The notes under the pieces were generated by a model. That model saw nothing but the letters and a program-made list of their open reading frames with translations. It ran no database searches and was not told the origin of the DNA. DNA of 64,000 bases, from positions 1 to 64,000 of the forward strand of contig RZYO01000001.1 of NCBI GenBank assembly GCA_009930325.1. Direction: 5' to 3'. Made by a program: the position numbers and the translations under genes. Shown piece by piece: positions 1-64,000 of the stretch. Each line of letters begins with the position of its first letter. Position 1 is the first letter of the stretch. This DNA is from Spirochaetia bacterium. Its GTDB lineage: Bacteria > Spirochaetota > Spirochaetia > Sphaerochaetales > Sphaerochaetaceae.

Positions 1-99
1 ATCTATTCGGTCGTTTTAGCAATATCTATTCGGTCGTTTTAGCAATATCTATTCGGTCGTTTTAGCAATATCTATTCGGTCGTTTTAGCAATATCTATT
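1..99. repeat. 23-bp tandem direct repeat, four copies plus a partial one
   Basis: Four identical head-to-tail copies start at 1, 24, 47 and 70, and a partial fifth begins at 93. The unit starts ATCTATTCGG and ends TTTTAGCAAT. The array touches the left edge, so the true copy number is unknown. No spacer separates the units, so this is not a CRISPR. The length and perfect phase resemble plasmid iterons or a minisatellite, but no replication gene is visible beside it. Confidence 0.95.
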
Positions 100-493
100 T
101 AAAATACTTTTGCTTATTAATGAGCCAAAATAGATTAACGATTTTATATTATTGAATGAGTTTTTCTTCAATTAACAAAAACATAAAATCAAATAGTTTA
201 TAATTTTTTGTAAAGTTATTTATAAAAGTTTACAAAATATTGCAATCTTTTAATCAATAGTTTACAAATATTTGTAAACTATTAAACAAAACGAATCATG
301 ACACTTAGACAATATTATACCAATTAGTACAAATTAAAGTTCCATTTAAATATTAACAAATCTTTAATGAATTCAAAAAATATCTACATTATTCATATAA
401 GAAATCTCCCTTTTATAGTTCAAAAAGGAAGATTAACATTATTATTTTGATAGTTTTACAAATAGCTCTTTAGTGATAAATAATTTATATTTA
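100..493. other. Gene-free AT-rich stretch with palindromes
   Basis: No convincing coding frame is present. The stretch holds a perfect 28-bp palindrome at 256-283 and an inverted pair of related half-sites (TTTGTAAA at 207-214 and TTTACAAA at 229-236). It lies downstream of the leftward array that ends at 494. I see no clear rho-independent terminator for that array. Confidence 0.6.
256..283. promoter_or_regulatory. Perfect 28-bp palindrome with TTTACAAA/TTTGTAAA half-sites
   Basis: The two 14-bp arms are exact reverse complements with no spacer, centred between 269 and 270. The core TTTACAAATATTTGTAAA recurs as separated half-sites at 207-214 and 229-236. This looks like an operator cluster for a dimeric DNA-binding protein, or a cruciform element. 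Its target gene is not evident and may lie left of the window. Confidence 0.5.
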
Positions 494-1090
494 TCATTCT
501 TCAAACCAGGGCAAGGCTCTTAATCTAGCATAGTTATAATATTTTATAAGTTCAAAATTTATATAATCCAAATCAAATTCATCAATATCATATTCTCCAC
601 CAACCCACATTAACATTTCTTCACGTTCTTGGGATTCTTCATCACTAATACATTCTAAGAAATGGGTGAATCCATATGAACCACCAACATCTTCTGGGGG
701 ACAAGCTCTCTCTCCCTTAATACATTCCAATTCATAAGGATAATCAGAATTATAATTACTATTTATTAATGTAATTTCATGTTCCCACCCATCTCCAAAG
801 TCATATTCGTATGTTATCTTTTGGTTTTTTCTGCTAATGAATTGATTAAGTCGAACAAGTCTTGAATCTTTTACTTCTTCAAAATCATCAATATATTCAT
901 TAAATTCACTATATTTTTTCTTTTTTATTACAAATTGATAAAGATGCGATTGCTCCCAACCCATAACTATTTGAACTACATCATGAAGTCTATCAAGTGA
1001 TATATCGTACGGGACAACAAATTCTCTCCAAATCTTTGGTTCAACATCCAACAATTCAATTCTTAATAAATAATATTTTGCTTCACCCAT
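494..1090 (-). CDS. Plasmid pRiA4b ORF-3-like family protein
   Basis: A 198-aa protein of the pRiA4b ORF-3-like family (the fold also called IS1096 TnpR-like), whose biochemical role is unknown. The family pattern is clear: an N-terminal strand ending in PKIWREFVVP (about 18-27), an LDRLHDVVQ helix (32-40), the signature YDFGDGWEH (96-104), and ACPPEDVGG (129-137). It is the last gene of a leftward array. An AAGGA site precedes the ATG by about 11 bases. The next gene upstream (1113-1835) is a diverged copy of the same family. Family membership is strong; function is not assigned. Confidence 0.9.
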   Translation of the reverse strand: MGEAKYYLLRIELLDVEPKIWREFVVPYDISLDRLHDVVQIVMGWEQSHLYQFVIKKKKYSEFNEYIDDFEEVKDSRLVRLNQFISRKNQKITYEYDFGDGWEHEITLINSNYNSDYPYELECIKGERACPPEDVGGSYGFTHFLECISDEESQEREEMLMWVGGEYDIDEFDLDYINFELIKYYNYARLRALPWFEE

Positions 1091-1112
1091 AACACATTTA
1101 TCCTTTTATAAT

Positions 1113-1835
1113 TTATTTGTTCAATTCTTGTAATTTTTGGTCAACTAACTTCTCAGCTTCCTTTTTAATTATTTCATCAAATAATTCACCTATTATCTCA
1201 GACTCTTCTTTATTATCATACCAAGAAAGATCTCTATCACGTGCCCAATCACAATATTTATCTAAGAAAAAATTATAACTTGCTTTATTAAAAAAAGATA
1301 TATTAAAATTATCACCTAATAGCTTTCGTGCAGTTTCATATAATGGGGAATTAGGCTTATTATAGGCATCACTTAATTCATAAAAATGCTCAAGTTTCTT
1401 TATCATAGCTGGTGGTGAACTATTAGCACCTCCAATACAGCATATTTCCTTCGGTGTTTCATTATAAAATCTTGTTTTTTCAACAAATATTCCCAATTCC
1501 CAATAATCATAATACATTATAAATCTTGATCTCTCTTTTGTTAACATATTTAATCTAAATAAAGAAATATTAAAACTATTATCCTCATTTGCATCTTTCA
1601 AATTTTCATTATCAAAATCCTCATTATCATAAGATCTATAATACTTATTCTTTATTTTAAAAGAACATAATTCATACCCTTCCCAATTAAACAATAACAA
1701 AATAACATCACTTAACCTGTCTAAGCTAATATCTTCAGGAACTACAACCCTTCTATAAATTGATGGCTCACTTCCATTTAATTTTATATTTAATAATGTA
1801 TAGTCATAATTAAAATCTTGTTCATCTACTTCCAT
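1113..1835 (-). CDS. Diverged pRiA4b ORF-3-like protein
   Basis: About 240 aa. The N-terminal half follows the ORF-3-like pattern (EPSIYRRVVVPEDISLDRL, then an LFNWEGYELCSFKI stretch), and a CIGG...SPPA stretch matches the family's Cys-Pro-Pro segment. The hallmark DFGDGWEH is replaced by YDYWELGIF, so the conserved acidic/aromatic core is lost. The chosen ATG at 1835 has GGAG five bases upstream; a GTG two codons earlier would place that GGAG inside the start. The gene starts inside the end of the upstream gene (overlap about 14 bases), implying translational coupling. It is probably a duplicate of the 494-1090 gene under relaxed or changed selection. Confidence 0.75.
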   Translation of the reverse strand: MEVDEQDFNYDYTLLNIKLNGSEPSIYRRVVVPEDISLDRLSDVILLLFNWEGYELCSFKIKNKYYRSYDNEDFDNENLKDANEDNSFNISLFRLNMLTKERSRFIMYYDYWELGIFVEKTRFYNETPKEICCIGGANSSPPAMIKKLEHFYELSDAYNKPNSPLYETARKLLGDNFNISFFNKASYNFFLDKYCDWARDRDLSWYDNKEESEIIGELFDEIIKKEAEKLVDQKLQELNK

Positions 1836-3177
1836 ATTCACTCCAGAATTTTTTTCTATTTATATATTTATACTCTACTTTCTCTAAAAAAGCTTCATGG
1901 ATTATATATGATTTCCAATCAACTATTTTTGGAGAAAGATTATCTAATATTTTCAAATAATTTGCAGCCTCACTGTATTTATTACTCTTTGCCTTTTCTA
2001 AAATCAATAATATTTCCTTTCTGTAAAGAAAAACAATAGGTAAATATATATTAGCAGTTAATAATATTTCTATAATTTTTACTATTTGTTTATCACTTAA
2101 AGTTTTTATAACGTCATAATTCATTATTGAATACTTTTCCGCTTCTTCTTTATCTACTGATGCTAAAAAATCAATCCTCTCAATAAAATTTAAGATACTT
2201 TTATCATTTAATATTTCATTTACTTGATTAGTTATTAGTTGTTCTCTTATATCTTGAGAGATATAATTTGATAAATAGTTTAATGTATAAATTGTTGGAT
2301 TCGAAGAAAAAATTCTTTTTGCTATTCTTCTTTGATTATCTATATCATTTAACTTTGTATAAATGATTAATAACTGTTGATTTTTTTTATTATTATTGTA
2401 ATCACTTTCACTATTAGTATTTATCAATATTTCTAGTGCCTGAGTATATTTACCCTCTTTTATATATACATCAGCAATATCATAAACAGAAATATTAAAA
2501 GAATGGGACAGAATAGCCATTTTTTTAAATAAAGTCCCATCTGGTATATTTCTTGATAAAGAAAGGAGAGAAGTATAATAATACCAACTATTTTCATCTA
2601 TATTTTTTTCTATTTCATTATATAAAAGTCTAAGAACTTCTCCATTAAAAAACTTATTTGCATTTTTTATTATAGAAACAGCACTAGATTCATCTAATTT
2701 AAAAAGTTCTAGAATTTTATTTATAACAAAAGACACATTTTCACTTAAAATAGCATATTCGATAAACATATTGTAAGCTCTATATGAATAATGATCCCAA
2801 TCAAAAATTTCGTAATTACAATAATCATTTAAATAATCTTTACTATCATCACAAAAATCATCAGAACAAGGAAGCATTTGAATAAGTTCCTCTTTATGCT
2901 GAAAAAATTTCATTATTAAATCAATTGCTATATAGAAATCAGTAACTAATAATTTAATATCATCAAAATAACTAGTTAATGTATCTGTTATTATTATTTC
3001 ATTTTCAACATCAAAATCATCAAAATAAGAATATAATTCATCAATTTTAACATCATCACTAATAAAGTGTGTTTCTACAAATTCTTTAAAGCTTTTATCT
3101 TGCTCACTATAATTTAAAATTATATATTTGAGAGTATCATATGATAATTTATTTAATTTTTTATTAAATTCTTCCAT
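1822..3177 (-). CDS. DUF6880-like helical repeat protein, paralog C
   Basis: A 451-aa, strongly helical cytoplasmic protein with no signal peptide or membrane segment. Its C-terminus carries the block shared by three neighbouring paralogs: FLYRKEILLILEKA, YSEAANYLKIL, LSPKIVDWKSY, then a basic RKKFW end. This block resembles the C-terminus of the DUF6880 family from memory of that family; no enzymatic motif is seen. The middle resembles TPR-like helical pairs (for example YIKEGKYTQALEIL). AAGGA precedes the ATG. It lies 278 bases downstream of paralog B and overlaps the following ORF-3-like gene. Function unknown; a scaffold or interaction role is only a guess. Confidence 0.7.
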   Translation of the reverse strand: MEEFNKKLNKLSYDTLKYIILNYSEQDKSFKEFVETHFISDDVKIDELYSYFDDFDVENEIIITDTLTSYFDDIKLLVTDFYIAIDLIMKFFQHKEELIQMLPCSDDFCDDSKDYLNDYCNYEIFDWDHYSYRAYNMFIEYAILSENVSFVINKILELFKLDESSAVSIIKNANKFFNGEVLRLLYNEIEKNIDENSWYYYTSLLSLSRNIPDGTLFKKMAILSHSFNISVYDIADVYIKEGKYTQALEILINTNSESDYNNNKKNQQLLIIYTKLNDIDNQRRIAKRIFSSNPTIYTLNYLSNYISQDIREQLITNQVNEILNDKSILNFIERIDFLASVDKEEAEKYSIMNYDVIKTLSDKQIVKIIEILLTANIYLPIVFLYRKEILLILEKAKSNKYSEAANYLKILDNLSPKIVDWKSYIIHEAFLEKVEYKYINRKKFWSEYGSR

Positions 3178-3455
3178 CTAAATTGTTCCTTCATTATTCC
3201 TTCGTATTATTAAAAAAATTTATTTATTCACCATGTAAATTATTTTATTAATTACGAACCACTTCTTTAGCTTGTTACTTTTTAAAAAATACTCAACTAT
3301 CAACTAATACATTATTTTCATTTAAATTGTAATACTTTAATAAGTAAATAAAATATTTACTAGAAGCTTATAAGAATTAAATATAAATTCTTAATAATTA
3401 AGTTTATACTGTGTTATGTTTTATAGCTAATTGATTAAATAAATAGACATCTTCA

Positions 3456-4781
3456 TTAATCTTTTTTTAAATAATTATATCTATACCAGAATTTTTTATT
3501 TTTTTTATATTTTATCATTAACATATTTAAAAAAATTTTATGATTATCATATTTCAAGTAATCAGATATTTCTTTTGACAAATCATCTAATTTTATTAAT
3601 TTATTTACGGCAATCTCATTCATATGTTCTTCAACTTTATGAGAGTCTAAAATTTCTAATAATTGCCTTCTATATATTAGTGAAATGCAAAGTTTATTAT
3701 TACTTTCAAATAATTTATCGAGAATTAGAGTATCTTCAATATCCCATATATTAAAATCATTAACATGTTTTAAACAATATTCATTAACTTCTTCAATTTT
3801 ATTCACATCAAACATAAATAAAATATTATTCAACAAATTAGTTTTTTCTTCACTTTTTAATAATTCCAAAATCTTATTATCAATTAGGAACTGTCTTTTA
3901 TTTTCTCCAATAATACTGAGCAGAAGATTTAAATTATCTATTGAAGGATATTGATAATATAATTTTGTAACTACATCTATTTTATTAGGAACATCACCTT
4001 GTGCTTCATAGATTCTGTAAAATAAATTCAATGAGAAGCTGTCATAATTATTTAAAGTTTTTAGTATCCTTAATGCACTAACATAATCATTAGAGTCATA
4101 ATAGACATTTGCTAATTTATCTACTCCATTATAATATCTTCTACTTTCAATTCTTTGATTAAACTGCTCAAATAAAATAGGGTCAGGAAGTTGTCTAAAT
4201 AATTCAGTCATTATAATAATTTTATATTGAGGTGGTTTTATATTTTTAATTTCAGTTGTATAAACTTTTATCAGATATTGAATATCCTCTTTATTTATAA
4301 AATCGTTCATTTTTTCAAATATGGGTAACATATATTCAAAATTTTTCTTATTTGTTGTTTTATGTAATAAATTAATTACATATTTCTTATCATTACATAT
4401 TGCTCCATTTTCAATAAATAAAATTTTTGCTTTTTCAACAAAAGGATAAAATCCAAATATAGTGGCTTTAGAAGAGTACGTATTTAAATATTCAAAAGAA
4501 ATCAATCTCTTAAAAAATTGATGTATTAATTCAAGAATTTTTTTGGGAGATTTAATAAACAATTCTATTTTATCAAAATAATTCTTTAATTTTTCTTCTG
4601 CTTCATGATTATCGACAAACTCCGTTACATTAAAAAAATTGCATAACCGAGAATAATGAAGCTCTTCATTAGAATAATTTATTTCCAAAAATTTTAAAAA
4701 ATCACTATCTTTTTTTGAATATTCTATTAATGCTTTTTCCTTTAAATCTACATCTAAAGCCTTTATTTTTTTTTCATCCAT
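3456..4781 (-). CDS. DUF6880-like helical repeat protein, paralog B
   Basis: A 441-aa helical protein, recognisably homologous to the genes at 1822-3177 and 4806-6128 over its whole length. All share an N-terminal 'K-LD..KF..FI/LE..F' type helix, a central TPR-like YDSNDYVSALRILK pair, and a C-terminal LIYRRQLLEILDS...KKFW block. It is the most diverged of the three in the C-terminal block, where the AA.YL core is weakened and the extreme end is YNYLKKD. It starts 24 bases after the paralog A stop, consistent with co-transcription. No catalytic motif is seen. Confidence 0.68.
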   Translation of the reverse strand: MDEKKIKALDVDLKEKALIEYSKKDSDFLKFLEINYSNEELHYSRLCNFFNVTEFVDNHEAEEKLKNYFDKIELFIKSPKKILELIHQFFKRLISFEYLNTYSSKATIFGFYPFVEKAKILFIENGAICNDKKYVINLLHKTTNKKNFEYMLPIFEKMNDFINKEDIQYLIKVYTTEIKNIKPPQYKIIIMTELFRQLPDPILFEQFNQRIESRRYYNGVDKLANVYYDSNDYVSALRILKTLNNYDSFSLNLFYRIYEAQGDVPNKIDVVTKLYYQYPSIDNLNLLLSIIGENKRQFLIDNKILELLKSEEKTNLLNNILFMFDVNKIEEVNEYCLKHVNDFNIWDIEDTLILDKLFESNNKLCISLIYRRQLLEILDSHKVEEHMNEIAVNKLIKLDDLSKEISDYLKYDNHKIFLNMLMIKYKKNKKFWYRYNYLKKD

Positions 4782-4805
4782 TTGTTTTTCAACCTTTAAA
4801 ATATG

Positions 4806-6128
4806 TCAAATTAACCCACATAAACCCCAAAATGATTTCTTCCTTGAATGTTTTAGTCTAATCTCAGTAAGAAATTCTTCATGATTCATAATATCTTTCC
4901 AATCATCAATATTATTACTTAAGAAACTTAACTCAAGTAAATATGAAGCACCATATTTATATGCTTTATAGTTTGCATTATTTAAAATTTCCAACAAGAG
5001 ATCTCTATATAGCAAAGTAGCAACTAAATACTTATTATTGTTTTTAAAATCATCAATAATATCATGTATATAGTATTCTCTTAAATCTTCTATTTTATCT
5101 ATATTTTTAAAGAAATACTTTTCAGCTGCATCAACTCTATCTACATCTAAAAGAAACCTTATATTTTCTTTATAAGAATTAACATTTCCCCCATTATAAA
5201 AAGATTCTATTTTCTTATTAATCAAATCATCTCTTGATTCATTAATTGTTGATTTCATTAATAGATCAAGATTTTCAACAGTTGCACTTTTATCAAATAA
5301 CTCTTTAGCAGTATTATATACTTCTTCTCCATTCCCCAACTTTTCATATATCCTATTCAATAATTCATTTTTTTCATTTTCTTGGTGTATATAACTTGGA
5401 TTAAACAACTTTGCTTTTTCTAAAGCAACATCATATTTTTTTTCATTAAAATAAACTTTAGCAATATCTAAATAAGAAATACTAGAATTTATTTTATAAG
5501 AAGAATATTTTTCATAAAGTTCTCCATCATGTATTTCTTTAGCAAGATCTACAATTAAACAATAATCTTTATATTCTTGTTTCTCTATATCACATAATAG
5601 CTTTGATATAAGTAGTCTAATTTGAGAAGCACTTAATATATTATTAATATTTGAAGTAATTGAATAATTATAAGATATTCCTCCAATTTCAAAAAACTCA
5701 ATAAGTTTTTCAATCACATAATCTTTATCTTCACACTCTTTTAGAGCTTTCTTAAATAAAGATATTGCATCGTATAAATAGTACTCATAATCTTCATCAT
5801 GGTAAGAATCTGTTTGATCTATTATTTCGGTTATTATTTCTTCTGAATTAAAAAATTGAAATAATAAGAAAATAGCATCTTTAGGAGATTTAATAAATAA
5901 TTCAATATCAATAAAAAAAGATTCTAAAGTAGCATTTATTGTATATTTAGTTTCACTATCAATTTCTTTAATAGTAGATAACAATCTATTATAATTATCA
6001 TCTTTCTCTAAAAATGAGTTATCAATAAATTTTCTAAAGTCTTCATTAATATCATAATAATCAACTATGATATTATTTAACTTATCCCTAGTTAGTTTTT
6101 CTAATTTTTCTTTTATACTTTTTTCCAT
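4806..6128 (-). CDS. DUF6880-like helical repeat protein, paralog A (first gene of array)
   Basis: A 440-aa protein and the promoter-proximal member of three tandem paralogs. Its C-terminal block (LLYRDLLLEILNNA, YKYGASYLLEL, then RKKSFW near the end) is the clearest match to the DUF6880-type C-terminus. A TPR-like helix pair, YFNEKKYDVALEKAKLF, lies mid-protein. The ATG at 6128 has AAAGG a few bases upstream. The 5-gene array (three of these plus two ORF-3-like proteins) is unbroken by genes on the other strand. The repeated duplication of a large unknown protein argues for diversifying selection, for example on a binding partner. Confidence 0.7.
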   Translation of the reverse strand: MEKSIKEKLEKLTRDKLNNIIVDYYDINEDFRKFIDNSFLEKDDNYNRLLSTIKEIDSETKYTINATLESFFIDIELFIKSPKDAIFLLFQFFNSEEIITEIIDQTDSYHDEDYEYYLYDAISLFKKALKECEDKDYVIEKLIEFFEIGGISYNYSITSNINNILSASQIRLLISKLLCDIEKQEYKDYCLIVDLAKEIHDGELYEKYSSYKINSSISYLDIAKVYFNEKKYDVALEKAKLFNPSYIHQENEKNELLNRIYEKLGNGEEVYNTAKELFDKSATVENLDLLMKSTINESRDDLINKKIESFYNGGNVNSYKENIRFLLDVDRVDAAEKYFFKNIDKIEDLREYYIHDIIDDFKNNNKYLVATLLYRDLLLEILNNANYKAYKYGASYLLELSFLSNNIDDWKDIMNHEEFLTEIRLKHSRKKSFWGLCGLI

Positions 6129-6204
6129 AAATTACCTTTAACATATAATATGATGTGATCTTAAAATTAACAATTTAAATATAAGAATTTTTGTAATTAT
6201 TAGA

Positions 6205-6238
6205 TAAGAAAAAAGATGCCCCGATTATTGAGACATCT
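6205..6238 (-). terminator. Rho-independent terminator of the nucleosidase gene
   Basis: Read on the minus strand, a 9-bp stem (AGATGTCTC with GGGGCATCT, two G-U pairs) encloses a 7-base loop and is followed by a run of T. It lies just past the stop of the mtnN-like gene at 6258 and insulates it from the downstream array. Confidence 0.85.
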
Positions 6239-6257
6239 CATTTAAATATAATTAAAA

Positions 6258-7046
6258 TTACATTGATTTAACCATTTCTTGAACAATTTTACCTGAATTA
6301 TCAGCAACAACAACCCACCATTGTTCATATGTTTCATGAGCTACGCCATCTGCTTTATCACTCATACCTCTAATTACTACAAAGGGAATACCATATTGAG
6401 AGGCTACATACCCAACAGAAGCTCCTTCCATTTCTACACAGAGAGCACCTAATTCATTAGAAAGATATTCAACTTTTTTAGCACTAGCAACAAACTGATC
6501 CCCTGTTGCAACTAAACCTTTTAATACATCTTGATCTTTACATACTTTTAGTGCTGCATTATAAGCTTTATCTACTAAAATTGGATCAGCTTTTATTTTT
6601 ACTTCTGATACAAAATCTGTCCCTAGTTCAATCTTTTCATCAGTTTGATATCCATAATCATGGAACATAACTTCAGTTGAGATTACAACATCAGCTATAC
6701 TTAATTTTTCTGAAACACTTCCTGCAATACCAGTAAAGATAATAGATGAAACATTAAATTCATGAATAAGAATTGCTGTTCCTGCAGCAGATAAACTTTT
6801 ACCAACACCTGCTTTACAGATAACCACATCTTTTCCTTCAAGTGTTCCAATATTATATACAACACCACCTACTTCTTTTGTTGATGTTACATCAGCAATT
6901 GAAAGTAAATAATTAACTTCAGAATCCATTGCACTTATAATACCTATTGGACTCTTTTGAGCTTTTGCACCTTCTATTTGTCCTTGAGCAAATAGACTTC
7001 CTAAAAAAACAGAACACATCATTAAAATAACAATAATTTTTTTCAT
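6258..7046 (-). CDS. mtnN: Secreted 5'-methylthioadenosine/S-adenosylhomocysteine nucleosidase
   Basis: A 262-aa enzyme that hydrolyses methylthioadenosine and S-adenosylhomocysteine to adenine plus the thioribose sugar. Residues 1-20 form a signal peptide ending SLFA-QG, so the enzyme acts outside the cytoplasm. The catalytic residues match the family: Glu43 in AMDSEV (Glu12 of the E. coli enzyme) and Asp230 in RGMSDKAD (Asp197). The EMEGAS substrate loop and the GTGIAGS-type phosphorylase-fold glycine loop (here FTGIAGS) are present. The start at 7046 was chosen because GGAG lies seven bases upstream and the signal peptide begins there; an upstream in-frame Met would bury it. Exported homologs are known in Borrelia. 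It is a single-gene unit with its own terminator. Confidence 0.93.
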   Translation of the reverse strand: MKKIIVILMMCSVFLGSLFAQGQIEGAKAQKSPIGIISAMDSEVNYLLSIADVTSTKEVGGVVYNIGTLEGKDVVICKAGVGKSLSAAGTAILIHEFNVSSIIFTGIAGSVSEKLSIADVVISTEVMFHDYGYQTDEKIELGTDFVSEVKIKADPILVDKAYNAALKVCKDQDVLKGLVATGDQFVASAKKVEYLSNELGALCVEMEGASVGYVASQYGIPFVVIRGMSDKADGVAHETYEQWWVVVADNSGKIVQEMVKSM

Positions 7047-7455
7047 TTTAATACTCCAAAATTTTTTTACAGTATTTATAATTATTAAAGAAAAGTACAC
7101 ACAATTTTTTATTTTATTTTTTAAAATAACCATTTTCTATTAACTAAATAAACAATAATTTCTAATTATAGAAATAGTAAAAACATTTTTTATAATTTAA
7201 GAATATAAAAATTACAGCCTTATATAGTCGGTGTGAATAATAAAGTATGAACGAAGGCAAAAATGTAAAGTATTACAACGGTTTAAAAAAAATTAAGCAT
7301 GGATTAAGTTAAACAAAAAATATATTCCTTTGATTTATATTTAATACATAAGAATATTATAAAAACCTTTTCACTATTTCTTTGGCAAATACAAAAATAT
7401 AATTTTTTAGATATTATTATATATAAAAAATAGCAATATTAATAAAAAAAAATAA
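7047..7455. other. AT-rich intergenic stretch, nothing recognised
   Basis: This 409-base gap must contain the promoter of the leftward mtnN gene and the end of the ATPase/RloB transcript. I see no RNA gene, repeat or clear hairpin. Confidence 0.5.
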
Positions 7456-8034
7456 TTATATATGGAGGTATTCTTCTAATCTATTAAATAGTACTAATGC
7501 AAAATCACATTTTAAAGGGATTTTTGGGTCAGCTTGCCTTTTTTTTAAATTTTTCAAACTTAAAGTATTTATTTCAATAGGAAGGCTCCCTTTCGAATAT
7601 TTTTGAATATTTTTTTTATATTCTGGTAAATAATCTCTACTATGTAATGGTGTTTTAAAATGTGATTTTCCACAACAAAAAGCTATCCACTTAGTTAATA
7701 TCTCATCATCCATGTGCATAATTAGAAAATCTTCATAATTCATATAAGAAAACAAAAAATTGGGAATATTTGATGGCTTTTTCAAATAATTATCCATATC
7801 ATTTGCATCATTTCTTAAATATCTATCTTTATCAACCCAAATCAGAATTTCATCGCGAGGATTATCCTTTTTTACTTTTTTATATTCATTTACAACTATA
7901 GAATATTGACCACCACCAGAGGATTTACCTATAAATTTTACAGGAATTTCCTCCTCTTTTAAAAAGCGATTTAATTCTTGAATATATGCCCTTTCAGAAG
8001 GCCCTTCACATACTATAATTATAATCCGATTCAT
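7456..8034 (-). CDS. rloB: RloB family protein (TOPRIM-like nuclease candidate)
   Basis: A 192-aa protein. It opens with IIIIVCEGPSERAYIQEL, the hallmark RloB start (CEGxxE), and has a DKD motif in LIWVDKDRY near residue 68. These two acidic clusters resemble TOPRIM metal-binding motifs. RloB proteins are coded next to AAA ATPases, often near restriction or anticodon-nuclease loci, and are regarded as phage-defence components. GAGGT precedes the ATG. The gene starts 15 bases after the ATPase stop, so the pair is co-transcribed. The nuclease activity is inference from the motifs. Confidence 0.85.
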   Translation of the reverse strand: MNRIIIIVCEGPSERAYIQELNRFLKEEEIPVKFIGKSSGGGQYSIVVNEYKKVKKDNPRDEILIWVDKDRYLRNDANDMDNYLKKPSNIPNFLFSYMNYEDFLIMHMDDEILTKWIAFCCGKSHFKTPLHSRDYLPEYKKNIQKYSKGSLPIEINTLSLKNLKKRQADPKIPLKCDFALVLFNRLEEYLHI

Positions 8035-8049
8035 TTAAAAATACCTCAA

Positions 8050-9321
8050 TTAAATATAAGGATAAGGAATACCTGATAGTCTTCCTTCAAGATATTGTTT
8101 TCTAAAACTAGTAATATTTCTTATACCTTCATAATCAGAAAATCTTTTTAATATTGTACCCTTTTTTAAAGTCTTTTCAACAACACATAATTCAGATATT
8201 CTCATCATATCATCATCCATTATATCGGTATTATGAGTTGTAAAAATAAGTTGTGCATTATTTTTATTATATCTTTTATCTTTAAATAATCTAACTATTT
8301 CAACAAAAAGAAAAGGATGAAGAGAATTCCCTAATTCATCAATAATTAAAATTTTTCCTTCTTTCAAAATTGATAAAACAATACATAATATACTTGCTAC
8401 TCTTTGTGTCCCTATAGATTCATCATAAAAATCAAATATTACTTCATTTCCATTTATATCTTTGTGAAAAGATTTGATTTGTGTTTCTTTTATTTTGTTT
8501 GTTTTAATATCTCTTGTAAATTCATGATTTTTTCTAAAATCAATCGCTGTTGATTCCTTAATTTCATTTTGTTTTATCTCCATGCGAATTATATCTATAT
8601 CAAGTTTTTTTAATAATGGAATCATTTCATCAAATGCAACTTGAATAGAATTATCTAAATTAGTTTTTGCAAGTTTTTCAAGGCTAAAGGTTAAAGGAAC
8701 ATTATTCGATTGATATACTTCGATATTCCTAGATAGGAAATTATAAGAATTAGATACAAAAGAATTTAATCCTGCATAATTTTTTGCTAGAATCTTTAGG
8801 AAAGGTGTTTGAAAATAATTATCAGAATTCATACATTCTACAGAATAAATAGATTCCAATTTTTCAAATGAATAAGTATCTGTCGTTATGCTATCAAATA
8901 TATGTTTTTCTTTAGTAATTAATATAATATTATCATTTTCTTTTTTTAAATTTTCATATACTATTTCATTCTCATTAAATTTTAATGTATATGAACATTT
9001 AATACCATTATTGACAAAAGCTATTTCAAAAACTATGGGGTTTTCATTGTTATGTATTTTATTCGGTTCAAAATTCTCACAATAATATTTACCTCTTATA
9101 ATTTTTATAAATAAACCAAAAGCTTTAATAATATTCGACTTACCTGAGGCATTTGCCCCATAAAAAGCTAATACAGGGACCATTCTACATTCATTTTCTT
9201 CTATGAATGGATATAAATCCATTTCTTTATAGCCGTTAGGAGCTTTTTTTTCTGCATAATTTAAAGGAATCGTAACATTTAAAATTGATTTATAATTTTC
9301 AATATGAAAAGATAATAACAT
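8050..9321 (-). CDS. rloA: AAA family ATPase, RloA-like (AAA_15/OLD-type)
   Basis: A 423-aa SMC/OLD-like ATPase. The N-terminus LLSFHIENYKSI is the usual start of AAA_15/AAA_21 proteins. Walker A is GANASGKS at about 55-62, Walker B is ILIIDELGNSLHP near 324-336, and a switch TTHNTDIM lies near 361-368. GGAGG precedes the ATG. Paired with RloB, it should form an ATPase plus TOPRIM-like effector module, an architecture shared by several anti-phage systems (OLD, PARIS, Gabija). Membership in a named system cannot be decided from the window. A second, partly broken pair lies at 19514-21408. Confidence 0.88.
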   Translation of the reverse strand: MLLSFHIENYKSILNVTIPLNYAEKKAPNGYKEMDLYPFIEENECRMVPVLAFYGANASGKSNIIKAFGLFIKIIRGKYYCENFEPNKIHNNENPIVFEIAFVNNGIKCSYTLKFNENEIVYENLKKENDNIILITKEKHIFDSITTDTYSFEKLESIYSVECMNSDNYFQTPFLKILAKNYAGLNSFVSNSYNFLSRNIEVYQSNNVPLTFSLEKLAKTNLDNSIQVAFDEMIPLLKKLDIDIIRMEIKQNEIKESTAIDFRKNHEFTRDIKTNKIKETQIKSFHKDINGNEVIFDFYDESIGTQRVASILCIVLSILKEGKILIIDELGNSLHPFLFVEIVRLFKDKRYNKNNAQLIFTTHNTDIMDDDMMRISELCVVEKTLKKGTILKRFSDYEGIRNITSFRKQYLEGRLSGIPYPYI

Positions 9322-9764
9322 TATTTACCCTCCAATATAATTTCTAGTTATATTATCTTTGATAATCTACATATAGTCAAGATAAACATTTTTTTTGTTT
9401 ATATTATATATATTAAGAATTATTTTTTTATACTTGAAAACAAAATATAGGAGCAAATTAACCAATTAATACATATATTTCTATATAAATAATAAATATT
9501 AAAAATCTATAAATTCCTTGATTTGAATATATAGTAAAAATTTTTGTTTATTTTTTATTTGTGACTACTTTTTTTATCTATGCAAATAACACTTTTTATC
9601 TAAACAAGCAATAATAAGATAGGGTAAAACATTTTTTCATAGTTATGAGTAATAACAATATTAACATCAGTTAATAATCTCATTTGATTATTTCACAACA
9701 TAAATAAACAAGTTCAACCCTTAAAAATAAAAGAAATATCAATTTTCCTAATAGATTCTGATAA
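9322..9764. other. AT-rich intergenic stretch between rloA and the abiEi remnant
   Basis: No gene, RNA or repeat is recognised in these 443 bases. The right part may contain further decayed sequence from the AbiEi locus, but no readable homology remains. Confidence 0.5.
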
Positions 9765-10136
9765 TCAAAACGCAAAAACAACCCCTTCCCTAATTTTTGA
9801 AGCTACATATTTATAATGCATGTTATTATAAGTAAAGTTGTTAAATCGGTTATCTGAAGGCACACATATTTCATAATACACTTGAGTTGTTAAACCATAA
9901 TATTCAAATGCGCTATGATGAAAAATATATGCTGAAGAAGAAATTGCACATGCTATTTGATAAGGATTTGCAATTATATCACCTGTTGCTGGATTTACAA
10001 CTGAATAAATATTATTTCTAATTTTCTTTTCTAAATCTTTTTTCATTAAACGATATATAATTGAATATGCTGTTTTTTCATTACCAACCATATTTATTAT
10101 ATCATTTATAGTAAAAACAGGGATTAGTGCTAATTC
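9765..10136 (-). pseudogene. Truncated AbiEi-like antitoxin/regulator remnant
   Basis: The readable frame gives a winged-helix region (PVFTINDIINMVG, then a YRLMKKDL recognition-type helix, then IYSVVNPATGDIIANPYQIA) typical of AbiEi-family type IV antitoxins, and it continues to an HHSAFEYYGLTTQ stretch of the same family. Homology begins upstream of the only in-frame Met (10091) and no ATG or GTG is available before the preceding stop, so the start is lost. The protein stops after about 108 aa from that Met, roughly half the normal length. No AbiEii partner is adjacent. It is best read as a relic of an older abortive-infection locus. Confidence 0.65.
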
Positions 10137-10229
10137 ATTATTAACTTCGTTTGTACAATTGTAATTTTAAATATAAAAATCCTCACTAATGCTTTTTTAA
10201 TTTATATTTGAGTAAATACAAATATGAGT

Positions 10230-10336
10230 TGAAATTAATTTCTCTTCATTCCCCTATTTTTCCCTTGCTTTTATATATTTCTATGTTACAGTAAATTAAA
10301 AGATGAAATTAATTATATAGCTTGAAATTAATTTCA
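10230..10336 (+). promoter_or_regulatory. Triple operator upstream of the SorC-type regulator gene
   Basis: The palindrome TGAAATTAATTTCA occurs at 10323-10336. A near-perfect copy (last base T) is at 10230-10243, and a half-degenerate copy, GAAATTAATTAT, is at 10305-10316. The last site lies directly before the AGGAGG ribosome-binding site, so bound repressor would block transcription or translation. The likely ligand-responsive binder is the SorC-type protein encoded at once downstream (autoregulation), which is inference. Confidence 0.65.
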
Positions 10337-10346
10337 GAGGAGGAAA

Positions 10347-11285
10347 ATGAAAAATTTAGATAATATAAAATACTTATTAGAAATATGTGAACTGTTTTAT
10401 ATTCAAGGAAAAAGCCAAAAAGAGATTTCAGCTATTTTAAATATTTCAAGACCTCAAGTCTCAAGATTTATAGCAAAAGCAAAAGAAGAGAATTTAATTT
10501 CAATAAAATTAAACTATCCAAATATTGAAGAAAACAATTATCAAAATATGATAAGTGAAAAATATAACATCCCTGAGGTTTATATTTATGATATTGGTCA
10601 AGTCGATAATACTGAAGCTATGTCTCTATTAGCCAACGCCTCAAAAGAATTATTCAATATATTAATTAAAAACAATCAAATAGTTGGAATAATGGCAGGT
10701 AGAACTGTTGAAATATTAAGTGAGAAAATAGATAGCTCAAAAAACAGAGGATTAACATTTGTCCCTCTTTGCGGCGGATTAAGCATTAATGGAAAAACTT
10801 GGCAAGCAAACAATATTTGTCAAGAATTTGCAAAAAAAACAAATGGAACATGCTATTTATTAAATGCTCCAAACTATTTTACCAGTGAAGCAACTAAAGT
10901 TGCACTAATGAATGAAGAATCAATAAATGAAGTAATGCAAATGGGCAAACACTGTGATGTTGCTTTGTTAGGAATAGGTTCTGTTTCAACAAATTCAACA
11001 GGTATATTAGCAAGTGGTTTATCGAAAAATGAATTGGAAATACTAAAAAAAGAAGGAGCCGTTGCAAACATCTGTTGTTCCTATATTGATAAGGATGGGA
11101 AAGTAATCAATTCAAGCATTGCAAACAAAATATTAGGTCATTCCATTTTAGATCTAAAACAATCTAAAAAAGTTGCAATAGCAATGGGGGAAGAAAAATT
11201 AGCTGCTATAAAAGCAGTTCTTAAAGGTGAATACGTAGATGTATTTATTACATCTCTTGAAACAGCAAAAAAATTAATAGATTAA
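10347..11285 (+). CDS. SorC/DeoR-family sugar-responsive transcriptional regulator
   Basis: A 312-aa regulator with an N-terminal helix-turn-helix (GKSQKEISAILNISRPQVSRFI, about 21-42) and a SorC-type sugar-binding domain (about 60-310) with the family's IVGIMAGRTVEILSE and FVPLCGG stretches. Such proteins bind phosphorylated sugars and control adjacent catabolic genes. A strong AGGAGG precedes the ATG. It is the first gene of a rightward operon encoding a ribose-type ABC transporter, a TrpA-like lyase and an FGGY kinase. The kinase product would be a natural effector, as in the LsrR/LsrK pair; this is inference. Confidence 0.9.
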   Translation: MKNLDNIKYLLEICELFYIQGKSQKEISAILNISRPQVSRFIAKAKEENLISIKLNYPNIEENNYQNMISEKYNIPEVYIYDIGQVDNTEAMSLLANASKELFNILIKNNQIVGIMAGRTVEILSEKIDSSKNRGLTFVPLCGGLSINGKTWQANNICQEFAKKTNGTCYLLNAPNYFTSEATKVALMNEESINEVMQMGKHCDVALLGIGSVSTNSTGILASGLSKNELEILKKEGAVANICCSYIDKDGKVINSSIANKILGHSILDLKQSKKVAIAMGEEKLAAIKAVLKGEYVDVFITSLETAKKLID

Positions 11286-11304
11286 ACAAAAAGAGGAGAA
11301 AGTT

Positions 11305-12219
11305 ATGAAAAAAAGAAATCTTTTATTAATTATGGCAATGGTTTTATTTATAATACCATCAACACTATTTGCCGGTGGTAATAGTGAAAAGCAAAAACAA
11401 GTATCAATTTGTACTCCATATTTATCATCTGTTACTACAAAACAAATGGTAGAAGATATGGAAGCAAAACTTGTTGAAAATGGATTTACTGTAATAGTAA
11501 ATGATTCAGCTAATGATAATAGCAGATTAGTAAGTGATATTGAAACAAGTGTAGTTTCAGGCTCCAGTGCTATTATTATTGTAAGTGTTGATCCAAAAAT
11601 TTGTGAAACACAAATCAATGAGGCTGCTGATGCTGGAGTTAGTGTATTTGGCTGTGATGCAGGATACATTGATTCAATGCAAATGAATGCTTCAAGTGAT
11701 AACTATCAAATGGGAGAAATGATAAGCTCTTATTTATTTGATAAGATGGATCACAAAGGAACAATCGTACATTTAACACATAGACCACATCCTGGTGTTG
11801 TTCAAAGATCTTATGCAATGGAAGATGTTTTAAAACAAAATCCTGGTATAACTCTAATTAGTGAACATCATGTTGATGTACCAAATCAAATAAATAATTC
11901 AAAAGAAATTGTTGAAAATTTATTAACCACTTACCCAGAAAAAGGAAGTATTGGTGCAATACTATGTGCATGGGATGAACCAGCAATTGGTGCAACACAA
12001 GCATTGCAAGAAGCAGGAAGAGATGAAGTATTTGTAGTAGGTGTTGATGGAAATGAACAAGCTCTAAAATTAATTGAGCAAGGCACTAACTTCAAAGCAA
12101 CATTAGCTCAAGATTTCTTATCAATGGCTGATTTAGTTGCAAATGATGTTACAAAAGTTTTGAATGGTGAAAAAGTAGAAAAAGGCGAGAAATACGTTCC
12201 AGCTCTTTTAATTGATTAA
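11305..12219 (+). CDS. Periplasmic sugar-binding protein (RbsB-like)
   Basis: A 304-aa substrate-binding protein of the periplasmic-binding-protein-like I fold. Residues 1-23 are a signal peptide ending STLFA, followed by GGNSEKQ. There is no lipobox Cys, so it should be soluble in the periplasm. The body has the RbsB pattern: DxNxD-like VNDSANDNSRLV, SDIETSVVSGSSAIIIVSVD, and FVVGVDGNEQALKLI near the C-terminus. AGGAG lies upstream. A strong stem-loop follows the gene, so it is probably expressed above the membrane components. The sugar cannot be deduced. Confidence 0.92.
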   Translation: MKKRNLLLIMAMVLFIIPSTLFAGGNSEKQKQVSICTPYLSSVTTKQMVEDMEAKLVENGFTVIVNDSANDNSRLVSDIETSVVSGSSAIIIVSVDPKICETQINEAADAGVSVFGCDAGYIDSMQMNASSDNYQMGEMISSYLFDKMDHKGTIVHLTHRPHPGVVQRSYAMEDVLKQNPGITLISEHHVDVPNQINNSKEIVENLLTTYPEKGSIGAILCAWDEPAIGATQALQEAGRDEVFVVGVDGNEQALKLIEQGTNFKATLAQDFLSMADLVANDVTKVLNGEKVEKGEKYVPALLID

Positions 12220-12230
12220 TTGAGTTGATA

Positions 12231-12266
12231 AATAAATATCCAGCCAATTTTGGTTGGATATTTATT
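12231..12266 (+). terminator. Intercistronic stem-loop after the RbsB-like gene
   Basis: A 36-base element folds into about 16 paired positions (one G-U) with a 4-base loop. The outer arm is AATAAATATCCA and pairs perfectly. There is no long T-run after it, so it is more likely a partial attenuator or an mRNA-protecting structure than a full stop. Confidence 0.75.
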
Positions 12267-12282
12267 AAAATAAGGAAACCTT

Positions 12283-13785
12283 ATGATAGTTGAAACTAAA
12301 CATTTAACAAAAGTATTTGGATCAATGTATGCTCTTAATGATATTAACTTTTCTATAAAGAAAGGGGAAATACATGGCCTGGTTGGAGAAAATGGAGCAG
12401 GTAAATCTACTCTTATTAAAATCTTAACAGGAGTTTATTCATTAACAGAGGGAGAAATCTATGTTAATGGAGAGTTAGCAGATATAAAAGATCCAGTTAA
12501 AAGTAGAGACTTAGGTATTAATGTTATCCATCAAGATAGACACTTAATCCCCTCTTTTAACGGTATAGAAAACATATTCCTAGGTTTACCCTATGAAAAA
12601 AAGAAAAACAAAGTATCAGTCGATTTTAATGCTATGAGAGCAAAAATAGAAGTCATAATGGATAAATATGGAATAGAAGTACCATTAAATCTTATGGCAA
12701 AAGAATTATCCCCTCCTCAGCAGACTCTCATTGAAATAATAAGAGCAATGTTAAGTGATTGTAAGTTATTAATTCTTGATGAACCAACGGCTGCATTAAC
12801 AGATAAAGAGACAATTATATTATTTGATATAATCAAAAAATTAAATAAAGCTGGAACTGCAATTTTATATGTTACCCACAGAATGGACGAAATCTTTGCA
12901 TTGACAGATAGAATTACAGTTTTTAGAAACGGTGAAATGGTTGAAACTGTTTTAACAAAAAACACAACTAAAGATGATTTAATATCAGCAATGACTGATA
13001 ATGATAAATCAAAAGAGAAAGCTTCAACTATAAACCATGATAACAAAGAGTTAGAGCAAGTACTCTTTAGTGTAAAAAATATAGCTACTAAGGATAAAGT
13101 TGTAAAAGATGCTTCATTTGAAGTTCACAAAGGAGAAATACTTGGTATTTTCGGACTTGGTGGAAGTGGTAGAACAGAGCTATTAGAAGGGATCTATGGT
13201 TATAAAAGTATAACTAATGGAGAAGTCTTTTATAAGGGAAAACGCCTTGAAAAACTATCTCCTAAAAATTCAATTAACAATGGAATTGGGTTGATACATG
13301 AAGATAGACGAGGTCATTCTTTAGTAATAAATAGAAGTATTAAAAACAATGTTGTTTTACCTATAATAGATAGTTATGTCCAAAAAGGATTATATAATAG
13401 CAAAAAAGAAAATAGTGATGTAAATGATAAAATACAAGAACTAAATATAAAGGCTGTTAACAATAATCAAAAAGTTGCACAGTTATCTGGAGGGAATCAA
13501 CAAAAAGTAGTTTTTGCAAAATCCCTAATATTCAATCCTGAAGTATTTCTATGTGATGAACCAACACAAGCTGTAGATATTATGACAAGAAGTGAAATAC
13601 ATACACTTCTAAGAGCAAAAGCAGCTGAAGGTAAAGCTATAGTTTATGTTACAAGTGATTTATTAGAAATGCTTGAAATAGCCGATAATATATTAATTAT
13701 GGCGAATGGAAAAACCCACGAATTAATAAATAATAACAATGTTGATTCAAAAACAATCCTACAATATTGCTACAAAGAAAGGTAA
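12283..13785 (+). CDS. Sugar ABC transporter ATP-binding protein (RbsA-like)
   Basis: A 500-aa protein with two nucleotide-binding domains, the format of ribose/galactose-type importers. Domain 1 has Walker A GENGAGKST (35-43), a LAKELSPPQQ stretch where the signature loop is diverged, and Walker B KLLILDEPTAAL. Domain 2 has the degenerate P-loop GLGGSGRTEL typical of this family and a good LSGGNQQKV signature. The variant signature of domain 1 (LSPPQQ instead of LSGGQQ) is unusual but matches the asymmetric site use known for such transporters. AAGGAAA precedes the ATG. It lies between the binding protein and permease genes. Confidence 0.93.
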   Translation: MIVETKHLTKVFGSMYALNDINFSIKKGEIHGLVGENGAGKSTLIKILTGVYSLTEGEIYVNGELADIKDPVKSRDLGINVIHQDRHLIPSFNGIENIFLGLPYEKKKNKVSVDFNAMRAKIEVIMDKYGIEVPLNLMAKELSPPQQTLIEIIRAMLSDCKLLILDEPTAALTDKETIILFDIIKKLNKAGTAILYVTHRMDEIFALTDRITVFRNGEMVETVLTKNTTKDDLISAMTDNDKSKEKASTINHDNKELEQVLFSVKNIATKDKVVKDASFEVHKGEILGIFGLGGSGRTELLEGIYGYKSITNGEVFYKGKRLEKLSPKNSINNGIGLIHEDRRGHSLVINRSIKNNVVLPIIDSYVQKGLYNSKKENSDVNDKIQELNIKAVNNNQKVAQLSGGNQQKVVFAKSLIFNPEVFLCDEPTQAVDIMTRSEIHTLLRAKAAEGKAIVYVTSDLLEMLEIADNILIMANGKTHELINNNNVDSKTILQYCYKER

Positions 13786-13790
13786 ATATA

Positions 13791-14750
13791 ATGAATAATT
13801 TTAAAAACACAAAGTTCAAAGATATAATGTATACATATGGGACAATAATTGCTCTAGTTCTAATAATCATATTATTTGGAATATTAAATCCAAGAGCATT
13901 TCTTTCTTCAACAAACTTTTGGAATATTACAAGACAAATGGCAATATTAGCTGTTATAGCATTAGGGGCTACATTAATAATGTGTGTTTCTGAATTCGAT
14001 TTGAGTGTTGGAAATATTGCATCTTTTAGTGGAGTATTATCTGCTCTTCTAGCTATAAATGGCGTACCTTTTGTTTTTGCCTTAATTATAGCTACTTTTA
14101 TAAGTGGAATCTTAGGCTTAATAAATGGTTTTATTGTTACAAAGTTTAAAGTAATGTCTTTTATTATTACTCTTGCTATGGGAAGAATGATATATGGCTT
14201 AACATATTGGTTAAGTGGTGGAGCAATAATTTTCAATGATATTCCTAAATCATTTAAGTTTATTGGAACAGCTAAAATTGGACCTATCCCCTATTTAACA
14301 ATTCTAATGATAATAATATCTATAATATTTGTTTATATAACTAAATATACAGCTTTTGGTAGAAAATTATATGCTATCGGTGGAAATGAAGTAGCAAGTA
14401 AAGTATCTGGTGTAAAAGTAGAACTTAATAAAACTCTAGCTTTTGCTATCTCAGGACTAATGGCTGGTTTTGCTGGAGTATTACTAGCAAGTCGAGTTGG
14501 ATCTGCATCCCCTACAGCAGGAGATGCTTATAACTTAAATGCTTATGCTACTATATTTATTGGAATAACATTATTCAAAGAAGGCGTTCCAAACATACTA
14601 GGGACTCTAGTAGGTGTTGCAATATTTACAGTATTAGCAAATGGATTAACAATCCTTCAAGTTCCTACCTTTATCCAAAACATTCTAACAGGACTAATAA
14701 TTATAATTGCAGTAGTAGGACAAAAAGTAGGAAACAGTAATAATGACTAA
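13791..14750 (+). CDS. Sugar ABC transporter permease (RbsC-like)
   Basis: A 319-aa multi-spanning membrane protein of the RbsC/BPD_transp_2 family, with many hydrophobic segments from residue 15 to the C-terminus and the family stretches GATLIMCVSEFDLSVG and AFGRKLYAIGGNEVAS. The ATG at 13791 was chosen because AAAGG lies just upstream; an earlier in-frame ATG would add eight residues overlapping the ATPase end. It is the only permease gene in the operon, so it should act as a homodimer. Its end overlaps the next start by eight bases. Confidence 0.92.
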   Translation: MNNFKNTKFKDIMYTYGTIIALVLIIILFGILNPRAFLSSTNFWNITRQMAILAVIALGATLIMCVSEFDLSVGNIASFSGVLSALLAINGVPFVFALIIATFISGILGLINGFIVTKFKVMSFIITLAMGRMIYGLTYWLSGGAIIFNDIPKSFKFIGTAKIGPIPYLTILMIIISIIFVYITKYTAFGRKLYAIGGNEVASKVSGVKVELNKTLAFAISGLMAGFAGVLLASRVGSASPTAGDAYNLNAYATIFIGITLFKEGVPNILGTLVGVAIFTVLANGLTILQVPTFIQNILTGLIIIIAVVGQKVGNSNND

Positions 14751-15510
14751 AATATATTCAATGAAAAATAAATTAATTATGGAAAAAGACAATCCATTTT
14801 TAATCGGATATTTATTAGCCGGTTACAAAGACTGTGATGAATTTTTAAACCTAATAAACAATATTCCAAATAATACAATTGATGTTTTAGAGTTGGGATT
14901 TCCATCAACTAATCCATATTCTGATGGAAAAGTAATATCTAATGCTCATGCCATTGTTGATAAAAATGTTGCAAATTCTCCCTCTTATTGGGAAAAAATA
15001 AGAAAAACAACTGATTATCCTATCTGGTTAATGGCTTATAAAGATGATTTTATTACCACAGGAATTTATAAAGAATTCGCGAAATTAAATTTAATTGATG
15101 CAATTGTTATTCCTGATACCAATAATGAAAATAGAATCGAACTTCAAGAAGAATTAAAGCAATATGATGTTGATGTTATAGGCTTTGTAAACCCTTCTAT
15201 GAGTGAAATTGAAATGGATCAAGTATTAAGTAAATTTACTTTTATTTATGAACAATTATATGTAGGAGTTACAGGAAGTAATCATAGTGAAACCAATTAT
15301 GATAAAATGCTTAATTACTCATTAACAAAATATCCCAATACAATACCTTTTGCGGGCTTTGGATTAAATAATAAAGAAAAGTTAGATATTGTCTATAATA
15401 AAGGATTTAAAGGGGCTGTTATAGGAACTGAACTATTAAAAAGATATAATACTTGTGAAGAAGAATTATTTAACTTCTTAATAGATTTATCTAGGAGTAA
15501 AGATTTATGA
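14743..15510 (+). CDS. TrpA-like TIM-barrel lyase in a sugar operon (no TrpB)
   Basis: A 255-aa protein clearly homologous to tryptophan synthase alpha. The catalytic loop LELGFPSTNPYSDG keeps Glu50 and Asp61, equivalent to Glu49 and Asp60 of E. coli TrpA. The glycerol-phosphate loops GVTG and AGFGLNNKEK, and the C-terminal AVIGTELLK, are also kept. TrpA normally splits indole-glycerol phosphate by a retro-aldol reaction and needs TrpB; no trp gene is near. Here it is translationally coupled to an FGGY kinase (4-base overlap) and to an RbsC-like permease (8-base overlap). I infer a retro-aldolase that cleaves a phosphorylated imported sugar to a triose phosphate. A second homolog is at 33493-34212. 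Confidence 0.88.
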   Translation: MTKIYSMKNKLIMEKDNPFLIGYLLAGYKDCDEFLNLINNIPNNTIDVLELGFPSTNPYSDGKVISNAHAIVDKNVANSPSYWEKIRKTTDYPIWLMAYKDDFITTGIYKEFAKLNLIDAIVIPDTNNENRIELQEELKQYDVDVIGFVNPSMSEIEMDQVLSKFTFIYEQLYVGVTGSNHSETNYDKMLNYSLTKYPNTIPFAGFGLNNKEKLDIVYNKGFKGAVIGTELLKRYNTCEEELFNFLIDLSRSKDL

Positions 15511-16934
15511 AAATAGCTACATTTGATTTTGGAACTACAGCTATTAAATTTGTAGTTTTAGATGAAAAAGCAAATATTTTATATAATAAAAAAATTGATA
15601 TAGATACTATAATAAAAGATGGTTTTATTGAGCAATCACCAGCTCAATGGCTAAATGTGTTTAATGATTTAATTAAATCTTATAAAGAAAAAGATCAACT
15701 CACTCATCTTATCTGCTCAGGTCAAATGCAAGATTTAATATTTATTGGTGAGAATAACACACCTCTTTGTAATGCAATTCTTTACAATGATCAAAGAGGA
15801 GATAAGTATGTTAATAACATAAGTAAAGAAATAGAAGAAAAGACAACAATAACAATGAATGGTTCTATTCCTTTAGTAAAAATGTTTTGGATGAGAGATA
15901 ATAAAGTTCAAATACTTAATAAAACTAAAAAGATATTATTTTCTCCAAAAGATTACATAACTCTATATCTAACAAATATTGCAGTAGCTGATACAGTAAC
16001 CCTATCTACAACAGGGATGATGGATATTTATAAAAAAGAATATATAAAAGAAATAGAAGTTGAAAAAGGATTACTTCCTAAGATATTAAATTGTGGAGAT
16101 GTAGTTGGCCCCTTAGAAAAAGGTAAAGCAAAAGAACTTGGGTTAAGTGAGAAATTAGTTGTTTTTGCAGGTTCCGGAGACGCAGGTGCTACAACTCTTG
16201 CAAGTGGAATTGTTAAAGATAATGAATTAAACATAAACTTAGGTACTAGCGGTTGGATTGCTAATATATCTAAAGCTCCTAATAAGGAAGCTTTTAATCT
16301 ATGTGCTATTAATGAAAACTATTATATTAATGTAATTCCTGTATTAAATGCTTCATCAGTCCATAAATGGGTAACTAATATGATATTCAAAGATAATGAT
16401 AACAAATATCAAGAAATGGATAAACTATTAGAAGAAAATATTAATTATGAAACTGATTTAATCACTCTCCCCTATTTAGTTGGGGAAAGATATCCTATTG
16501 CAGACAATAAAATTAGAGGTTGCTACTTCGGATTAAACCCTAAAACATCATTAATAGATTTAGTAATAAGTGCATTAGAAGGGGTTGCCTTCTCTCTTAA
16601 ACAAGGAATTGTTGAACTAGGAGTTACACCAACAACTATATCTCTTATTGGTGGTGGTGCATTAACTAAAGTTTGGAATCAAATATTTAGTAATATTTTT
16701 GAAGTACCAGTTACTGTCTATAGTGATAGTGAATACCTTCCAAGTATTTCATTAACAAGTTCTGTATTAATAAATGAAGGACTTATAGACTCATACGATT
16801 CTTTTATTATTGAAATGCTATCTAAAAAGGATAGACAAGTTTATAAACCACAACCTGAGAGATTTACTACCTATAGGAATAAATTCAAGAAGTTCAAAAA
16901 GCTATACCCTGCCCTAAAAGAAATTAATAAATAA
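15507..16934 (+). CDS. FGGY-family carbohydrate kinase (xylulokinase-like)
   Basis: A 475-aa kinase of the FGGY family. The N-terminal nucleotide-binding strand is ATFDFGTTAIKFVVLD, the substrate region is LICSGQMQDLIF followed by ILYNDQRGDKY, a GSGDAGATTLASG loop begins the second domain, and NLNLGTSGW and SLIGGGALTKVW complete the ATP site. The sequence is closest in style to xylulokinases. It should phosphorylate the sugar brought in by the adjacent transporter, giving the substrate of the TrpA-like enzyme. Its ATG overlaps the TrpA-like stop (ATGA). It is the last gene before the terminator. Confidence 0.92.
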   Translation: MKIATFDFGTTAIKFVVLDEKANILYNKKIDIDTIIKDGFIEQSPAQWLNVFNDLIKSYKEKDQLTHLICSGQMQDLIFIGENNTPLCNAILYNDQRGDKYVNNISKEIEEKTTITMNGSIPLVKMFWMRDNKVQILNKTKKILFSPKDYITLYLTNIAVADTVTLSTTGMMDIYKKEYIKEIEVEKGLLPKILNCGDVVGPLEKGKAKELGLSEKLVVFAGSGDAGATTLASGIVKDNELNINLGTSGWIANISKAPNKEAFNLCAINENYYINVIPVLNASSVHKWVTNMIFKDNDNKYQEMDKLLEENINYETDLITLPYLVGERYPIADNKIRGCYFGLNPKTSLIDLVISALEGVAFSLKQGIVELGVTPTTISLIGGGALTKVWNQIFSNIFEVPVTVYSDSEYLPSISLTSSVLINEGLIDSYDSFIIEMLSKKDRQVYKPQPERFTTYRNKFKKFKKLYPALKEINK

Positions 16935-16981
16935 AAAACTATAATGTGATAATTATAAGAGAGTTAAACTCTAAAAAACTT

Positions 16982-17013
16982 TTTCAGTCTCTAGAAATAG
17001 AGACTGAAATTTT
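16982..17013 (+). terminator. Rho-independent terminator of the sugar operon
   Basis: A perfect 12-bp stem (TTTCAGTCTCTA with its complement) and a GAAA tetraloop are followed by TTTT. It lies about 50 bases after the kinase stop. Confidence 0.92.
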
Positions 17014-17107
17014 ATCTTCATAAACAACTCATAATAAACCATTGAAAAAAATCCAACACCTTTAATAATTTAAGAAATTTCTTTATATTCTAATTATTAT
17101 TTTCTCC

Positions 17108-17240
17108 TTCTCGGAATTTCATATCTGTAGAATCTAAATCAACTGTTATTGCACAAATTACAATTCTATTGATAATTAATTCTTCTATTGTTTCTTGTTT
17201 CATCCTATGTAACCAATTTCTAGCGCTGTATTGAGTACAA
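17108..17240 (-). pseudogene. Transposase fragment (DDE type, possibly IS1380-like)
   Basis: Read on the minus strand, a short frame gives NWLHRMKQETIEELII followed by AITVDLDSTDM and then a stop. The DLDST stretch matches the first catalytic Asp region of IS4/IS1380-type transposases. No start, second or third catalytic residue is present. A related stretch occurs at about 19010-19230, on the other side of the abiE pair. Confidence 0.4.
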
Positions 17241-17350
17241 AAGATTGTAGATTATAAATTCTTGTTTCTACAATTTATAAGTTACCACTTATAAAGAATT
17301 TACAATTAATGAATATTAATTAAAAATTTATGTTATTATGATTGTTTTTT

Positions 17351-17401
17351 TTGTTGCTTTTACACGGATAATATTGTAAACTTTCCGTGTAAAAGCAACA
17401 A
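17351..17401 (+). promoter_or_regulatory. Perfect 18-bp inverted repeat upstream of abiEi (operator)
   Basis: The arms at 17351-17368 (TTGTTGCTTTTACACGGA) and 17384-17401 are exact reverse complements, separated by 15 bases containing TAATAT. It ends 17 bases before the abiEi ATG and overlaps the expected promoter. AbiEi proteins are known to repress their own operon by binding inverted repeats, so this is very likely the autoregulatory operator. It lacks a T-run and does not look like a terminator. Confidence 0.85.
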
Positions 17402-17418
17402 GATAAGGTTTATATTTT

Positions 17419-18012
17419 ATGGATTATAAGAAGAGAATAATTGATTATATGAAAGAAACTGGTGGGATGATTACTTCATCATATTGTAAGGATAATGGAA
17501 TCCCTACTATTTATTTAAACAGATTAGAAAAATCTGGCTTATTATTTAAAATAGAGAAAGGGCTATATTTAAATAATGAAGCAAATTTTGATGATTATTA
17601 TTTTTTTCAGTATCGCTTTAAGAAAACTATTTATTCATATGAAACGGCTCTCTTTTTACAAGGATTAACAGACAGACTTCCTTTAGTAAAGGATGTATCA
17701 GTTCCATATAATTATAAATTTAATGATTTAATAACGAATTTAAATGTTTATTATGTCAATAAGAATATATTCGAGTTAGGTTCAATTAAAATTAAAACTA
17801 TGTATGGTAATTTTGTGAGAGTATATTCTTTTGAAAGGATTCTGTGCGATTTTATTGCTCACAAAGATAAAATAGATATTGAAATATATTTAAAAGCAAT
17901 AAAATCATATCAAAGATATGAAAATAGAGATCTAAATAAATTATTTGAGATTGCTCAAAAAATGAAAATTGAAAAAACAGTTAGAGAAGTTATGGAGATT
18001 GCTTTTGAATAA
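17419..18012 (+). CDS. abiEi: AbiEi family type IV antitoxin
   Basis: A 197-aa antitoxin/repressor. An N-terminal winged helix (about 1-55: GMITSSYCKDNGIPTIYLNRLEKSGLL then KGLYL) is followed by the AbiEi antitoxin domain with YSYETALFLQGLTDR and the C-terminal VRVYSFERILCDFI pattern. AbiEi neutralises the nucleotidyltransferase toxin AbiEii without direct binding and represses the operon. The toxin frame opens one base after the stop. AAGG lies about 11 bases before the ATG. It is full length, unlike the relic at 9765. Confidence 0.9.
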   Translation: MDYKKRIIDYMKETGGMITSSYCKDNGIPTIYLNRLEKSGLLFKIEKGLYLNNEANFDDYYFFQYRFKKTIYSYETALFLQGLTDRLPLVKDVSVPYNYKFNDLITNLNVYYVNKNIFELGSIKIKTMYGNFVRVYSFERILCDFIAHKDKIDIEIYLKAIKSYQRYENRDLNKLFEIAQKMKIEKTVREVMEIAFE

Positions 18013-18078
18013 AATGGAGTTAATAAAAAGGTGCCATAGAGTTAGTAAAGAAAAAGGTCTACCATTTATAATCCAATT

Positions 18079-18846
18079 ATGATTTATTATTTTTTAGAAA
18101 GTATTTTAAAGGAATTGTCGAAAGGGAAATATAAAGAAAACTTTATATTTAAAGGCGGTTTTATATTATCTAATGTTGTTGGAATAAATGCAAGAAGCAC
18201 TACAGATATTGACCTTTTATATAAAGATAGTAAATTTTCTGATGAAAAAATTTTAGAAATATTAGATGATTCATTAAGCAAAAAATCTGATGACGCTCTA
18301 ACCTATATAATAAAAAATATAGAAAATATTAAAGAAGACAATCAGTACGGGGGATTTAGGGTAAAAATTCTTTGTAAATTAGAAAATATTGAACAAATTG
18401 TACATTTAGATATTGCTATAGGAGATATTGTTACACCAGGTCCAATCGATTATAATTTTAGTAGTATTTTCGGGCATGATAAAATAGAAATAAATGCTTA
18501 TCCGATTGAAACAATGATAGCCGAGAAATTACAAACTATATATAAAAGAAATTTTCTTAATAGTCGTAGTAAAGATTATTATGATTTGCATATTCTCTAT
18601 AAGTTAAAATTAAAAGAAATAGATTTTATGAATCTAAAAAATGCTTGTGAGAGGACTTTTACTTATCGAAATACAGAGTTTGATATAGTCAAAATTAAAG
18701 AATTATTAGAAAAATTAAAAGTTGACGAAACTTTTTTAAATCGCTGGAAAATTTATGCTAAGAAAAACCCATATGTAGGTGAAACAAGTTTTGAAAAAGT
18801 TATTGATGATTCATTAAGTATTGTTAATAAAATTTCTTTACTTTAA
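18079..18846 (+). CDS. abiEii: AbiEii nucleotidyltransferase toxin, N-terminus split by a frameshift
   Basis: A 255-aa nucleotidyltransferase of the AbiEii/AbiGii family. FIFKGGFIL and the STTDIDLLY motif supply the GG and DxD residues of the active site, and MIAEKLQTIY and SRSKDYYDL are further family blocks. The family normally begins about 20 residues earlier with a 'SKEKG' helix. That helix is readable at 18014-18078 (MELIKRCHRVSKEKGLPF) but in a different frame, ended by a TGA. The ancestral start was therefore probably 18014, one base after the antitoxin stop, and one nucleotide has been lost near 18075. The internal ATG at 18079 could still make a shortened protein. Its activity is uncertain. 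Confidence 0.82.
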   Translation: MIYYFLESILKELSKGKYKENFIFKGGFILSNVVGINARSTTDIDLLYKDSKFSDEKILEILDDSLSKKSDDALTYIIKNIENIKEDNQYGGFRVKILCKLENIEQIVHLDIAIGDIVTPGPIDYNFSSIFGHDKIEINAYPIETMIAEKLQTIYKRNFLNSRSKDYYDLHILYKLKLKEIDFMNLKNACERTFTYRNTEFDIVKIKELLEKLKVDETFLNRWKIYAKKNPYVGETSFEKVIDDSLSIVNKISLL

Positions 18847-19009
18847 TATTTGATTTGTTTAGGTTTAATAGAGAATTGTACATTTTTTGTATATGTTTCA
18901 TTAGAATCCCCGTTTGATTTGCAAGTAAATTTGTAGCCTTAGCTTGGACTTCCCAATAAAATAGCAAATAGATATTACTATCTCTCATGATTGAATAAAT
19001 GAATATTTT

Positions 19010-19230
19010 GCATTTAATTCACCACCCAAAAATAAGCATCAGAAATTATCTAACAACTGTAAATTCTAAGAAATATTTTACTAAAATTTCTATTACTCTA
19101 GCTCTGTTTTTTATAAACTCAAAAGTAACTGCTAAAGCAAAGTCGATAATAGTAGCTAGCAATAATTAATTCAGATACCGTTTGTTTTATGTCTTTAATA
19201 ACCAATTATGAATTTAATATTAAACAATTT
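19010..19230 (-). pseudogene. Second transposase fragment with several frame breaks
   Basis: Minus-strand translation, with frame changes, gives KQTVSELIIA (compare KQETIEELII in the fragment at 17108-17240) and, in another frame, IKNRARVIEILVKYFLEF, which resembles the C-terminal region of IS1380-type transposases. The two fragments probably derive from the same element family. They flank the abiE pair, which may have moved with them. Confidence 0.35.
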
Positions 19231-19366
19231 TAGAAAATAAATTAACCTATCATTTGTTCAGAATCTTTAAGAAAATATTATTTTCATCAATTCAAAACCA
19301 TTGACTTATCACTATTTTAATGGTGATTTATCAACTTATCAGTTGTGGCTTATTTAGTTAATAATC

Positions 19367-19446
19367 ACCATAGCGCACTAATAATTTTTAAGTTTTTACA
19401 CCATAGCGCACTTATAATTTTTAAGTTTTTACACCATAGCGCACTT
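19367..19446. repeat. 33-bp tandem repeat, about 2.4 copies
   Basis: Units start at 19367, 19400 and (partial) 19433, each beginning ACCATAGCGCACT. The first two differ by one base. The GC-containing ACCATAGCGCAC core stands out in AT-rich DNA. It lies between the abiE locus and the second ATPase/RloB pair. The function is unknown. Confidence 0.9.
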
Positions 19447-19513
19447 TTATCATTAATTTGTTATTATCAAAATAATTAATTTTTCATTAAAAGGAAGTAA
19501 AATATTGTTAATT

Positions 19514-20198
19514 CTAAGAAATAATAGTATTTATTAAATCAAATAACTCTTCTATGTTTGATCCATTTTGACACTCATTATTTTTAGATATAATAGTTCT
19601 TTTAATATACACATCTTTTTCTTTTGCATTATATGAATATATATTTGACAAGTATTTACACTTTCTCAATCGACCTATCATAACTTGATAGGAATTATCT
19701 TTAGAATTTAAATAAGTATATATTTCTTTTTTATTTTTAAATTTGTCAATATCTCTGAATTTCAAATCCTTTTTTATAAAAGTATGATAATCACCACCTT
19801 GGAAAGAAGGAATATGCAAACAAGCAATATATTCAAAATCTGGATTATTAATAATAATAAAAATTGGAATCCTCCTACTTATATTATTATTATAGCAATA
19901 TGATAATAATTCATTAAAATTGGAATTTTCGTTGGGATTCTTTTTTTAACACATCTAAATCTATTATTATAAATTTTGCAAGATAATTACTGTTTCCAGA
20001 TTCTTTTATTTTCTCTAAAAATTTAGAATATCCACCACCATGCATATTTTTGAGAATTAAAGTAATATTATCTGGTTATATTTTCCTCATATTATCAAAA
20101 TAATTAAATTCAGTATCCCCTTCACATAAAATATAAAATTTATGTGTAAATTTTTTAATTACTCTTCTCGGTCTTGATTCTACTTTATTTTTAGCCAC
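19514..20198 (-). pseudogene. Broken RloB-family gene (nonsense codon and frameshift)
   Basis: Minus-strand reading from a GTG at 20198 gives an RloB-like start (RPRRVIKKF, then FYILCEGDTEFNYF) with the CEGxTE motif. It is broken by an in-frame TAA at 20078-20076 and continues in the same frame (NMHGGGYSKFLEK, then FIIIDLDVL with the DxD motif). The frame is lost at a run of seven A (19941-19947) and resumes in another frame to a stop at 19514. Joined together, the product would be about 228 aa, normal for the family. The GTG overlaps the ATPase stop by eight bases and has GGAGGA upstream, so the ancestral pair was translationally coupled. Confidence 0.8.
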
Positions 20199-21408
20199 TA
20201 AATGTTCCTCCAAGAATACCCTTCATATAAAATTCATGAATTTTGGTTGTTTCATATCGAACATCCGGAAAATCTGCTAAACTATAAAGTTGTGAATTTA
20301 ATGTATCTATATCTTTTGATACAAAATATATTTGTTCTTTCATATATTTCTTTAAATCTAAATGTAAAGCGTTATGGGTAGTAATAATTAATTGTCCTTT
20401 ATGATTTTTACTATTTATAAAGGAAATAATTTTATCCGATAATACAGGATTTAAAACTCTATCCATTTCATCTGCAAATACTACTTTATCCTCATAGACA
20501 ACTCTAAAAATTTGTACAGCCCAAGCAAAAAATTCAATTACCCCACTTGAATCATATTCTAATACTCTTGAAAAATTTTGATTATTTTCATTATTTCTAA
20601 TAATTTTGGATTTTGTAAAAGGATGCTCTTCGTTAACTTCTAATTTAATTATTGAAGGGTCAACCATTTTTAAAATATTTAAAAACCTTGAATCTTTAAT
20701 TATTCTCTGATCATCTTCTTCTTTTTTAAAATCTTTATATAAGTTATAAGTATAAAGAATTTCATCTGCAAATAAATTATTATTAATATAATTAACAAAT
20801 TCTGAACTAAAAAGTTCTCCTAATAATGCTAGTTTATTAATAAATAATCCAATATTATTTTCTCTGATTGAGTTAGTAAAAATTGAAGAATTATATTTTG
20901 AAGTATCAAAGCCAAAGTTATAATTAATTTTAGTTTGATTATTTTCTTTAGTTAGATTCCTTATACAATCAAAAACAGTATATTCTTTTCCATAATTTGT
21001 TTTTTTCACCGATAAAACTTCTTTTTTAATACCAATATAATCGATAGTTAATGAATACAAATATAAAATATCATTAATTAAAATTTCTATATGAAAATAT
21101 TGTGAAGTATCACAGTCATCTATATTGTCTGAACAATTATTATTAAAATTTATTAAATCTTTATAGGATTTAATTCTTTCATTCGTTTTAAACATAGCTT
21201 TAAAAAAATTGATGCTTTTTATTAAGTTTGATTTTCCACCTGCATTTTCCCCAACAATAACAATAGTTTTTAATACATCTAAACCATAATTGGTTTTAGT
21301 AAAATTGTCAGGAAATCTATTCTTAACTTTATTAGCTGGAGCTAGTAATTCAAAAATACTTAACTCCTTAAATGAACAAAAATTTTTAAAATCATATCGT
21401 GTTATCAT
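20191..21408 (-). CDS. AAA family ATPase (AAA_15/OLD-like), partner of broken RloB
   Basis: About 405 aa. Walker A is GENAGGKS (53-60) in the family context TIVIVGENAGGKSNLI, Walker B is VVFADEMDRVLNP, and a switch TTHNALHLD follows. The start at 21408 (MITRYDFKNF) was chosen because AGGA lies about eight bases upstream and the family fold begins there; an earlier in-frame Met would add 27 hydrophobic residues. It is intact, although its downstream RloB partner is broken. It is only distantly similar to the ATPase at 8050-9321, so the two loci are separate acquisitions rather than a recent duplication. Confidence 0.85.
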   Translation of the reverse strand: MITRYDFKNFCSFKELSIFELLAPANKVKNRFPDNFTKTNYGLDVLKTIVIVGENAGGKSNLIKSINFFKAMFKTNERIKSYKDLINFNNNCSDNIDDCDTSQYFHIEILINDILYLYSLTIDYIGIKKEVLSVKKTNYGKEYTVFDCIRNLTKENNQTKINYNFGFDTSKYNSSIFTNSIRENNIGLFINKLALLGELFSSEFVNYINNNLFADEILYTYNLYKDFKKEEDDQRIIKDSRFLNILKMVDPSIIKLEVNEEHPFTKSKIIRNNENNQNFSRVLEYDSSGVIEFFAWAVQIFRVVYEDKVVFADEMDRVLNPVLSDKIISFINSKNHKGQLIITTHNALHLDLKKYMKEQIYFVSKDIDTLNSQLYSLADFPDVRYETTKIHEFYMKGILGGTFSG

Positions 21409-21582
21409 AAAATAATCCTCTTGCATATAAAACCAAAAAATTGTTTTAATAATCATATTATACCTTAATATAGTATATAATACCATCAATAAACCATAAT
21501 TTTGTTTTATATTAAACTAATTTAATTATATTGTGCCTATAAATTTATTATAGTATGTAAAATTCTAATAAAATCACAATTT

Positions 21583-23787
21583 CTATTCTTTAATAAACTC
21601 AGCATAATTTTTAGGAGTCATATTTAATTCTTTTTTAAAGGCTCTAATAAAACTATTTGAGCTATTGAAACCAACTTGGGAAGACAATTCTTTTGTTTTA
21701 ATATTTGGATTATTAGAAATTAATTCACAAGCTTTCTCAATCCTATATTTATTTAAAAATTCTTTAAAATTGGTATTACTTAATTTTTTAAACAAGGTAC
21801 TACAATAGGCTGTTGAAATATTACAATATTGAGCAATATCTATTAACATAATATCGTCATTATAATTCTCATATATATAATTTTTCATATTGTTAATTAG
21901 CTTATCTTCATCATTATACTCTTCATTTATTTGTGAAATTGATTCAATAATATCTTTAAAGTTATTCCTTATAATAAATAGCGTTTTTTTATCTGCCCAA
22001 TTTGAATAAAGAAATGGATAATCTAAATTTCTTCCAATTAATTCTTTTGGAGTTGTTTTTAATTCTTGAAAGACTCTAATCATAGTACCAATTAATGAAT
22101 AAATAAAATTTCTTCTAGTATCTGACGATAAATTCTTTTTAATTAAATTATCATCAACTAATTCATCAAAAATTGCTAAAGCATTAGTTTGTTTAGATAC
22201 TATTGAATAAATAAATTTATTCTCAAGTGCTAAAGGAAAGAAAAAAGAGTCCTTTTTATTAATAGTTATTAATTCGTTAGTTATTATTGTATTTTCAGAT
22301 ATTGTGTATTTATAATCTGCTAAATATTGAACTTCTTTATAACTTTTTGCGATTTGAGATATATTTTTTCTTATTTTACTTGCACTAATATATATTGTAC
22401 AAGAATTGTCAATTTCATCAAAAATTGGATTTAATAAAGCTTGAATATCTTCATTATTATTACACTGAAAAATAATAACAATAGTTTTTGATCCTGTATT
22501 TATTGCATAACAATCTCTAAAAAGAGTTTGACTTTGGATATAAAGATAAATATTATTTTTTTGAAGCTGAATATACCAGTCATTCCCCTCATAATCATTT
22601 GCAGAAGCACTTAATTCTAAATTTGCAACACAATAATTAGATAGTAATTGATCTTCATTTAGTGGACAATTTTTAAAAGGGAAACCAAAAATAAGATCTC
22701 TAAAATACTTTTGATTTTTTAACATATTTTTTTCAAATATAGCTTTTTCTAATTCTTTGTTCATATTATTTAATGTATTTATATTTTTATGAAATATTTC
22801 AAATTCATCTATATCATTATTATCATTTATTGAACATGCAAGTTTGGCAACTGTATTTTTAATTGGTTGATAAAGCTTATTTGAAATATTGTGAAATAAT
22901 AAAATAATCGCTATTGCAAAAGAACTTAAAATAAAAATAAAAACGAATAAAAATAAAAAAGATGGCGTTGCTTTATTGTATTTATAGGCAATACTGAAAG
23001 GAAAATTACCTAATTTAAATACATAAATAAATTGTCTTAAAGAATCAAATTCTTCAATAGTTTCAACATTATTCAAGTTTTCTTTCTGTATTTTTTTATA
23101 AATTGCTAAATCAGCTTTTTCGTCTTCTTTGTCTGAATTTGCTAAAATTCCTTCTTTATTAAAAATGAAGAAATTTTCATTTTCACCAATTATTGAAGTA
23201 ATTGGGATATCATAAATAAATACAGGCTTGTATTTTTTACCAAAATCAATTGAAATATAATATAAACTGTCTAATTTATTATTTACATAAATAGGAAATA
23301 TTAAGGGTGCTTTATTATCTGCAAAATATAATAAAGTATCATCCCACATTTTTTGTGTAAAATTTGAAAAAGTCTTTTTAAAAAAATCGCTTTTTGAAAA
23401 AGTTCCCTCATTATTTACAATTAAACTTTCTTGATCATTTAATGTTACAGATACTTGATAATATACTGTATTTAATTGGTTTCCATATTTGCAAATTTCT
23501 TTATACAATTGCAATAAATAATAATAATCTTTTTTACTTGGATATACATTTGCCCACTCTCGAGCAATACCTGTTTCATTTATTACTGAAGTTGAACTAA
23601 GAATAAGTGATAGAGAATTTTTTATTGTTGAATCTTTTGAAATTAAAGAATTTCTTAAATTTTTATTATTATTTTGATTTATATATGTATAGTTAAAGAG
23701 ACTAGAAAAAATAGTAACTATTAAAATAAATGAAATAGCTAAGATATAAAAAATTTTGTTTAATTTTTTTTGATAAGTCCCTTTCAT
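21583..23787 (-). CDS. Membrane-anchored AraC-type regulator of the glycosaminoglycan operon
   Basis: A 734-aa one-component regulator. It has a membrane segment at about 10-33, an extracytoplasmic Cache-like sensor region to about 280, a second membrane segment (SFLFLFVFIFILSSFAIAII, about 277-297), a cytoplasmic linker, and a C-terminal AraC domain (about 635-734) with two helix-turn-helix units (MLIDIAQYCNISTAYCSTLFKK and TKELSSQVGFNSSNSFIRAFKK). This layout is common beside LplB/YtcP transporters. It is transcribed divergently from the operon at 24040-33350 and probably activates it when an extracellular oligosaccharide is sensed. Confidence 0.9.
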   Translation of the reverse strand: MKGTYQKKLNKIFYILAISFILIVTIFSSLFNYTYINQNNNKNLRNSLISKDSTIKNSLSLILSSTSVINETGIAREWANVYPSKKDYYYLLQLYKEICKYGNQLNTVYYQVSVTLNDQESLIVNNEGTFSKSDFFKKTFSNFTQKMWDDTLLYFADNKAPLIFPIYVNNKLDSLYYISIDFGKKYKPVFIYDIPITSIIGENENFFIFNKEGILANSDKEDEKADLAIYKKIQKENLNNVETIEEFDSLRQFIYVFKLGNFPFSIAYKYNKATPSFLFLFVFIFILSSFAIAIILLFHNISNKLYQPIKNTVAKLACSINDNNDIDEFEIFHKNINTLNNMNKELEKAIFEKNMLKNQKYFRDLIFGFPFKNCPLNEDQLLSNYCVANLELSASANDYEGNDWYIQLQKNNIYLYIQSQTLFRDCYAINTGSKTIVIIFQCNNNEDIQALLNPIFDEIDNSCTIYISASKIRKNISQIAKSYKEVQYLADYKYTISENTIITNELITINKKDSFFFPLALENKFIYSIVSKQTNALAIFDELVDDNLIKKNLSSDTRRNFIYSLIGTMIRVFQELKTTPKELIGRNLDYPFLYSNWADKKTLFIIRNNFKDIIESISQINEEYNDEDKLINNMKNYIYENYNDDIMLIDIAQYCNISTAYCSTLFKKLSNTNFKEFLNKYRIEKACELISNNPNIKTKELSSQVGFNSSNSFIRAFKKELNMTPKNYAEFIKE

Positions 23788-24039
23788 ATTACAACCCCTT
23801 ATATTCTCTATATTATTAATTAAAAATTTAAATAAATAAAGAAAATTTAAAAATATACATTATTTTAAACAAAAACACCTTATTTTGTTAAATTTTTGTA
23901 GATATTTAAAGAATTGTACATGTTTTATTAATTGAATGGAGTTAAAAAAATAGGTATAAATCAAACAAATTGAATATATACAATAATATGAATGTCATTT
24001 TATTGTAAGTGTAGATGAACTTCAGGAGGTTTTCTTTTT
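23788..24039. promoter_or_regulatory. Divergent promoter region of the glycosaminoglycan locus
   Basis: This 252-base gap separates the leftward AraC-type gene from the rightward transporter operon, so both promoters lie here. A good CAGGAGG ribosome-binding site precedes the ATG at 24040 by about ten bases. I cannot define the operator with confidence. Confidence 0.5.
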
Positions 24040-24981
24040 ATGAAAGGAAAAACTAATTTTCTTAATCCAAAACAATCTACACGATTTATAAAAGCCATGG
24101 GAAGAGATTGGGATTTATACCTATTATTGATTCCAGGTTTTATCTGGTTTATAATGTTTTGTTATGTACCTATGATTGGCTTAAGAACAGCTTTCTATGA
24201 TTACAATGTTTTTAAAGGTCTTTCAGGTAGTAAATTTGTAGGTCTTGCAAATTTTAAAGAATTTTGTAGCGGACCTGATTTTGTGAGAACCATAAAAAAC
24301 ACTTTTATGATAGCACTTTATCAATTAATTTTTTGTTTTCCAATTCCAATTATTTTAGCTATTGCTATTACTGAAATGAAAAATAAATTTGTCAGTAGGC
24401 TCACTCAAACAGTAACCTTTCTCCCTCATTTTATATCAGTTGTTGTTGTTTGTGGACTTGTTGTAAATTTTCTATCTCCCAGCCAAGGAATTGTGAATAT
24501 TATTCTAAAAAAATTAGGACATGAACCTATTTATTTTATGGTATTACCTCAATATTTTAGAGGAGTATATACTTCAATGAGCTTATGGCAAAATGCAGGG
24601 TTTAATGCAATTGTCTACATAGCAGCTTTAGTGGGGATAGATCCTCAATTATATGAAGCGGCCATTGTTGATGGTGCGGGGAAATGGAAAAGAATAACTA
24701 ATGTTACTATTCCTAGCATAATGCCTACTATTGTAACAATGTTAGTTCTTCAAATGGGAAAAATGGTCAAAGTTGGATATGAATCAATAATTCTTTTATA
24801 TAAACCGACAACTTATGCAACTGCGGATGTAATTTCAACTTATGCTTATAGAACTGGTATTTGTAATAGAAACTATGGACTTGCTACAACAGCAGGTTTA
24901 TTTGAAGCTATTATTGCTTTGATAATGGTTGTTGGGGCAAATAGATTAAGTCGAAAAGTAACAGAATCAACTATTTGGTAG
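24040..24981 (+). CDS. ABC transporter permease, LplB type
   Basis: A 313-aa inner-membrane permease of the LplB family. It has a first membrane segment at about 30-50 (LYLLLIPGFIWFIMFCYVP), several more up to residue 300, and the EAA loop YEAAIVDGAGKWKRITNVTIP that contacts the ATPase. It forms a heterodimer with the next gene product. No ATPase gene lies in the operon; LplB/YtcP-type importers commonly borrow a shared MsmX-like ATPase. Confidence 0.92.
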   Translation: MKGKTNFLNPKQSTRFIKAMGRDWDLYLLLIPGFIWFIMFCYVPMIGLRTAFYDYNVFKGLSGSKFVGLANFKEFCSGPDFVRTIKNTFMIALYQLIFCFPIPIILAIAITEMKNKFVSRLTQTVTFLPHFISVVVVCGLVVNFLSPSQGIVNIILKKLGHEPIYFMVLPQYFRGVYTSMSLWQNAGFNAIVYIAALVGIDPQLYEAAIVDGAGKWKRITNVTIPSIMPTIVTMLVLQMGKMVKVGYESIILLYKPTTYATADVISTYAYRTGICNRNYGLATTAGLFEAIIALIMVVGANRLSRKVTESTIW

Positions 24982-24990
24982 GAGACCCTC

Positions 24991-25884
24991 ATGCAAGAAC
25001 AAACAAACAGATTAATTGAAAGTCGTGGAGAAAAAATATTTAATAGTCTAATGATTATCATTGGTATAATTATTTGTATAATAACCTTCTACCCAATTTA
25101 TTATACATTTATTGCATCAATAAGTAAGCCTTTATATGTATCAAATGGTAGTGTAACATTTTTACCTCATGGAATTAATTTTGAAAGCTATAAAGTTGCA
25201 ATAACAGATAAAGCAATTTGGATTGCTTTTACAAACACTTTATTTTATACGATATTTGGAGTTACTGTTAATTTACTTTTCACAATGACAATGGCATATG
25301 CACTTTCTAAAAAGCGTTTATTTTTAAGAAAACAACTCACATTATTTACAGTATTTACAATGTGGTTTTCTGCAGGGATAATTCCATTGTTTATTGCTTT
25401 TAAAGATTATGGACTATTGAATACAAGAACTTCTATTATATTTGGATTTGCAATTAATACTTACAATTTAATCATCTTAAAAAGTTTTTTTGAACAAGTA
25501 CCAAACTCATTAGAAGAAGCAGCTTTTATGGATGGCGCAAGCAACATAAGAATACTCTTCAGTATTTATTTACCTCTATCAAAACCTGCTTTAGCAACTA
25601 TTGGAATGTTTTATGCAGTAAATAGATGGAATGGATATTTCTGGGCTATGAACTTAATTAGAGATGATAATAAAATGCCACTGCAAGTATTATTGAAAAA
25701 ATTGATTGTTGATAGAGTTGCCAATGAAACAGAAGCTGCAATTATTACATCACAAAGTATGAGCTCTCCTCTAACAATAATATATGCAATTATAATTATT
25801 GCGATTATTCCAATGATGATAGCTTACCCCTTTATACAAAAATACTTCAAATCAGGATTAACAATTGGAGCCGTAAAAGGTTAA
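24991..25884 (+). CDS. ABC transporter permease, YtcP/LplC type
   Basis: A 297-aa partner permease with six predicted membrane segments and the EAA loop EEAAFMDGASNIRILFSIYLPL. AGGAG lies just before the ATG, nine bases after the LplB stop. The family imports complex oligosaccharides such as rhamnogalacturonan or glycosaminoglycan fragments. The downstream lyase and sulfatases favour the latter here. Confidence 0.92.
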   Translation: MQEQTNRLIESRGEKIFNSLMIIIGIIICIITFYPIYYTFIASISKPLYVSNGSVTFLPHGINFESYKVAITDKAIWIAFTNTLFYTIFGVTVNLLFTMTMAYALSKKRLFLRKQLTLFTVFTMWFSAGIIPLFIAFKDYGLLNTRTSIIFGFAINTYNLIILKSFFEQVPNSLEEAAFMDGASNIRILFSIYLPLSKPALATIGMFYAVNRWNGYFWAMNLIRDDNKMPLQVLLKKLIVDRVANETEAAIITSQSMSSPLTIIYAIIIIAIIPMMIAYPFIQKYFKSGLTIGAVKG

Positions 25885-25920
25885 TTAAAAAATAAATAAT
25901 ATATATAAAAGGAGAAAAAA

Positions 25921-27498
25921 ATGAAAAAAACATTATTAGTAACATTATTAGTTACTACTATGGTAACAGGCTTATTTGCTAACGGAAATAAAGAGGAAAG
26001 CAATAAAGTAAATGAAACAAAACCTCTAACAGGGAATCAACTTGTTAGTGAACCAACAGAATTATCCATATTTTTAAATTTTAATAATATGCCATTTAAT
26101 TATGAATGGAAAGCATGGCAAGCAATTGCTGAAGATACTAACGTATCACTTAAGGGAGTAATTCCTCAAAGTAGTTCAAATGAAGAAGAAGCTTTTAATT
26201 TAATGTTAAGTTCAGGTGATTTAGCTGATATTATTGGTTATAAAGATCCTGCAGTATTAGAACAATTAGGAAGGAATGGAGGGTTGTTAGCTTTAAATGA
26301 TTTAATAAAAGAATATGCCCCAAATCTTCAAAAATATATTGATACACACCCTGAATTTGCAAAGAAATGTTATGCTTTAGATGGAAATATATATTTTATT
26401 CCAAAAGATTTTGAATTAAAATCTGCTGAGTTCTGGTGGATTAGAAATGATTGGTTACAAAAATTAAATTTACAAATCCCTACAACCGTTAATGAACTTT
26501 ATAATGTATTAACAGCTTTTCGAAATAATGACCCTAATGGTAATGGGCTAAAAGATGAAATACCATTGTTTGATAGAGCTGGGTATAAAATGCCCGATGA
26601 ATATTTATATCTTTGGGATTCATCAACAGAATTCTATGCTAGAAATGGAAAAATTGAATTCGAACCAATGGAAGAAAATTTTAAAGTTGGTGTTAAGAAT
26701 CTTGTACAATGGTATAGAGAAGGATTAATAGATCCAGAAATCTTTACTCGTGGACCAAAAAGTCGAGATATTTTATTCTCTGGAGACCTTGGTGGTTGTA
26801 CTCACGACTGGGTAAGTACAGGCAACTATAATAAAAACTTAAAAGATTCTATTAATGGTTTTGAAGTAATACCAATGGCACCACCAGCCCTTGCATCAGG
26901 AGAAGTAGTAGAGAGAACAGCTAGAACCCCAGGAGCTGGATGGGGTATTTCATATCAATGTGAAAATCCAGAATTAGCAATAAAGTTTTTTGATTATTTC
27001 TTCTCTCAAGCTGGCTCAGACTTTATAAATTGGGGCATCAAAGGCGATACATATGAAATAAACGATAAGGGTGAAAAATACTTCCTTGATTCCGTATTAA
27101 ATAGTGAAAAAGGACCACTTGGATATTTAAGAGGTTATGGAGTTCAATACAGGATTGGAATGTGTCAAGATGCAGACTATGAATATGCTTTTATGACTGA
27201 TATTGGGAAAGTAGCAACGAAAATGTATAATTCAAATTTACAATGGTATAGAGACAATGTACCTCCTTATTTGGATGGTGCAATCCAACTTAAATATAAT
27301 GCCGATGATGAAGCTGAATATTTAAGAATAATGGGAAGTATTAGACCATATGTGGCTGAAAAATTCCAGTCTTGGATGCTTGGAACAGCTTCTTTTGACG
27401 CTGATTATCAAAACTTTATTTCGCAATTGAAGCAAAGAGGTATTGAAAGAGCTGTTGAAATAAATCAAGAAGCTTACGATAAATATCTAGGAAATTAA
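25921..27498 (+). CDS. Extracellular oligosaccharide-binding protein (LipO-like)
   Basis: A 525-aa solute-binding protein of family 1. The signal peptide (1-20) ends VTGLFA, followed by NGNKEESNK; no lipobox Cys is present. Its large size and the blocks FYFIPKDFELKSAEFWWIRNDWL-like region (about 155-180) and the Asp-rich calcium-loop-like DPNGNGLKDEIP (about 203-214) are usual for LplA/LipO proteins. AAAGGAG precedes the ATG. It supplies substrate to the two upstream permeases. A large palindrome follows the gene. Confidence 0.9.
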   Translation: MKKTLLVTLLVTTMVTGLFANGNKEESNKVNETKPLTGNQLVSEPTELSIFLNFNNMPFNYEWKAWQAIAEDTNVSLKGVIPQSSSNEEEAFNLMLSSGDLADIIGYKDPAVLEQLGRNGGLLALNDLIKEYAPNLQKYIDTHPEFAKKCYALDGNIYFIPKDFELKSAEFWWIRNDWLQKLNLQIPTTVNELYNVLTAFRNNDPNGNGLKDEIPLFDRAGYKMPDEYLYLWDSSTEFYARNGKIEFEPMEENFKVGVKNLVQWYREGLIDPEIFTRGPKSRDILFSGDLGGCTHDWVSTGNYNKNLKDSINGFEVIPMAPPALASGEVVERTARTPGAGWGISYQCENPELAIKFFDYFFSQAGSDFINWGIKGDTYEINDKGEKYFLDSVLNSEKGPLGYLRGYGVQYRIGMCQDADYEYAFMTDIGKVATKMYNSNLQWYRDNVPPYLDGAIQLKYNADDEAEYLRIMGSIRPYVAEKFQSWMLGTASFDADYQNFISQLKQRGIERAVEINQEAYDKYLGN

Positions 27499-27510
27499 CA
27501 TTTTTTACTT

Positions 27511-27536
27511 TAGGAGATAATAATTATTATCTCCTA
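27511..27536 (+). terminator. Perfect 26-bp palindrome after the LipO-like gene
   Basis: Two 13-bp arms (TAGGAGATAATAA and complement) are exact with no spacer. It begins 13 bases after the binding-protein stop and ends ten bases before the next ATG. There is no T-run, so it probably reduces or stabilises transcripts rather than ending the operon. Confidence 0.75.
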
Positions 27537-27545
27537 ATATTTATA

Positions 27546-28694
27546 ATGAGGTTTAAAGTGAATGATAAAATTAAAAATGCTATTGAGATAGCAGTTAATC
27601 AAATAAATTCTTGCTTTCCAAAATTTGAAAATAAATTCCCCTATTCAAACAGTGAAAATAATTTTTATAAAGCAAGTGATAATGTCGAATGGACAACAGG
27701 ATTCTGGACTGGAGAAATCTGGTTGGCTTATGAATATACAAAAGATGAAAAGTTTAAAGAAATTGCTTTAAAGCAAGTAGAATCATTTAAAAAGCGTATT
27801 GAAAATAAAATTGATGTGAATCATCACGATATGGGTTTTTTATATTCCCCATCATGTGTTGCAGCTTATAAATTAGTTAAATCAAATACGGCTAAGGAAG
27901 CTGCATTATTAGCAAGTGAAAATCTAATTTCAAGATACCAAGAAAAGGGTGAATTTATTCAAGCTTGGGGTAATCTAGGAGATGATAATAATTATAGATT
28001 AATTATCGATTGTTTATTAAATCTTCCTTTATTATTTTGGGCAACTGAAACAACTAAAAATCAAAAATATAGAACTATTGCATTAAAACATATTTCTACA
28101 GCAATGAAAGTAATATTAAAAGATGATAACTCAACGTATCATACTTACTATTTTGATAAAAAGACAGGCCTGCCATTACGAGGAGTTACAAGACAAGGAA
28201 ACAGAGATGATTCTGCATGGGCAAGAGGTCAAGCCTGGGGCATTTATGGCTCAGCATTAGCTTACAGTTATACTAAAAATTATGATTATATTGAAAAATT
28301 TAAAAAAATGTGTGACTTCTTCATTTCTCATCTTCCATCAGATTATTTGCCATACTGGGATTTTGACTTTTCTGATGGATCAAAAGAGCCTCGTGATTCT
28401 TCTGCCTCTGCAATCGCTATTTGTGGCATTTACGAAATGATTAAATATTTAAATTATAAAGAAAGTACATATTATAAAGAAATTGCAGATAAATTATTAA
28501 ATGTTTTAATTGATAAATGTCAAGCAAATAATCCAAAAGAATCAAATGGATTATTGCTTCATGGAACTTATGCAAGAAAGAGTAAATATAATCCTTGTAA
28601 TAATCGAGGCGTAGATGAATGTAACACTTGGGGTGATTTCTTTTATTTTGAAGCATTAATGCGAGCTTATAAAAATTGGGATTCATATTGGTAA
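27546..28694 (+). CDS. GH88 unsaturated glucuronyl hydrolase
   Basis: A 382-aa (alpha/alpha)6-barrel enzyme that removes the unsaturated uronic acid left by polysaccharide lyases. The two catalytic-type aspartates are visible in NHHDMGFLYSPS (near residue 97) and in NYRLIIDCLLNLPLL (near 158). Trp-rich EWTTGFWTGEIWLAYE near the N-terminus is typical. There is no signal peptide, so it acts in the cytoplasm. The ATG at 27546 lacks a ribosome-binding site, while a GTG at 27558 has GAGG six bases upstream and may be the true start. It is the first enzyme gene of the operon. Confidence 0.92.
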   Translation: MRFKVNDKIKNAIEIAVNQINSCFPKFENKFPYSNSENNFYKASDNVEWTTGFWTGEIWLAYEYTKDEKFKEIALKQVESFKKRIENKIDVNHHDMGFLYSPSCVAAYKLVKSNTAKEAALLASENLISRYQEKGEFIQAWGNLGDDNNYRLIIDCLLNLPLLFWATETTKNQKYRTIALKHISTAMKVILKDDNSTYHTYYFDKKTGLPLRGVTRQGNRDDSAWARGQAWGIYGSALAYSYTKNYDYIEKFKKMCDFFISHLPSDYLPYWDFDFSDGSKEPRDSSASAIAICGIYEMIKYLNYKESTYYKEIADKLLNVLIDKCQANNPKESNGLLLHGTYARKSKYNPCNNRGVDECNTWGDFFYFEALMRAYKNWDSYW

Positions 28695-28698
28695 AATT

Positions 28699-30543
28699 AT
28701 GGAAGACAATTGGATAATTAATGATGCAAATCGAATATTAAAAAATATATTTATTTTTGATCATCCTTGGGATATGGAAGCTTGTCCAATTCCTAAAGAA
28801 TTTAATGAAAAAATAGATTGGAATATATTCTTTAACAAGGATGAAGAATGGACTTATATGCTATCTAGGTTCCGTTTCTGTGAAACATTAACTCAAGCTT
28901 TTATAATTACAAAAAACAACAATTATATAAAAAAAGCAAAAAATTTAATACTTGATTTTATAACTGAGACTAATATTGAAAAAGATAAAAATCTTTATAG
29001 AAGTATAGATTCTTCTTTAAGAGTTATGCACATATTAAAATCAATCCAATATTTAAACCTAAGTCCATTAGAAAAAATAATAATTAATGAATTTTTAGAA
29101 ACCCAGATAGAATATTTATTAAAATTTGATAATTCTTTCTTAAGGGTCTCAAACTGGGGAGTAATTACAGATTGTGGTACATTATCGTTATTATTTTATT
29201 TCAAAGACTTTAGAAAAGATGAAAAACAGACTTTTAAACAAATTGAAAACAGAATACTTAATAATTTAAATAATAGCATTTATGATGGTGGCTTTCATTT
29301 TGAAATGAGCCCTATGTATCATGTTGAAGTTTTATTAGCTTTACTCCAATTAATTGAAATAAAATCAAAATATAATATAAGCTACTCACTAATAAAAATT
29401 GAAAAATATGCATTAAGATTATCGAAAATGCTTATTTATACAATGAAAAATAATTACCACATATTTATGCAAGGTGATAGTGATGATAGTAGTTTAATAG
29501 ATTTAATGACTTATGCATCTTTTGTGTTAAACTCACCTTTTTTAAAAAGCATCGCAAAAGATACTCTACCTTCACATTTTTCAATAACAGATCAAGAGAA
29601 ATACAAAAAAATACCGAAAGCTAAAATCTTCAATAAAAGTGTTTCATTAATAGAAAGTGGTAATTTTTATCTTAGGAATAAAGATTTAACAACTCATTTT
29701 AGATGTGGTTTTATACCAAGTGGACACGCTCATAATGATATACTTCATTTTGATGTTATTAAAAATGGAATAGATATTTTAGTAGATAGTGGGCGCTATA
29801 CATATAGAAATACAATAATACGAAAAACTTTAAAACAAGCTGTTTCTCATAATTCTATTGTTATTAATGATGAAGATTGCCTTAATCCTATAGATAGTTG
29901 GAGATATAACAATACTAATTACTATATTAATAATGAAATTATTGAAAAAAATGGACTTATTTATATTGAAGCAGCAAATTTGAGTTATATAAAACTAAAT
30001 AATTCAATAGTTAATAGATCGTTAATTCAAATAGAGAATCAATACCTAATCATTATTGATAAAATTTCAAGTCCAAAAAAAGTTAAAATAAATAGATATT
30101 TTCATTTTGATAATAAGGGCAAAGTAGAAAAAGTAGAAAATACAATAACATATAAAATAAAAAATTATTCTTCATATTTAAAGATTTTAGATAATGATTC
30201 TTTAGAAATAATTAATACACCATATTCTAAGAAATACAATGCATTAGAAGAAAAGAAAACATTAAAAACAGAAAGCTTTGAAAAACAAACATTGAAAGTC
30301 AGTATTCTTTGCTTTGATTACAATTATGAAATTGAGGAGAATCCTGTTTACCATGGGAAGAGCCTGAAAAAACTAGATAAGAACATTGCAAGATCTTTCA
30401 TCATTAAAGGTAAAAAAGAAGTAGAAATATTAATACAAAGTGAAATAAATAATTATGGAGTATCAACCATCTGCTCAAAAAATATCGAAGGGTTTGGTAG
30501 CGTTTTAGTAAAAATAAATAATAAAATAGTGAGGTTAAAATAA
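28699..30543 (+). CDS. Heparinase II/III family polysaccharide lyase, cytoplasmic
   Basis: A 614-aa protein. The N-terminal (alpha/alpha) toroid (about 1-330) includes SNWGVITDCGTLSLL and FHFEMSPMYHVEVLL. The C-terminal beta-sandwich of the heparinase II/III type begins near 335 with FIPSGHAHNDILHFDV and DILVDSGRYTYRN. The His in GHAHND and the Tyr/His/Glu in the MSPMYH region fit lyase active sites. No signal peptide is present, so it should act on imported oligosaccharides. It lies four bases after the GH88 stop. The exact glycosaminoglycan (heparan, chondroitin or hyaluronan) cannot be told. Confidence 0.88.
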   Translation: MEDNWIINDANRILKNIFIFDHPWDMEACPIPKEFNEKIDWNIFFNKDEEWTYMLSRFRFCETLTQAFIITKNNNYIKKAKNLILDFITETNIEKDKNLYRSIDSSLRVMHILKSIQYLNLSPLEKIIINEFLETQIEYLLKFDNSFLRVSNWGVITDCGTLSLLFYFKDFRKDEKQTFKQIENRILNNLNNSIYDGGFHFEMSPMYHVEVLLALLQLIEIKSKYNISYSLIKIEKYALRLSKMLIYTMKNNYHIFMQGDSDDSSLIDLMTYASFVLNSPFLKSIAKDTLPSHFSITDQEKYKKIPKAKIFNKSVSLIESGNFYLRNKDLTTHFRCGFIPSGHAHNDILHFDVIKNGIDILVDSGRYTYRNTIIRKTLKQAVSHNSIVINDEDCLNPIDSWRYNNTNYYINNEIIEKNGLIYIEAANLSYIKLNNSIVNRSLIQIENQYLIIIDKISSPKKVKINRYFHFDNKGKVEKVENTITYKIKNYSSYLKILDNDSLEIINTPYSKKYNALEEKKTLKTESFEKQTLKVSILCFDYNYEIEENPVYHGKSLKKLDKNIARSFIIKGKKEVEILIQSEINNYGVSTICSKNIEGFGSVLVKINNKIVRLK

Positions 30544-30547
30544 GAAT

Positions 30548-31939
30548 ATGAAAAAAAATTTATTATATATATTTGCAGATCAATGGAGAGCTCAAGCAAT
30601 ATCGTATGCAAATGAAGATTATATTCATACTCCTAATATGGATGAATTTGCAAAAGAAAGTTGCAGAGTGAAAAATGCCATAAGTACTTATCCTCTTTGC
30701 TCTCCGCATAGAGCAAGTTTACTTACAGGAAAATACCCATTAAATTGTGGCTTTTGGACTAATTGTAAAACAGGAGTTTCTATTAGTCCCACATTAAGTC
30801 CACAAGAAACCACTATTTCCGATGTTTTAAAACACAATGGATATAATACTGCTTATATCGGCAAATGGCATCTAGATGCAAGCACATTAAATTACAAAAA
30901 AAAGGAAGATACATATTGCGAAGGATGGGACTGCTTTACCCCAAAAGGAGAAAGAAGACACAATTTTGATTTTTGGCATAGCTATGGAGCAATGGATAAG
31001 CATCTCACTCCTCATTATTGGGAAGATGATGAAACACCAATTATAATAGATAAATGGTCCGCAGAACATGAAACTGATATTCTATTAGATTATTTAAATA
31101 ATCAAAAAAATCAAGAGGCTCCATTTTTTGCAATGCTTTCATGGAATCCTCCCCATCCTCCATACGACCAAATACCTAAAAAATATTTAGATCTTTTTGA
31201 AAACAAATATTATTTTAGAAAAAATGTAAGTCAAGAATGGAAAAACAACAAAGAAAATAGAAAAGCTTTCAAAGAATATTTTGCGGCTATAATAGGATTA
31301 GATGAACAATTTGGTAGAATCATGAAATATCTAAAAGAAAACAATTTATATGATAATACAACAATAGTATTATCAAGTGATCATGGAGATTGTATGGGAA
31401 GTCATAATAGATATGGCAAAAATATATGGTATGAAGAAGCAATAAATATCCCGTTCTATATTAAAGATGAATCAATTACATTGAAAGAATGCGATGCACT
31501 TTTTGAAAGTTGTGATCATAGCCCAACCTTATTAGATTTACTGAATATTGATATTCCAAATACAATGGATGGAAAAAGTATAAAACCTCTACTTATGAAT
31601 CAAGAATATAATGAAAAAGAATTTGCTTTTTTATGTATGATTCCAGGTATGCCTGATTTGATTGATCCTTATCTAAAAAAAGGTTTAAATCCAAAAGGAT
31701 TTGGATTTAGAGGATTAAGAACTAAAGAATTTACTTATATTATAGACAATAAACTTAACCCAAATGAAAACCAAATAAGATATTTTTATGATAATAAAAA
31801 TGATAAATATCAATTAAATCCTAAAATAATAAAAAAGAATGATGAAATATGTACTAAATTAGACCCAATTTTAAAAGAGTTTTGTATATGCCAAAAAGAT
31901 TTCTTCATTTTCGATAAGGAAGATCAAATAAATGAATAA
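30548..31939 (+). CDS. Type I sulfatase 1, cytoplasmic
   Basis: A 463-aa sulfatase with the formylglycine motif C51-S-P-H-R55 in LCSPHRASLLTGKYP. Metal-ligand regions are FADQW near 9-13 and SSDHGDCMG near 277-285, and a YIGKWHLD block follows the expected spacing. It lacks a signal peptide. Activity needs conversion of Cys51 to formylglycine; no maturase gene is in the window. GAGG lies inside the previous gene's end. It presumably removes a sulfate from lyase or GH88 products. Confidence 0.92.
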   Translation: MKKNLLYIFADQWRAQAISYANEDYIHTPNMDEFAKESCRVKNAISTYPLCSPHRASLLTGKYPLNCGFWTNCKTGVSISPTLSPQETTISDVLKHNGYNTAYIGKWHLDASTLNYKKKEDTYCEGWDCFTPKGERRHNFDFWHSYGAMDKHLTPHYWEDDETPIIIDKWSAEHETDILLDYLNNQKNQEAPFFAMLSWNPPHPPYDQIPKKYLDLFENKYYFRKNVSQEWKNNKENRKAFKEYFAAIIGLDEQFGRIMKYLKENNLYDNTTIVLSSDHGDCMGSHNRYGKNIWYEEAINIPFYIKDESITLKECDALFESCDHSPTLLDLLNIDIPNTMDGKSIKPLLMNQEYNEKEFAFLCMIPGMPDLIDPYLKKGLNPKGFGFRGLRTKEFTYIIDNKLNPNENQIRYFYDNKNDKYQLNPKIIKKNDEICTKLDPILKEFCICQKDFFIFDKEDQINE

Positions 31940-33350
31940 ACCAAATTTTTTATTAATTCAAGTAGATCAATTACATAATAAATTTTTAAATTGTTATGGG
32001 GGGAAATCTGAATCACCTACTATTGATTCCATATTTAATAATGGTGTTGGTTTTGAAAATTGCACTTGCCAATTTCCTTTATGCCAACCATCACGTGCCT
32101 GCTTGTGGACTAGTCTATATCCTCATGAAACAAAAGTATTATCAAATGGAAGAAATTGGCCTTGTAAAGATGTTAGTACAAAATATAAAACATTTGGAGA
32201 AGTATTGTCGGATAATGGCTATTCCACTTATCATTTTGGCAAACGTCATGATGCAAATTCGTTAAGAGGCTTTACTTGTGCAAAAGAAGAAGAAGTTATT
32301 ATTCAAAACTCAGATGAAAGATTTCCTTTTAATTTTGATACTTTTAATGATAGAGATTGTACAATTAAAACAGTTAATTTTTTAAAAAACTATAAAGATA
32401 ATAAACCTCATTGTACAATTGTAGATTTAATTAATCCGCATAATATTTGCGGCTGGATTGGAGAAAATAAAGACAATACAACATTACCAATAATTGAAGA
32501 ACTTCCACAATTGCCTGAAAATTTTATATTTGATGATATTAATAATCGGTCTAAAGCTATTAAATATATTTGTTGTTCACATAATAGACAAGCACAAGTT
32601 TCTTCTTGGTCTCCGATAATGTTTAGATATTATATAAAAGCATATAATCATTATTTAAAAACAGTTGATAATGAAATAAGTATAATCCTCAAAACATTAA
32701 AAGAAAGAAAAGATTATGAAAATACAATTATAATTTTCTTTAGTGATCATGGTGATAATTTAGCCGCTCGTGGGTGTGTTACTAAACAAGTTGCAATGTA
32801 TGAACAAACTGTAAGTGTACCTCTTGCTTTTAGTGGACCTTTAATAAAAAATAATAAAAAAATGATAAAAGGTTTAGCTGCAAATTTAGATATTATTCCA
32901 ACTATATTAGATTTTGCGAATATCAAAATACCATCATATTATAGAGGGAAATCACTTAAGAAAAATATTGAACAAAATATAGATATTGATAGAGAATATG
33001 TTTACTCTCAATGGCATACAGAATGGGGTTATACTGTATCCCCAGCTAGAATGGTTAAATCTTTAAATTATAAATATATTCATTATTTAGAAGATGATTA
33101 TGAAGAACTATATGATTTAAAAAAAGATCCTCTTGAGAAAACAAACATAGCAAAAAAAGAAGAATATAAAAACACTTTATATAAAATGAGGAAAGCATTA
33201 CACTCATATTTAAAAAATACTAATGATCCTTATTTTTCATTAAAAGTAAATGTTGATAAAAAATGGAGATCACATAAAGTTTCATATTATAAACACAAAG
33301 GTATAGCTGCACCAATGGATACTTTCGATAATAAGAATATTTCATATTAA
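31932..33350 (+). CDS. Type I sulfatase 2, cytoplasmic
   Basis: A 472-aa sulfatase with C51-Q-P-S-R55 in PLCQPSRACLWTSLYPHE, at the same position as in sulfatase 1. Metal-binding stretches are QVDQLHN (10-16) and FFSDHGDNLAARG. It overlaps sulfatase 1 by eight bases, so the two are translationally coupled. No signal peptide. The two enzymes are clearly different, so they likely remove sulfates from different positions. It is the last gene of the operon; the hairpin beyond it is oriented for the opposite strand but may serve both. Confidence 0.92.
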   Translation: MNKPNFLLIQVDQLHNKFLNCYGGKSESPTIDSIFNNGVGFENCTCQFPLCQPSRACLWTSLYPHETKVLSNGRNWPCKDVSTKYKTFGEVLSDNGYSTYHFGKRHDANSLRGFTCAKEEEVIIQNSDERFPFNFDTFNDRDCTIKTVNFLKNYKDNKPHCTIVDLINPHNICGWIGENKDNTTLPIIEELPQLPENFIFDDINNRSKAIKYICCSHNRQAQVSSWSPIMFRYYIKAYNHYLKTVDNEISIILKTLKERKDYENTIIIFFSDHGDNLAARGCVTKQVAMYEQTVSVPLAFSGPLIKNNKKMIKGLAANLDIIPTILDFANIKIPSYYRGKSLKKNIEQNIDIDREYVYSQWHTEWGYTVSPARMVKSLNYKYIHYLEDDYEELYDLKKDPLEKTNIAKKEEYKNTLYKMRKALHSYLKNTNDPYFSLKVNVDKKWRSHKVSYYKHKGIAAPMDTFDNKNISY

Positions 33351-33423
33351 ATTTAACCATTTATTATTACAAAAATAAACTATTTCTTAATAAATGTAAT
33401 AAAAACAATTTAGTACTTTGAAA

Positions 33424-33468
33424 GAAAAAAGACTGTTGCTATATTAACAAATAAATATAACAACAGTC
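33424..33468 (-). terminator. Terminator of the nucleoside operon, possibly bidirectional
   Basis: The 15-bp arms at 33431-33445 and 33454-33468 (GACTGTTG at the outer end) pair fully on the minus strand with one G-U and an 8-base loop, followed by a T-run (A-run 33424-33430 on the plus strand). On the plus strand the same position would be a C/A mismatch, so it was shaped for leftward transcription. Confidence 0.9.
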
Positions 33469-33492
33469 ACTCTCTTTTTCACCACTCAAAAT

Positions 33493-34212
33493 TTAGCAAT
33501 TATTTTTAAAACTTCTTATAACTTTAATTAATTGACTTTTATCTTCTTGTACTTTTAGAATTGCTGAACCTACAAAAATAGCATCAGCTTTTGCATTTTT
33601 TGCATATAATGCATCTTCAGTAGTATGGATACCAACACCACAGTAAATTGGTCTCTCTATTCCTTCTTCTCTTAAATAGCTAATGCAGGACTCTAAAGTT
33701 GGATAAGTTTTATTTATTTCACTTTCATCACGAGTTTTTGCTTGTAAGTATACAAAGCCATTAGATTCCTTTGCATATAAAATCTCAGTTCTATCTAATT
33801 TTCTCTGAACATAGCAACTTACTCTTAATTTATTAGCTATGATGGCATTTTTAATTTTATCATCTTCTAAACCACAAAGAATAATATCACTAAAATCATT
33901 ATCTACACAAAATTTTATGAATTTATCAACTCCAATTTCTTTAATAGTATTTTCATAAACTAAAAGAATAAATGAAGTTTGAGGTAATGATTTTTTAATT
34001 TTAATCATTCCTTCCATATACTTTTCATAGTCATCACAAGCCTTTAAGGCTTCTCTCATACGATTAGCAATGAAATCTCCTTCTAAATATGGGTCTCTAG
34101 ATGGAAAATCAATCTCAATAATATCACAACCAGCTTCAACATAAGTTTTAGCTACATCAATACTAGATTCTATTGATGGATATCCATTTGATAAGTAACA
34201 AATTAAATCCAT
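33493..34212 (-). CDS. Second TrpA-like TIM-barrel protein, in a nucleoside operon
   Basis: A 239-aa homolog of tryptophan synthase alpha. The catalytic loop IIEIDFPSRDPYLEG keeps the first acid (Glu33) and has Glu44 where TrpA has Asp60. The phosphate loop YCGVGIHTTEDA and end AIFVGSAILK match TrpA, while the GVTG loop is replaced by LQAKTRDES. No TrpB or other trp gene is present. It is the last gene of an eleven-gene operon with a kinase, nucleoside phosphorylase, BtpA and alcohol dehydrogenase, and its start abuts the dehydrogenase stop. I infer a retro-aldolase acting on a phosphorylated pentose-type intermediate. Confidence 0.82.
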   Translation of the reverse strand: MDLICYLSNGYPSIESSIDVAKTYVEAGCDIIEIDFPSRDPYLEGDFIANRMREALKACDDYEKYMEGMIKIKKSLPQTSFILLVYENTIKEIGVDKFIKFCVDNDFSDIILCGLEDDKIKNAIIANKLRVSCYVQRKLDRTEILYAKESNGFVYLQAKTRDESEINKTYPTLESCISYLREEGIERPIYCGVGIHTTEDALYAKNAKADAIFVGSAILKVQEDKSQLIKVIRSFKNNC

Positions 34213-35370
34213 TTAACACTCCCCTTTTTCTGGAAAAATTAAAAGAAATAGTTCTTTAAATTGTTCTATAGTTGGAATAATTGGATTAGTTTTTGTACAT
34301 CCATCACTTTTAGCACATTCAGCCATCTCATCTAGTTTTTCAAGATATAAACTTCTATCTTTTATTACTGAAGAGAAGTTAGACGGAATATTTAATTGAG
34401 AATTTAAATCTCTAATAATATTTTGTAATGGTTTATCTTTACCTAATTGTTTTACAAAATCATCATATTTATTTTTAGCAACTTCATTTTGGCTATTAAA
34501 TTCAATTATATAAGGGAGAATAATTGCATTTGCTAAACCGTGTGGAACATGGAAATAAGAACCAACGGTATGAGCCATTGAGTGAACAATACCTAATGAT
34601 ACATTTGTAAAAGCAAGACCTGCAACCATTGATGCATTCAACATGATTTCTCTTAATTTAACATCATTTCTATTTTTGAATACTTTTGGTAAAGTATTTA
34701 TAATATCAATGGCTGATTGAGTTGCTAATATATCTGATAAGTAATTTGCTCTAGTTGAAGCAAAAGCTTCTAATGCGTGAGTTAATGCATCTAAGCCTGT
34801 ATCTGCTGTTGTTGCTAAAGGCATGCTTAATGTAACTAAAGGATCACAAATTGCTACATCAGGCATCATTTCCATATTACCTATTCCATGTTTCATCCCA
34901 TTTTCATCTGAAATTACAACAGATCTAGATACTTCACTTGCTGTTCCAGCCGTAGAAGGGATACATACAAATTTTGCTTTAATATGTAATTTTGGGAAAT
35001 CATTTGGTGGTAAAATATCTTCTAATGTCTTTAATTCAGGATGTTCATAATATACCCACATGGTTTTAGCAGCATCCATAACAGAACCACCACCTAAAGC
35101 AATTATTGTATCTGGTTCAAATTCAAGCATCTTTTTTGCACCAGTAATAACAGTCTTAAAACTAGGATCTGGTTCTACATCTCTAATAATTGAGACTTCA
35201 ACTTTATTTTCTTCTAAAATTTTAACTACTTTATCAAGTATTCCACTTTTTTCCATACTGTGGCCACCAATAACTAAACTAGCTCTTTTTGTATCTAATT
35301 GAGCTAAAAATTCAAGGCAACCTTCTCCAAACATCAATTGACTTCCTGCCAACTTCATTGGTCTCATCAT
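34213..35370 (-). CDS. Iron-containing alcohol dehydrogenase
   Basis: A 385-aa group III Fe-dependent dehydrogenase. NAD-binding motif IALGGGSVMDAAKT is near 90-103, PSTAGTASEVSR near 135-146, and metal ligands are in ADTGLDALTHALEAF (Asp, His) and in GIVHSMAH...PHG (two His). It would interconvert an aldehyde and an alcohol using NAD(P)H. In this operon a natural substrate is the aldehyde released by an aldolase step, which is inference. GGAG precedes the ATG by about ten bases. Confidence 0.93.
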   Translation of the reverse strand: MMRPMKLAGSQLMFGEGCLEFLAQLDTKRASLVIGGHSMEKSGILDKVVKILEENKVEVSIIRDVEPDPSFKTVITGAKKMLEFEPDTIIALGGGSVMDAAKTMWVYYEHPELKTLEDILPPNDFPKLHIKAKFVCIPSTAGTASEVSRSVVISDENGMKHGIGNMEMMPDVAICDPLVTLSMPLATTADTGLDALTHALEAFASTRANYLSDILATQSAIDIINTLPKVFKNRNDVKLREIMLNASMVAGLAFTNVSLGIVHSMAHTVGSYFHVPHGLANAIILPYIIEFNSQNEVAKNKYDDFVKQLGKDKPLQNIIRDLNSQLNIPSNFSSVIKDRSLYLEKLDEMAECAKSDGCTKTNPIIPTIEQFKELFLLIFPEKGEC

Positions 35371-35387
35371 ATCTATTTGCTCCTATA

Positions 35388-36179
35388 TTATTTTCTTATA
35401 TTTTTCATTAACTGTTCAACTTTCTCAAAAACAATTGGATTAGTTAAAACCCCGCTTTCTTTGAATGAACTACCGATAATTGCTCCATCTGCAATTTCAA
35501 ATTGGTTATTAATATTGTCTTTATTTGCACCACTACCAACTATTACTGGAACATTTACGACCTTTTGTACTCTCTCAATCATTTCTAATGGAGTTGCTTC
35601 TCCTGTTGTACTACCAGTTACAATAACAGCATCAGCCCCACAAGCTACAGCATTTTTAGCAGAGGCTTCTATTGGAGTTGGAGTTATTAAATTTGTATGT
35701 TTAACTTGTATATCTGCTAATATCATTATATCTTGAGCATTTAAATTTTTTCGATACAAAATACTTTCCCTTGCACAAGGATCAATAACGCCTCCAAAGA
35801 ATTGAACTCTATCAACAAAAACTGGTAATCTAACAAACTGACAGTTATTAAACTTTGCTATACTAATTGCAACTTCATAATCACAAAATGCTGCGTCTAT
35901 TCCTATTGGAAGAGAAACTTTTTCTCTAATTTTTGCAGTAATAGCTGAAAGAGCTACCGCTTGAGCTATATCAAGTTTTACAGATAAAGGGTCATCACAC
36001 ATATTTTCAATCATAATTGCATCACAACCAGCTTTTTCTAAAGTAACAGCATCTTCAATTGCTCTTTGAGTTATATATTCACAATTGTCATCAAATTTCC
36101 AAGTCCCAGGTAATGGAAGACAATGAACCATACCTATTACAAAATTATTTCTCTTTTTTATTATTGTTTTTATATCCAT
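35388..36179 (-). CDS. BtpA/SgcQ family TIM-barrel protein
   Basis: A 263-aa member of the BtpA/SgcQ family: VIGMVHCLPLPGT at the N-terminus, AGCDAIMIENMCDDPL, QFVRLPVFVDRV, and the C-terminal VPVIVGSGANKDNI and GAIIGSSFKESG. The family is a predicted phosphate-binding barrel without a firm reaction. SgcQ lies in the E. coli sgc sugar operon, and relatives occur beside PfkB kinases. It is placed between the phosphorylase and dehydrogenase genes, so it is likely a second carbon-skeleton enzyme in the same pathway. Confidence 0.88.
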   Translation of the reverse strand: MDIKTIIKKRNNFVIGMVHCLPLPGTWKFDDNCEYITQRAIEDAVTLEKAGCDAIMIENMCDDPLSVKLDIAQAVALSAITAKIREKVSLPIGIDAAFCDYEVAISIAKFNNCQFVRLPVFVDRVQFFGGVIDPCARESILYRKNLNAQDIMILADIQVKHTNLITPTPIEASAKNAVACGADAVIVTGSTTGEATPLEMIERVQKVVNVPVIVGSGANKDNINNQFEIADGAIIGSSFKESGVLTNPIVFEKVEQLMKNIRK

Positions 36180-36185
36180 AAGTTT

Positions 36186-36938
36186 TTATCCTTCTCTTTT
36201 TGAAAAATTTACTAAGCCATCTAAAACTACTTTACATAATAAATCTTCAGCTTCACTTCTATTTGTTCCTTTTAAAGAATCTTTCAAATTCTCTAAAACT
36301 GTAACAAGAGTTACTATTGCTGTTTTTACATTCATTAATCTACCAAGCGTTAATATCAATGAGCTTTCCATATCTAATCCACATACACCAATGCTTTTCA
36401 TTTCATCAAAGATTTTAGACATATCTTTATTTTGTTCTAAAGAAAATTTAGAATCATGCATCTGTGAATAAAATCCATCTAAAGTTGCACTAATTCCATT
36501 ATGATGTTTTCTCCCTGCAGTTCTTACACTTTCATTCATACAATTAACTAAATCAAAGTCTGCAACAGCTGGATAGCTTTTATCGACATATGTATCACTA
36601 GTGCACTCTTTCCTAACAGCTCCAACTGGAATCATAAAATCACCTAAAGTATCATCGATTAATGACATTATTGTTCCCATTCTAACAGCAACTTTCATAC
36701 CACACTGATACATTTCTTCCATTGCAATTGCAGCTGAAGGAGCTCCAATACCAGTTGAGGTTACAGTAATTTTTACGCCCTTATAAAACCCAGTATAAGT
36801 ATTAAATTCTCTTTTAAAATCAATATGCTTAACATCATCTAAATAATTTTTTAATACGTTAACTCTCCAAGGATCGCCAGAAAAAATAACCATATCTGCA
36901 ATATCTTCTTTTTTTGCATTCATATATAAAGTACTCAT
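36186..36938 (-). CDS. Nucleoside phosphorylase, uridine-phosphorylase-like
   Basis: A 250-aa phosphorylase of the PNP/UDP family. It has an FSGDPWRVNVL phosphate-binding start (19-29), VTSTGIGAPSAAIAMEE (about 60-76), VAVRMGTIMSL, and the ribose-binding LDMESS near 188-193. It should split a nucleoside into a base and (deoxy)ribose-1-phosphate after import by the operon's transporter. The RMGT loop differs from the usual RxGTcG of uridine phosphorylases, so the base specificity may be unusual. Its start overlaps the kinase stop by one base. Confidence 0.9.
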   Translation of the reverse strand: MSTLYMNAKKEDIADMVIFSGDPWRVNVLKNYLDDVKHIDFKREFNTYTGFYKGVKITVTSTGIGAPSAAIAMEEMYQCGMKVAVRMGTIMSLIDDTLGDFMIPVGAVRKECTSDTYVDKSYPAVADFDLVNCMNESVRTAGRKHHNGISATLDGFYSQMHDSKFSLEQNKDMSKIFDEMKSIGVCGLDMESSLILTLGRLMNVKTAIVTLVTVLENLKDSLKGTNRSEAEDLLCKVVLDGLVNFSKREG

Positions 36939-37894
36939 TATATTTCTTCCTTTCTCTTATCAAATTCTAATTCTAATTGTGCTTTTGTAGGTAATGCAGT
37001 ACAGCAACCTTGTCCACTTAGTACAAAGGATGAAACCAAAGAGCCATATAAACAACATTCAGCAACTGAGAATCCATTTAAATAGCCATACAGAAATCCT
37101 GATATATATCCATCCCCACAACCAGTTGTATCTTTTCTTTCAAATAAATCGTAAGCTTTTATACTTCCGCTCTCTATTTTTTTGTTTTTATTCTGATAAT
37201 ATGTACTACCTTCTTTTCCCTTAGTTGTAACAATAACTTCACAAATACCAGTTTCAAAAAAATCTGTAATAGAATCTAAAGCAAAAAGTTCTTCAATTGT
37301 TTGTTTTTCACTCTCATTTGTAAAAATAATTTTACTATTATTTAGAACTTTTAATAAAAATGGTTTTGTTAAAGAGACAATGTCCCCTTTCATTCCAAAA
37401 ACAATTGGTAAATTATAATCCAAACATTTTTGAGCAAAATAGAGATTATCCTTTGCTGGTCCTACGGTAATAACACCTAGTTCTGAATTAATAAATAGAG
37501 AATCATCAACTTCATTAAAATATTTTTCATCCATAGCACCTGGATAGAAAATTGTTATATGATCTCCATTATTATCTTCTAGTAAATAAGTTGTTGAAGT
37601 AATATCATCTTCAATTTTTTTAACACCATCTAATGAAACATTATTATCTTCAAGAAATTTTTTAAAACCGATTTTTTCAAAATCATTTCCAACTCTTATT
37701 GCTGGTAAAGCTGATACTCCTAATTTAGAAAGTGCATAAGCAATATTTACTGAGCAACCGCCATAATAAATATCAGTATTGTCTTTATTGCTAACTAAAG
37801 AAGTAAAGCCAACTTTTGCTGGAGTATTAATTTTTATAATATGATCCATACTCGGATATCCTGTTACTAAAACAGAATATTTTTTATTTTTCAT
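36938..37894 (-). CDS. PfkB-family sugar or nucleoside kinase
   Basis: A 318-aa ribokinase-like enzyme. N-terminal GGCSVNIAYALSKLGV binds the sugar, and DTTGCGDGYISGF near the C-terminus is the anion-hole/catalytic motif, with Cys in place of the common Ala but the catalytic Asp kept. It would phosphorylate a ribosyl or deoxyribosyl product, or the nucleoside itself. It is coupled by one-base overlaps on both sides to the phosphorylase and hydrolase genes. Confidence 0.9.
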   Translation of the reverse strand: MKNKKYSVLVTGYPSMDHIIKINTPAKVGFTSLVSNKDNTDIYYGGCSVNIAYALSKLGVSALPAIRVGNDFEKIGFKKFLEDNNVSLDGVKKIEDDITSTTYLLEDNNGDHITIFYPGAMDEKYFNEVDDSLFINSELGVITVGPAKDNLYFAQKCLDYNLPIVFGMKGDIVSLTKPFLLKVLNNSKIIFTNESEKQTIEELFALDSITDFFETGICEVIVTTKGKEGSTYYQNKNKKIESGSIKAYDLFERKDTTGCGDGYISGFLYGYLNGFSVAECCLYGSLVSSFVLSGQGCCTALPTKAQLELEFDKRKEEI

Positions 37895-38460
37895 TATAAA
37901 GAACCCTCATTTATCATCATTTTACAACTATCTAAATCAACAACTTTACCAATATATTTATCAATATCATTTAAATAAACTTGATTTACAGTTTCATCAT
38001 TTGTTGCAACACAATCACTAACTACAAAAACATTATAATCTCTATAATAAGCATCCATAGCAGTTGCTCTTATACAACAGTTTGTTTTTGTTCCAACAAT
38101 TATAGTATTTTCAATATCATTTTCTCTTAAAACTAAATCTAAATCAGTTCCAAAAAAACCACTATATCTTCTCTTCTTAATGACATAATCTTTTTCAAAA
38201 TCAACATCTAACATTTCATCAATATCTTCACCGCCACTGCCTTCAACACAATTTGGTCTCATATTGATTAAGTTTTTGTCATACTTACCTTTTCTATAAC
38301 AATGTTGTAAAAAAATAATTAGCAAATCATTTTTTCTAGAAACATCTAACAAATCTTTAATTTTGGGTAAAATTATTCTATTTGCGGGATAAAACACTAA
38401 TCCATCTTCACTAGTAAAATCATTTACCATATCTACAATTAGTAAAGCACTTTTCTTCAT
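37894..38460 (-). CDS. Isochorismatase-fold cysteine hydrolase
   Basis: A 188-aa amidase of the isochorismatase/nicotinamidase fold. The triad is visible: Asp10 in LIVDMVNDF, Lys96 in VIKKRRYSGF, and Cys129 in NCCIRATAMDAYYRD. Members hydrolyse amides such as nicotinamide or ureidoacrylate (RutB). In a nucleoside operon the target may be a ring-opened or amide-bearing base, which is inference. It starts one base after the permease end region and precedes the kinase. Confidence 0.9.
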   Translation of the reverse strand: MKKSALLIVDMVNDFTSEDGLVFYPANRIILPKIKDLLDVSRKNDLLIIFLQHCYRKGKYDKNLINMRPNCVEGSGGEDIDEMLDVDFEKDYVIKKRRYSGFFGTDLDLVLRENDIENTIIVGTKTNCCIRATAMDAYYRDYNVFVVSDCVATNDETVNQVYLNDIDKYIGKVVDLDSCKMMINEGSL

Positions 38461-39366
38461 TTAGAAGCCCCTTAATTTATTATTTTTTTGTTTAAGAACT
38501 GATACCACACTTAATACAACAACCATCATTATATATGGAATTACATCAAATAGACCTGCTACAGGACCAGCATAAATACCTAAGTTTACAGCAAGAGCTC
38601 TTGCTAATCCAAAAATTATTGCATAAAGAGCTGATGTTAAAGGATTACCTTGACCACAATAAATTGCTGCAATTGCTATAAAGCCTCTTCCTGCTGTCAT
38701 ATTGTTTGTATATAAGGCTAAACTTTCAAAGGATAAATTTATTCCTGCAAGAACACAGGTTAAAGAACCCATCAATATTGCCATATACTTATAAAAATCT
38801 GTTTTAATTCCTAAACTTTTAGCTGCGTCTTCATTTTCTCCAACTACTCTTACATATACACCAAATTTTGTTTTATACATAATTACCCACATCAAAGCTA
38901 CGAGGACAATAGTTAAATATGTAATAAATGGATGTCCAGATAATAAGGCTCCGATTACTGGTATCTGCTCAATTATGGGTATATTAATTTTCATATCTGA
39001 AACAGAATAATTGTTTAGAACAATATTACTAGTACCCATTATTTTTAAAACAAAGCCTGAAAAGGCTGATACAAACATGTTTATTGCTAAACCTATTACT
39101 ATAACGTTTCCCTTTTTAGTTACACCCATATATGAAAAGATAAGGCCCAAAAATAGACAAGATATAATTGCTAATATGGTAGAAAGAAAAACATTGTTTG
39201 TTTTATATACAAAAAAAGTAAAGACAAATGCACCATTTAACATAAATCCTTCTAAAGCAATATTTAATACATTGGCTTTATAAGCAAAAGCACCACCAAT
39301 AACACATAAAATAATAGGAATGCTATGAAAAACAGTATCATAAGTTATTAAAGAAAGGAAATTCAT
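38461..39366 (-). CDS. Nucleoside ABC transporter permease 2 (NupQ-like)
   Basis: A 301-aa permease of the BPD_transp_2 type paired with BMP receptors. It opens SIPIILCVIGGAFAYKANVLNIALEGFML, the typical 'NIALEG' motif of this subgroup, and has VRVVGENEDAAKSLGI as cytoplasmic loop. About nine membrane segments can be drawn. It forms a heterodimer with the product of 39366-40442; the two genes overlap by one base. Confidence 0.92.
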   Translation of the reverse strand: MNFLSLITYDTVFHSIPIILCVIGGAFAYKANVLNIALEGFMLNGAFVFTFFVYKTNNVFLSTILAIISCLFLGLIFSYMGVTKKGNVIVIGLAINMFVSAFSGFVLKIMGTSNIVLNNYSVSDMKINIPIIEQIPVIGALLSGHPFITYLTIVLVALMWVIMYKTKFGVYVRVVGENEDAAKSLGIKTDFYKYMAILMGSLTCVLAGINLSFESLALYTNNMTAGRGFIAIAAIYCGQGNPLTSALYAIIFGLARALAVNLGIYAGPVAGLFDVIPYIMMVVVLSVVSVLKQKNNKLRGF

Positions 39367-40442
39367 TACTTAGCTCCTTTTAATTTCAAGGTTCTACTTT
39401 TTTTTGAGAAAAAAGAAGTTCTATCGTTTATAAATTTGATTGCCAATAATAAAATTATTAAACTTTGAATTACAGCAACTATTTCTTTTGGAACTGATGT
39501 ATATAGATTAATATTATCACTGCCAGTCTTTAATACACTGTAAAAAATAGCTGCAACAAAAACACCTATTGGAGAATGTCCACCAAGTAAAGAAATTAAC
39601 ATTCCATCCCAACCCATTCCTGGAGTACCAGAAAAACTTAATGTATAGTTAAATTGATCAGATAACATATATCCTGCTCCTCCAAAACCTGCTAAAGCTC
39701 CAGAGATTAACATTAATATAATGATCTTTCTCTTTACTCTCATTCCACAAGCTTCAGAAAATGAGCAATTAGCTCCAATTGCAGTTATTTCATAACCTAA
39801 TTTTGATTTTTTCATTATTATATATACTATTGTGAAAGCTATAAGAGTTAGAAAAAAGAACATCGTTAAACGCGTATTACCGAACCTTAAAAACATTGAT
39901 GCTTTTGAAACTGTAGGTGTACTAACATAGCCAGAACTTAAGTCTCTAAATGGACCTGTTGCTAAAAACTCTAAAATTTTAACTAATGCATAATTTAGCA
40001 TTAAGGTTACAACCATTTCATCTACTTTAAAATATGCTTTAAGTAAAGCGGGAATAAGAGAGAACAACATTCCAAAAACTACACCAAGAGTTAAACAAAC
40101 AATTTTAGCAGTAATAGGATCAAAATTTGTAAAAGAGGAAGCAAATACTCCTGCACAAAATCCACCTAAGACAAAAGACCCTTCAACACCCATATTGAAT
40201 ATGTTTGCTTTAAAAGTAATTGCAATTGCCAATCCTGTTAAAATCATAGGAGCTGCATAATGAAGAGTATTAGCAAATCCTTTTGCAGTTAATAATGATT
40301 TCTTGATTAATATCCAATAAGTTGTAAAAGGATTCTCTCCTAATGCAACAATTATAAAACCACCAATAACAAAAGCTAAAAAAACTGGAATTATTGAATT
40401 TAAAATTTCATATATAACTTTTTTATCTTTCATTATTTTCAT
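39366..40442 (-). CDS. Nucleoside ABC transporter permease 1 (NupP-like)
   Basis: A 358-aa membrane protein. It has the subgroup motif APMILTGLAIAITFKANIFNMGVEGSF ('NMGVEG' counterpart of the NIALEG motif) and ITAIGANCSFSEACGMRV as cytoplasmic loop. The start lies inside the end of the ATPase gene (20-base overlap). It should form the translocation pore with the next gene product. Confidence 0.92.
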   Translation of the reverse strand: MKIMKDKKVIYEILNSIIPVFLAFVIGGFIIVALGENPFTTYWILIKKSLLTAKGFANTLHYAAPMILTGLAIAITFKANIFNMGVEGSFVLGGFCAGVFASSFTNFDPITAKIVCLTLGVVFGMLFSLIPALLKAYFKVDEMVVTLMLNYALVKILEFLATGPFRDLSSGYVSTPTVSKASMFLRFGNTRLTMFFFLTLIAFTIVYIIMKKSKLGYEITAIGANCSFSEACGMRVKRKIIILMLISGALAGFGGAGYMLSDQFNYTLSFSGTPGMGWDGMLISLLGGHSPIGVFVAAIFYSVLKTGSDNINLYTSVPKEIVAVIQSLIILLLAIKFINDRTSFFSKKSRTLKLKGAK

Positions 40443-41973
40443 CCTCTACTATTCCTGCCATTAATAAACCTAATTGTTGTGTTGTTGCGCCTTTTGCACA
40501 AACTTCACCAATAATTTTTCCTTTATACATAACCATAATTCTATCTGATAAAGACATTATTTCAGATAATTCACTTGAAATTAATAAAACACCATGACCT
40601 TCATCTCTATAATTTAATAGTTGCTTATGTATAAATTCTATTGACCCAATATCAACACCTCTAGTTGGTTGACAAGCTAATAATACTTTTGGATTTTGAT
40701 GTAATTCTCTAGCTAAGATAATTTTTTGAGCATTACCACCTGAAAGTTGTCCAACTTCTCCATCAATATCACCAACTCTTATATCAAAAGAATTAATCAA
40801 TTGATTTCTTCTCTCTTTGATATTTTTTTTATTCAAAAGTCCATGATTACATACTTGATTTTGACTGTGATAACCAGCAATACAGTTTTCTGCAATACTC
40901 ATCGTTTTACATAAACCTTCCTTATATCTATCCTCAGGGATAATACCAAGTCCATAATTTCTAAGTTCATCAGGCCATTTATTTGTAACATCTTTTCCAT
41001 CAAGAAGAATTTGACCGTCGGAGGATTCCATAAGACCTGTTAAAATTTTAACCAATTCACTTTGTCCATTTCCCTCAACTCCAGCAATCCCTAGAATTTC
41101 ATTTTCATGAAGATTAAAGCTAATATTATCTACACATTTTTTACCATAACTATTTAATGTAGTAATATTTTTTGCTTCATAGAGGGTTTTTGCATTATTT
41201 TCACATTCATGATTATTTTCTATTGATAGAACAACATCACGACCAACCATCATTTGAGCTAGTTCTTTTTCATTTGTATCAATTGTATTTACACAACCTG
41301 TTACTTTTCCTTGCTTTATAACAGTAACGCTATCACTTAGAGCTAAGACTTCTCGTAATTTGTGAGTTATTACAATTATTGTTTTACCTAAATCTCTTAA
41401 CTTTTTTAAAGTTAAAATTAATTGATCAACTTCTTGTGGAATTAATACAGCAGTAGGTTCATCTAAAATTAAAATATCTACTTTTCTATACAACATTTTC
41501 AAAATTTCAACTCTTTGGCGAGCGCCAACTGATAGATCTTCAATTTTTGATAAGGGATCTAATTCGAAATTTTGTTCATTAATTAAATTTCTAACAACTT
41601 CTAATTCTTTTTTGGTATCAATTAATGGGAGTTTAATTCCACCCTTTGTTCTTTTACTTATTTCAGTCCCTAATACAATATTTTCAAATACACTTAGAGA
41701 TGGGACTAATTTAAAATGTTGATGAACCATACCAATACCATGAGCCATTGCATCGGAGGGACTAGAAAAATTAACTAATTCATTTCTTATATAAATTTCA
41801 CCTGAAGTTGGTTTTAGTACACCATACAACATATTCATTAATGTTGATTTACCTGCACCATTTTCTCCAACAATACATTTTATTTCATTTTCTTTTATAT
41901 ATAAATTTATATTATCGTTTGCAGTAAAATTACCAAATTTCTTGGTAAGATTTTCGGTTTTTATTATATCCAT
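40423..41973 (-). CDS. Nucleoside ABC transporter ATPase (NupO-like)
   Basis: A 516-aa protein with two nucleotide-binding domains. Domain 1 has Walker A GENGAGKST (about 36-44), signature LSVGARQRVEIL and Walker B ILILDEPTAVL. Domain 2 has a degenerate loop (GVEGNGQSELVKIL), signature LSGGNAQKIILAREL, and CQPTRGVD in place of the DEP motif, as in other BMP-linked ATPases. It begins 67 bases downstream of the receptor gene, after a stem-loop. Confidence 0.93.
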   Translation of the reverse strand: MDIIKTENLTKKFGNFTANDNINLYIKENEIKCIVGENGAGKSTLMNMLYGVLKPTSGEIYIRNELVNFSSPSDAMAHGIGMVHQHFKLVPSLSVFENIVLGTEISKRTKGGIKLPLIDTKKELEVVRNLINEQNFELDPLSKIEDLSVGARQRVEILKMLYRKVDILILDEPTAVLIPQEVDQLILTLKKLRDLGKTIIVITHKLREVLALSDSVTVIKQGKVTGCVNTIDTNEKELAQMMVGRDVVLSIENNHECENNAKTLYEAKNITTLNSYGKKCVDNISFNLHENEILGIAGVEGNGQSELVKILTGLMESSDGQILLDGKDVTNKWPDELRNYGLGIIPEDRYKEGLCKTMSIAENCIAGYHSQNQVCNHGLLNKKNIKERRNQLINSFDIRVGDIDGEVGQLSGGNAQKIILARELHQNPKVLLACQPTRGVDIGSIEFIHKQLLNYRDEGHGVLLISSELSEIMSLSDRIMVMYKGKIIGEVCAKGATTQQLGLLMAGIVEDENNER

Positions 41974-41994
41974 AAAAGTTCCATTTTATTATAA

Positions 41995-42016
41995 TCTGCC
42001 CAAAAACTTGGGCAGA
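41995..42016 (-). terminator. Stem-loop between receptor and ATPase genes
   Basis: A 9-bp perfect stem (TCTGCCCAA with TTGGGCAGA) and 4-base loop lie between the BMP receptor stop (42041) and the ATPase start (41973). There is no good T-run, so partial termination or RNA protection is likely. Confidence 0.75.
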
Positions 42017-42040
42017 ATTAAATTGTTTAAATTATTCTTA

Positions 42041-43201
42041 TTACTTAATATTTACATTTGGATAATCTGCTGCTACAAATATATCTCCACCTTGAGCATT
42101 AGTAACAATTATTTCACCTGAAGTAATTTTTGCTTTAGCTTCATTAACTTGTTTTAGAACATTATTCCAAACTTCTTTATCTTGAACTTTTGAAGAAATA
42201 GTTGCTAAATCAGTTATACCTGCTGCACCACTTGCTAAACTATAGTTTTGAAGTTTATCCATTGAATTAATACTTCCATCTAAAGCTGCTTGAGAAATTT
42301 TCATTACAGGTACATCTGTATTCTTTAGTACACTAGTTAAAATATATCCTGGTTGTTTATTATCTTTATTAGCATCAACTTCTATAGCAAACTTTTTAAC
42401 TTCTTTTGCTTTTGCATCGATTCCATCACCAACAACACCAGCACAACCATAAACAACATTTGCACCTTTACTAAAGAAAGTCCCAGCTACAGTTGAACCA
42501 GTTGCAGGATCTCCGAAACCAGCATCATATTTAGAATAATAATCATAAACTTGATTGTATTTTTGAGCTTGATAATTTACACCAGCAATATATCCATTAG
42601 AAAATACTGTTATACCATTACTATTTGTTCCACCAATAAAACCAACTGTACGACCACCATCAGCTACTGGAGTTAAATTATAATCAGATCCAAAGAGTTT
42701 TGCTTGATTTTCAATTACTTCAACTGATAATACACCAGCTAAGAAAGAACCTTCATGAACATCAAATAAAACAGAAATTACATTATTATGTAATACATTA
42801 CCTGATCCATCAACATTTGGATTATCATTAAATATTACAAAAGTTGTATCTGGATACATATCTGCAATAGCTTTTGATCCTCCAACACCTTTAATTAATG
42901 CTTCAAAATCATATTCTAAGCTAAAAATTAAATTATAACCATCATCAGCTAAAGCTTCTAAAGCTGCTGGAACGCCATTAGTAGGTTCTACAACTTTATA
43001 ATCAATGCTATTTTTTTCGCTAAATGATTTTAATCCTTCAACAGCTGATTGATTATAACCATTATCATTTTGACCTGCACTTGAACATACAATAGCAATC
43101 TTTAAATCACTACTATCCGCTTTTTTCTCTTTCTCTCCATTAGCAAACAATGGAAATACTGCTAACATAATTAAAACAAATGTTATTATGCTTTTTTTCA
43201 T
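42041..43201 (-). CDS. BMP-family nucleoside-binding protein (PnrA/Med-like)
   Basis: A 386-aa receptor. The signal peptide ends VFPLFA, followed by NGEKEKKAD; no lipobox Cys is seen, unlike T. pallidum PnrA/TmpC which is a lipoprotein. Family blocks are QNDNGYNQSAVEGL (about 43-56), LIFSLEYDFEALI, VGFIGGTNSNGITVFSNGYIAGV and VIYG-like VVYGCAGVVGDGIDAK. BMP receptors of this type bind nucleosides. AAGGAG precedes the ATG. It lies directly after the GntR gene. Confidence 0.92.
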   Translation of the reverse strand: MKKSIITFVLIMLAVFPLFANGEKEKKADSSDLKIAIVCSSAGQNDNGYNQSAVEGLKSFSEKNSIDYKVVEPTNGVPAALEALADDGYNLIFSLEYDFEALIKGVGGSKAIADMYPDTTFVIFNDNPNVDGSGNVLHNNVISVLFDVHEGSFLAGVLSVEVIENQAKLFGSDYNLTPVADGGRTVGFIGGTNSNGITVFSNGYIAGVNYQAQKYNQVYDYYSKYDAGFGDPATGSTVAGTFFSKGANVVYGCAGVVGDGIDAKAKEVKKFAIEVDANKDNKQPGYILTSVLKNTDVPVMKISQAALDGSINSMDKLQNYSLASGAAGITDLATISSKVQDKEVWNNVLKQVNEAKAKITSGEIIVTNAQGGDIFVAADYPNVNIK

Positions 43202-43217
43202 TTCTATATTCTCCTTC

Positions 43218-43958
43218 TTAATTATTTGGACTATTAACTTGAGTAATGTAAAACTTGAACATATCTGTTCTGTAATTACAGATAAAATTTTCTATAGGAC
43301 ATAAAACCCCATTGATTTCTGCTATTGTTGTAGCTTTAAATAATAAAACTGGCATATTTGGTGATAAATCCAAGACTGAAGCAATTTGATTATTTGGAAT
43401 TGCAGCTTCTATTGTTCTTGTAGCTTCTATTAACTTAACCCCATATTTTGATTCTAAAGTTTCATATAGAGATTTATTGTGGAAATCAATTTCATCAATT
43501 CCTGGAAATAATTTTAGAGGTAGATGTGTTGTAGTGTAGTTAACAGGAATTCCATCAGCGTAATAAACTCTTTCTAAGGTAAATACTAAATCTTTATCTT
43601 CTAAATTTAAGGATTTAGCAATTTCTTCATTAACCTCTTCTACCCTTGAATCAATAATTTTAGTAGAAGGTTCCATTCCCTGTTTTTCAATATCATTTTT
43701 ACAACTTGTTAATGAAAATAAATTTTGTCTATGAACTCCACTCTTAACATAAGTCCCTTTTCCTTGAACTTTTGTTAAAAATCCTTTTGCAACTAATTCA
43801 TCAATGGCTTTTCTAATTGTAATACGGCTTACATTAAAATGTTCTATCAATTCTCTTTCACTAGGGATTGCCTCTCCAGTTTTATAAATACCATCTTCAA
43901 TTTTTTGAATAATTGAATTTCCAACCTGTGAATACTTTGCTCCAGAAAAATGATTCAT
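43218..43958 (-). CDS. GntR/HutC-family regulator of the nucleoside operon
   Basis: A 246-aa regulator with an N-terminal winged helix (about 8-72: SIIQKIEDGIYKTGEAIPSERELIEHFNVSRITIRKAIDEL) and a C-terminal UTRA ligand domain (about 90-240: LERVYYADGIPVNYTTTHLPL). It is the first gene of the leftward operon, with GAGGTG five bases before the ATG. It probably represses the operon until a pathway metabolite binds the UTRA domain. Repeated CGTCAT sites lie just upstream. Confidence 0.92.
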   Translation of the reverse strand: MNHFSGAKYSQVGNSIIQKIEDGIYKTGEAIPSERELIEHFNVSRITIRKAIDELVAKGFLTKVQGKGTYVKSGVHRQNLFSLTSCKNDIEKQGMEPSTKIIDSRVEEVNEEIAKSLNLEDKDLVFTLERVYYADGIPVNYTTTHLPLKLFPGIDEIDFHNKSLYETLESKYGVKLIEATRTIEAAIPNNQIASVLDLSPNMPVLLFKATTIAEINGVLCPIENFICNYRTDMFKFYITQVNSPNN

Positions 43959-43985
43959 TGTTACACCTCAAAATATTTAAGCTAT

Positions 43986-44015
43986 TATGTCGTCATGCCG
44001 TCATGTCGTCATGAC
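43986..44015 (-). promoter_or_regulatory. Operator cluster: three 8-bp CGTCAT repeats
   Basis: The units GTCGTCAT, GCCGTCAT and GTCGTCAT run head to tail and end in the palindrome GTCATGAC. They lie about 30-55 bases upstream of the gntR ATG. Close spacing of GTCAT half-sites fits binding by several dimers of the HutC-type repressor encoded next to it. This is inference from position and symmetry. Confidence 0.6.
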
Positions 44016-44858
44016 CAGTTAAAAGAACTTTAACCCCACTTTCTTGAGCTGTCAAGTTTTTTATTTATTTTTTTTAAGAGAAAAGATTATGTCTTATTTG
44101 AAAAATTAACTGCAACCCCCTCTAATTTTTTCTAAGGCAAATTGGTTGCAATAAATATTGCAAAAGATATAGTTGCAATTACTAATGCAAATAAGTTTTT
44201 CTAGTTTTTACTTATTTTTCCACTTGTTTTCTGTTTTTATGAGGATTTACAATATTTTATTCTTGGTGGTTTTTGAGTTTGGTTAGTTATTCAAATCAAG
44301 AAAGGTAATTATGAATAACAACTTCAAACATTTAAGTTCTAAGCAGAGACATTAAATTTATAGGGTTTAAATGATAAAAAATAATTTAAACAAATGTGGT
44401 AATTTTAAAGTACTATATACAATTCTTTAAAACTTATCATAACACACAAGGTTATGATAGCAGTTATATGAGTAATGATTGCTCTCTTGAGGATTGGTGA
44501 TTTATAAACCATATATACATGATAATGGTGATGAGTGCGATAGAAGAAATCTCAAATATTAGTGAAAATCAAAAAATTACTTTGGATGCTCTAATCATCA
44601 TTCTTAGAAAGAAAAAAGCTACGAAAATTGGAGATATATGGTATTGATCAAGATTTACAAATCGAGTAAAGAAATTATGCAAAAATTTAGATATTAAGTT
44701 CTGAAGTCAAGAAATTCCCTGTTAAAATAAATGACTTCAAAACACTAAATGATAATAGATATGACTAAACTCTTAAAATTAAAATGCAATGAAATAATCC
44801 TTTTGTTGCATTGTTTTTTCCACTATTTCTATTATAAAAACAATAAAAACTTAAAAAT

Positions 44859-44951
44859 TTATGGTAGTATCATAAAAAAAACTATAAAATTTATGATAGC
44901 ATCATAAAAAATCAAATTATTTATTTCTTTTATGATAAAATATGGTATAAT
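44859..44951 (+). promoter_or_regulatory. Two palindromes and promoter upstream of the AAA/DUF4143 gene
   Basis: TTATGATAGCATCATAA at 44891-44907 is a palindrome with 7-bp arms, and a one-change copy lies at 44859-44875. They are 32 bases apart, about three helical turns, so bound dimers would face the same way. A third half-site (TATGATAA) is near 44931. A TATAAT box lies at 44946-44951 with a weak TTTCTT 16 bases upstream. The bound regulator is unknown. Confidence 0.55.
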
Positions 44952-44982
44952 ATACAATATAAAAATATCAAGGATTAAATAT

Positions 44983-46149
44983 ATGTATATTAATAGAGCT
45001 ATTGATTTATCAAAAATACTTAAAAACAAATCTTTATTTTTATTTGGCCCTAGACAAACAGGAAAAACTACATATATAAAAAAGCAATTAGCAATAAAAC
45101 CGGTTTTAAAATATAATTTATTAGATTCTAATATTTTTTTAAATCTATCAAATGATCCTGGGCTAATTAGAAAGACAGTAGAGGCTTATGATTATAAAAA
45201 TTGTCTTATAGTTATTGATGAAATTCAAGAATTGCCAATTCTCCTTAATGAAGTTCAATTAATGATAGATGAAAGGAATATTAAATTCCTTTTAACAGGA
45301 TCAAGTGCAAGGAAAATAAAACGAAATTCATGTAACCTTCTTGGAGGTCGAGCGCGTTGGCGAAACTTTAACGCCCTATCTTATTTTGAATTATTAAAAA
45401 ATGAAGAACCTTTAGATTTAAATTTAATTTTAAATAATGGATTATTACCCAGTATATATTTTTCAGACGAACCGGAAGAAGACTTAAATTCTTATACGTC
45501 TTTATATCTTATTCAAGAAATAAAGGCTGAAGGCTTAACTAGGAAATTATTAGATTTTTCAAGATTTTTAAAAGTTGCTGCATTATCAAACTCACAAGAA
45601 ATAAATTATTCTAAAATTGCAAATGATGCACAAACCAATAATCAAGCTGTAATGCAGTGGTTTCAAATATTAGAAGATACATTATTAGGCTTTTTCTTAG
45701 AGCCATTTAAAAAATTAGAAACTAGAAAATCTATTAACAGAAAAAAATTCTATTTTTTTGATACAGGTGTTGCTAGAACTCTTAAAACTGGTAAAATAGT
45801 TACCTCATCTTTAGATACAGATTTTGGTGAATACTTTGAACAATTTATTATTTTAGAAATTAAAAAATATCTTGATTATAACAAGCCAAGAATAAAAATA
45901 AATTATATTAGAACAAATACTGGATTTGAAATAGATTGTCTATTAAATGAAGAAATTGCGATTGAAATAAAATCATCAAATAATATAACTGCTCGACATT
46001 ATAAAAATTTAAAATTATTGACAGATAGTTATGTAAAAAGAAAAATTGTTGTTTGTACAACTGAATACTATTATAAAGAAAATGATATAGAAATTATGCC
46101 CTATAAACTTTTCATTAATAAATTATGGAATAATGAAATAATAAAATAG
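44983..46149 (+). CDS. AAA_14/DUF4143 ATPase
   Basis: A 388-aa protein. Walker A GPRQTGKTT is near 26-34 and Walker B LIVIDEIQELP near 78-88. A sensor-like FLLTGSSARKIKR follows, then a C-terminal DUF4143 domain (about 190-380) with FYFFDTGVARTL and a restriction-endonuclease-like end (GFEIDCLLNEEIAIEIKSS). The DUF4143 part thus has the E-x-K and D of a PD-(D/E)xK fold. The function of this common family is unclear. The start at 44983 was chosen for AAGGA about eight bases upstream. It lies among IS fragments, so it is probably part of mobile DNA. Confidence 0.9.
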   Translation: MYINRAIDLSKILKNKSLFLFGPRQTGKTTYIKKQLAIKPVLKYNLLDSNIFLNLSNDPGLIRKTVEAYDYKNCLIVIDEIQELPILLNEVQLMIDERNIKFLLTGSSARKIKRNSCNLLGGRARWRNFNALSYFELLKNEEPLDLNLILNNGLLPSIYFSDEPEEDLNSYTSLYLIQEIKAEGLTRKLLDFSRFLKVAALSNSQEINYSKIANDAQTNNQAVMQWFQILEDTLLGFFLEPFKKLETRKSINRKKFYFFDTGVARTLKTGKIVTSSLDTDFGEYFEQFIILEIKKYLDYNKPRIKINYIRTNTGFEIDCLLNEEIAIEIKSSNNITARHYKNLKLLTDSYVKRKIVVCTTEYYYKENDIEIMPYKLFINKLWNNEIIK

Positions 46150-46151
46150 TA

Positions 46152-46256
46152 TTAATAAATAATTATATTCATTGGTACAATGAAAAAAGAATCAAAGCTT
46201 CACTTGGTTATATGAGTCCATTAGAATATCGAAAATCCCTTGAAATTACATCATAA
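46152..46256 (+). pseudogene. IS3-family transposase (OrfB) C-terminal fragment
   Basis: The frame reads NNYIHWYNEKRIKASLGYMS and then PLEYRKSLE before a TAA. This is the standard C-terminal end of IS3/IS150-type OrfB. Only about 34 residues remain, starting right after the AAA gene's stop. The rest of the element is missing on the left. Confidence 0.85.
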
Positions 46257-46415
46257 CTGTCCAATAAAACGTCCACACTCCCTAGAGAAATATCAAGTGT
46301 GTAAGTTATTAACCCAATAACTTGCGCACTAAAATAATAGTAAGATTGTAAGCGTCAAATCATTACAACTTTGAAATAAACAGATTCTCTGATAGTTTGT
46401 TATTGGAGGAAATAA

Positions 46416-46760
46416 ATGCAAATAAAATCAAAATATTCTAATGAAAAAAAGCAGCAAATTGTTGAGGATTGTTTAAATCGTAAAGAAAAAGATGGTATCT
46501 CAATAGCTTCTTATGCAAAATTGAACAATATTTCAAAACAAACATTATATGCTTGGGTTGAAAATTCTAAAAAAAATGAAATAAGTAAACCCAAGAATTT
46601 AGTTAAATTAACATTAAGCCCTAATAAAAATATTAATACTACTAATAATGAAACCTTAAACATTAAAATCAATACAACTTTTTGTTCAATTGACATCCCA
46701 TCTTCTTTGAATGAAGAAAGTTTAATTAAAATATTAACTGCTTTAAAAGGGATTAATTAA
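46416..46760 (+). CDS. IS66 TnpA-like protein
   Basis: A 114-aa accessory protein of IS66 elements. The N-terminal helix-turn-helix (SIASYAKLNNISKQTLYAWVEN, about 29-50) is the usual TnpA DNA-binding unit. The C-terminus (SIDIPSSLNEESLIKILTAL) matches the typical end of IS66 orf1. GGAGG precedes the ATG. It ends two bases before the next gene. Confidence 0.85.
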   Translation: MQIKSKYSNEKKQQIVEDCLNRKEKDGISIASYAKLNNISKQTLYAWVENSKKNEISKPKNLVKLTLSPNKNINTTNNETLNIKINTTFCSIDIPSSLNEESLIKILTALKGIN

Positions 46761-46762
46761 TT

Positions 46763-48534
46763 ATGTTTTTTAATTTTAATGATTATACTTTTTACTTAAG
46801 ACCAGGAAAAACTGATATGAGAAAAAGAAGTTCAAGCCTTTCTTTCTTAATTCAAGATGAAATGAATTTAAATCCTTTTGAAAAATGTGTATTTGTATTT
46901 TGTAGTGGAAACAAAACAATAATAAAAGCTATTGTATGGGATAAAAATGAATTAATTTATCAGCTACTTTCAACAAATGAAAAGTTAACTGAAGATATTA
47001 ATGATTTGAAAGAAATCCTTAGATTAAAAAGCATACAACCATTTATCCCTTCAACAGAGCAAACAGGATATCTATTTGATGAAATGGAGTTGTTAATAAC
47101 AGCTCTAACTGAAGAAGAGGAAAAACTAATTGAAGTAAAAGAACATTCAAGAAAAAAAGTTTCACATAAAGTTAAAGAATTAGATAGCGATACACCAATT
47201 GTTAATGTAGATCATTGTGAAGATGCTGATGATGAAATAGTTGATAATAATGGCTATTTATATACAAGAATTGAAGATAAGATAGTAGAAAAAATAGCTA
47301 TTCAACCATCTTCATATTATATAGAAAGACACTTCTATCCACAGTACAAACTTAAGGAATTTGAAGCAAATAAAGAAGATGGAGAAAAAAATATAATAGT
47401 TCAGTTCAATAATAAAGAAACTGACACTATTATAGCTTCTTCTTCCTTGGTCGCTAAAGTGGTTACTAGAAAGTATAATGATCAACTTCCTTTATACAGA
47501 CAAGAGGCAATATTTAAAAGAGAAGGATTAGAGTTTTCAAGGCAAACTCTTTCAAATTGGTTATTAAGATACTTTAATTTAATAAAACCCTTACAAGATA
47601 GATTAAAATATCATATTTTATCATCTAATTTAATAAATCAAGATGAAACACCCGTTCAAGTATTAAAGATACCTGAGTCAAAACCATCAACTACTCATTT
47701 TATGATGGTTAGAGTTGGTGTCTCTAATATTGATGAAAAAACAACACATAAGATAGTTCAATACCAATATCTTTCTAATAGAAAGAAAGATACATTAAAT
47801 GAAGATACTAAAGATTATAATGGATTCATCATGACTGATGGATTAAAAGGTTATTTAGACTTAAATAATCATCTAAATTGCTGGGTGCATGCAATTAGAC
47901 AATTTAAAGCAATATTGAAGATAAATAAAAAAGCAACAGATACTTTAATATTAGTATCATTAGTTAATGAGCTTTATAAAGTAGAAAACAGATTAAGAAA
48001 GCAATATGAGAAAGGTCTATTAGCTAAAGAATCTTTTAATAAATAAGAGTTGAAGAAACTGATAAACTTTTTAAAAAGATAAGAGACAAGATTGAAACTA
48101 TTCAACCCAAATACACCCCTAAAAGTGCTATGGGTAAGGCGATTAATTATTTATTTACATATTGGGATACTTTAATTAAATACCCAAAATGTTTTGAAGC
48201 AACACCTGATAATAATTTGGCTGAAAACTCAATACGCCCTTTTACTCTTGGTAGAAAAAATTGGTTATTTAGTGTATCTCAACAAGGAGCTGAAGCTTCA
48301 GCTTTATACTATAGTTTAGTTGAAACAGCAAAGGTTAATAACATTAATGTATATAAATATTTAAATTATATACTAGAAAAAGCTCCTGTAATGAAACAAG
48401 AAAGTGATTGGGAGCAATTACTTCCTTGGAATGTTTCAAAAAATGATTTACAAAATTTAGAAAATAGATCAACTCTTGCAACACCTGACGAAACAAGAGT
48501 TGAAAAATATATATTTAGAGGTGCACATTAATTT
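46763..48534 (+). pseudogene. IS66 TnpB-TnpC fusion, frameshifted
   Basis: The frame starts as TnpB (FYLRPGKTDMRKRSSSLSF, then CVFVFCSGN and AIVWDKNE), then passes after about 65 residues directly into the TnpC N-terminal coiled region. The C-terminal half of TnpB is missing, so an in-frame deletion has fused the two genes. TnpC then runs with the expected INQDETPVQ and ITDGLKGYLD-like (MTDGLKGYLD) catalytic regions. It stops at 48044-48046 near residue 427. The remainder (VEETDKLFKKI, then NLAENSIRPFTLGRKNWLF to 48531) is in another frame. A single-base change near 48040-48048 explains this. The transposase is probably inactive. Confidence 0.85.
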
Positions 48535-48558
48535 AAAATTTGGTCAATTTACGCTTAC

Positions 48559-48670
48559 TAATAAGCTTAATGCTATTTCATTGTATTTAACTAATGAAGC
48601 AACTATTGCTGATTTTACTATGAAATTTAAGACGAAATATCCTACAATACAAAATGGGCAAAACGAATAA
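48559..48670 (+). pseudogene. IS3-family OrfA-like fragment
   Basis: The frame reads NKLNAISLYLTNEATIADFT and then MKFKTKYPTIQNGQNE to a stop. This resembles the N-terminal helix-turn-helix of IS3 OrfA proteins (K-l-AI-LYL...). It directly follows the IS66 right end. With the OrfB fragment on the left side, IS66 is bracketed by IS3 pieces in a reversed order (OrfB end, then IS66, then OrfA start). Confidence 0.4.
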
Positions 48671-48695
48671 AAATATCCTTGCTAAAAGCAAGGAT
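48669..48695 (-). terminator. Rho-independent terminator of the phosphoglycoside operon
   Basis: On the minus strand, ATCCTTGCT and AGCAAGGAT form a perfect 9-bp stem with a 3-base loop, followed by ATTTTT. It lies about 90 bases past the HAD gene stop. Confidence 0.85.
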
Positions 48696-48785
48696 TCAGT
48701 TAAACTTTATTCATAAATAAGTAGAAATCTAAAATCTTCAATTTAGGAAGAAATTTATTGTTAAAAAAAAATTAATAGCATAATT

Positions 48786-49463
48786 TCAATTAAAAAAAGC
48801 TTCAATTGATACATCATTATACGAATTAATTATATAATCAATTTCTTTTAAAGATGAAATCGTTTTTATATCAGAACCAAGACTATTTACAGCAATAATT
48901 TTTTTTACATTTGCTTTTGATGCACTTATTATCCCACTTTTAGAATCTTCAAATACAACAGTTTCTCTAGGAGAAACATTCAAGACATTTATTGCTTTAT
49001 TATATATTGCAGGATTTGGTTTACTAGGAAGAGTTCCATCACTTGATATAATATAATCATCTTTAAAATATCTAGATAATTTAAAGATATTTTCATATTC
49101 TTTCATTAATGAAGGTGGTGCACTAGTTGCAATTGAAATTTTATAATTATCTTTTAATAATTGTGTTAATAATTTTTCAGCTCCTTCTGCAAGTGATAAT
49201 TTATCTTTTTCACTATCCATAACTTTTAAATATTCTTGATCTTTTTCAATTGAAAATTTTTCAATTTCTTCTTTATTTAATTGTCGTGGAAAAACTTTTT
49301 CTAATGTTTCATATGTTGTTCTTCCATTTAATAAGACATACTGATCTAAAGTATATTCAACATCTAACCATCTTAGAATACAATTATACCAAGATTTATA
49401 ATTTATCTCTGAATCCCAAAATAAAGTACCATTAAAATCAAATATTATTGCTTTTGTTTTCAT
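48786..49463 (-). CDS. HAD hydrolase, beta-phosphoglucomutase-like, with DxN motif
   Basis: A 225-aa HAD-superfamily protein with a helical cap (about 15-85). Motif I is FDFNGTLFWDS: the nucleophile Asp is kept, but the second Asp of the DxD motif is Asn. Motif II is ISIATSAPPS, motif III is the Lys in PSKPNPAIY, and motif IV is VVFEDSKSGI. The Asn change removes the usual general acid/base, although a DxNGT subgroup exists. The ATG at 49463 has AGGA eight bases upstream and overlaps the end of the GH1 gene by 26 bases. It would act on the sugar phosphate released by that enzyme. Confidence 0.87.
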   Translation of the reverse strand: MKTKAIIFDFNGTLFWDSEINYKSWYNCILRWLDVEYTLDQYVLLNGRTTYETLEKVFPRQLNKEEIEKFSIEKDQEYLKVMDSEKDKLSLAEGAEKLLTQLLKDNYKISIATSAPPSLMKEYENIFKLSRYFKDDYIISSDGTLPSKPNPAIYNKAINVLNVSPRETVVFEDSKSGIISASKANVKKIIAVNSLGSDIKTISSLKEIDYIINSYNDVSIEAFFN

Positions 49464-50844
49464 CAATTAATCCTTTTACCCAAAACGCACTTTTTTTGGG
49501 GTATCTTTTCTGTGTTTCAAAATCAGTATAAAATAAACCGTATCTTTTATTATAACCATTTGTCCAAGAAAACAAATCAAACAAGGACCATATAAAATAT
49601 CCTTTTACATTGATTCCTTTTTCTTTTGCCCTAAAAATAGCTTCTAAATGCTCTTTTATATATTCTATTCGATATTCATCGTCAACAGACCCATTATCTA
49701 AAGACTCTAAAGAGCCCATTCCATTCTCGGTTATATATATTTTTTTGTCCCCATAATCATTTTTTATTCTTATGAGCATATCTTCTAATCCTTTTGGATA
49801 AATTGGCCAATCCCATGAAGTTGTTTTGATATTTGATTTAGTTAATCTCTCACCAATCCCTTTCAATCTAAAACAACTACTTCCTTTCTCTCCAGTTCCA
49901 TTGTGATGAATATAATTATCTTTATCCCAAGGAGATAGAAAATGACTAGCATAATAATTTAGTCCTAAAAAATCATTTAATTTTGCACCATTTAATAAGA
50001 CTGCTTTCTCTTCTTCTGGTATATCAAAATGCTTATCATACATAAGTAATATTTCATTTATTTGAGACATAGTGTTATTAGAATAACTACCATAAAATGT
50101 TGCATCAAGCAAAAAGGCATTTGCTAATATATCTTCTTTTTTTGCGGCATTCTCACTTTCAATAGAGTTATTAAAAGGATATTTAGATTCTAATATATGA
50201 ACAATACCAATTTCACCAGGCATTTTCATATTCTTATACATAACTACACACTTTGAATGAGCAATCATCATATTATGCATTGCAAGAACTGCTTTTTCGA
50301 TATCATATTTAATATGAGGGGGAAAGTGCCCAATGATATATTGACCACACACAATCGACCATGGTTCATTTATAGTTATCCAATGCTTTACCCTATCTCC
50401 AAAATTTTTAAAACATACCTTAGCAAAAAATAGAAAATTATCTATATTTTCTTTATTTAACCAGTCTCCTTTTTCAAAAAATATTAATGGAGTATCAAAA
50501 TGATGAAGGGTTACATAAGGATCAACATTATGGTTTATACAACAATTAATTAATTTATTATAATAATTTATACCTTTTTCATTTATTTCATTTTTCTCAT
50601 TTAATATAATTCTTGACCATGCTATTGATATTCTTATTGCTTTTATATTAAATTTCTCTGCATTAATTATATCTTCTTCATATTTGTGATAAAAATCACT
50701 TGCAATATCTGCATTAAACTTACATCCTAGCTGATGATATTCTCTATCCCAATAAATGGGAATTCTTCCATCAATAGATACTGCACCTTCTCCTTGATAT
50801 GCTGCGGTTGCAGCACCAATTATAAAATCTTTTTCTAATTTCAT
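49438..50844 (-). CDS. GH1 phospho-beta-glycosidase (LacG-like)
   Basis: A 468-aa family 1 glycoside hydrolase, the same length as LacG. The acid/base Glu is in TINEPWSI and the nucleophile Glu in YITENGMGS. The aglycone/phosphate loop reads FSWTNGYNKRYGL: Ser426, Trp427, Lys433 and Tyr435 sit exactly as Ser428, Trp429, Lys435 and Tyr437 of lactococcal 6-phospho-beta-galactosidase, where Ser/Lys/Tyr bind the 6-phosphate and Trp favours galactosides. It therefore should hydrolyse 6-phosphoglycosides in the cytoplasm. There is no PTS gene nearby; the operon instead has an AfuABC-type ABC transporter. The sequence positions are direct; the substrate is inference. Confidence 0.9.
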   Translation of the reverse strand: MKLEKDFIIGAATAAYQGEGAVSIDGRIPIYWDREYHQLGCKFNADIASDFYHKYEEDIINAEKFNIKAIRISIAWSRIILNEKNEINEKGINYYNKLINCCINHNVDPYVTLHHFDTPLIFFEKGDWLNKENIDNFLFFAKVCFKNFGDRVKHWITINEPWSIVCGQYIIGHFPPHIKYDIEKAVLAMHNMMIAHSKCVVMYKNMKMPGEIGIVHILESKYPFNNSIESENAAKKEDILANAFLLDATFYGSYSNNTMSQINEILLMYDKHFDIPEEEKAVLLNGAKLNDFLGLNYYASHFLSPWDKDNYIHHNGTGEKGSSCFRLKGIGERLTKSNIKTTSWDWPIYPKGLEDMLIRIKNDYGDKKIYITENGMGSLESLDNGSVDDEYRIEYIKEHLEAIFRAKEKGINVKGYFIWSLFDLFSWTNGYNKRYGLFYTDFETQKRYPKKSAFWVKGLIDENKSNNI

Positions 50845-50858
50845 ATTTAAATATTACC

Positions 50859-52514
50859 TTACATAGAAATTTCTTTTTTACCTGAAACTTTAAAGAAAAT
50901 TAAAAGGGAAATAATTGTAATTATTGTTAATAAAGTTGATAAGGCTGCTGCAATACCATAATTTCCTCTAATAATTTCAGTATATATTGCTACACTCATT
51001 GTTTTTGTTCTATTAGTATATAAAATAACTGAAGTACTTAATTCACTTAATATATTTATCCAACTAAGAATTGCACCTGATATTATACCTGAAGCCATCA
51101 TTGGTAAAGTTATAACAAAGAACGTTTTAATACTCGAAGCACCTAAACTTATTGCCGCTTCTTCAACACTAATATTTATTTGCCTTAGTGTTGCTGAACT
51201 AGATCTAATTGTATAAGGAAGCCTTCTTATTGCAAAAGCAACTATCATTATAATTGCGGTACCACTTAATAATAAAGGTTTTTTTGTAAAAGTTGACAGC
51301 ATTGCAATACCTAATACTGAGCCTGGTACAATAAATGGAAACATAGAAAATGTATCTAGCATATTTGAAAGTTTCCCTGGTTTTCTAATAACAATATAAG
51401 AAATCAATACAGCTACAATTAAAATAATTAATATTGTCCAAATAGCTAAATAAAAAGTTGTTTGAATTGAGGTTCCAAGTTTTTCAAAGGCTGTACGATA
51501 ACTATTAAAAGAATGTTCTTTTGTAAAAGACTGTCCTTTTGTTGTCAAAAAAGATGTATAAATTACATAAATTCTTGGAAGTAAGGCAATTGCTGTAATT
51601 ATATATACAACAAAGTGGATTATAAAAGATTTAAAACCTTTTACTTCTTTACTTTCAATTGAATTCATAGCACTCATAGTAAAGGATAGCTTTTCTGATA
51701 CTAGTTTCTGTAAGAAAAATATTATAGTCGCAATTACTACTACAATTACTGAAATAGCAGCGGCAAATCCACTATCCCCACCTACTTCACTAATAAATTC
51801 ATTAAAAATCAGAACAGGAATTGTTCTATAGCCTTCACCTATAAGCATAGGAGTACCAAAATCAGAAAGGGATCTCATAAAGACCAAAAGAGAACCAGCT
51901 AATAAAGTAGGAAGAATTAGAGGAAGAATAACTTTAAACATTTTCTTTATACCTGTACATCCCATACTTTCTGATGCTTCAATTAATGATCTATCTATAT
52001 TATGCATAGCGCCTAAACAATACATATATATTAAAGGGAATAATTGTAGTGATAGTACTAAAACTATTCCAGAAAAACCATAAATATCTGGTAGTTGAAT
52101 ATGTAACCAGGTCTTAAAAAAATTAGTTATTACCCCATTGCGCCCTAAGAGAAGAATCCAAGAATATGCTCCAATAAAAGGTGGTGATACGCTTGAAATT
52201 AAAATTAATACTTGAGTTAAAGTTGAGCCTTTAACTTTAAATATTGTTGTAAGATATGCAAGAGGGACTCCTATTATAACGGAAAAAAAAGTTACAGCAA
52301 TTGTGACTTTAAAACTATTAAAAAGTGCTGATAAATAATACTTTCTTCCAAAGAATTTTGTAAAATAAGCTAGAGAGAAAGAGTCTGAAGTGCTGTCTTT
52401 AAAACTTATTGATAGCATAGTTACTAATGGATAAATTAAAAATATAAAATATAATATAAATATAAAAGTTGTGATTTTAGCCCAGATATCAAAATTTTTA
52501 TTTACTTTTATCAT
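50859..52514 (-). CDS. ABC transporter permease, fused two-domain (AfuB/FbpB-like)
   Basis: A 551-aa membrane protein with two permease domains in one chain, about 12 membrane segments. Two EAA loops are seen: LIEASESMGCTGIKKMFKVI (near 185) and SVEEAAISLGASSIKTFFVI (near 455). This layout is typical for the FbpB/AfuB/PhnU-V group. It overlaps the ATPase gene by four bases and is followed after 14 bases by the GH1 gene. Confidence 0.92.
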   Translation of the reverse strand: MIKVNKNFDIWAKITTFIFILYFIFLIYPLVTMLSISFKDSTSDSFSLAYFTKFFGRKYYLSALFNSFKVTIAVTFFSVIIGVPLAYLTTIFKVKGSTLTQVLILISSVSPPFIGAYSWILLLGRNGVITNFFKTWLHIQLPDIYGFSGIVLVLSLQLFPLIYMYCLGAMHNIDRSLIEASESMGCTGIKKMFKVILPLILPTLLAGSLLVFMRSLSDFGTPMLIGEGYRTIPVLIFNEFISEVGGDSGFAAAISVIVVVIATIIFFLQKLVSEKLSFTMSAMNSIESKEVKGFKSFIIHFVVYIITAIALLPRIYVIYTSFLTTKGQSFTKEHSFNSYRTAFEKLGTSIQTTFYLAIWTILIILIVAVLISYIVIRKPGKLSNMLDTFSMFPFIVPGSVLGIAMLSTFTKKPLLLSGTAIIMIVAFAIRRLPYTIRSSSATLRQINISVEEAAISLGASSIKTFFVITLPMMASGIISGAILSWINILSELSTSVILYTNRTKTMSVAIYTEIIRGNYGIAAALSTLLTIITIISLLIFFKVSGKKEISM

Positions 52515-53605
52515 AGAGCCCCCTTCTCACAATCATTTTTTACACCTATTAATATATTATTCTCAGTTTCAGCGTTGAATAAATTGATTTTCTTTTTCTT
52601 AACTTCTAAATATATTATTGAACCTTCTCTCAATATTTCATCAACAGATGATTCTTGAATGGTTTCAATTACTTGTTTATTTTCTAATTCAATAAAATAA
52701 TGGGTATTTAATCCTAAAAACATATAGCTTTGAATTTTGCCTTTTATTCCTTTATCAGAGAATATAAACTCTTCTGGTCTAATCGAAACTTTTACTTTAC
52801 CCTTATAATTGTCTTTTATATTATCCATTGTAATTTCATAATTTAAAAATTTTAAAACAGAATCATTTGAGACGACTCCCTCAATAATATTGCTTCTTCC
52901 AATAAATGTTGAAACGAATAAATTACTAGGTCTTTGATAGATGTTTTTGGGAGTCCCTACATGCTGTATTTCACCTAAATTCATTACAGCTATTCTATCA
53001 GAAACAGCCATAGCTTCTTCTTGATCATGTGTAACATAGATTGTTGTAATTCCAATTTTCTTTTGAATTTCTTTTATAGCATTTCTTAATTCAACTCTCA
53101 ATTTTGCATCTAAATTACTTAACGGTTCATCCATCAATAATACATCAGGTTGAATAACTATAGCTCTTGCAAGGGCCACTCTTTGTTGTTGACCACCTGA
53201 TAGTTTTTCAGGTAGACGATTTGCATATTGTTTAATTTGAACAACATCCATAATATTCTCTACCATTAAATCTATTTCAGATTTTGGAGTTTTTTTATTT
53301 TTTAAGCCAAAAGCGATATTATCCTTGACACTTAAGTGAGGAAAAATTGCATAGTTTTGAAAAACCATACCTATATTTCTTTTATTTGGAGGTAAATCAT
53401 TAACACATTTTTCATCAAAAAACACTTTTCCTCCTTCAATTGAGTTAAAGCCAGCCGCCATTCTAAGAAGAGTGGTTTTCCCACATCCTGATGGACCTAA
53501 TAATGTAAAAAATTCTCCTTCATTTATTTCTAGCGAGAGATTTGGTATTACAGTATTATTGTTATATTTTTTTATTAAATTTTTAAATTTAATATTAATA
53601 CTCAT
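52511..53605 (-). CDS. ABC transporter ATPase (AfuC/FbpC/PotA-like)
   Basis: A 364-aa importer ATPase. Walker A is GPSGCGKTT (about 38-46), Q-loop VFQNYAIFPHL, signature KLSGGQQQRVALARAI, Walker B VLLMDEPLSNLDAKLR and switch His in YVTHDQEEAMA. A C-terminal TOBE-type domain (about 250-355) follows. It powers the fused permease encoded next. The gene begins after the stem-loops that follow the binding-protein gene. Confidence 0.93.
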   Translation of the reverse strand: MSINIKFKNLIKKYNNNTVIPNLSLEINEGEFFTLLGPSGCGKTTLLRMAAGFNSIEGGKVFFDEKCVNDLPPNKRNIGMVFQNYAIFPHLSVKDNIAFGLKNKKTPKSEIDLMVENIMDVVQIKQYANRLPEKLSGGQQQRVALARAIVIQPDVLLMDEPLSNLDAKLRVELRNAIKEIQKKIGITTIYVTHDQEEAMAVSDRIAVMNLGEIQHVGTPKNIYQRPSNLFVSTFIGRSNIIEGVVSNDSVLKFLNYEITMDNIKDNYKGKVKVSIRPEEFIFSDKGIKGKIQSYMFLGLNTHYFIELENKQVIETIQESSVDEILREGSIIYLEVKKKKINLFNAETENNILIGVKNDCEKGAL

Positions 53606-53644
53606 TAAGTACTCCTTGATTATAAAAAGGTTATAAAAGCCTTA

Positions 53645-53694
53645 CCCAAATGATTTTTGGGCATAAAGTCCGACAGAGTTTATACTCTGCCGGA
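53645..53694 (-). terminator. Two stem-loops after the AfuA-like gene
   Basis: On the minus strand, TCCGGCAGAGT pairs with ACTCTGTCGGA (53669-53694; one G-U, 4-base loop), followed by a smaller CCCAAA/TTTGGG hairpin at 53645-53661. They separate the binding-protein gene from the ATPase gene. The lack of a strong T-run suggests partial termination or RNA protection. Confidence 0.75.
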
Positions 53695-53720
53695 GTGTAA
53701 TTGTAATATATAATTTTTAA

Positions 53721-54764
53721 TTAAATAGAAGTTAAAGTGTCTATGTATTTAGCAACGATATCAGCTTTGTGTTCAATAATATATTCAGTTTGTTCTGTAA
53801 CCAATTTAATGTCTTCGATTGGAACCATATAATCAGCACTAGAAACACCAACTCTTAGAGGTCTATTATTTAGATTTGCACCAATTGCACTTTGTGCTTT
53901 TTCTGATAATAAGAAATCAACAAATATTTGAGCATTCTTTAAATTTTTTGCATCTTTAATAATTGCTGTTGCACTAGGAGCATATTGAGCACCCTCTTTA
54001 GGGTGTACAACTTTAACTGGAGCTACACCGTTTCTTATATAATCAACAGCTGGGTCTTCCCAAGTTAAACCAACAACATATTCACCATCAGCAACTGATC
54101 TATGTACAGCCCCAGAACCACTAGCAATTTTTCCATCAAGGTTTATTAAGAATTTTCTAACAAATTCCCACCCTGCTGGATCATTATAATCATTATTGCC
54201 AAAATCTAAAAGCATATTAGCAACATGGTTAAAAGCTGAAGAAGAAGCTGAAGCATCTGCATGAGCTATTTTTCCTTTTAATTGGGGATTTAATAAATCA
54301 GCATAACCTTCTACTTTGATGTCCCCAATTAAATTTGTATTTACTAAAATTACATTTCCATCTAATACGTAAGATGTTACTTTCTTAGTTTTATTTTGAT
54401 ATTGTGGTATAAGATATTGGTCATTTGGAGATACATATTCTTCAAAGCAATCTAAATGTTGTAGATGTGCATTGTATGTTCCACCAAAAAGAACATCAGC
54501 ATATGGCATATTCTTTTCAGATTCAATTCTCTTTAATAACTCTCCTGTTCCTGCACTAATAATTTCGCATTTAATACCACTTTCTTTTTCAAACATTGGA
54601 ATTAACGTTGAGATTAATAATTCACTGTTTGGTGAATAGATAATTAATTCATTTGTTTCTTCAGTCTTTGCTGGGTTTTCATTTTGTCCTTGTGCAAATA
54701 ATGGCAAAATAGTTAATAGAGCCACAACCATTATAACAGTTAATAATTTAGTACTGTTTTTCAT
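53721..54764 (-). CDS. Periplasmic binding protein, AfuA/FbpA-like
   Basis: About 347 aa. The signal peptide ends TILPLFA, followed by QGQNENPAK. Family blocks are LIIYSPNSELLIS, the AHADASASSSAFNHVANML loop, GAVHRSVADGEYVVGLTWEDPAV and LNNRPLRVGV. Relatives bind Fe3+ (FbpA) or sugar phosphates (AfuA). The usual paired Tyr of FbpA iron sites are not evident, and the His and Glu in GAVHR and WEDP fit what I recall of the AfuA sugar-phosphate pocket. With the phospho-glycosidase in the operon, a phosphorylated sugar ligand is favoured. The start at 54764 has GGAGG ten bases upstream. Confidence 0.88.
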   Translation of the reverse strand: MKNSTKLLTVIMVVALLTILPLFAQGQNENPAKTEETNELIIYSPNSELLISTLIPMFEKESGIKCEIISAGTGELLKRIESEKNMPYADVLFGGTYNAHLQHLDCFEEYVSPNDQYLIPQYQNKTKKVTSYVLDGNVILVNTNLIGDIKVEGYADLLNPQLKGKIAHADASASSSAFNHVANMLLDFGNNDYNDPAGWEFVRKFLINLDGKIASGSGAVHRSVADGEYVVGLTWEDPAVDYIRNGVAPVKVVHPKEGAQYAPSATAIIKDAKNLKNAQIFVDFLLSEKAQSAIGANLNNRPLRVGVSSADYMVPIEDIKLVTEQTEYIIEHKADIVAKYIDTLTSI

Positions 54765-54863
54765 AATAAATAATCCTCCTTTTAGAATCATTAACTGTAT
54801 TTTCAATCGTTATATTGTATTTGAACAGTTAGAAAATTTAGTAAAAAAGTCTACTATTTGGTA

Positions 54864-55619
54864 TTATCTATTAATATGTTGCATAAATTGTAAAGGAGTA
54901 GTTTCAGTATACTTACTAAATACCTTAATAAAATATTTATAGTCAGAAAAACCAACATCTTCTGCAATCATATATATTGTTTTATCACTGTTTTTCATTA
55001 TTTCAATAGATTTTCTTATTCTATAACGAGAAATAAAATCATTTAAATTAATGTTAGTTTCTTCTTTAAATTTTTTTCTAACAGTTGAGTAACTTAATTT
55101 TAATTCATCAGCAATATCTTGGATTCCAAAGTTTTTCATATAATTTAATTCAATATAATTAATTACATTTTTAATAAATCTAGAAGATATTTCTAATTTA
55201 GGAATAATAGTATCTTCAATATCTTTTTTTGTAAGATATAATTGCATTTGTTTTAATTGAATTTTACATTTACCAATTGCTTTAGTTAAATCATCTAGAT
55301 TTAAAGGTTTTAATAGATAATCTACTACACCTAAACTAATTGCTGTTTTTGCAAGCTCAAACTCATCATATCCAGTAATGATTATAGAGGAAAAAATATT
55401 ATTTTTACTTGCTTTTTCTACCATTTCAAGTCCATCCATTATTGGCATAGATATATCCGTTAATACTATATCAGGAGACAACTGTTCAATCATTTCTAAC
55501 CCTAAGCTACCATTTTTTGCATGACCTATTATTACACAATCTAGTTCTGTCCAATTGATAGAATATAATAAGCCTTTTAATATAATATTTTCATCTTCTA
55601 CTATTAATACTTTATACAT
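54864..55619 (-). CDS. Response regulator with AraC output domain (YesN-like)
   Basis: About 251 aa. The receiver domain (1-120) has EDE near the N-terminus, phospho-acceptor Asp55 in DIVLTDISMPIMDG, and LLKPLN. The AraC-type output domain (about 150-251) has FGIQDIADELKLSYSTVRKKF and IYMIAEDVGFSDYKYFIKVF. The ATG at 55619 is preferred over an upstream GTG because AAAGGTG lies in front of it. It overlaps the kinase stop by eight bases. It likely activates the transporter operon that begins next at 54764. Confidence 0.92.
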   Translation of the reverse strand: MYKVLIVEDENIILKGLLYSINWTELDCVIIGHAKNGSLGLEMIEQLSPDIVLTDISMPIMDGLEMVEKASKNNIFSSIIITGYDEFELAKTAISLGVVDYLLKPLNLDDLTKAIGKCKIQLKQMQLYLTKKDIEDTIIPKLEISSRFIKNVINYIELNYMKNFGIQDIADELKLSYSTVRKKFKEETNINLNDFISRYRIRKSIEIMKNSDKTIYMIAEDVGFSDYKYFIKVFSKYTETTPLQFMQHINR

Positions 55620-57321
55620 CTTTTTCACCTTTGTTTGGTATATCGATCTCTATTAATAACCCATTATCTTTATTATTTAATACTAAAGACGCTTCATCTC
55701 CGTATAATAAAAATAATCTTCTGTATAAATTATAAAGGCCAATTCCATGATTACTTTTTAACACTTGTTGAGTTTTTATCATTTCATTTATTTCGTTAAG
55801 TTTAGAGTCTTTAATACCACCTCCATTATCCCAAATAATAAATTTAATTTTATTATTATCTTTAGCTAAATATATTTTAAGATGTATTTCTAATTCCATC
55901 TTTTTCTTAAATCCATATTTAACACTATTCTCAATTAATGGTTGGAGCATTAATCTAGGAATTGGAATATTTTTTAATTCTTCCTCAATTTCAATTGTAT
56001 ACTTTAAACGATCTTCAACTCTAAATTTATGTAAAAGAAGGAAATTATTTATATATTCTAAATCATCTTTTAATGGAACAAAGCTTTCTTGTACTCTAAC
56101 GCTATATCTTAGTAATGAAGATAAAGTTAATATGATATTTTGTGCAGATTTAGGATTTAAAACTATTTCAAATCTAATACATTCTAATATATTAAACATA
56201 AAATGAGGATTAAATTGTGATTCTAATAACTTTAATTCACTTATTCTCTTTATTTCTTGCAATTCAGTATTTTTAGAAATTAGATTATTTATCCTCTCAA
56301 GCATAAGATTATATTGATCTGCTAAAAGTTGAAACTCATCATTAGTTTCTATTTTTACATAGGATTGCATATTCCCTTCTTGCAACAATTTTATTGCTTC
56401 AATCATTTTATCTATTGGCTCAGTTGTCTTTTGTGCTATATCATTTCCAAGTCTTTTCATCATAAAAAATAACATTACAACAATAGCTACTAAGAACATA
56501 CACAGCCATATTATTATTCTAGATTGAGAATTCAGTGCTGATAAGCAGTAAATTCTTAATGAAGTGTTTTCAACTTTGTTACTGAAAATTACAAAATCAT
56601 CACTGCCAATTTTAAAAATATTATCTGCATGTATTTTCGGTCTAAATCTATTCCAAGCTTGAATAATGGATGTGTTTGTTGTTGCAATAACAGTATCAAA
56701 TTCATCAACTAAAATAGTAATATTTACTTGTGCTTCAAATAGTGCACTTAATAAATCATCTTTATTTAATAATAAAAATACATGACCTATAATCTCTCCA
56801 TTATTTTCTACTTTACTTGAAAAAGTATAAACACTTTGAGTCTCTAAATCTAAATTAAGAAATGAAGATTCTCCAATTACTCCTTTGTCACTTTTATCTG
56901 TTCTTGAGATCATATCTCTTAGAACTAATATTTGAGAAAAAGTTAATTCTTTTGTTGATGAGGTTAAGCATAAAACATCATTTTCATTTAATATTACCAA
57001 GGTAGATTTTACTTTATGAGAATTTGTAAAAGCGTAAAAATCACTAAATATGTTATTTGAAACATCTCTATTGTTATTAATTATCAAGTCTTTAATTTCA
57101 TTTGAATTTGCTAAAAGTATTGCTTCTTCTTGATAGTCACTCATAATCTTTGAGATTTTTTGTGATTGAGCTATTGCAATTCTTCTATTTGTATATTTAA
57201 CAGAAGACCTATGGCTTAACAATATAAATAGAACAAATAAACAAACTATAATTGATAATGGGATTATTGCATGGGTTAAATATTGTTTGCGAATTCTTTT
57301 CTTTATGCTATTTTTGTACAT
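55612..57321 (-). CDS. Sensor histidine kinase (YesM-like)
   Basis: About 569 aa. It has an N-terminal membrane segment (HAIIPLSIIVCLFVLFILL, about 16-34), an extracytoplasmic sensor region to about 270, a second membrane segment (IIIWLCMFLVAIVVMLFFMM), a HAMP-like linker, a His_kinase domain with phospho-acceptor His in SQFNPHFMFNILECI, and an HATPase domain with LQPLIENSVKYG and NHGIGLYNLYRRL. It probably senses an extracellular sugar ligand. No strong ribosome-binding site is seen for either possible start (57357 or 57321); 57321 was chosen for the topology. Confidence 0.9.
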   Translation of the reverse strand: MYKNSIKKRIRKQYLTHAIIPLSIIVCLFVLFILLSHRSSVKYTNRRIAIAQSQKISKIMSDYQEEAILLANSNEIKDLIINNNRDVSNNIFSDFYAFTNSHKVKSTLVILNENDVLCLTSSTKELTFSQILVLRDMISRTDKSDKGVIGESSFLNLDLETQSVYTFSSKVENNGEIIGHVFLLLNKDDLLSALFEAQVNITILVDEFDTVIATTNTSIIQAWNRFRPKIHADNIFKIGSDDFVIFSNKVENTSLRIYCLSALNSQSRIIIWLCMFLVAIVVMLFFMMKRLGNDIAQKTTEPIDKMIEAIKLLQEGNMQSYVKIETNDEFQLLADQYNLMLERINNLISKNTELQEIKRISELKLLESQFNPHFMFNILECIRFEIVLNPKSAQNIILTLSSLLRYSVRVQESFVPLKDDLEYINNFLLLHKFRVEDRLKYTIEIEEELKNIPIPRLMLQPLIENSVKYGFKKKMELEIHLKIYLAKDNNKIKFIIWDNGGGIKDSKLNEINEMIKTQQVLKSNHGIGLYNLYRRLFLLYGDEASLVLNNKDNGLLIEIDIPNKGEKDV

Positions 57322-57534
57322 TATGGATATTATATGCGTGCATATTTTAAAAAACAAGAAAATTATATTTATTTTAAACTAGAGTAATATTATTATATAC
57401 TAACACTATTATCAGTTATATTATCAGTTATAAATTTTGAGAAATTTTTAATTAATTATCTATGGCAAAAATCTGTTTTACTTTTAAAAAATACTAACTA
57501 ATAATTAGATTATTAAAATTTAAACCATTCATAC

Positions 57535-58593
57535 TCACAAATTATTATTTCGAATATATTTTGTACTTTTGCCCTGCCCTAGTTTAATTATATATTGTTC
57601 ATTTAATAATTGATTAAGAGTTTTTTCAACCATTATTTTACTAATATCTGGACAAATATTTAAAATATCAGCTTTGGAATAACTATTTAACCTATCATCA
57701 AATATATTTTTAATTCTATAACCTTTGCTTAATTTTGAATTTATATCAATAAAATCAACTCTTTTTGAAAATTCTTTATATGCTTTTAATAAGAGAGATA
57801 AGTAATATTTAATAAATGGAATATTAGAATTATTATTGTCTACCCAACCTAATGAACTTTCATATAAGCTTCTATAATATTCATCTTTTGTATCTTCAAT
57901 AAGCTTTTCAAAGCTAATATATTTTGGAACTAAATAACCTTCTTTATATAACAATAAAATAGTCAACAATCTACTCATTCTTCCATTTCCATCAGAAAAA
58001 GGATGAATACATAAAAAATCTAATATGAATTTGGAAATTAGTAATAAATGTTCAATTTTATTTTCTCTAATTGCTTTATTATATTTATCACAAAGAGAAA
58101 TCATAGCATCAGGTGTTTTATATGCAGCTAAAGGTTTAAATCTAACAAAATGTTTTCCACTTTGATCAATTTCTTCAATAATGTTATCAGAATTTTTCCA
58201 CATACTAGCAAAAGAGTTATTATTATATTTATATAAATCTCTGTGAAGTTGTAAAATTATATTAGGTGAAATAGGAATAAATTCATAATTCTCATGTATT
58301 GTTGTTAATACATCTCTATATCCTAATATTTCTTCTTCATCTCTATTGATTGGTTTAGTACTATAATTTACTAATTCTTTTAATCTCTTATTTGAAGTAT
58401 AGATTCCTTCAATTCTATTAGAGGCTTCTGTACTTTGAATCTTAGCAATTTTTAATAAAGAATTTAAAACATCAGCTTTAGATTCAATAAATAATTGTTG
58501 TTTACCCTTATATTCATAAATACCAGTAATTAGATTAATTATTTCCGGGGTATATAATTCATTTATTAATTTATCATAATCGTTAAAACTCAT
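57535..58593 (-). CDS. Fic family protein (AMPylase type)
   Basis: A 352-aa Fic protein. The active-site motif is HPFSDGNGRMSR at 197-208, fully conserved, so it should transfer AMP or a related group to protein hydroxyls. The N-terminal helix carries the inhibitory motif S58-N-R-I-E62-G in STEASNRIEG, the class II autoinhibitory (S/T)xxxE(G/N) pattern. A C-terminal winged-helix region (about 290-352) follows. AGGA lies eight bases before the ATG at 58593. It stands alone, next to an IS30 element; target unknown. Confidence 0.92.
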   Translation of the reverse strand: MSFNDYDKLINELYTPEIINLITGIYEYKGKQQLFIESKADVLNSLLKIAKIQSTEASNRIEGIYTSNKRLKELVNYSTKPINRDEEEILGYRDVLTTIHENYEFIPISPNIILQLHRDLYKYNNNSFASMWKNSDNIIEEIDQSGKHFVRFKPLAAYKTPDAMISLCDKYNKAIRENKIEHLLLISKFILDFLCIHPFSDGNGRMSRLLTILLLYKEGYLVPKYISFEKLIEDTKDEYYRSLYESSLGWVDNNNSNIPFIKYYLSLLLKAYKEFSKRVDFIDINSKLSKGYRIKNIFDDRLNSYSKADILNICPDISKIMVEKTLNQLLNEQYIIKLGQGKSTKYIRNNNL

Positions 58594-58784
58594 AATCACA
58601 TCCTTTATACATAATAATACATTATTTTTATGTATAAAACAACATAATATGTAGTAAATAACTGAATTAACTTCTATATTTTATAATAATTTCTTTAAAT
58701 ATTAAAACATGTATAAAGTTCTGAAGAATCAATTTTTATACATAATTGATTTATTTAATAGGTAGTGTAAAATAATGGATTCCC

Positions 58785-60044
58785 TGTAAGGTTAAATGTC
58801 ACATTTATTCTGGGATACCTTCCTGTATTTCTAAAAATGCAGGAAGATTGAAATCATTACCCCATATTTCAAGTGCTTTTTCTATAGGCGTTAATCCTTC
58901 TAAACTTTTTCTTGGATAATTGTTCATCCAGTTTTGAATCCATCTAATTTTCTTCTTTGGAACCTCTGTTATATCTTTCCCTTTTGGTATAAATCTTCTA
59001 ATTATACCATTATGATTTTCATTTGTTCCACGTTCAAAGGAACTAAAGGGATGGGCATAGTAGAGATTAAATCTCTGCCCTTTTGTAAGTACTGATTTCA
59101 TCATCCCTTCTCCATCTGAAAATTCTACTCCATTATCATAGGTAATTGTATTAAACATTATTTTAAACTTTCCTGATCCAGATACCTTTTCTAAGGTGTC
59201 TAAAACTTTGACTACTTCCGTCTTTTTTCTGCTGTTTATTTTTCTTATTATTTCTAACTTAGTAGATCTTTCAGTCATGGTATATAAACTTGTAGAGCCA
59301 TCTCCTTTTGGACCAACTACACAATCTCCTTCCCAGTGTCCTATCGTATCCCGTGTTGCCACTTCTGCGGGTCTTAAACTTATACTATGTGCAGCAGCAA
59401 AAGCTCTTGAGTGCCTCTTAGGCTTACCAGAAGCCTTTTTTCTCTTACCTCGTAATAATAAATCCTTAGAGCTTAAATCATTTAACACTTCTCCATTAAT
59501 ATAATTATATAGTGTTTTCTCACATATCCTGGTATTTGAAGGCCAGCCATGTTTATTGAATGTTGCTATAATTGCATATGGACTAAATTTCAAATCTTTT
59601 ACATAGTGATTTATAGCTTTTTCAAGAATTCTATCATGTCCTATTTTCAAATCTGGACCTTTAGCACTATTGTTTGAAATAGCCAAATTCTGAGCATATT
59701 CAGCATTATATTCTATAACTTCAAATGGTATTTCACTTCTTTGATGAAGTACTAAACCTCTCTGTATTTCTCTTTGTATGGTCCTTCTACTTTTATGGAA
59801 AATAGTTGCAAAAGTTGATTTGTTAACAATTTTTTTATAATTGCTATGTCCTAATAAATAAGCTTCTAAACTAATTCTCTCTTCATATGTAAAATATCTT
59901 CCAAGGCACAATGAATCTATGTTATTATATGCACGTCCCATGAGTTTTCTCCTTTGGTTTTGGTGTTGTTACTTATAATCAAAACAGAGAATTCATGGGC
60001 TTTGTATTTTTTTTGACTTTTTAGGTGTGTCATTACAAATTACT
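58785..60044 (-). mobile_element. IS30-family insertion sequence
   Basis: A single transposase gene lies between imperfect inverted repeats: left TGTAAGGTTAAATGTCACAT from about 58785, right (minus strand) AGTAATTTGTAATGACACAC from about 60044; they match at roughly two-thirds of positions. The length of about 1.26 kb is normal for IS30. The right end abuts the truncated mcrC. Exact boundaries are uncertain by a few bases. Confidence 0.7.
58805..59941 (-). CDS. IS30-family transposase
   Basis: A 378-aa transposase. The N-terminal helix-turn-helix region includes FTYEERISLEAYLLG and STFATIFHKSRRTIQREIQRG. The DDE domain has RDTIGHWEGDCVVG (first Asp), ITYDNGVEF (second Asp) and the Glu in SSFERGTNENHNGIIRRF, the classic IS30 ending. 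The gene is full length and uninterrupted, so the element may be active. Confidence 0.93.
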   Translation of the reverse strand: MGRAYNNIDSLCLGRYFTYEERISLEAYLLGHSNYKKIVNKSTFATIFHKSRRTIQREIQRGLVLHQRSEIPFEVIEYNAEYAQNLAISNNSAKGPDLKIGHDRILEKAINHYVKDLKFSPYAIIATFNKHGWPSNTRICEKTLYNYINGEVLNDLSSKDLLLRGKRKKASGKPKRHSRAFAAAHSISLRPAEVATRDTIGHWEGDCVVGPKGDGSTSLYTMTERSTKLEIIRKINSRKKTEVVKVLDTLEKVSGSGKFKIMFNTITYDNGVEFSDGEGMMKSVLTKGQRFNLYYAHPFSSFERGTNENHNGIIRRFIPKGKDITEVPKKKIRWIQNWMNNYPRKSLEGLTPIEKALEIWGNDFNLPAFLEIQEGIPE

Positions 60045-60651
60045 GGCGGTCACACATTTTGAATTATTAACTTTTAATAGACAAACTGAAAGATATAAAA
60101 CAAGTATTGAACTTGCTAAACTAATTATTTTAAACTTAATGCCTACACTCTCTAATGGAAAAAATTCAGTACTGGCTCTACTTTTTGATATGAATGATCT
60201 ATTTGAAAAATACATTACCAATGAATTATCTAGAACTTTAATTGGATATAATGTGTTAGGTCAAAAACCTCAAAAATCTTTACTTATTAATAAAAACAAT
60301 AACAATAAATCTTTTATAATGAAACCAGATATAACAATAAAAAAAGAAAAGTCTATTGTTGCTATTTTTGATGCAAAATGGAAACTTTTAATTCCAGAAG
60401 ATAATAAAAGAGGAATTTGTCAAAGTGATTTATATCAACTTTATACATATTCAAACGAATATAATTGTAAAAAAGTCGCACTTATTTATCCTAAATGGAA
60501 AGAAGAACAAATTGAAATAGAAAAATTTTATTTTAGTGAATGTAAAAATGAAGTCATGATAATTTCTATACCTTTGGTTGATTTAAAACAAAATAAAAAT
60601 GTTCAAAAGTTTATTATTGAAAAAATCACTCCACTTTTATTTGAAGATTGA
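60045..60651 (+). pseudogene. mcrC: Truncated mcrC (C-terminal nuclease part)
   Basis: The frame gives the C-terminal part of McrC, the nuclease subunit of McrBC modified-DNA restriction. It reads FNRQTERYKTSIELAKLII, then LLFDMNDLFEKYI, MKPDITI and AIFDAKWKLLI, the last two being the PD-(D/E)xK residues, then SDLYQLYTY. About 190 residues remain and the N-terminal half (about 150 or more residues) is missing. An IS30 end lies right before the homology. No mcrB or 5' mcrC part is found on the other side of the IS, so a deletion accompanied the insertion. An ATG inside the IS end could still start a short product. Confidence 0.85.
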
Positions 60652-61454
60652 TTGTAAACAAAATCTCATAGCAAATTTAAAGCCTAATATAATCCAATAG
60701 CATAAGATTATGATTTTAAAATGAAAAAATATTAAATAAATCTAGTACTATAATTATTAAAGTCATGCATACACAAGAATTTATAGATGCAACGCTTCTT
60801 GATAAAAAAAAGTTTTACCATCTGAAATGTATAAATAAAATTAAGAAAAACTTACTAGAGGATTTATAAAATGGAATGCTAATTTAGAAGGATTTGTTCA
60901 AAATTATAGAAACTTACTGTTAAAAAATTATAGAGGTATGAAAGAAGTATTTAACACTAGAAAAAACTAATAAAACGATTGATACTACACTACTTCACTT
61001 CAAAAAAGAATTGATAATAAATTTACTAAAAAAATAAAAGAAAAATATAAGTCCTAGTTAAAAAATTTATTACCCCTATTTACAGATTAGCAGTTGGTAG
61101 CACGAATTATTAATCGCTTGAGCCCTTATGGACATCTGATAAAAACAGGTAATAATGATTGGAGATTATCTCATTCATCTATGGTTGATTGATATATATA
61201 TAAATTGCAATATGATAAAAGACTGGTAATTCCATGTGATAAAGTTGGAATTATGCTACAAATAAGTTGGAAATTTTGTTGACAAAATACATTAGTATAA
61301 GGGGTTATTTCTATATTTGAAGTATCCTATGTTTGTATCAAAATTTGTGTTTTACCACACTTATAATAATCAAAACTTAGATTTTAAAACACTTAATTGT
61401 ATATCAAATCTTATTTTACTATAGAATAATCCAATAATAAAATTTCAAGCAATT
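60652..61454. other. 800-base stretch of decayed sequence
   Basis: No intact gene is present. Two readable scraps on the plus strand are FIKWNANLEGFVQNYRNLLLK, near 60870-60930, and LVARIINRLSPYGHLIKTGN with DWRLSHSSM after it, near 61090-61190. Both are broken by stops and I do not recognise the families. The stretch looks like a degraded accessory gene, perhaps part of the same restriction locus as mcrC. Confidence 0.45.
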
Positions 61455-62087
61455 TCAAAAGGCCCAAAAAAATAGAAAATGTTTAATACCATTTAAACTA
61501 CCTATAGCTAAAAGATAAGATATCAATATACCAATTGAAATAAATAAAAGTGTTGAGATGGTAATAAGGGATGTGATTATCCCGTAGTCAGTAATATCAG
61601 TTTGAATTTTAAAATCTTTTAAGTCTCTTAATATAATTGTAATTCTAGCTCCAATTGTAAATCCATAAATCAATATAAAAAACATCAATATGTCTTTTTT
61701 TAGAAATAAAGAAACTATTATTAAAAAAGAAGATAATGGGAAGAAAAAATATGGAGCATATGCAATAATCCTTTTTAGAGTTTTTCCACTATGAACAACC
61801 GCTCCACTACCATCAGAATTAACATGATACTCTTTTATTGGCGAAAAAAATAATATTGCTATTATTTTATGAGCACTTTCATGACTTGAAGTCAAAATAA
61901 ACCAAGATCGTCTATGTATCATTATTTTTATTAAAATAACTCCACATAGTAAAGCAGGTAAAAAATATTTTATAATTTCTGATTCTTTAAACACCTGTTT
62001 ACAAATATCTATAAAACTAGGTATATACAAATAAAAAAGAAGAATTGAAAAAAATATATAAATTAAATTCTTTAGGATTTTTATCAT
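61455..62087 (-). CDS. Membrane protein with HExxH motif (M50-like candidate)
   Basis: About 210 aa with roughly five or six hydrophobic segments. A zinc-protease type motif H69-E-S-A-H73 lies in LTSSHESAHKIIAIL, next to a membrane segment, and a GSGAVVHSG stretch follows, as in M50B-like peptidases. A third metal ligand, perhaps the Asp in ILRDLKDF, is not certain. The ATG at 62087 overlaps the lipoprotein stop (TGATG), so the two are translationally coupled. The protease assignment is inference from the motif and topology. Confidence 0.65.
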   Translation of the reverse strand: MIKILKNLIYIFFSILLFYLYIPSFIDICKQVFKESEIIKYFLPALLCGVILIKIMIHRRSWFILTSSHESAHKIIAILFFSPIKEYHVNSDGSGAVVHSGKTLKRIIAYAPYFFFPLSSFLIIVSLFLKKDILMFFILIYGFTIGARITIILRDLKDFKIQTDITDYGIITSLITISTLLFISIGILISYLLAIGSLNGIKHFLFFWAF

Positions 62088-64000
62088 CAAGATACTCTCT
62101 CACAACTAAATGAATATTGTCCACCTTCCCCACTAACATAAAATATTTTAATTAAATATATTCCATTTTTTAAAGATACAGTTTTAGCTTCACCAAGCCC
62201 TTTATTATTATTATTTATTCTATATTTTGTTGATCCCGAATCTAAATCTACTATTTCAATGCCAATATTAGTTTGATTATTTAGTGGTTGAACGTTAATA
62301 TTGAATGTATGGCTAAATAAAAAAGGATTAACTTGTAATTGATACTGATCTACAACTTGTTGATTACAAACCCATCCAGTATCTGTATATGAATCCCTTA
62401 TTTGTAAAATACCAATTTTTTCATTTTTATTACCATCATGAAGATGAGCTCCTGATAGATGGATACTAGGCATGATAGAATTAAATAAATTTGTATTTTC
62501 TTCAATTAATTGTACAAAATAATTACCTTCTTCTACATCAAAAGGAACTTCCCAAGTATATCTAAATAAATTCGGAATATTATTTATAGAATAATATATC
62601 ATATCATCTTTAATTAATTCCAATTTAAACTTACTATCAATATTTCTGAATTCTTCAATATCATTCCAATAAAAATTAATTTCTTCACAGCCTACTGCTG
62701 TATTTTTAGATAAATTTAATTCTAATACGGGCTTTTTATCTGTTCTAATTGTTTTAACAATAGAAACATCACTTTCTGTATCACTCAAATTATTAACAGA
62801 AGTAACACGATATAAGTATCTTTTATTATCTTCAATATTACTGTCTTCGTAAAAATTATAAAATGTACTTGCTATCTTAATATACTCATTAGAATAAGCA
62901 CTTACTTCTTTTCTATATATAAAATATCTAGAAGCATCATCAACACTATTCCAAGTTAAATAAACACAACCCCAAGGTGGATTTGACAAAAATAACCTTA
63001 AACCACTTGGAATTTTTGGAGTATGAATAACATTTAATTCTATATTTTTATATGGAATTTCAAGATTATCAATTAATGACGAATCATCTAATCCAGTCAA
63101 GCTACAAATAAAATTATTTTTACCAATAATTAGATCACTTGATGGTATAGTGAAACTAAATGTTCCATCTTTATTTGATATAGTAGCATATTCTTTTTTG
63201 CTATCAACATTTAATAGATAAAATTTAATTTGGGAAAAATCTTCATATTTATTAGAATTTATTTTAAATTGTAACAGTTTTTCATCTGTATCTTCACATT
63301 GAAGATTAGAAGTAATAAGTTGAATTGTGATTGAAGAAAAAATGCGTTTAATATATTGATTTAAAAATATTTCAGCCTGAACAAGATGTGAATCAACTTC
63401 AACATATAGAGGTATATCCCATTCCCTATTTATTAAAGCATGATATAAATCAATTGAATTATAATAGTGTTTTATGAATGAAGGCTCTACCGTTTTTTCA
63501 AGGGTTAAAATAGATTTCTTCAACTTATTATCAACATTAATTAATTCTTTTATTTTATCCTCGGTAGCCTTTTTTGATTCTAAAAAATCCTGTTTTAACA
63601 TTTTATATTGAACATAAAACTCTTTTGTAACAGGGTTTTTCCAGCGATTAATTTCAACAAAACCTTTTAAAGTTACTGATGAGCTACTTTTTAGATTTGT
63701 TTTTAAATATGTAGAAATTTCTCTTGTTTTTTCATCACTAGATACTACTTCACTTGTTTCTTCCATAGCTTTTATATCACAAATAATTGTATTAGCAAAA
63801 TTATTAATAGCATCACTTCTAGCTTCATCAATGGACTTACTCGGACCAGCTACATATAATATTGCATCAGCATTATTTAAATTAGAATTTGGATTTTTCA
63901 CCCATGAGGGAGGCCCTGAAAAATAAAAATTAACTATATCTAAAGTATTAGCACACCCACTCATAAGAATGAGACAACATATACTTAAAATTATATTTTT
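62087..64000 (-). CDS. Large LPP20/FN3 lipoprotein, start beyond right edge
   Basis: The frame runs off the window. Just before the first internal Met it reads NIILSICCLILMSGC, a signal peptide with lipobox L-M-S-G-C, so the true start is a few codons beyond 64000. An LPP20-type domain (about 20-130 after the Cys: AILYVAGPSKSIDEARSDAI and FYVQYKMLKQDF) is followed by a helical linker, a beta-rich region, an FN3 domain (about 310-400: VYLTWNSVDDASRYFIYRK) and a C-terminal PPC-like beta domain. It would be anchored to a membrane in the envelope. It is coupled to the HExxH membrane protein downstream. Confidence 0.85.
   Translation of the reverse strand, partial: KNIILSICCLILMSGCANTLDIVNFYFSGPPSWVKNPNSNLNNADAILYVAGPSKSIDEARSDAINNFANTIICDIKAMEETSEVVSSDEKTREISTYLKTNLKSSSSVTLKGFVEINRWKNPVTKEFYVQYKMLKQDFLESKKATEDKIKELINVDNKLKKSILTLEKTVEPSFIKHYYNSIDLYHALINREWDIPLYVEVDSHLVQAEIFLNQYIKRIFSSITIQLITSNLQCEDTDEKLLQFKINSNKYEDFSQIKFYLLNVDSKKEYATISNKDGTFSFTIPSSDLIIGKNNFICSLTGLDDSSLIDNLEIPYKNIELNVIHTPKIPSGLRLFLSNPPWGCVYLTWNSVDDASRYFIYRKEVSAYSNEYIKIASTFYNFYEDSNIEDNKRYLYRVTSVNNLSDTESDVSIVKTIRTDKKPVLELNLSKNTAVGCEEINFYWNDIEEFRNIDSKFKLELIKDDMIYYSINNIPNLFRYTWEVPFDVEEGNYFVQLIEENTNLFNSIMPSIHLSGAHLHDGNKNEKIGILQIRDSYTDTGWVCNQQVVDQYQLQVNPFLFSHTFNINVQPLNNQTNIGIEIVDLDSGSTKYRINNNNKGLGEAKTVSLKNGIYLIKIFYVSGEGGQYSFSCERVS

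Follow-up and report, generated by a model that had tools for sequence, protein, structure and literature searches.

Near the start of the 64,000-nucleotide stretch of spirochaete DNA analyzed here (the window), three DUF6880-like genes lie beside two genes for pRiA4b ORF-3-like proteins, which raises the question of how such an array arose and what its products could do. As the preliminary description had it, the five reading frames form one leftward unit: all are open and run head to tail on the minus strand. The first gene encodes DUF6880 paralog A (4806..6128, 440 aa), followed by paralogs B (3456..4781, 441 aa) and C (1822..3177, 451 aa) and by the ORF-3 paralogs O2 (1113..1841, 242 aa) and O1 (494..1090, 198 aa), the latter being the canonical copy. 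Calculated from the coordinates, the intergenic distances are 24 nt (A-B), 278 nt (B-C) and 22 nt (O2-O1), and the end of C overlaps the start of O2 by 20 nt, or by 14 nt if the ATG at 1835 is the O2 start. A stem-loop scan found three terminator-like stems in the scanned region, against 0.8 expected. Two of them flank the unit on its minus strand, one at its upstream end between a nucleosidase gene and A (6213..6239) and the other past O1 (403..434). No transposase was found among the listed reading frames of positions 1-12000 (Pfam for nine, the rest by reading), and no signal or membrane segments were noticed on reading A, B, C, O1 and O2, so that the envelope sensing offered earlier as one possible role was set aside.

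The five proteins had been assigned to two families without database searches, and the Pfam profiles bore this out for A, C, O1 and O2, while B fell below the cut-off. On the DUF6880 profile (PF21810), A scored 55.7 bits (E 5.7e-15) and C 32.2 bits (E 7.7e-8), both above the curated cut-off of 27.3, and B scored 16.9 bits (E 0.0033). However, a search of the window genome with A returned A itself, C (32%) and B (28%) and no other protein, and A, B, C and the homologue from a genome of the same genus (G149) formed one clade with 98/97 support. B was counted as a paralog on these two grounds; sequence comparison indicates that it is a true paralog of A and C despite its Pfam score; with an end branch of 2.11 it has diverged further than either of them. 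A grouped with the G149 protein (94/94), the single same-genus copy, to which it is 39% identical. The kinship first read from a common C-terminal block thus holds in the search and the tree as well as in the endings RKKSFW, NRKKFW and KNKKFW. The structure model of A (pLDDT 83.6) is a TPR-like superhelix. DUF6880 is accordingly predicted to be a TPR-like helical superhelix with no recognized catalytic domain, and probably serves as a binding scaffold or receptor.

The two ORF-3 proteins are the only ones found in the window genome, and are 35% identical to each other. On PRiA4_ORF3 (PF07929, cut-off 26.6), O1 scored 201.2 bits (E=1.3e-59) and O2 101.8 bits (E 4.5e-29). O1 is 69% identical to its same-genus copy (tree support 99) and keeps 43 of the 47 conserved columns, including both the DFGDxWxH and the CPPED signatures. 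O2 keeps 27 and has lost 20, most conserved polar residues among them. The absence of DFGDGWEH from the second copy, noted earlier, was confirmed, as O2 reads YDY-gap-WEL there, and SPPAM replaces its CPPED block. The predicted O2 structure nevertheless keeps the MM3350 fold with an extra C-terminal helix (Z 20.9 versus 2i1s), and the models indicate that ORF-3 is an MM3350 fold with a ubiquitin-like core. O1 and O2 therefore share fold and family with PRiA4_ORF3 and MM3350 (2i1s), from which O2 departs by the loss of both signatures; compared with that family at large, the DUF6880-coupled ORF-3s form one clade with an extended C-terminus. As a natural signature-less ORF-3, O2 suggests which residues matter.

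In order to place the array, 394 genomes of the class were considered. Any DUF6880 hit occurred in 22, and in 5 of these 22 (G000, G149, G300, G336 and G499) ORF-3 adjoins DUF6880, so that the two families are indeed neighbours elsewhere. The five genomes, with tandem DUF6880-to-ORF-3 order, span four families. ATGA stop/start overlaps join the two genes in G336 and G499, and in G300 the DUF6880 gene is only a remnant beside an intact ORF-3. In G094 and G124, of the same phylum, the two genes are divergent and about 1 kb or less apart. In a 65-row ORF-3 tree, built without rows of fewer than 130 profile positions, duplicate loci and the later-found G499 ORF-3, the tandem-operon ORF-3s fell within one 7-row clade that includes two orphans (SH-aLRT 98). 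Against the clade profile the G499 protein reached 299 bits. Also excluded were the sub-threshold hits in G015 and G013 and a few very short fragments of ORF-3. A and O1 paired in the trees with the linked copies of G149; that genome carries the two genes linked, once each, as orthologues of A and O1. B, C and O2 therefore look like lineage-specific additions. Synteny and trees show that a conserved two-gene operon, with DUF6880 ahead of ORF-3, was expanded in this lineage to give the window unit, in agreement with the duplication proposed earlier: two genes grew to five. G336 and G149 carry natural single-copy versions suited to biochemistry.

The translational coupling suggests that the DUF6880 and ORF-3 products act together. 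Another explanation is that an ORF-3 carried by a transposon was captured once beside DUF6880 and then inherited, its copies drifting without joint function. pRiA4 ORF-3-like genes are reported passengers of ISAzba1 transposons (PMC3942029), and the earlier view that both families lack a known role is right only in part, since ORF-3 has this reported one. Searches by name for DUF6880, PF07929 or MM3350 found no literature, and a term search of PMC1949818 gave no mention of ORF3, ORF-3 or 2i1s. Transposon contexts of ORF-3 were seen on three Pseudomonas plasmids, where it follows an IS66-type transposase at a distance of 3 nt, and on a Klebsiella plasmid, where it lies beside a recombinase and an ISKpn19 transposase. 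The orphan clade members (L045, beside an integrase-core transposase, and L058) and the decayed DUF6880 of G300 also fit such a history. However, these passengers, though homologous to O1 and O2, differ from the window unit, which has no transposase and in which ORF-3 is coupled to DUF6880. No transposase lies inside any tandem pair, gene order is the same in all four families, two genomes have 4-nt overlaps, and the expanded window unit retains all five reading frames intact. A purely historical linkage is considered unlikely.

The linkage across phyla that the preliminary description had envisaged was not found in the sample, which consisted of plasmids and viral contigs (a scan of genome contigs gave two loci only). 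An annotated ORF-3 within 4-6 kb was present at 0/15 proteobacterial plasmid DUF6880 loci; PF07929 searched over the 15 whole plasmid records found ORF-3 in three, the nearest about 7.5 kb away. Among 24 viral ORF-3 loci none had DUF6880 alongside, though the search around these loci can miss some DUF6880s because its ORF filter recovered only 10 of 12 plasmid copies run alongside; DUF6880 scans of viral contigs gave no match. The alphaproteobacterial plasmid DUF6880s belong to the same family (PF21810), with the C-terminal block and about 440-480 aa, but they stand alone and form a separate clade (99/99), unlike the ORF-3-coupled window copies. The pairing of DUF6880 with ORF-3 is genuine, though of local occurrence.

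Several plasmid DUF6880s have toxin-antitoxin genes nearby (HipA, VapC/CcdB, RES-Xre, HepT-MNT), and a two-gene operon with overlapping ends would suit a toxin-antitoxin pair. On the other hand, such genes are common on plasmids anyway, and neither partner needs the other alongside: ORF-3s of the same clade persist without an intact DUF6880 neighbour (G300, G205 and the second copy in G149), and DUF6880 occurs without an adjacent ORF-3 in many genomes. We regard this assignment as very improbable. Most genomes with ORF-3 (67/392) carry no DUF6880, indicating that ORF-3 has other roles.

A multi-component system under diversifying selection had also been suggested. Between A and its same-genus homologue, dN was 0.59 and dS 1.14, which gives no sign of positive selection; as dS is near saturation, the dN/dS test is weak and fast divergence of A is all that can be claimed. 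For the same genome pair at similar dS, dN was 0.59 for DUF6880 A, 0.21 for ORF-3 and 0.05-0.14 for three nearby genes, A thus diverging about three times faster than O1. Relaxed constraint could account for this, as could A and its same-genus counterpart being hidden paralogs. The coupled operon, with one partner evolving fast and the other slowly, turns two families of unknown function into a pair open to testing.

The surroundings of DUF6880 were then compared at 17 spirochaete loci, a set without L014 (a near copy of L013) and without the short or cut DUF6880 loci L191 and L193-L200. By reading, 9/17 lie in or near type I restriction, CRISPR, AbiL or RhuM genes. DUF6880 is located inside type I restriction-modification operons at L024, L189 and L190 and near one at L041, adjoins a type I-B cas operon at L013, and has RhuM nearby at L187 and L188. 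AAA/RloB AbiL-like pairs occur near DUF6880 in the window and L042; the AbiL/RloAB pair, at 7456-9321 in the window and also a neighbour in G420, is a separate operon outside the DUF6880-ORF-3 unit. No recognized defence gene was seen at the other 8/17 loci, including the G336 pair. In PADLOC, 105 DUF6880-neighbour proteins matched 303 families, versus 76 for 105 control neighbours (from 17 ORF-3 loci without DUF6880, drawn at random from 41 eligible and cut to 105 proteins), an excess that comes largely from type I restriction-modification genes at a few loci and in which model counts are redundant. For the proteins themselves, assignment to defence by homology was rejected, as no PADLOC-DB 2.0.0 defence model matched A, B, C, O1 or O2 at E<=1 and NCBIfam gave no match for any of the five.

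The unit might instead be a cellular regulatory or stress module with no part in defence, in which a ligand or peptide is detected by the TPR-like protein, which then acts via ORF-3. Rap/NprR-type TPR proteins do sense ligand or peptide, and NprR and Rap regulators were among the structure matches of the DUF6880 model at Z about 10, though helical repeats match widely in structure comparison. Housekeeping genes surround the G336 pair, and in both genomes of the genus that have the unit, the same sugar operon is found no more than about 10 kb away. Against such a role, the distribution is patchy (22/394 class genomes, with no hit in two of the three other genomes of the genus), DUF6880 diverges fast and many of its loci lie among defence genes. 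A regulatory module is considered rather doubtful.

Our most likely guess, held tentatively, is that the expanded operon is a receptor plus nucleic-acid-binding defence module against phage or mobile DNA. The fast-changing DUF6880 superhelix would be the scaffold or receptor, recognizing a partner that varies, with phage or other mobile DNA as its most likely source, and would bring in or control the slower-evolving ORF-3. B and C would be added receptor variants, and O2 a signature-less ORF-3 able to assemble but not to act. ORF-3 itself would bind nucleic acid or nucleoprotein, as we infer from its transposon-passenger contexts and from a fold likeness to SNAPC3.

SNAPC3/SNAP50 is an snRNA promoter factor. 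After 2i1s, the predicted O2 structure matched four SNAPC3 chains at Z 8.8-9.4 and one at 7.3, the next other match being at 6.4. The best of these (Z 9.4, rmsd 3.7, 134 residues, 15% identity) stood above other ubiquitin-like structures and concerns the ubiquitin-like region of the human protein (7zx8, 7xur). The resemblance is one of fold only: the SNAPC3 profile (PF12251) matched at no ORF-3 place among 296 genomes and was not listed by Pfam for 38 ORF-3s, so that no kinship by sequence was found. According to one structure paper (PMC9652321), SNAPC3 has no known homologous structure; the likeness, if confirmed, would give it a bacterial and transposon relative. It is improbable, in our estimate, that the unit represents an undescribed two-component anti-mobile-DNA system, its TPR-like receptor diversifying fast and controlling a DNA-binding protein with a ubiquitin fold that derives from transposons and has common ancestry with SNAPC3, the window showing receptor duplication and a signature-less subunit.

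Outside the unit, the contig end carries a 23-bp tandem array of 4.3 copies (1..99), and another contig of the window genome (C12) opens with the same array, reversed.

The three DUF6880 paralogs (Pfam PF21810) A, B and C (4806-6128, 3456-4781 and 1822-3177) and the two pRiA4b ORF-3-like proteins (ORF-3; PF07929) O2 and O1 (1113-1841 and 494-1090) were present on the minus strand as the preliminary description had given them, and formed a single leftward unit with a terminator-like stem at either end and no transposase in it. O1, O2, A and C scored above their own Pfam cut-offs and B under its cut-off. Searched against its own genome, A matched only A, B and C, and PF07929 matched only O1 and O2. 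This assembly has 413 contigs and is 92% complete and 8% contaminated. At the contig end, the window begins inside a 23-bp tandem array (1-99). Because contig C12 begins with the same array, reversed (L148 1-121), RZYO01000001.1 and C12 probably join there. Past the array, C12 codes for a DUF4143 ATPase and a HipA-like protein.

The spread of the two families was surveyed. ORF-3 was found in 67 of 392 phylum genomes and DUF6880 above cut-off in nine, seven of which carry ORF-3 somewhere as well; in four of the nine (the window genome, G336, G094 and G124) the two genes lie within about 1 kb. A spirochaete DUF6880 profile matched 22 of 394 class genomes, several of them with short N-terminal relatives or fragments, and the surroundings of all 22, window included, were fetched. 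The two families proved to be neighbors elsewhere, as expected of the multi-component system proposed earlier: a tandem pair, DUF6880 then ORF-3 in one operon, was found in 5/22 genomes from four families, the window among them. The others were G149 of the same genus (L023), G336 (L040) and G499 (L187), the latter two with an ATGA overlap, and G300 (L041), a remnant in which DUF6880 is reduced to its final 38 profile positions ahead of an intact ORF-3. The G499 copy lies at a contig edge, followed by an overlapping RhuM gene. By chance, about 0.005 adjacencies within 1 kb would be expected in 22 genomes (taking genomes of about 3 Mb with about 0.2 ORF-3 each), a figure to be read with the shared descent of the cases, which are not independent. 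A two-gene DUF6880/ORF-3 module, with a clade-specific partner and expanded in the window, is well supported. One rival reading is that the linkage of DUF6880 and ORF-3 is historical; a joint function is likely given the coupling and the gene order.

In a 65-row ORF-3 tree, the ORF-3s of the window, G149 (contig C19), G336 and G300 formed one clade (SH-aLRT 98), which also takes in two orphans having no linked DUF6880, the second copy of G149 and that of G205. O1 was the sister of the linked G149 ORF-3 (support 99), and the exact placing of O2 is unsure because its end branch is 2.1, compared with 0.27 for O1. The DUF6880 tree upheld the relatedness of the paralogs, placing A, B, C and G149 in one clade (98/97). 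A paired with G149 (94/94), and an A+B+C clade excluding G149 was not rejected (p-AU 0.23). On the simplest reading, B, C and O2 were added to an ancestral A-O1 operon. The window genome and G149 carry the same sugar operon within about 10 kb of the unit, with 79-92% identity; ORF-3 identity was 69% and that of DUF6880 A 39%. NG86-type dN between the two was 0.59 for A, 0.21 for O1 and 0.05-0.14 for three sugar-operon genes, with dS of 0.95-1.20 across all compared genes, near saturation.

ORFs like that of pRiA4 are reported for 12 members of the ISAzba1 group of transposons (PMC3942029). In three Pseudomonas plasmids (L201, L202 and L204), an IS66-type transposase (an assignment borne out by NCBIfam for one of the three) is followed 3 nt later by ORF-3, which stands last, and in a Klebsiella plasmid ORF-3 adjoins a recombinase and the ISKpn19 transposase. 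The ORF-3 family thus moves along with mobile DNA. The window ORF-3 is an operon partner without a transposase. DUF6880 was a lone accessory gene in 15 plasmid loci of Alpha- and Gammaproteobacteria, often with toxin-antitoxin genes and transposases near; that the pair itself is a toxin-antitoxin system is the least likely reading of its role. Five loci (L193, L194, L195, L197 and L198) code for proteins of about 170-190 aa whose match is confined to the N-terminal third of DUF6880.

Defense is the best single guess for the role of the pair, though unproven, and a regulatory role is one rival. By reading, known defense genes were seen at 9/17 spirochaete DUF6880 loci of the neighbor set and none at the remaining eight. 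Type I restriction-modification operons are a second recurrent association of the DUF6880 family, with DUF6880 inside them in G203 (L024 9655-11049), G435 (L189 4133-5359) and G525 (L190 370-1653), and the G300 remnant lies about 3 kb from a type I restriction operon. DUF6880 also stands beside a type I-B cas operon (G124 and G094), near RhuM (G499 and G435) and near an AAA/RloB (AbiL-like) pair (the window and G420). In the window this pair (AAA_21 and RloB) lies next to the array at 7456-9321, as does a short protein at 9765-10091 whose match is confined to the N-terminal portion of AbiEi. PADLOC models matched numbered 303 for 105 DUF6880 neighbor proteins versus 76 for 105 neighbors at ORF-3-only loci, a difference to be taken as a lead because the models are redundant and type I genes account for most of the excess. 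An ORF-3-like gene (L013 8269-9039, L014 3058-3828) was observed in two related Spirochaetes MAGs inside a type I-B cas operon, with cas6b on one side and a DUF6429 gene and cas8 (TM1802) on the other; DUF6880 is divergent there and adjoins cas6b. RhuM-family genes lie beside DUF6880 or ORF-3 at three loci (L187 729-1805, L058 9111-10157 and L188 2892-3533). A literature search for DUF6880 by name found no paper naming it.

The predicted model of A (pLDDT 83.6, pTM 0.70, five rows) was an all-helical superhelix resembling a TPR solenoid, a likeness common among helical repeats that says nothing on function; A also showed a weak sequence match to the solved structure 3urz (E 0.0014). For O2 (pLDDT 82, pTM 0.74, 15 rows), the best structural match was MM3350 (2i1s, Z 20.9), followed by SNAPC3-containing entries (Z 7.3-9.4), VANGL1 (6.4) and ubiquitin-like folds (at most 6.1). 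Human SNAPC3 (Z 9.4) is the closest listed solved fold after MM3350, the matched chains being identified from the entries and two papers (PMC9758055, PMC9652321) and not from the chain label. The former gives SNAPC3 a ubiquitin-like domain and the latter states that a homologous structure is lacking for SNAP50. A relation of ORF-3 to SNAPC3 found no support at the sequence level. Conservation in 70% or more of a set of 36 further ORF-3s defined 47 columns, of which O1 kept 43 and O2 27. The losses of O2 include three of four conserved aspartates, all three conserved histidines, and the cysteine and acidic pair of CPPED, and most hydrophobic conserved positions were kept. We infer that O2 is a subunit with its fold kept and its signature lost.

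Other ORF-3 architectures were also observed. Proteins of 660-750 aa in one family (f8; L072, L073, L078 and other loci) carry ORF-3 at the C-terminus; in L073, the only member scanned, the N-terminal stretch of about 500 aa gave no Pfam match. A natural fusion of 528 aa (L066 5901-7487) joins ORF-3 to TPR repeats and carries a SEC-C motif at its C-terminus, paralleling the pairing of ORF-3 with a helical-repeat protein in the DUF6880 operon.

Follow-up and report, generated by a model that had tools for sequence, protein, structure and literature searches.

Why should a sugar-uptake operon in a spirochaete encode a homolog of TrpA? TrpA is a textbook enzyme known for a single reaction and for its dependence on TrpB; plant lyases of the BX1 type, which keep the same substrate, are the exception known to act alone. 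The gene that raises this question, here called T1, resides at positions 14743-15510 on the forward strand of a 64,000-nucleotide stretch of contig RZYO01000001.1 from a Spirochaetia bacterium (the window, to which coordinates refer unless another contig is named). Its open reading frame, Pfam assignment, alignment, phylogeny and predicted structure lead us to describe the product as a TrpA-like protein and a putative TrpB-independent lyase.

The T1 open reading frame is complete, with an ATG start, 255 encoded amino acids and a TGA stop at 15508-15510. The sole Pfam match of the protein is Trp_syntA (110.3 bits, E=1e-31), which confirms the assignment to the TrpA family made in an earlier, sequence-only reading of this DNA, and its sequence relatives in the PDB are nearly all TrpA. 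An AlphaFold2 model derived from 24 aligned sequences (pLDDT 92.3, pTM 0.91, with the lowest confidence near the loop-6 region, residues 171-190) predicts a TrpA TIM-barrel fold, and the best PDB matches to this model found by Foldseek are ligand-bound structures of Salmonella TrpA (TM 0.87). When scored with TIGR00262 (cut-off 102.35 bits), T1 of the window reaches 90.3 bits and its orthologs 85.8-110.1, thereby straddling the cut-off, while the TrpA-like domain of the fusion proteins described below scores 122.9 and the canonical TrpAs of the family 269-278. Because several T1-type members lie at or just above this cut-off, automatic naming will label some of them tryptophan synthase. Comparison of T1 with its closest ortholog yields a dN of 0.141 and a dS of 1.07 (dN/dS about 0.13), a pattern like that of the adjacent kinase gene when compared in the same manner (dN 0.136, dS 0.968). 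These substitution rates indicate that purifying selection acts on T1.

The operon is read from the forward strand and comprises, in order, genes for a SorC regulator, a CUT2 binding protein, an ATPase, a permease, T1 and an FGGY kinase. Domain matches identify the first product as a SorC/DeoR-family regulator with a sugar-phosphate-sensing domain (PF04198; 10347-11285), which is preceded by an imperfect palindrome at 10224-10249 (16-nt arms, 81% complementary) that is a weak candidate for an operator. Regulation through a Schiff-base lysine as in DeoR of B. subtilis was considered and rejected, since this protein carries LCGG where DeoR has LKGG with its effector lysine. This replacement suggests that the effector is probably bound non-covalently. 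Next are the periplasmic sugar-binding protein of the CUT2 type (Peripla_BP_4; 11305-12219), the CUT2 sugar ABC transporter ATPase (12283-13785) and the permease (13791-14750), whose ATG start was picked from the closest ortholog (the longest open reading frame begins with TTG at 13767). The first 8 bp of T1 are shared with the permease gene, which ends at 14750, and its last 4 bp with the kinase gene, whose ATG at 15507 and the T1 stop codon together form the sequence ATGA; start and stop overlaps had been reported earlier. The kinase gene (15507-16934) is followed 47 bp past its stop by a hairpin resembling an intrinsic terminator (16982-17009, forward strand), with a perfect 12-bp stem and then TTTTAT. 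The closest solved structures, 4wt7 for the binding protein and 3hz6 for the kinase, match at low identity, and neither reveals the substrate.

Other genes of the window include the following. An AbiEi/AbiEii-like toxin-antitoxin pair (17419-18846, forward) lies directly 3′ of the operon, and two AbiLi/AriA-like ATPase genes are located on either side of the region on the reverse strand (7456-9321, accompanied by an AbiLii-like partner, and 20191-21489). Farther downstream, a forward-strand cluster at 24040-33350 encodes an SBP_bac_1 transporter, a GH88 protein, a heparinase II/III-like lyase and two sulfatases, and probably targets a sulfated uronic-acid polysaccharide. A single open reading frame at 46763-48046 (forward) combines an IS66 Orf2-like domain with an IS66 transposase domain and terminates well before the transposase model is complete.

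A scan of 139 genomes of the same family uncovered six further T1 orthologs with 40-79% identity, giving seven in total from three genera; below these, the matches drop to about 30% and correspond to trpB-linked TrpAs. In all seven cases T1 is situated directly 5′ of the FGGY kinase gene and is preceded by sugar-transporter genes. A SorC regulator gene comes first in the operons of the window and of three other genomes (G080, G036 and G055) and is absent upstream in G093; in G070 and G059 the short contigs do not extend far enough to show its position. Scans of 393 genomes of the phylum and, by sequence pattern, of an 84,980-species collection returned no T1 orthologs outside this group. The pattern scan, run over genome contigs, recovered the TrpA-like/kinase pair only from spirochaetes: the nearest relative belongs to Pleomorphochaeta, and the remainder come from uncultured Spirochaetaceae/Spirochaetales. 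Relatives on plasmids were set aside as controls only, as the loci that were opened proved to be trp operons of the canonical kind or, in one case, a kinase operon that lacks a TrpA-like gene.

The association with the kinase extends to fusion of a related TrpA-like domain. Three genomes (G106, G114 and G088) encode proteins of 758-761 amino acids in which Pfam places Trp_syntA at residues 11-256, followed by FGGY_N and FGGY_C. In G106 and G114 the fusion gene shares 4 bp with the upstream CUT2 permease gene, and in G088 a 2-bp gap separates the two, so permease, TrpA and kinase follow one another just as in the unfused operon. The kinase of the window carries FGGY_N and FGGY_C domains and the catalytic Asp (Asp233 of E. 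coli XylB), and its score against the xylulokinase model TIGR01312 is 262 bits, below the cut-off of 380.25. It has MQD in place of MHG, as part of a GQMQ(D/N) motif that is common to the operon and fusion kinases where xylulokinase has MHG. In a phylogeny with small sampling and some long branches, the operon kinases, the fusion kinases and PDB entry 3hz6 form one branch (support 93/95), with E. coli XylB and the remaining FGGY kinases placed outside it. The coupling to a sugar kinase proposed in the sequence-only reading therefore holds in all seven orthologs and in three TrpA::FGGY fusions, and coupling of T1 to the kinase is well supported by this genomic evidence.

One relative departs from this arrangement. 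G493, which belongs to another family of the same class, encodes a binding protein, ATPase, permease and kinase with 67%, 54%, 69% and 47% identity to those of the window, but its permease and kinase genes are not separated by a TrpA-like gene, and no match of ortholog level occurs in the rest of the genome. The kinase gene begins right at the permease stop, and the contig ends 162 bp past the kinase, so a displaced TrpA-like gene may lie beyond it. A search of this organism's genus with the binding protein did not find a second kinase-only case. T1 may thus have been acquired within the family, may have disappeared from G493, or may lie elsewhere in that genome. An operon without T1 also suggests that the kinase may not need T1 and that its product may have other fates.

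If T1 is coupled to the kinase, has it kept the catalytic machinery of TrpA? We aligned the T1 orthologs, the fusions, a second TrpA-like lineage (T2, described below), E. coli TrpA and 44 trpB-linked TrpAs. Glu50, Asp61 and Tyr169 of T1 correspond to Glu49, Asp60 and Tyr175 of E. coli TrpA, and the phosphate site is formed by G205-F206-G207 (E. coli 211-213) and G228-T229 (234-235), with glycines 211, 213 and 234 kept and Ser235 replaced by Thr. The earlier claims that the catalytic pair aligns and that the glycerol-phosphate loops are retained are thus borne out, and the catalytic Glu and Asp, Tyr175 and the phosphate glycines are invariant in all seven orthologs and three fusions. Tyr102, Gly181, Thr183, Gly184 and F212 (E. 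coli numbering, used from here on) are also retained in T1 and the fusions.

Two other regions have diverged. Loop 2, which carries Asp60 and contacts TrpB, reads PSTNPYSD in T1 of the window versus PFSDPLAD in TrpA. F54 is lost in all T1, fusion and T2 sequences, and S55, D56 and A59 are changed in most T1 and fusion proteins, whereas canonical TrpAs keep F54 in 43 of 44 cases and A59 in every case. Similarly, position 58 is Tyr in 13 of 13 T1, fusion and T2 proteins versus none of the 44 canonical proteins. At position 177, which lies in the TrpA indole pocket, all ten T1 and fusion proteins have Gln (with T2 included, 12 Gln and one Asn among 13), versus V35, A5, I2 and S2 in the canonical set; Glu at position 176 occurs in T1 alone. 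The idea that the indole pocket had turned polar consequently holds for residue 177 in all orthologs but not for positions 22, 100, 102, 127, 153 and 212, which are still apolar or aromatic in T1.

In the TrpA phylogeny, a branch with support 93/91 separates the 45 canonical TrpAs from T1, the fusions and T2. Each of these three groups has 100% bootstrap support, and their grouping together, which rests on long branches, is provisional. The window itself contains a T2 gene (33493-34212, reverse strand, 239 amino acids), a second orphan TrpA-like gene that also has Tyr58 and Gln177. It is the last gene of an operon (33493-43958, reverse) that includes genes for an Fe-ADH, a BtpA-family barrel, a PNP/UDP phosphorylase, a PfkB kinase, an isochorismatase-like protein and a Bmp/nucleoside-type ABC transporter, with GntR-UTRA upstream. 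At loci L130-L133 (genomes G008, G028, G055 and G015), its relatives form tandem arrays of two or three TrpA-like genes, and in some of these copies the catalytic Glu/Asp is altered. The arrays lie within or close to operons that also contain genes for Fe-ADH, isochorismatase and PfkB.

Could a distant TrpB serve T1? The host assembly (3.51 Mb in 413 contigs, 92% complete, 7.9% contamination) has a canonical trpA (C84:7431-8171) beside trpB (C84:8212-9363), and on inspection the surrounding genes seem to make up a full trp cluster. It also has a solitary trpB at G000:C410:14670-15818 with no trpA nearby. The sequence-only description of T1 as lacking TrpB is therefore correct in that no trpB adjoins the gene, but not for the genome, which holds both a trpBA pair and a solitary trpB. 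A trpB without its own trpA had been named as an observation that would count against an independent T1, and one is present; yet this TrpB type is widespread in family genomes without T1, and on this ground we rejected it as the dedicated partner of T1. TrpB matches above cut-off occur in 93 of the 139 family genomes, while TrpA-family matches of any kind at 1e-8 are limited to about 30 of the 139, and six of seven T1 carriers have a solitary TrpB. This solitary type is often found in family genomes without any TrpA match, an occurrence that would fit indole salvage. Genomes that carry T1 have canonical trpBA separately, with the exception of G059 (76% complete). In genus g11 (G036 and G055) trpBA lies 86-103 bp upstream of the T1 operon in the same direction, and no trp genes lie close to the operons of G080 and G093.

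Taken together, these observations give about an even chance that T1 is a stand-alone TrpA-fold lyase that acts after the FGGY kinase in sugar uptake, performing retro-aldol cleavage of the kinase product and releasing glyceraldehyde 3-phosphate (G3P). That T1 is catalytic, that it cleaves in this manner, that G3P is released and that the kinase precedes the lyase are steps we infer. The lyase interpretation given in the sequence-only reading is thus plausible and supported in part, and maize BX1 sets a precedent for TrpA-type catalysis in the absence of TrpB (PMC11574760). The CUT2 ABC transporter would import a sugar or polyol, and the FGGY kinase would phosphorylate its terminal carbon. T1 would then hold the glyceryl-phosphate end in the former TrpA phosphate site while Glu50 and Asp61 of T1 break the neighboring C-C bond. 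The products would be D-glyceraldehyde 3-phosphate, which would enter glycolysis, and a small carbonyl compound that varies with the sugar (e.g. glycolaldehyde, hydroxyacetone or dihydroxyacetone). A sugar phosphate is presumably what the SorC regulator detects. Formation of G3P would require a substrate of the ketohexose 6-phosphate, aldopentose 5-phosphate or keto-acid analogue type. FGGY kinases that act on ketopentoses phosphorylate C5, and retro-aldol cleavage from there gives no G3P; as a result, the G3P claim limits the substrate to types rarely seen for FGGY kinases. The kinase-only operon of G493 and the largely apolar pocket outside residue 177 likewise count against this reading. 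More tentatively, T1 might belong to a broader class of sugar-phosphate aldolases that have the TrpA fold and work without TrpB, recognizable by Tyr58 and a Y-x-Q motif (Tyr175/Gln177), with one lineage paired or fused with FGGY kinases and another in nucleoside-type ABC/PfkB operons with tandem copies.

The main rival, which we consider unlikely, is that T1 is an epimerase, isomerase or other proton-transfer enzyme acting on the kinase product, comparable to ribulose-phosphate 3-epimerase or allulose-6-phosphate epimerase, and not a C-C lyase. TrpA belongs to the ribulose-phosphate-binding-barrel superfamily, which includes epimerases and decarboxylases (PMC5980557). E. coli pairs the FGGY kinase gene lyxK with the barrel gene sgbH and the epimerase-annotated sgbU, an acid/base pair suits epimerization as well, and the kinase-only operon of G493 fits an optional conversion step. 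However, the family matches of T1 are to TrpA only, and T1 keeps the catalytic and phosphate residues of TrpA. The catalytic residues also bear on the improbable idea that T1 binds a sugar phosphate without catalysis and serves the kinase as a regulator or scaffold: fusion of a T1-type domain to the kinase and the existence of a kinase-only operon would suit such a partner, but an invariant Glu/Asp/Tyr set (10 of 10) is needless for this role.

The two remaining explanations keep T1 closer to tryptophan metabolism. Cleavage of an imported, phosphorylated aryl glycerol, at the extreme indole glycerol, with indole fed to the solitary TrpB or to trpBA, would agree with the six apolar or aromatic pocket positions, the nearby trpBA of G036 and G055 and the solitary TrpB of most carriers. 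We nevertheless judge it just as improbable as the scaffold, given Gln177 in every ortholog, the many family genomes with solitary TrpB and no T1, the operons of G080 and G093 away from trp genes, and a transporter of the sugar type. Least probable is that T1 is a redundant or decaying TrpA paralog that has stayed in the operon by chance, as its TrpA homology, and a Pfam name that by itself suggests tryptophan synthesis, might imply. Seven orthologs in one synteny, the low dN/dS, the kinase fusion in relatives and a branch separate from trpB-linked TrpAs all speak against it.

If a bacterial TrpA lineage does serve sugar catabolism as a retro-aldol lyase, it would demonstrate re-use of the barrel and provide an undescribed class of catabolic aldolase whose mechanism uses neither a metal nor a lysine (Schiff base), and annotations naming T1-type proteins tryptophan synthase would need correction. 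The kinase fusion offers a single protein for testing this hypothesis. In agreement with the sequence-only reading, which knew of no such aldolase, our searches of the open full-text literature, a scope within which absence is not proof, turned up neither a TrpA-family enzyme with a catabolic role nor a protein that fuses TrpA to FGGY.

Among known systems, TrpA shares with T1 the TIM-barrel fold, the catalytic Glu/Asp, Tyr175 and the phosphate-site glycines, but T1 lacks a TrpB partner gene, has a changed loop 2 (PFSDP), carries Gln in place of Leu/Val177 and Tyr in place of Leu58, and is only about 20-25% identical to canonical TrpAs. The maize proteins BX1 and IGL are TrpA homologs that are active without TrpB, cleaving indole-3-glycerol phosphate, and BX1 is 63% identical to maize TrpA (PMC11574760). 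BX1 thus keeps indole-3-glycerol phosphate as its substrate, whereas T1 is associated with a sugar operon and has a polar residue 177. The E. coli pair lyxK-sgbH resembles the kinase/T1 pair in that an FGGY kinase adjoins a barrel enzyme thought to use its product. Finally, in E. coli rhaB-rhaD and fucK-fucA an FGGY kinase is followed by retro-aldol cleavage, as proposed for the T1 operon. Those pathways use class II metal aldolases and place the phosphate on C1, whereas the lyase that we propose would have the TrpA fold and is expected to act on substrates with the phosphate at the opposite end.
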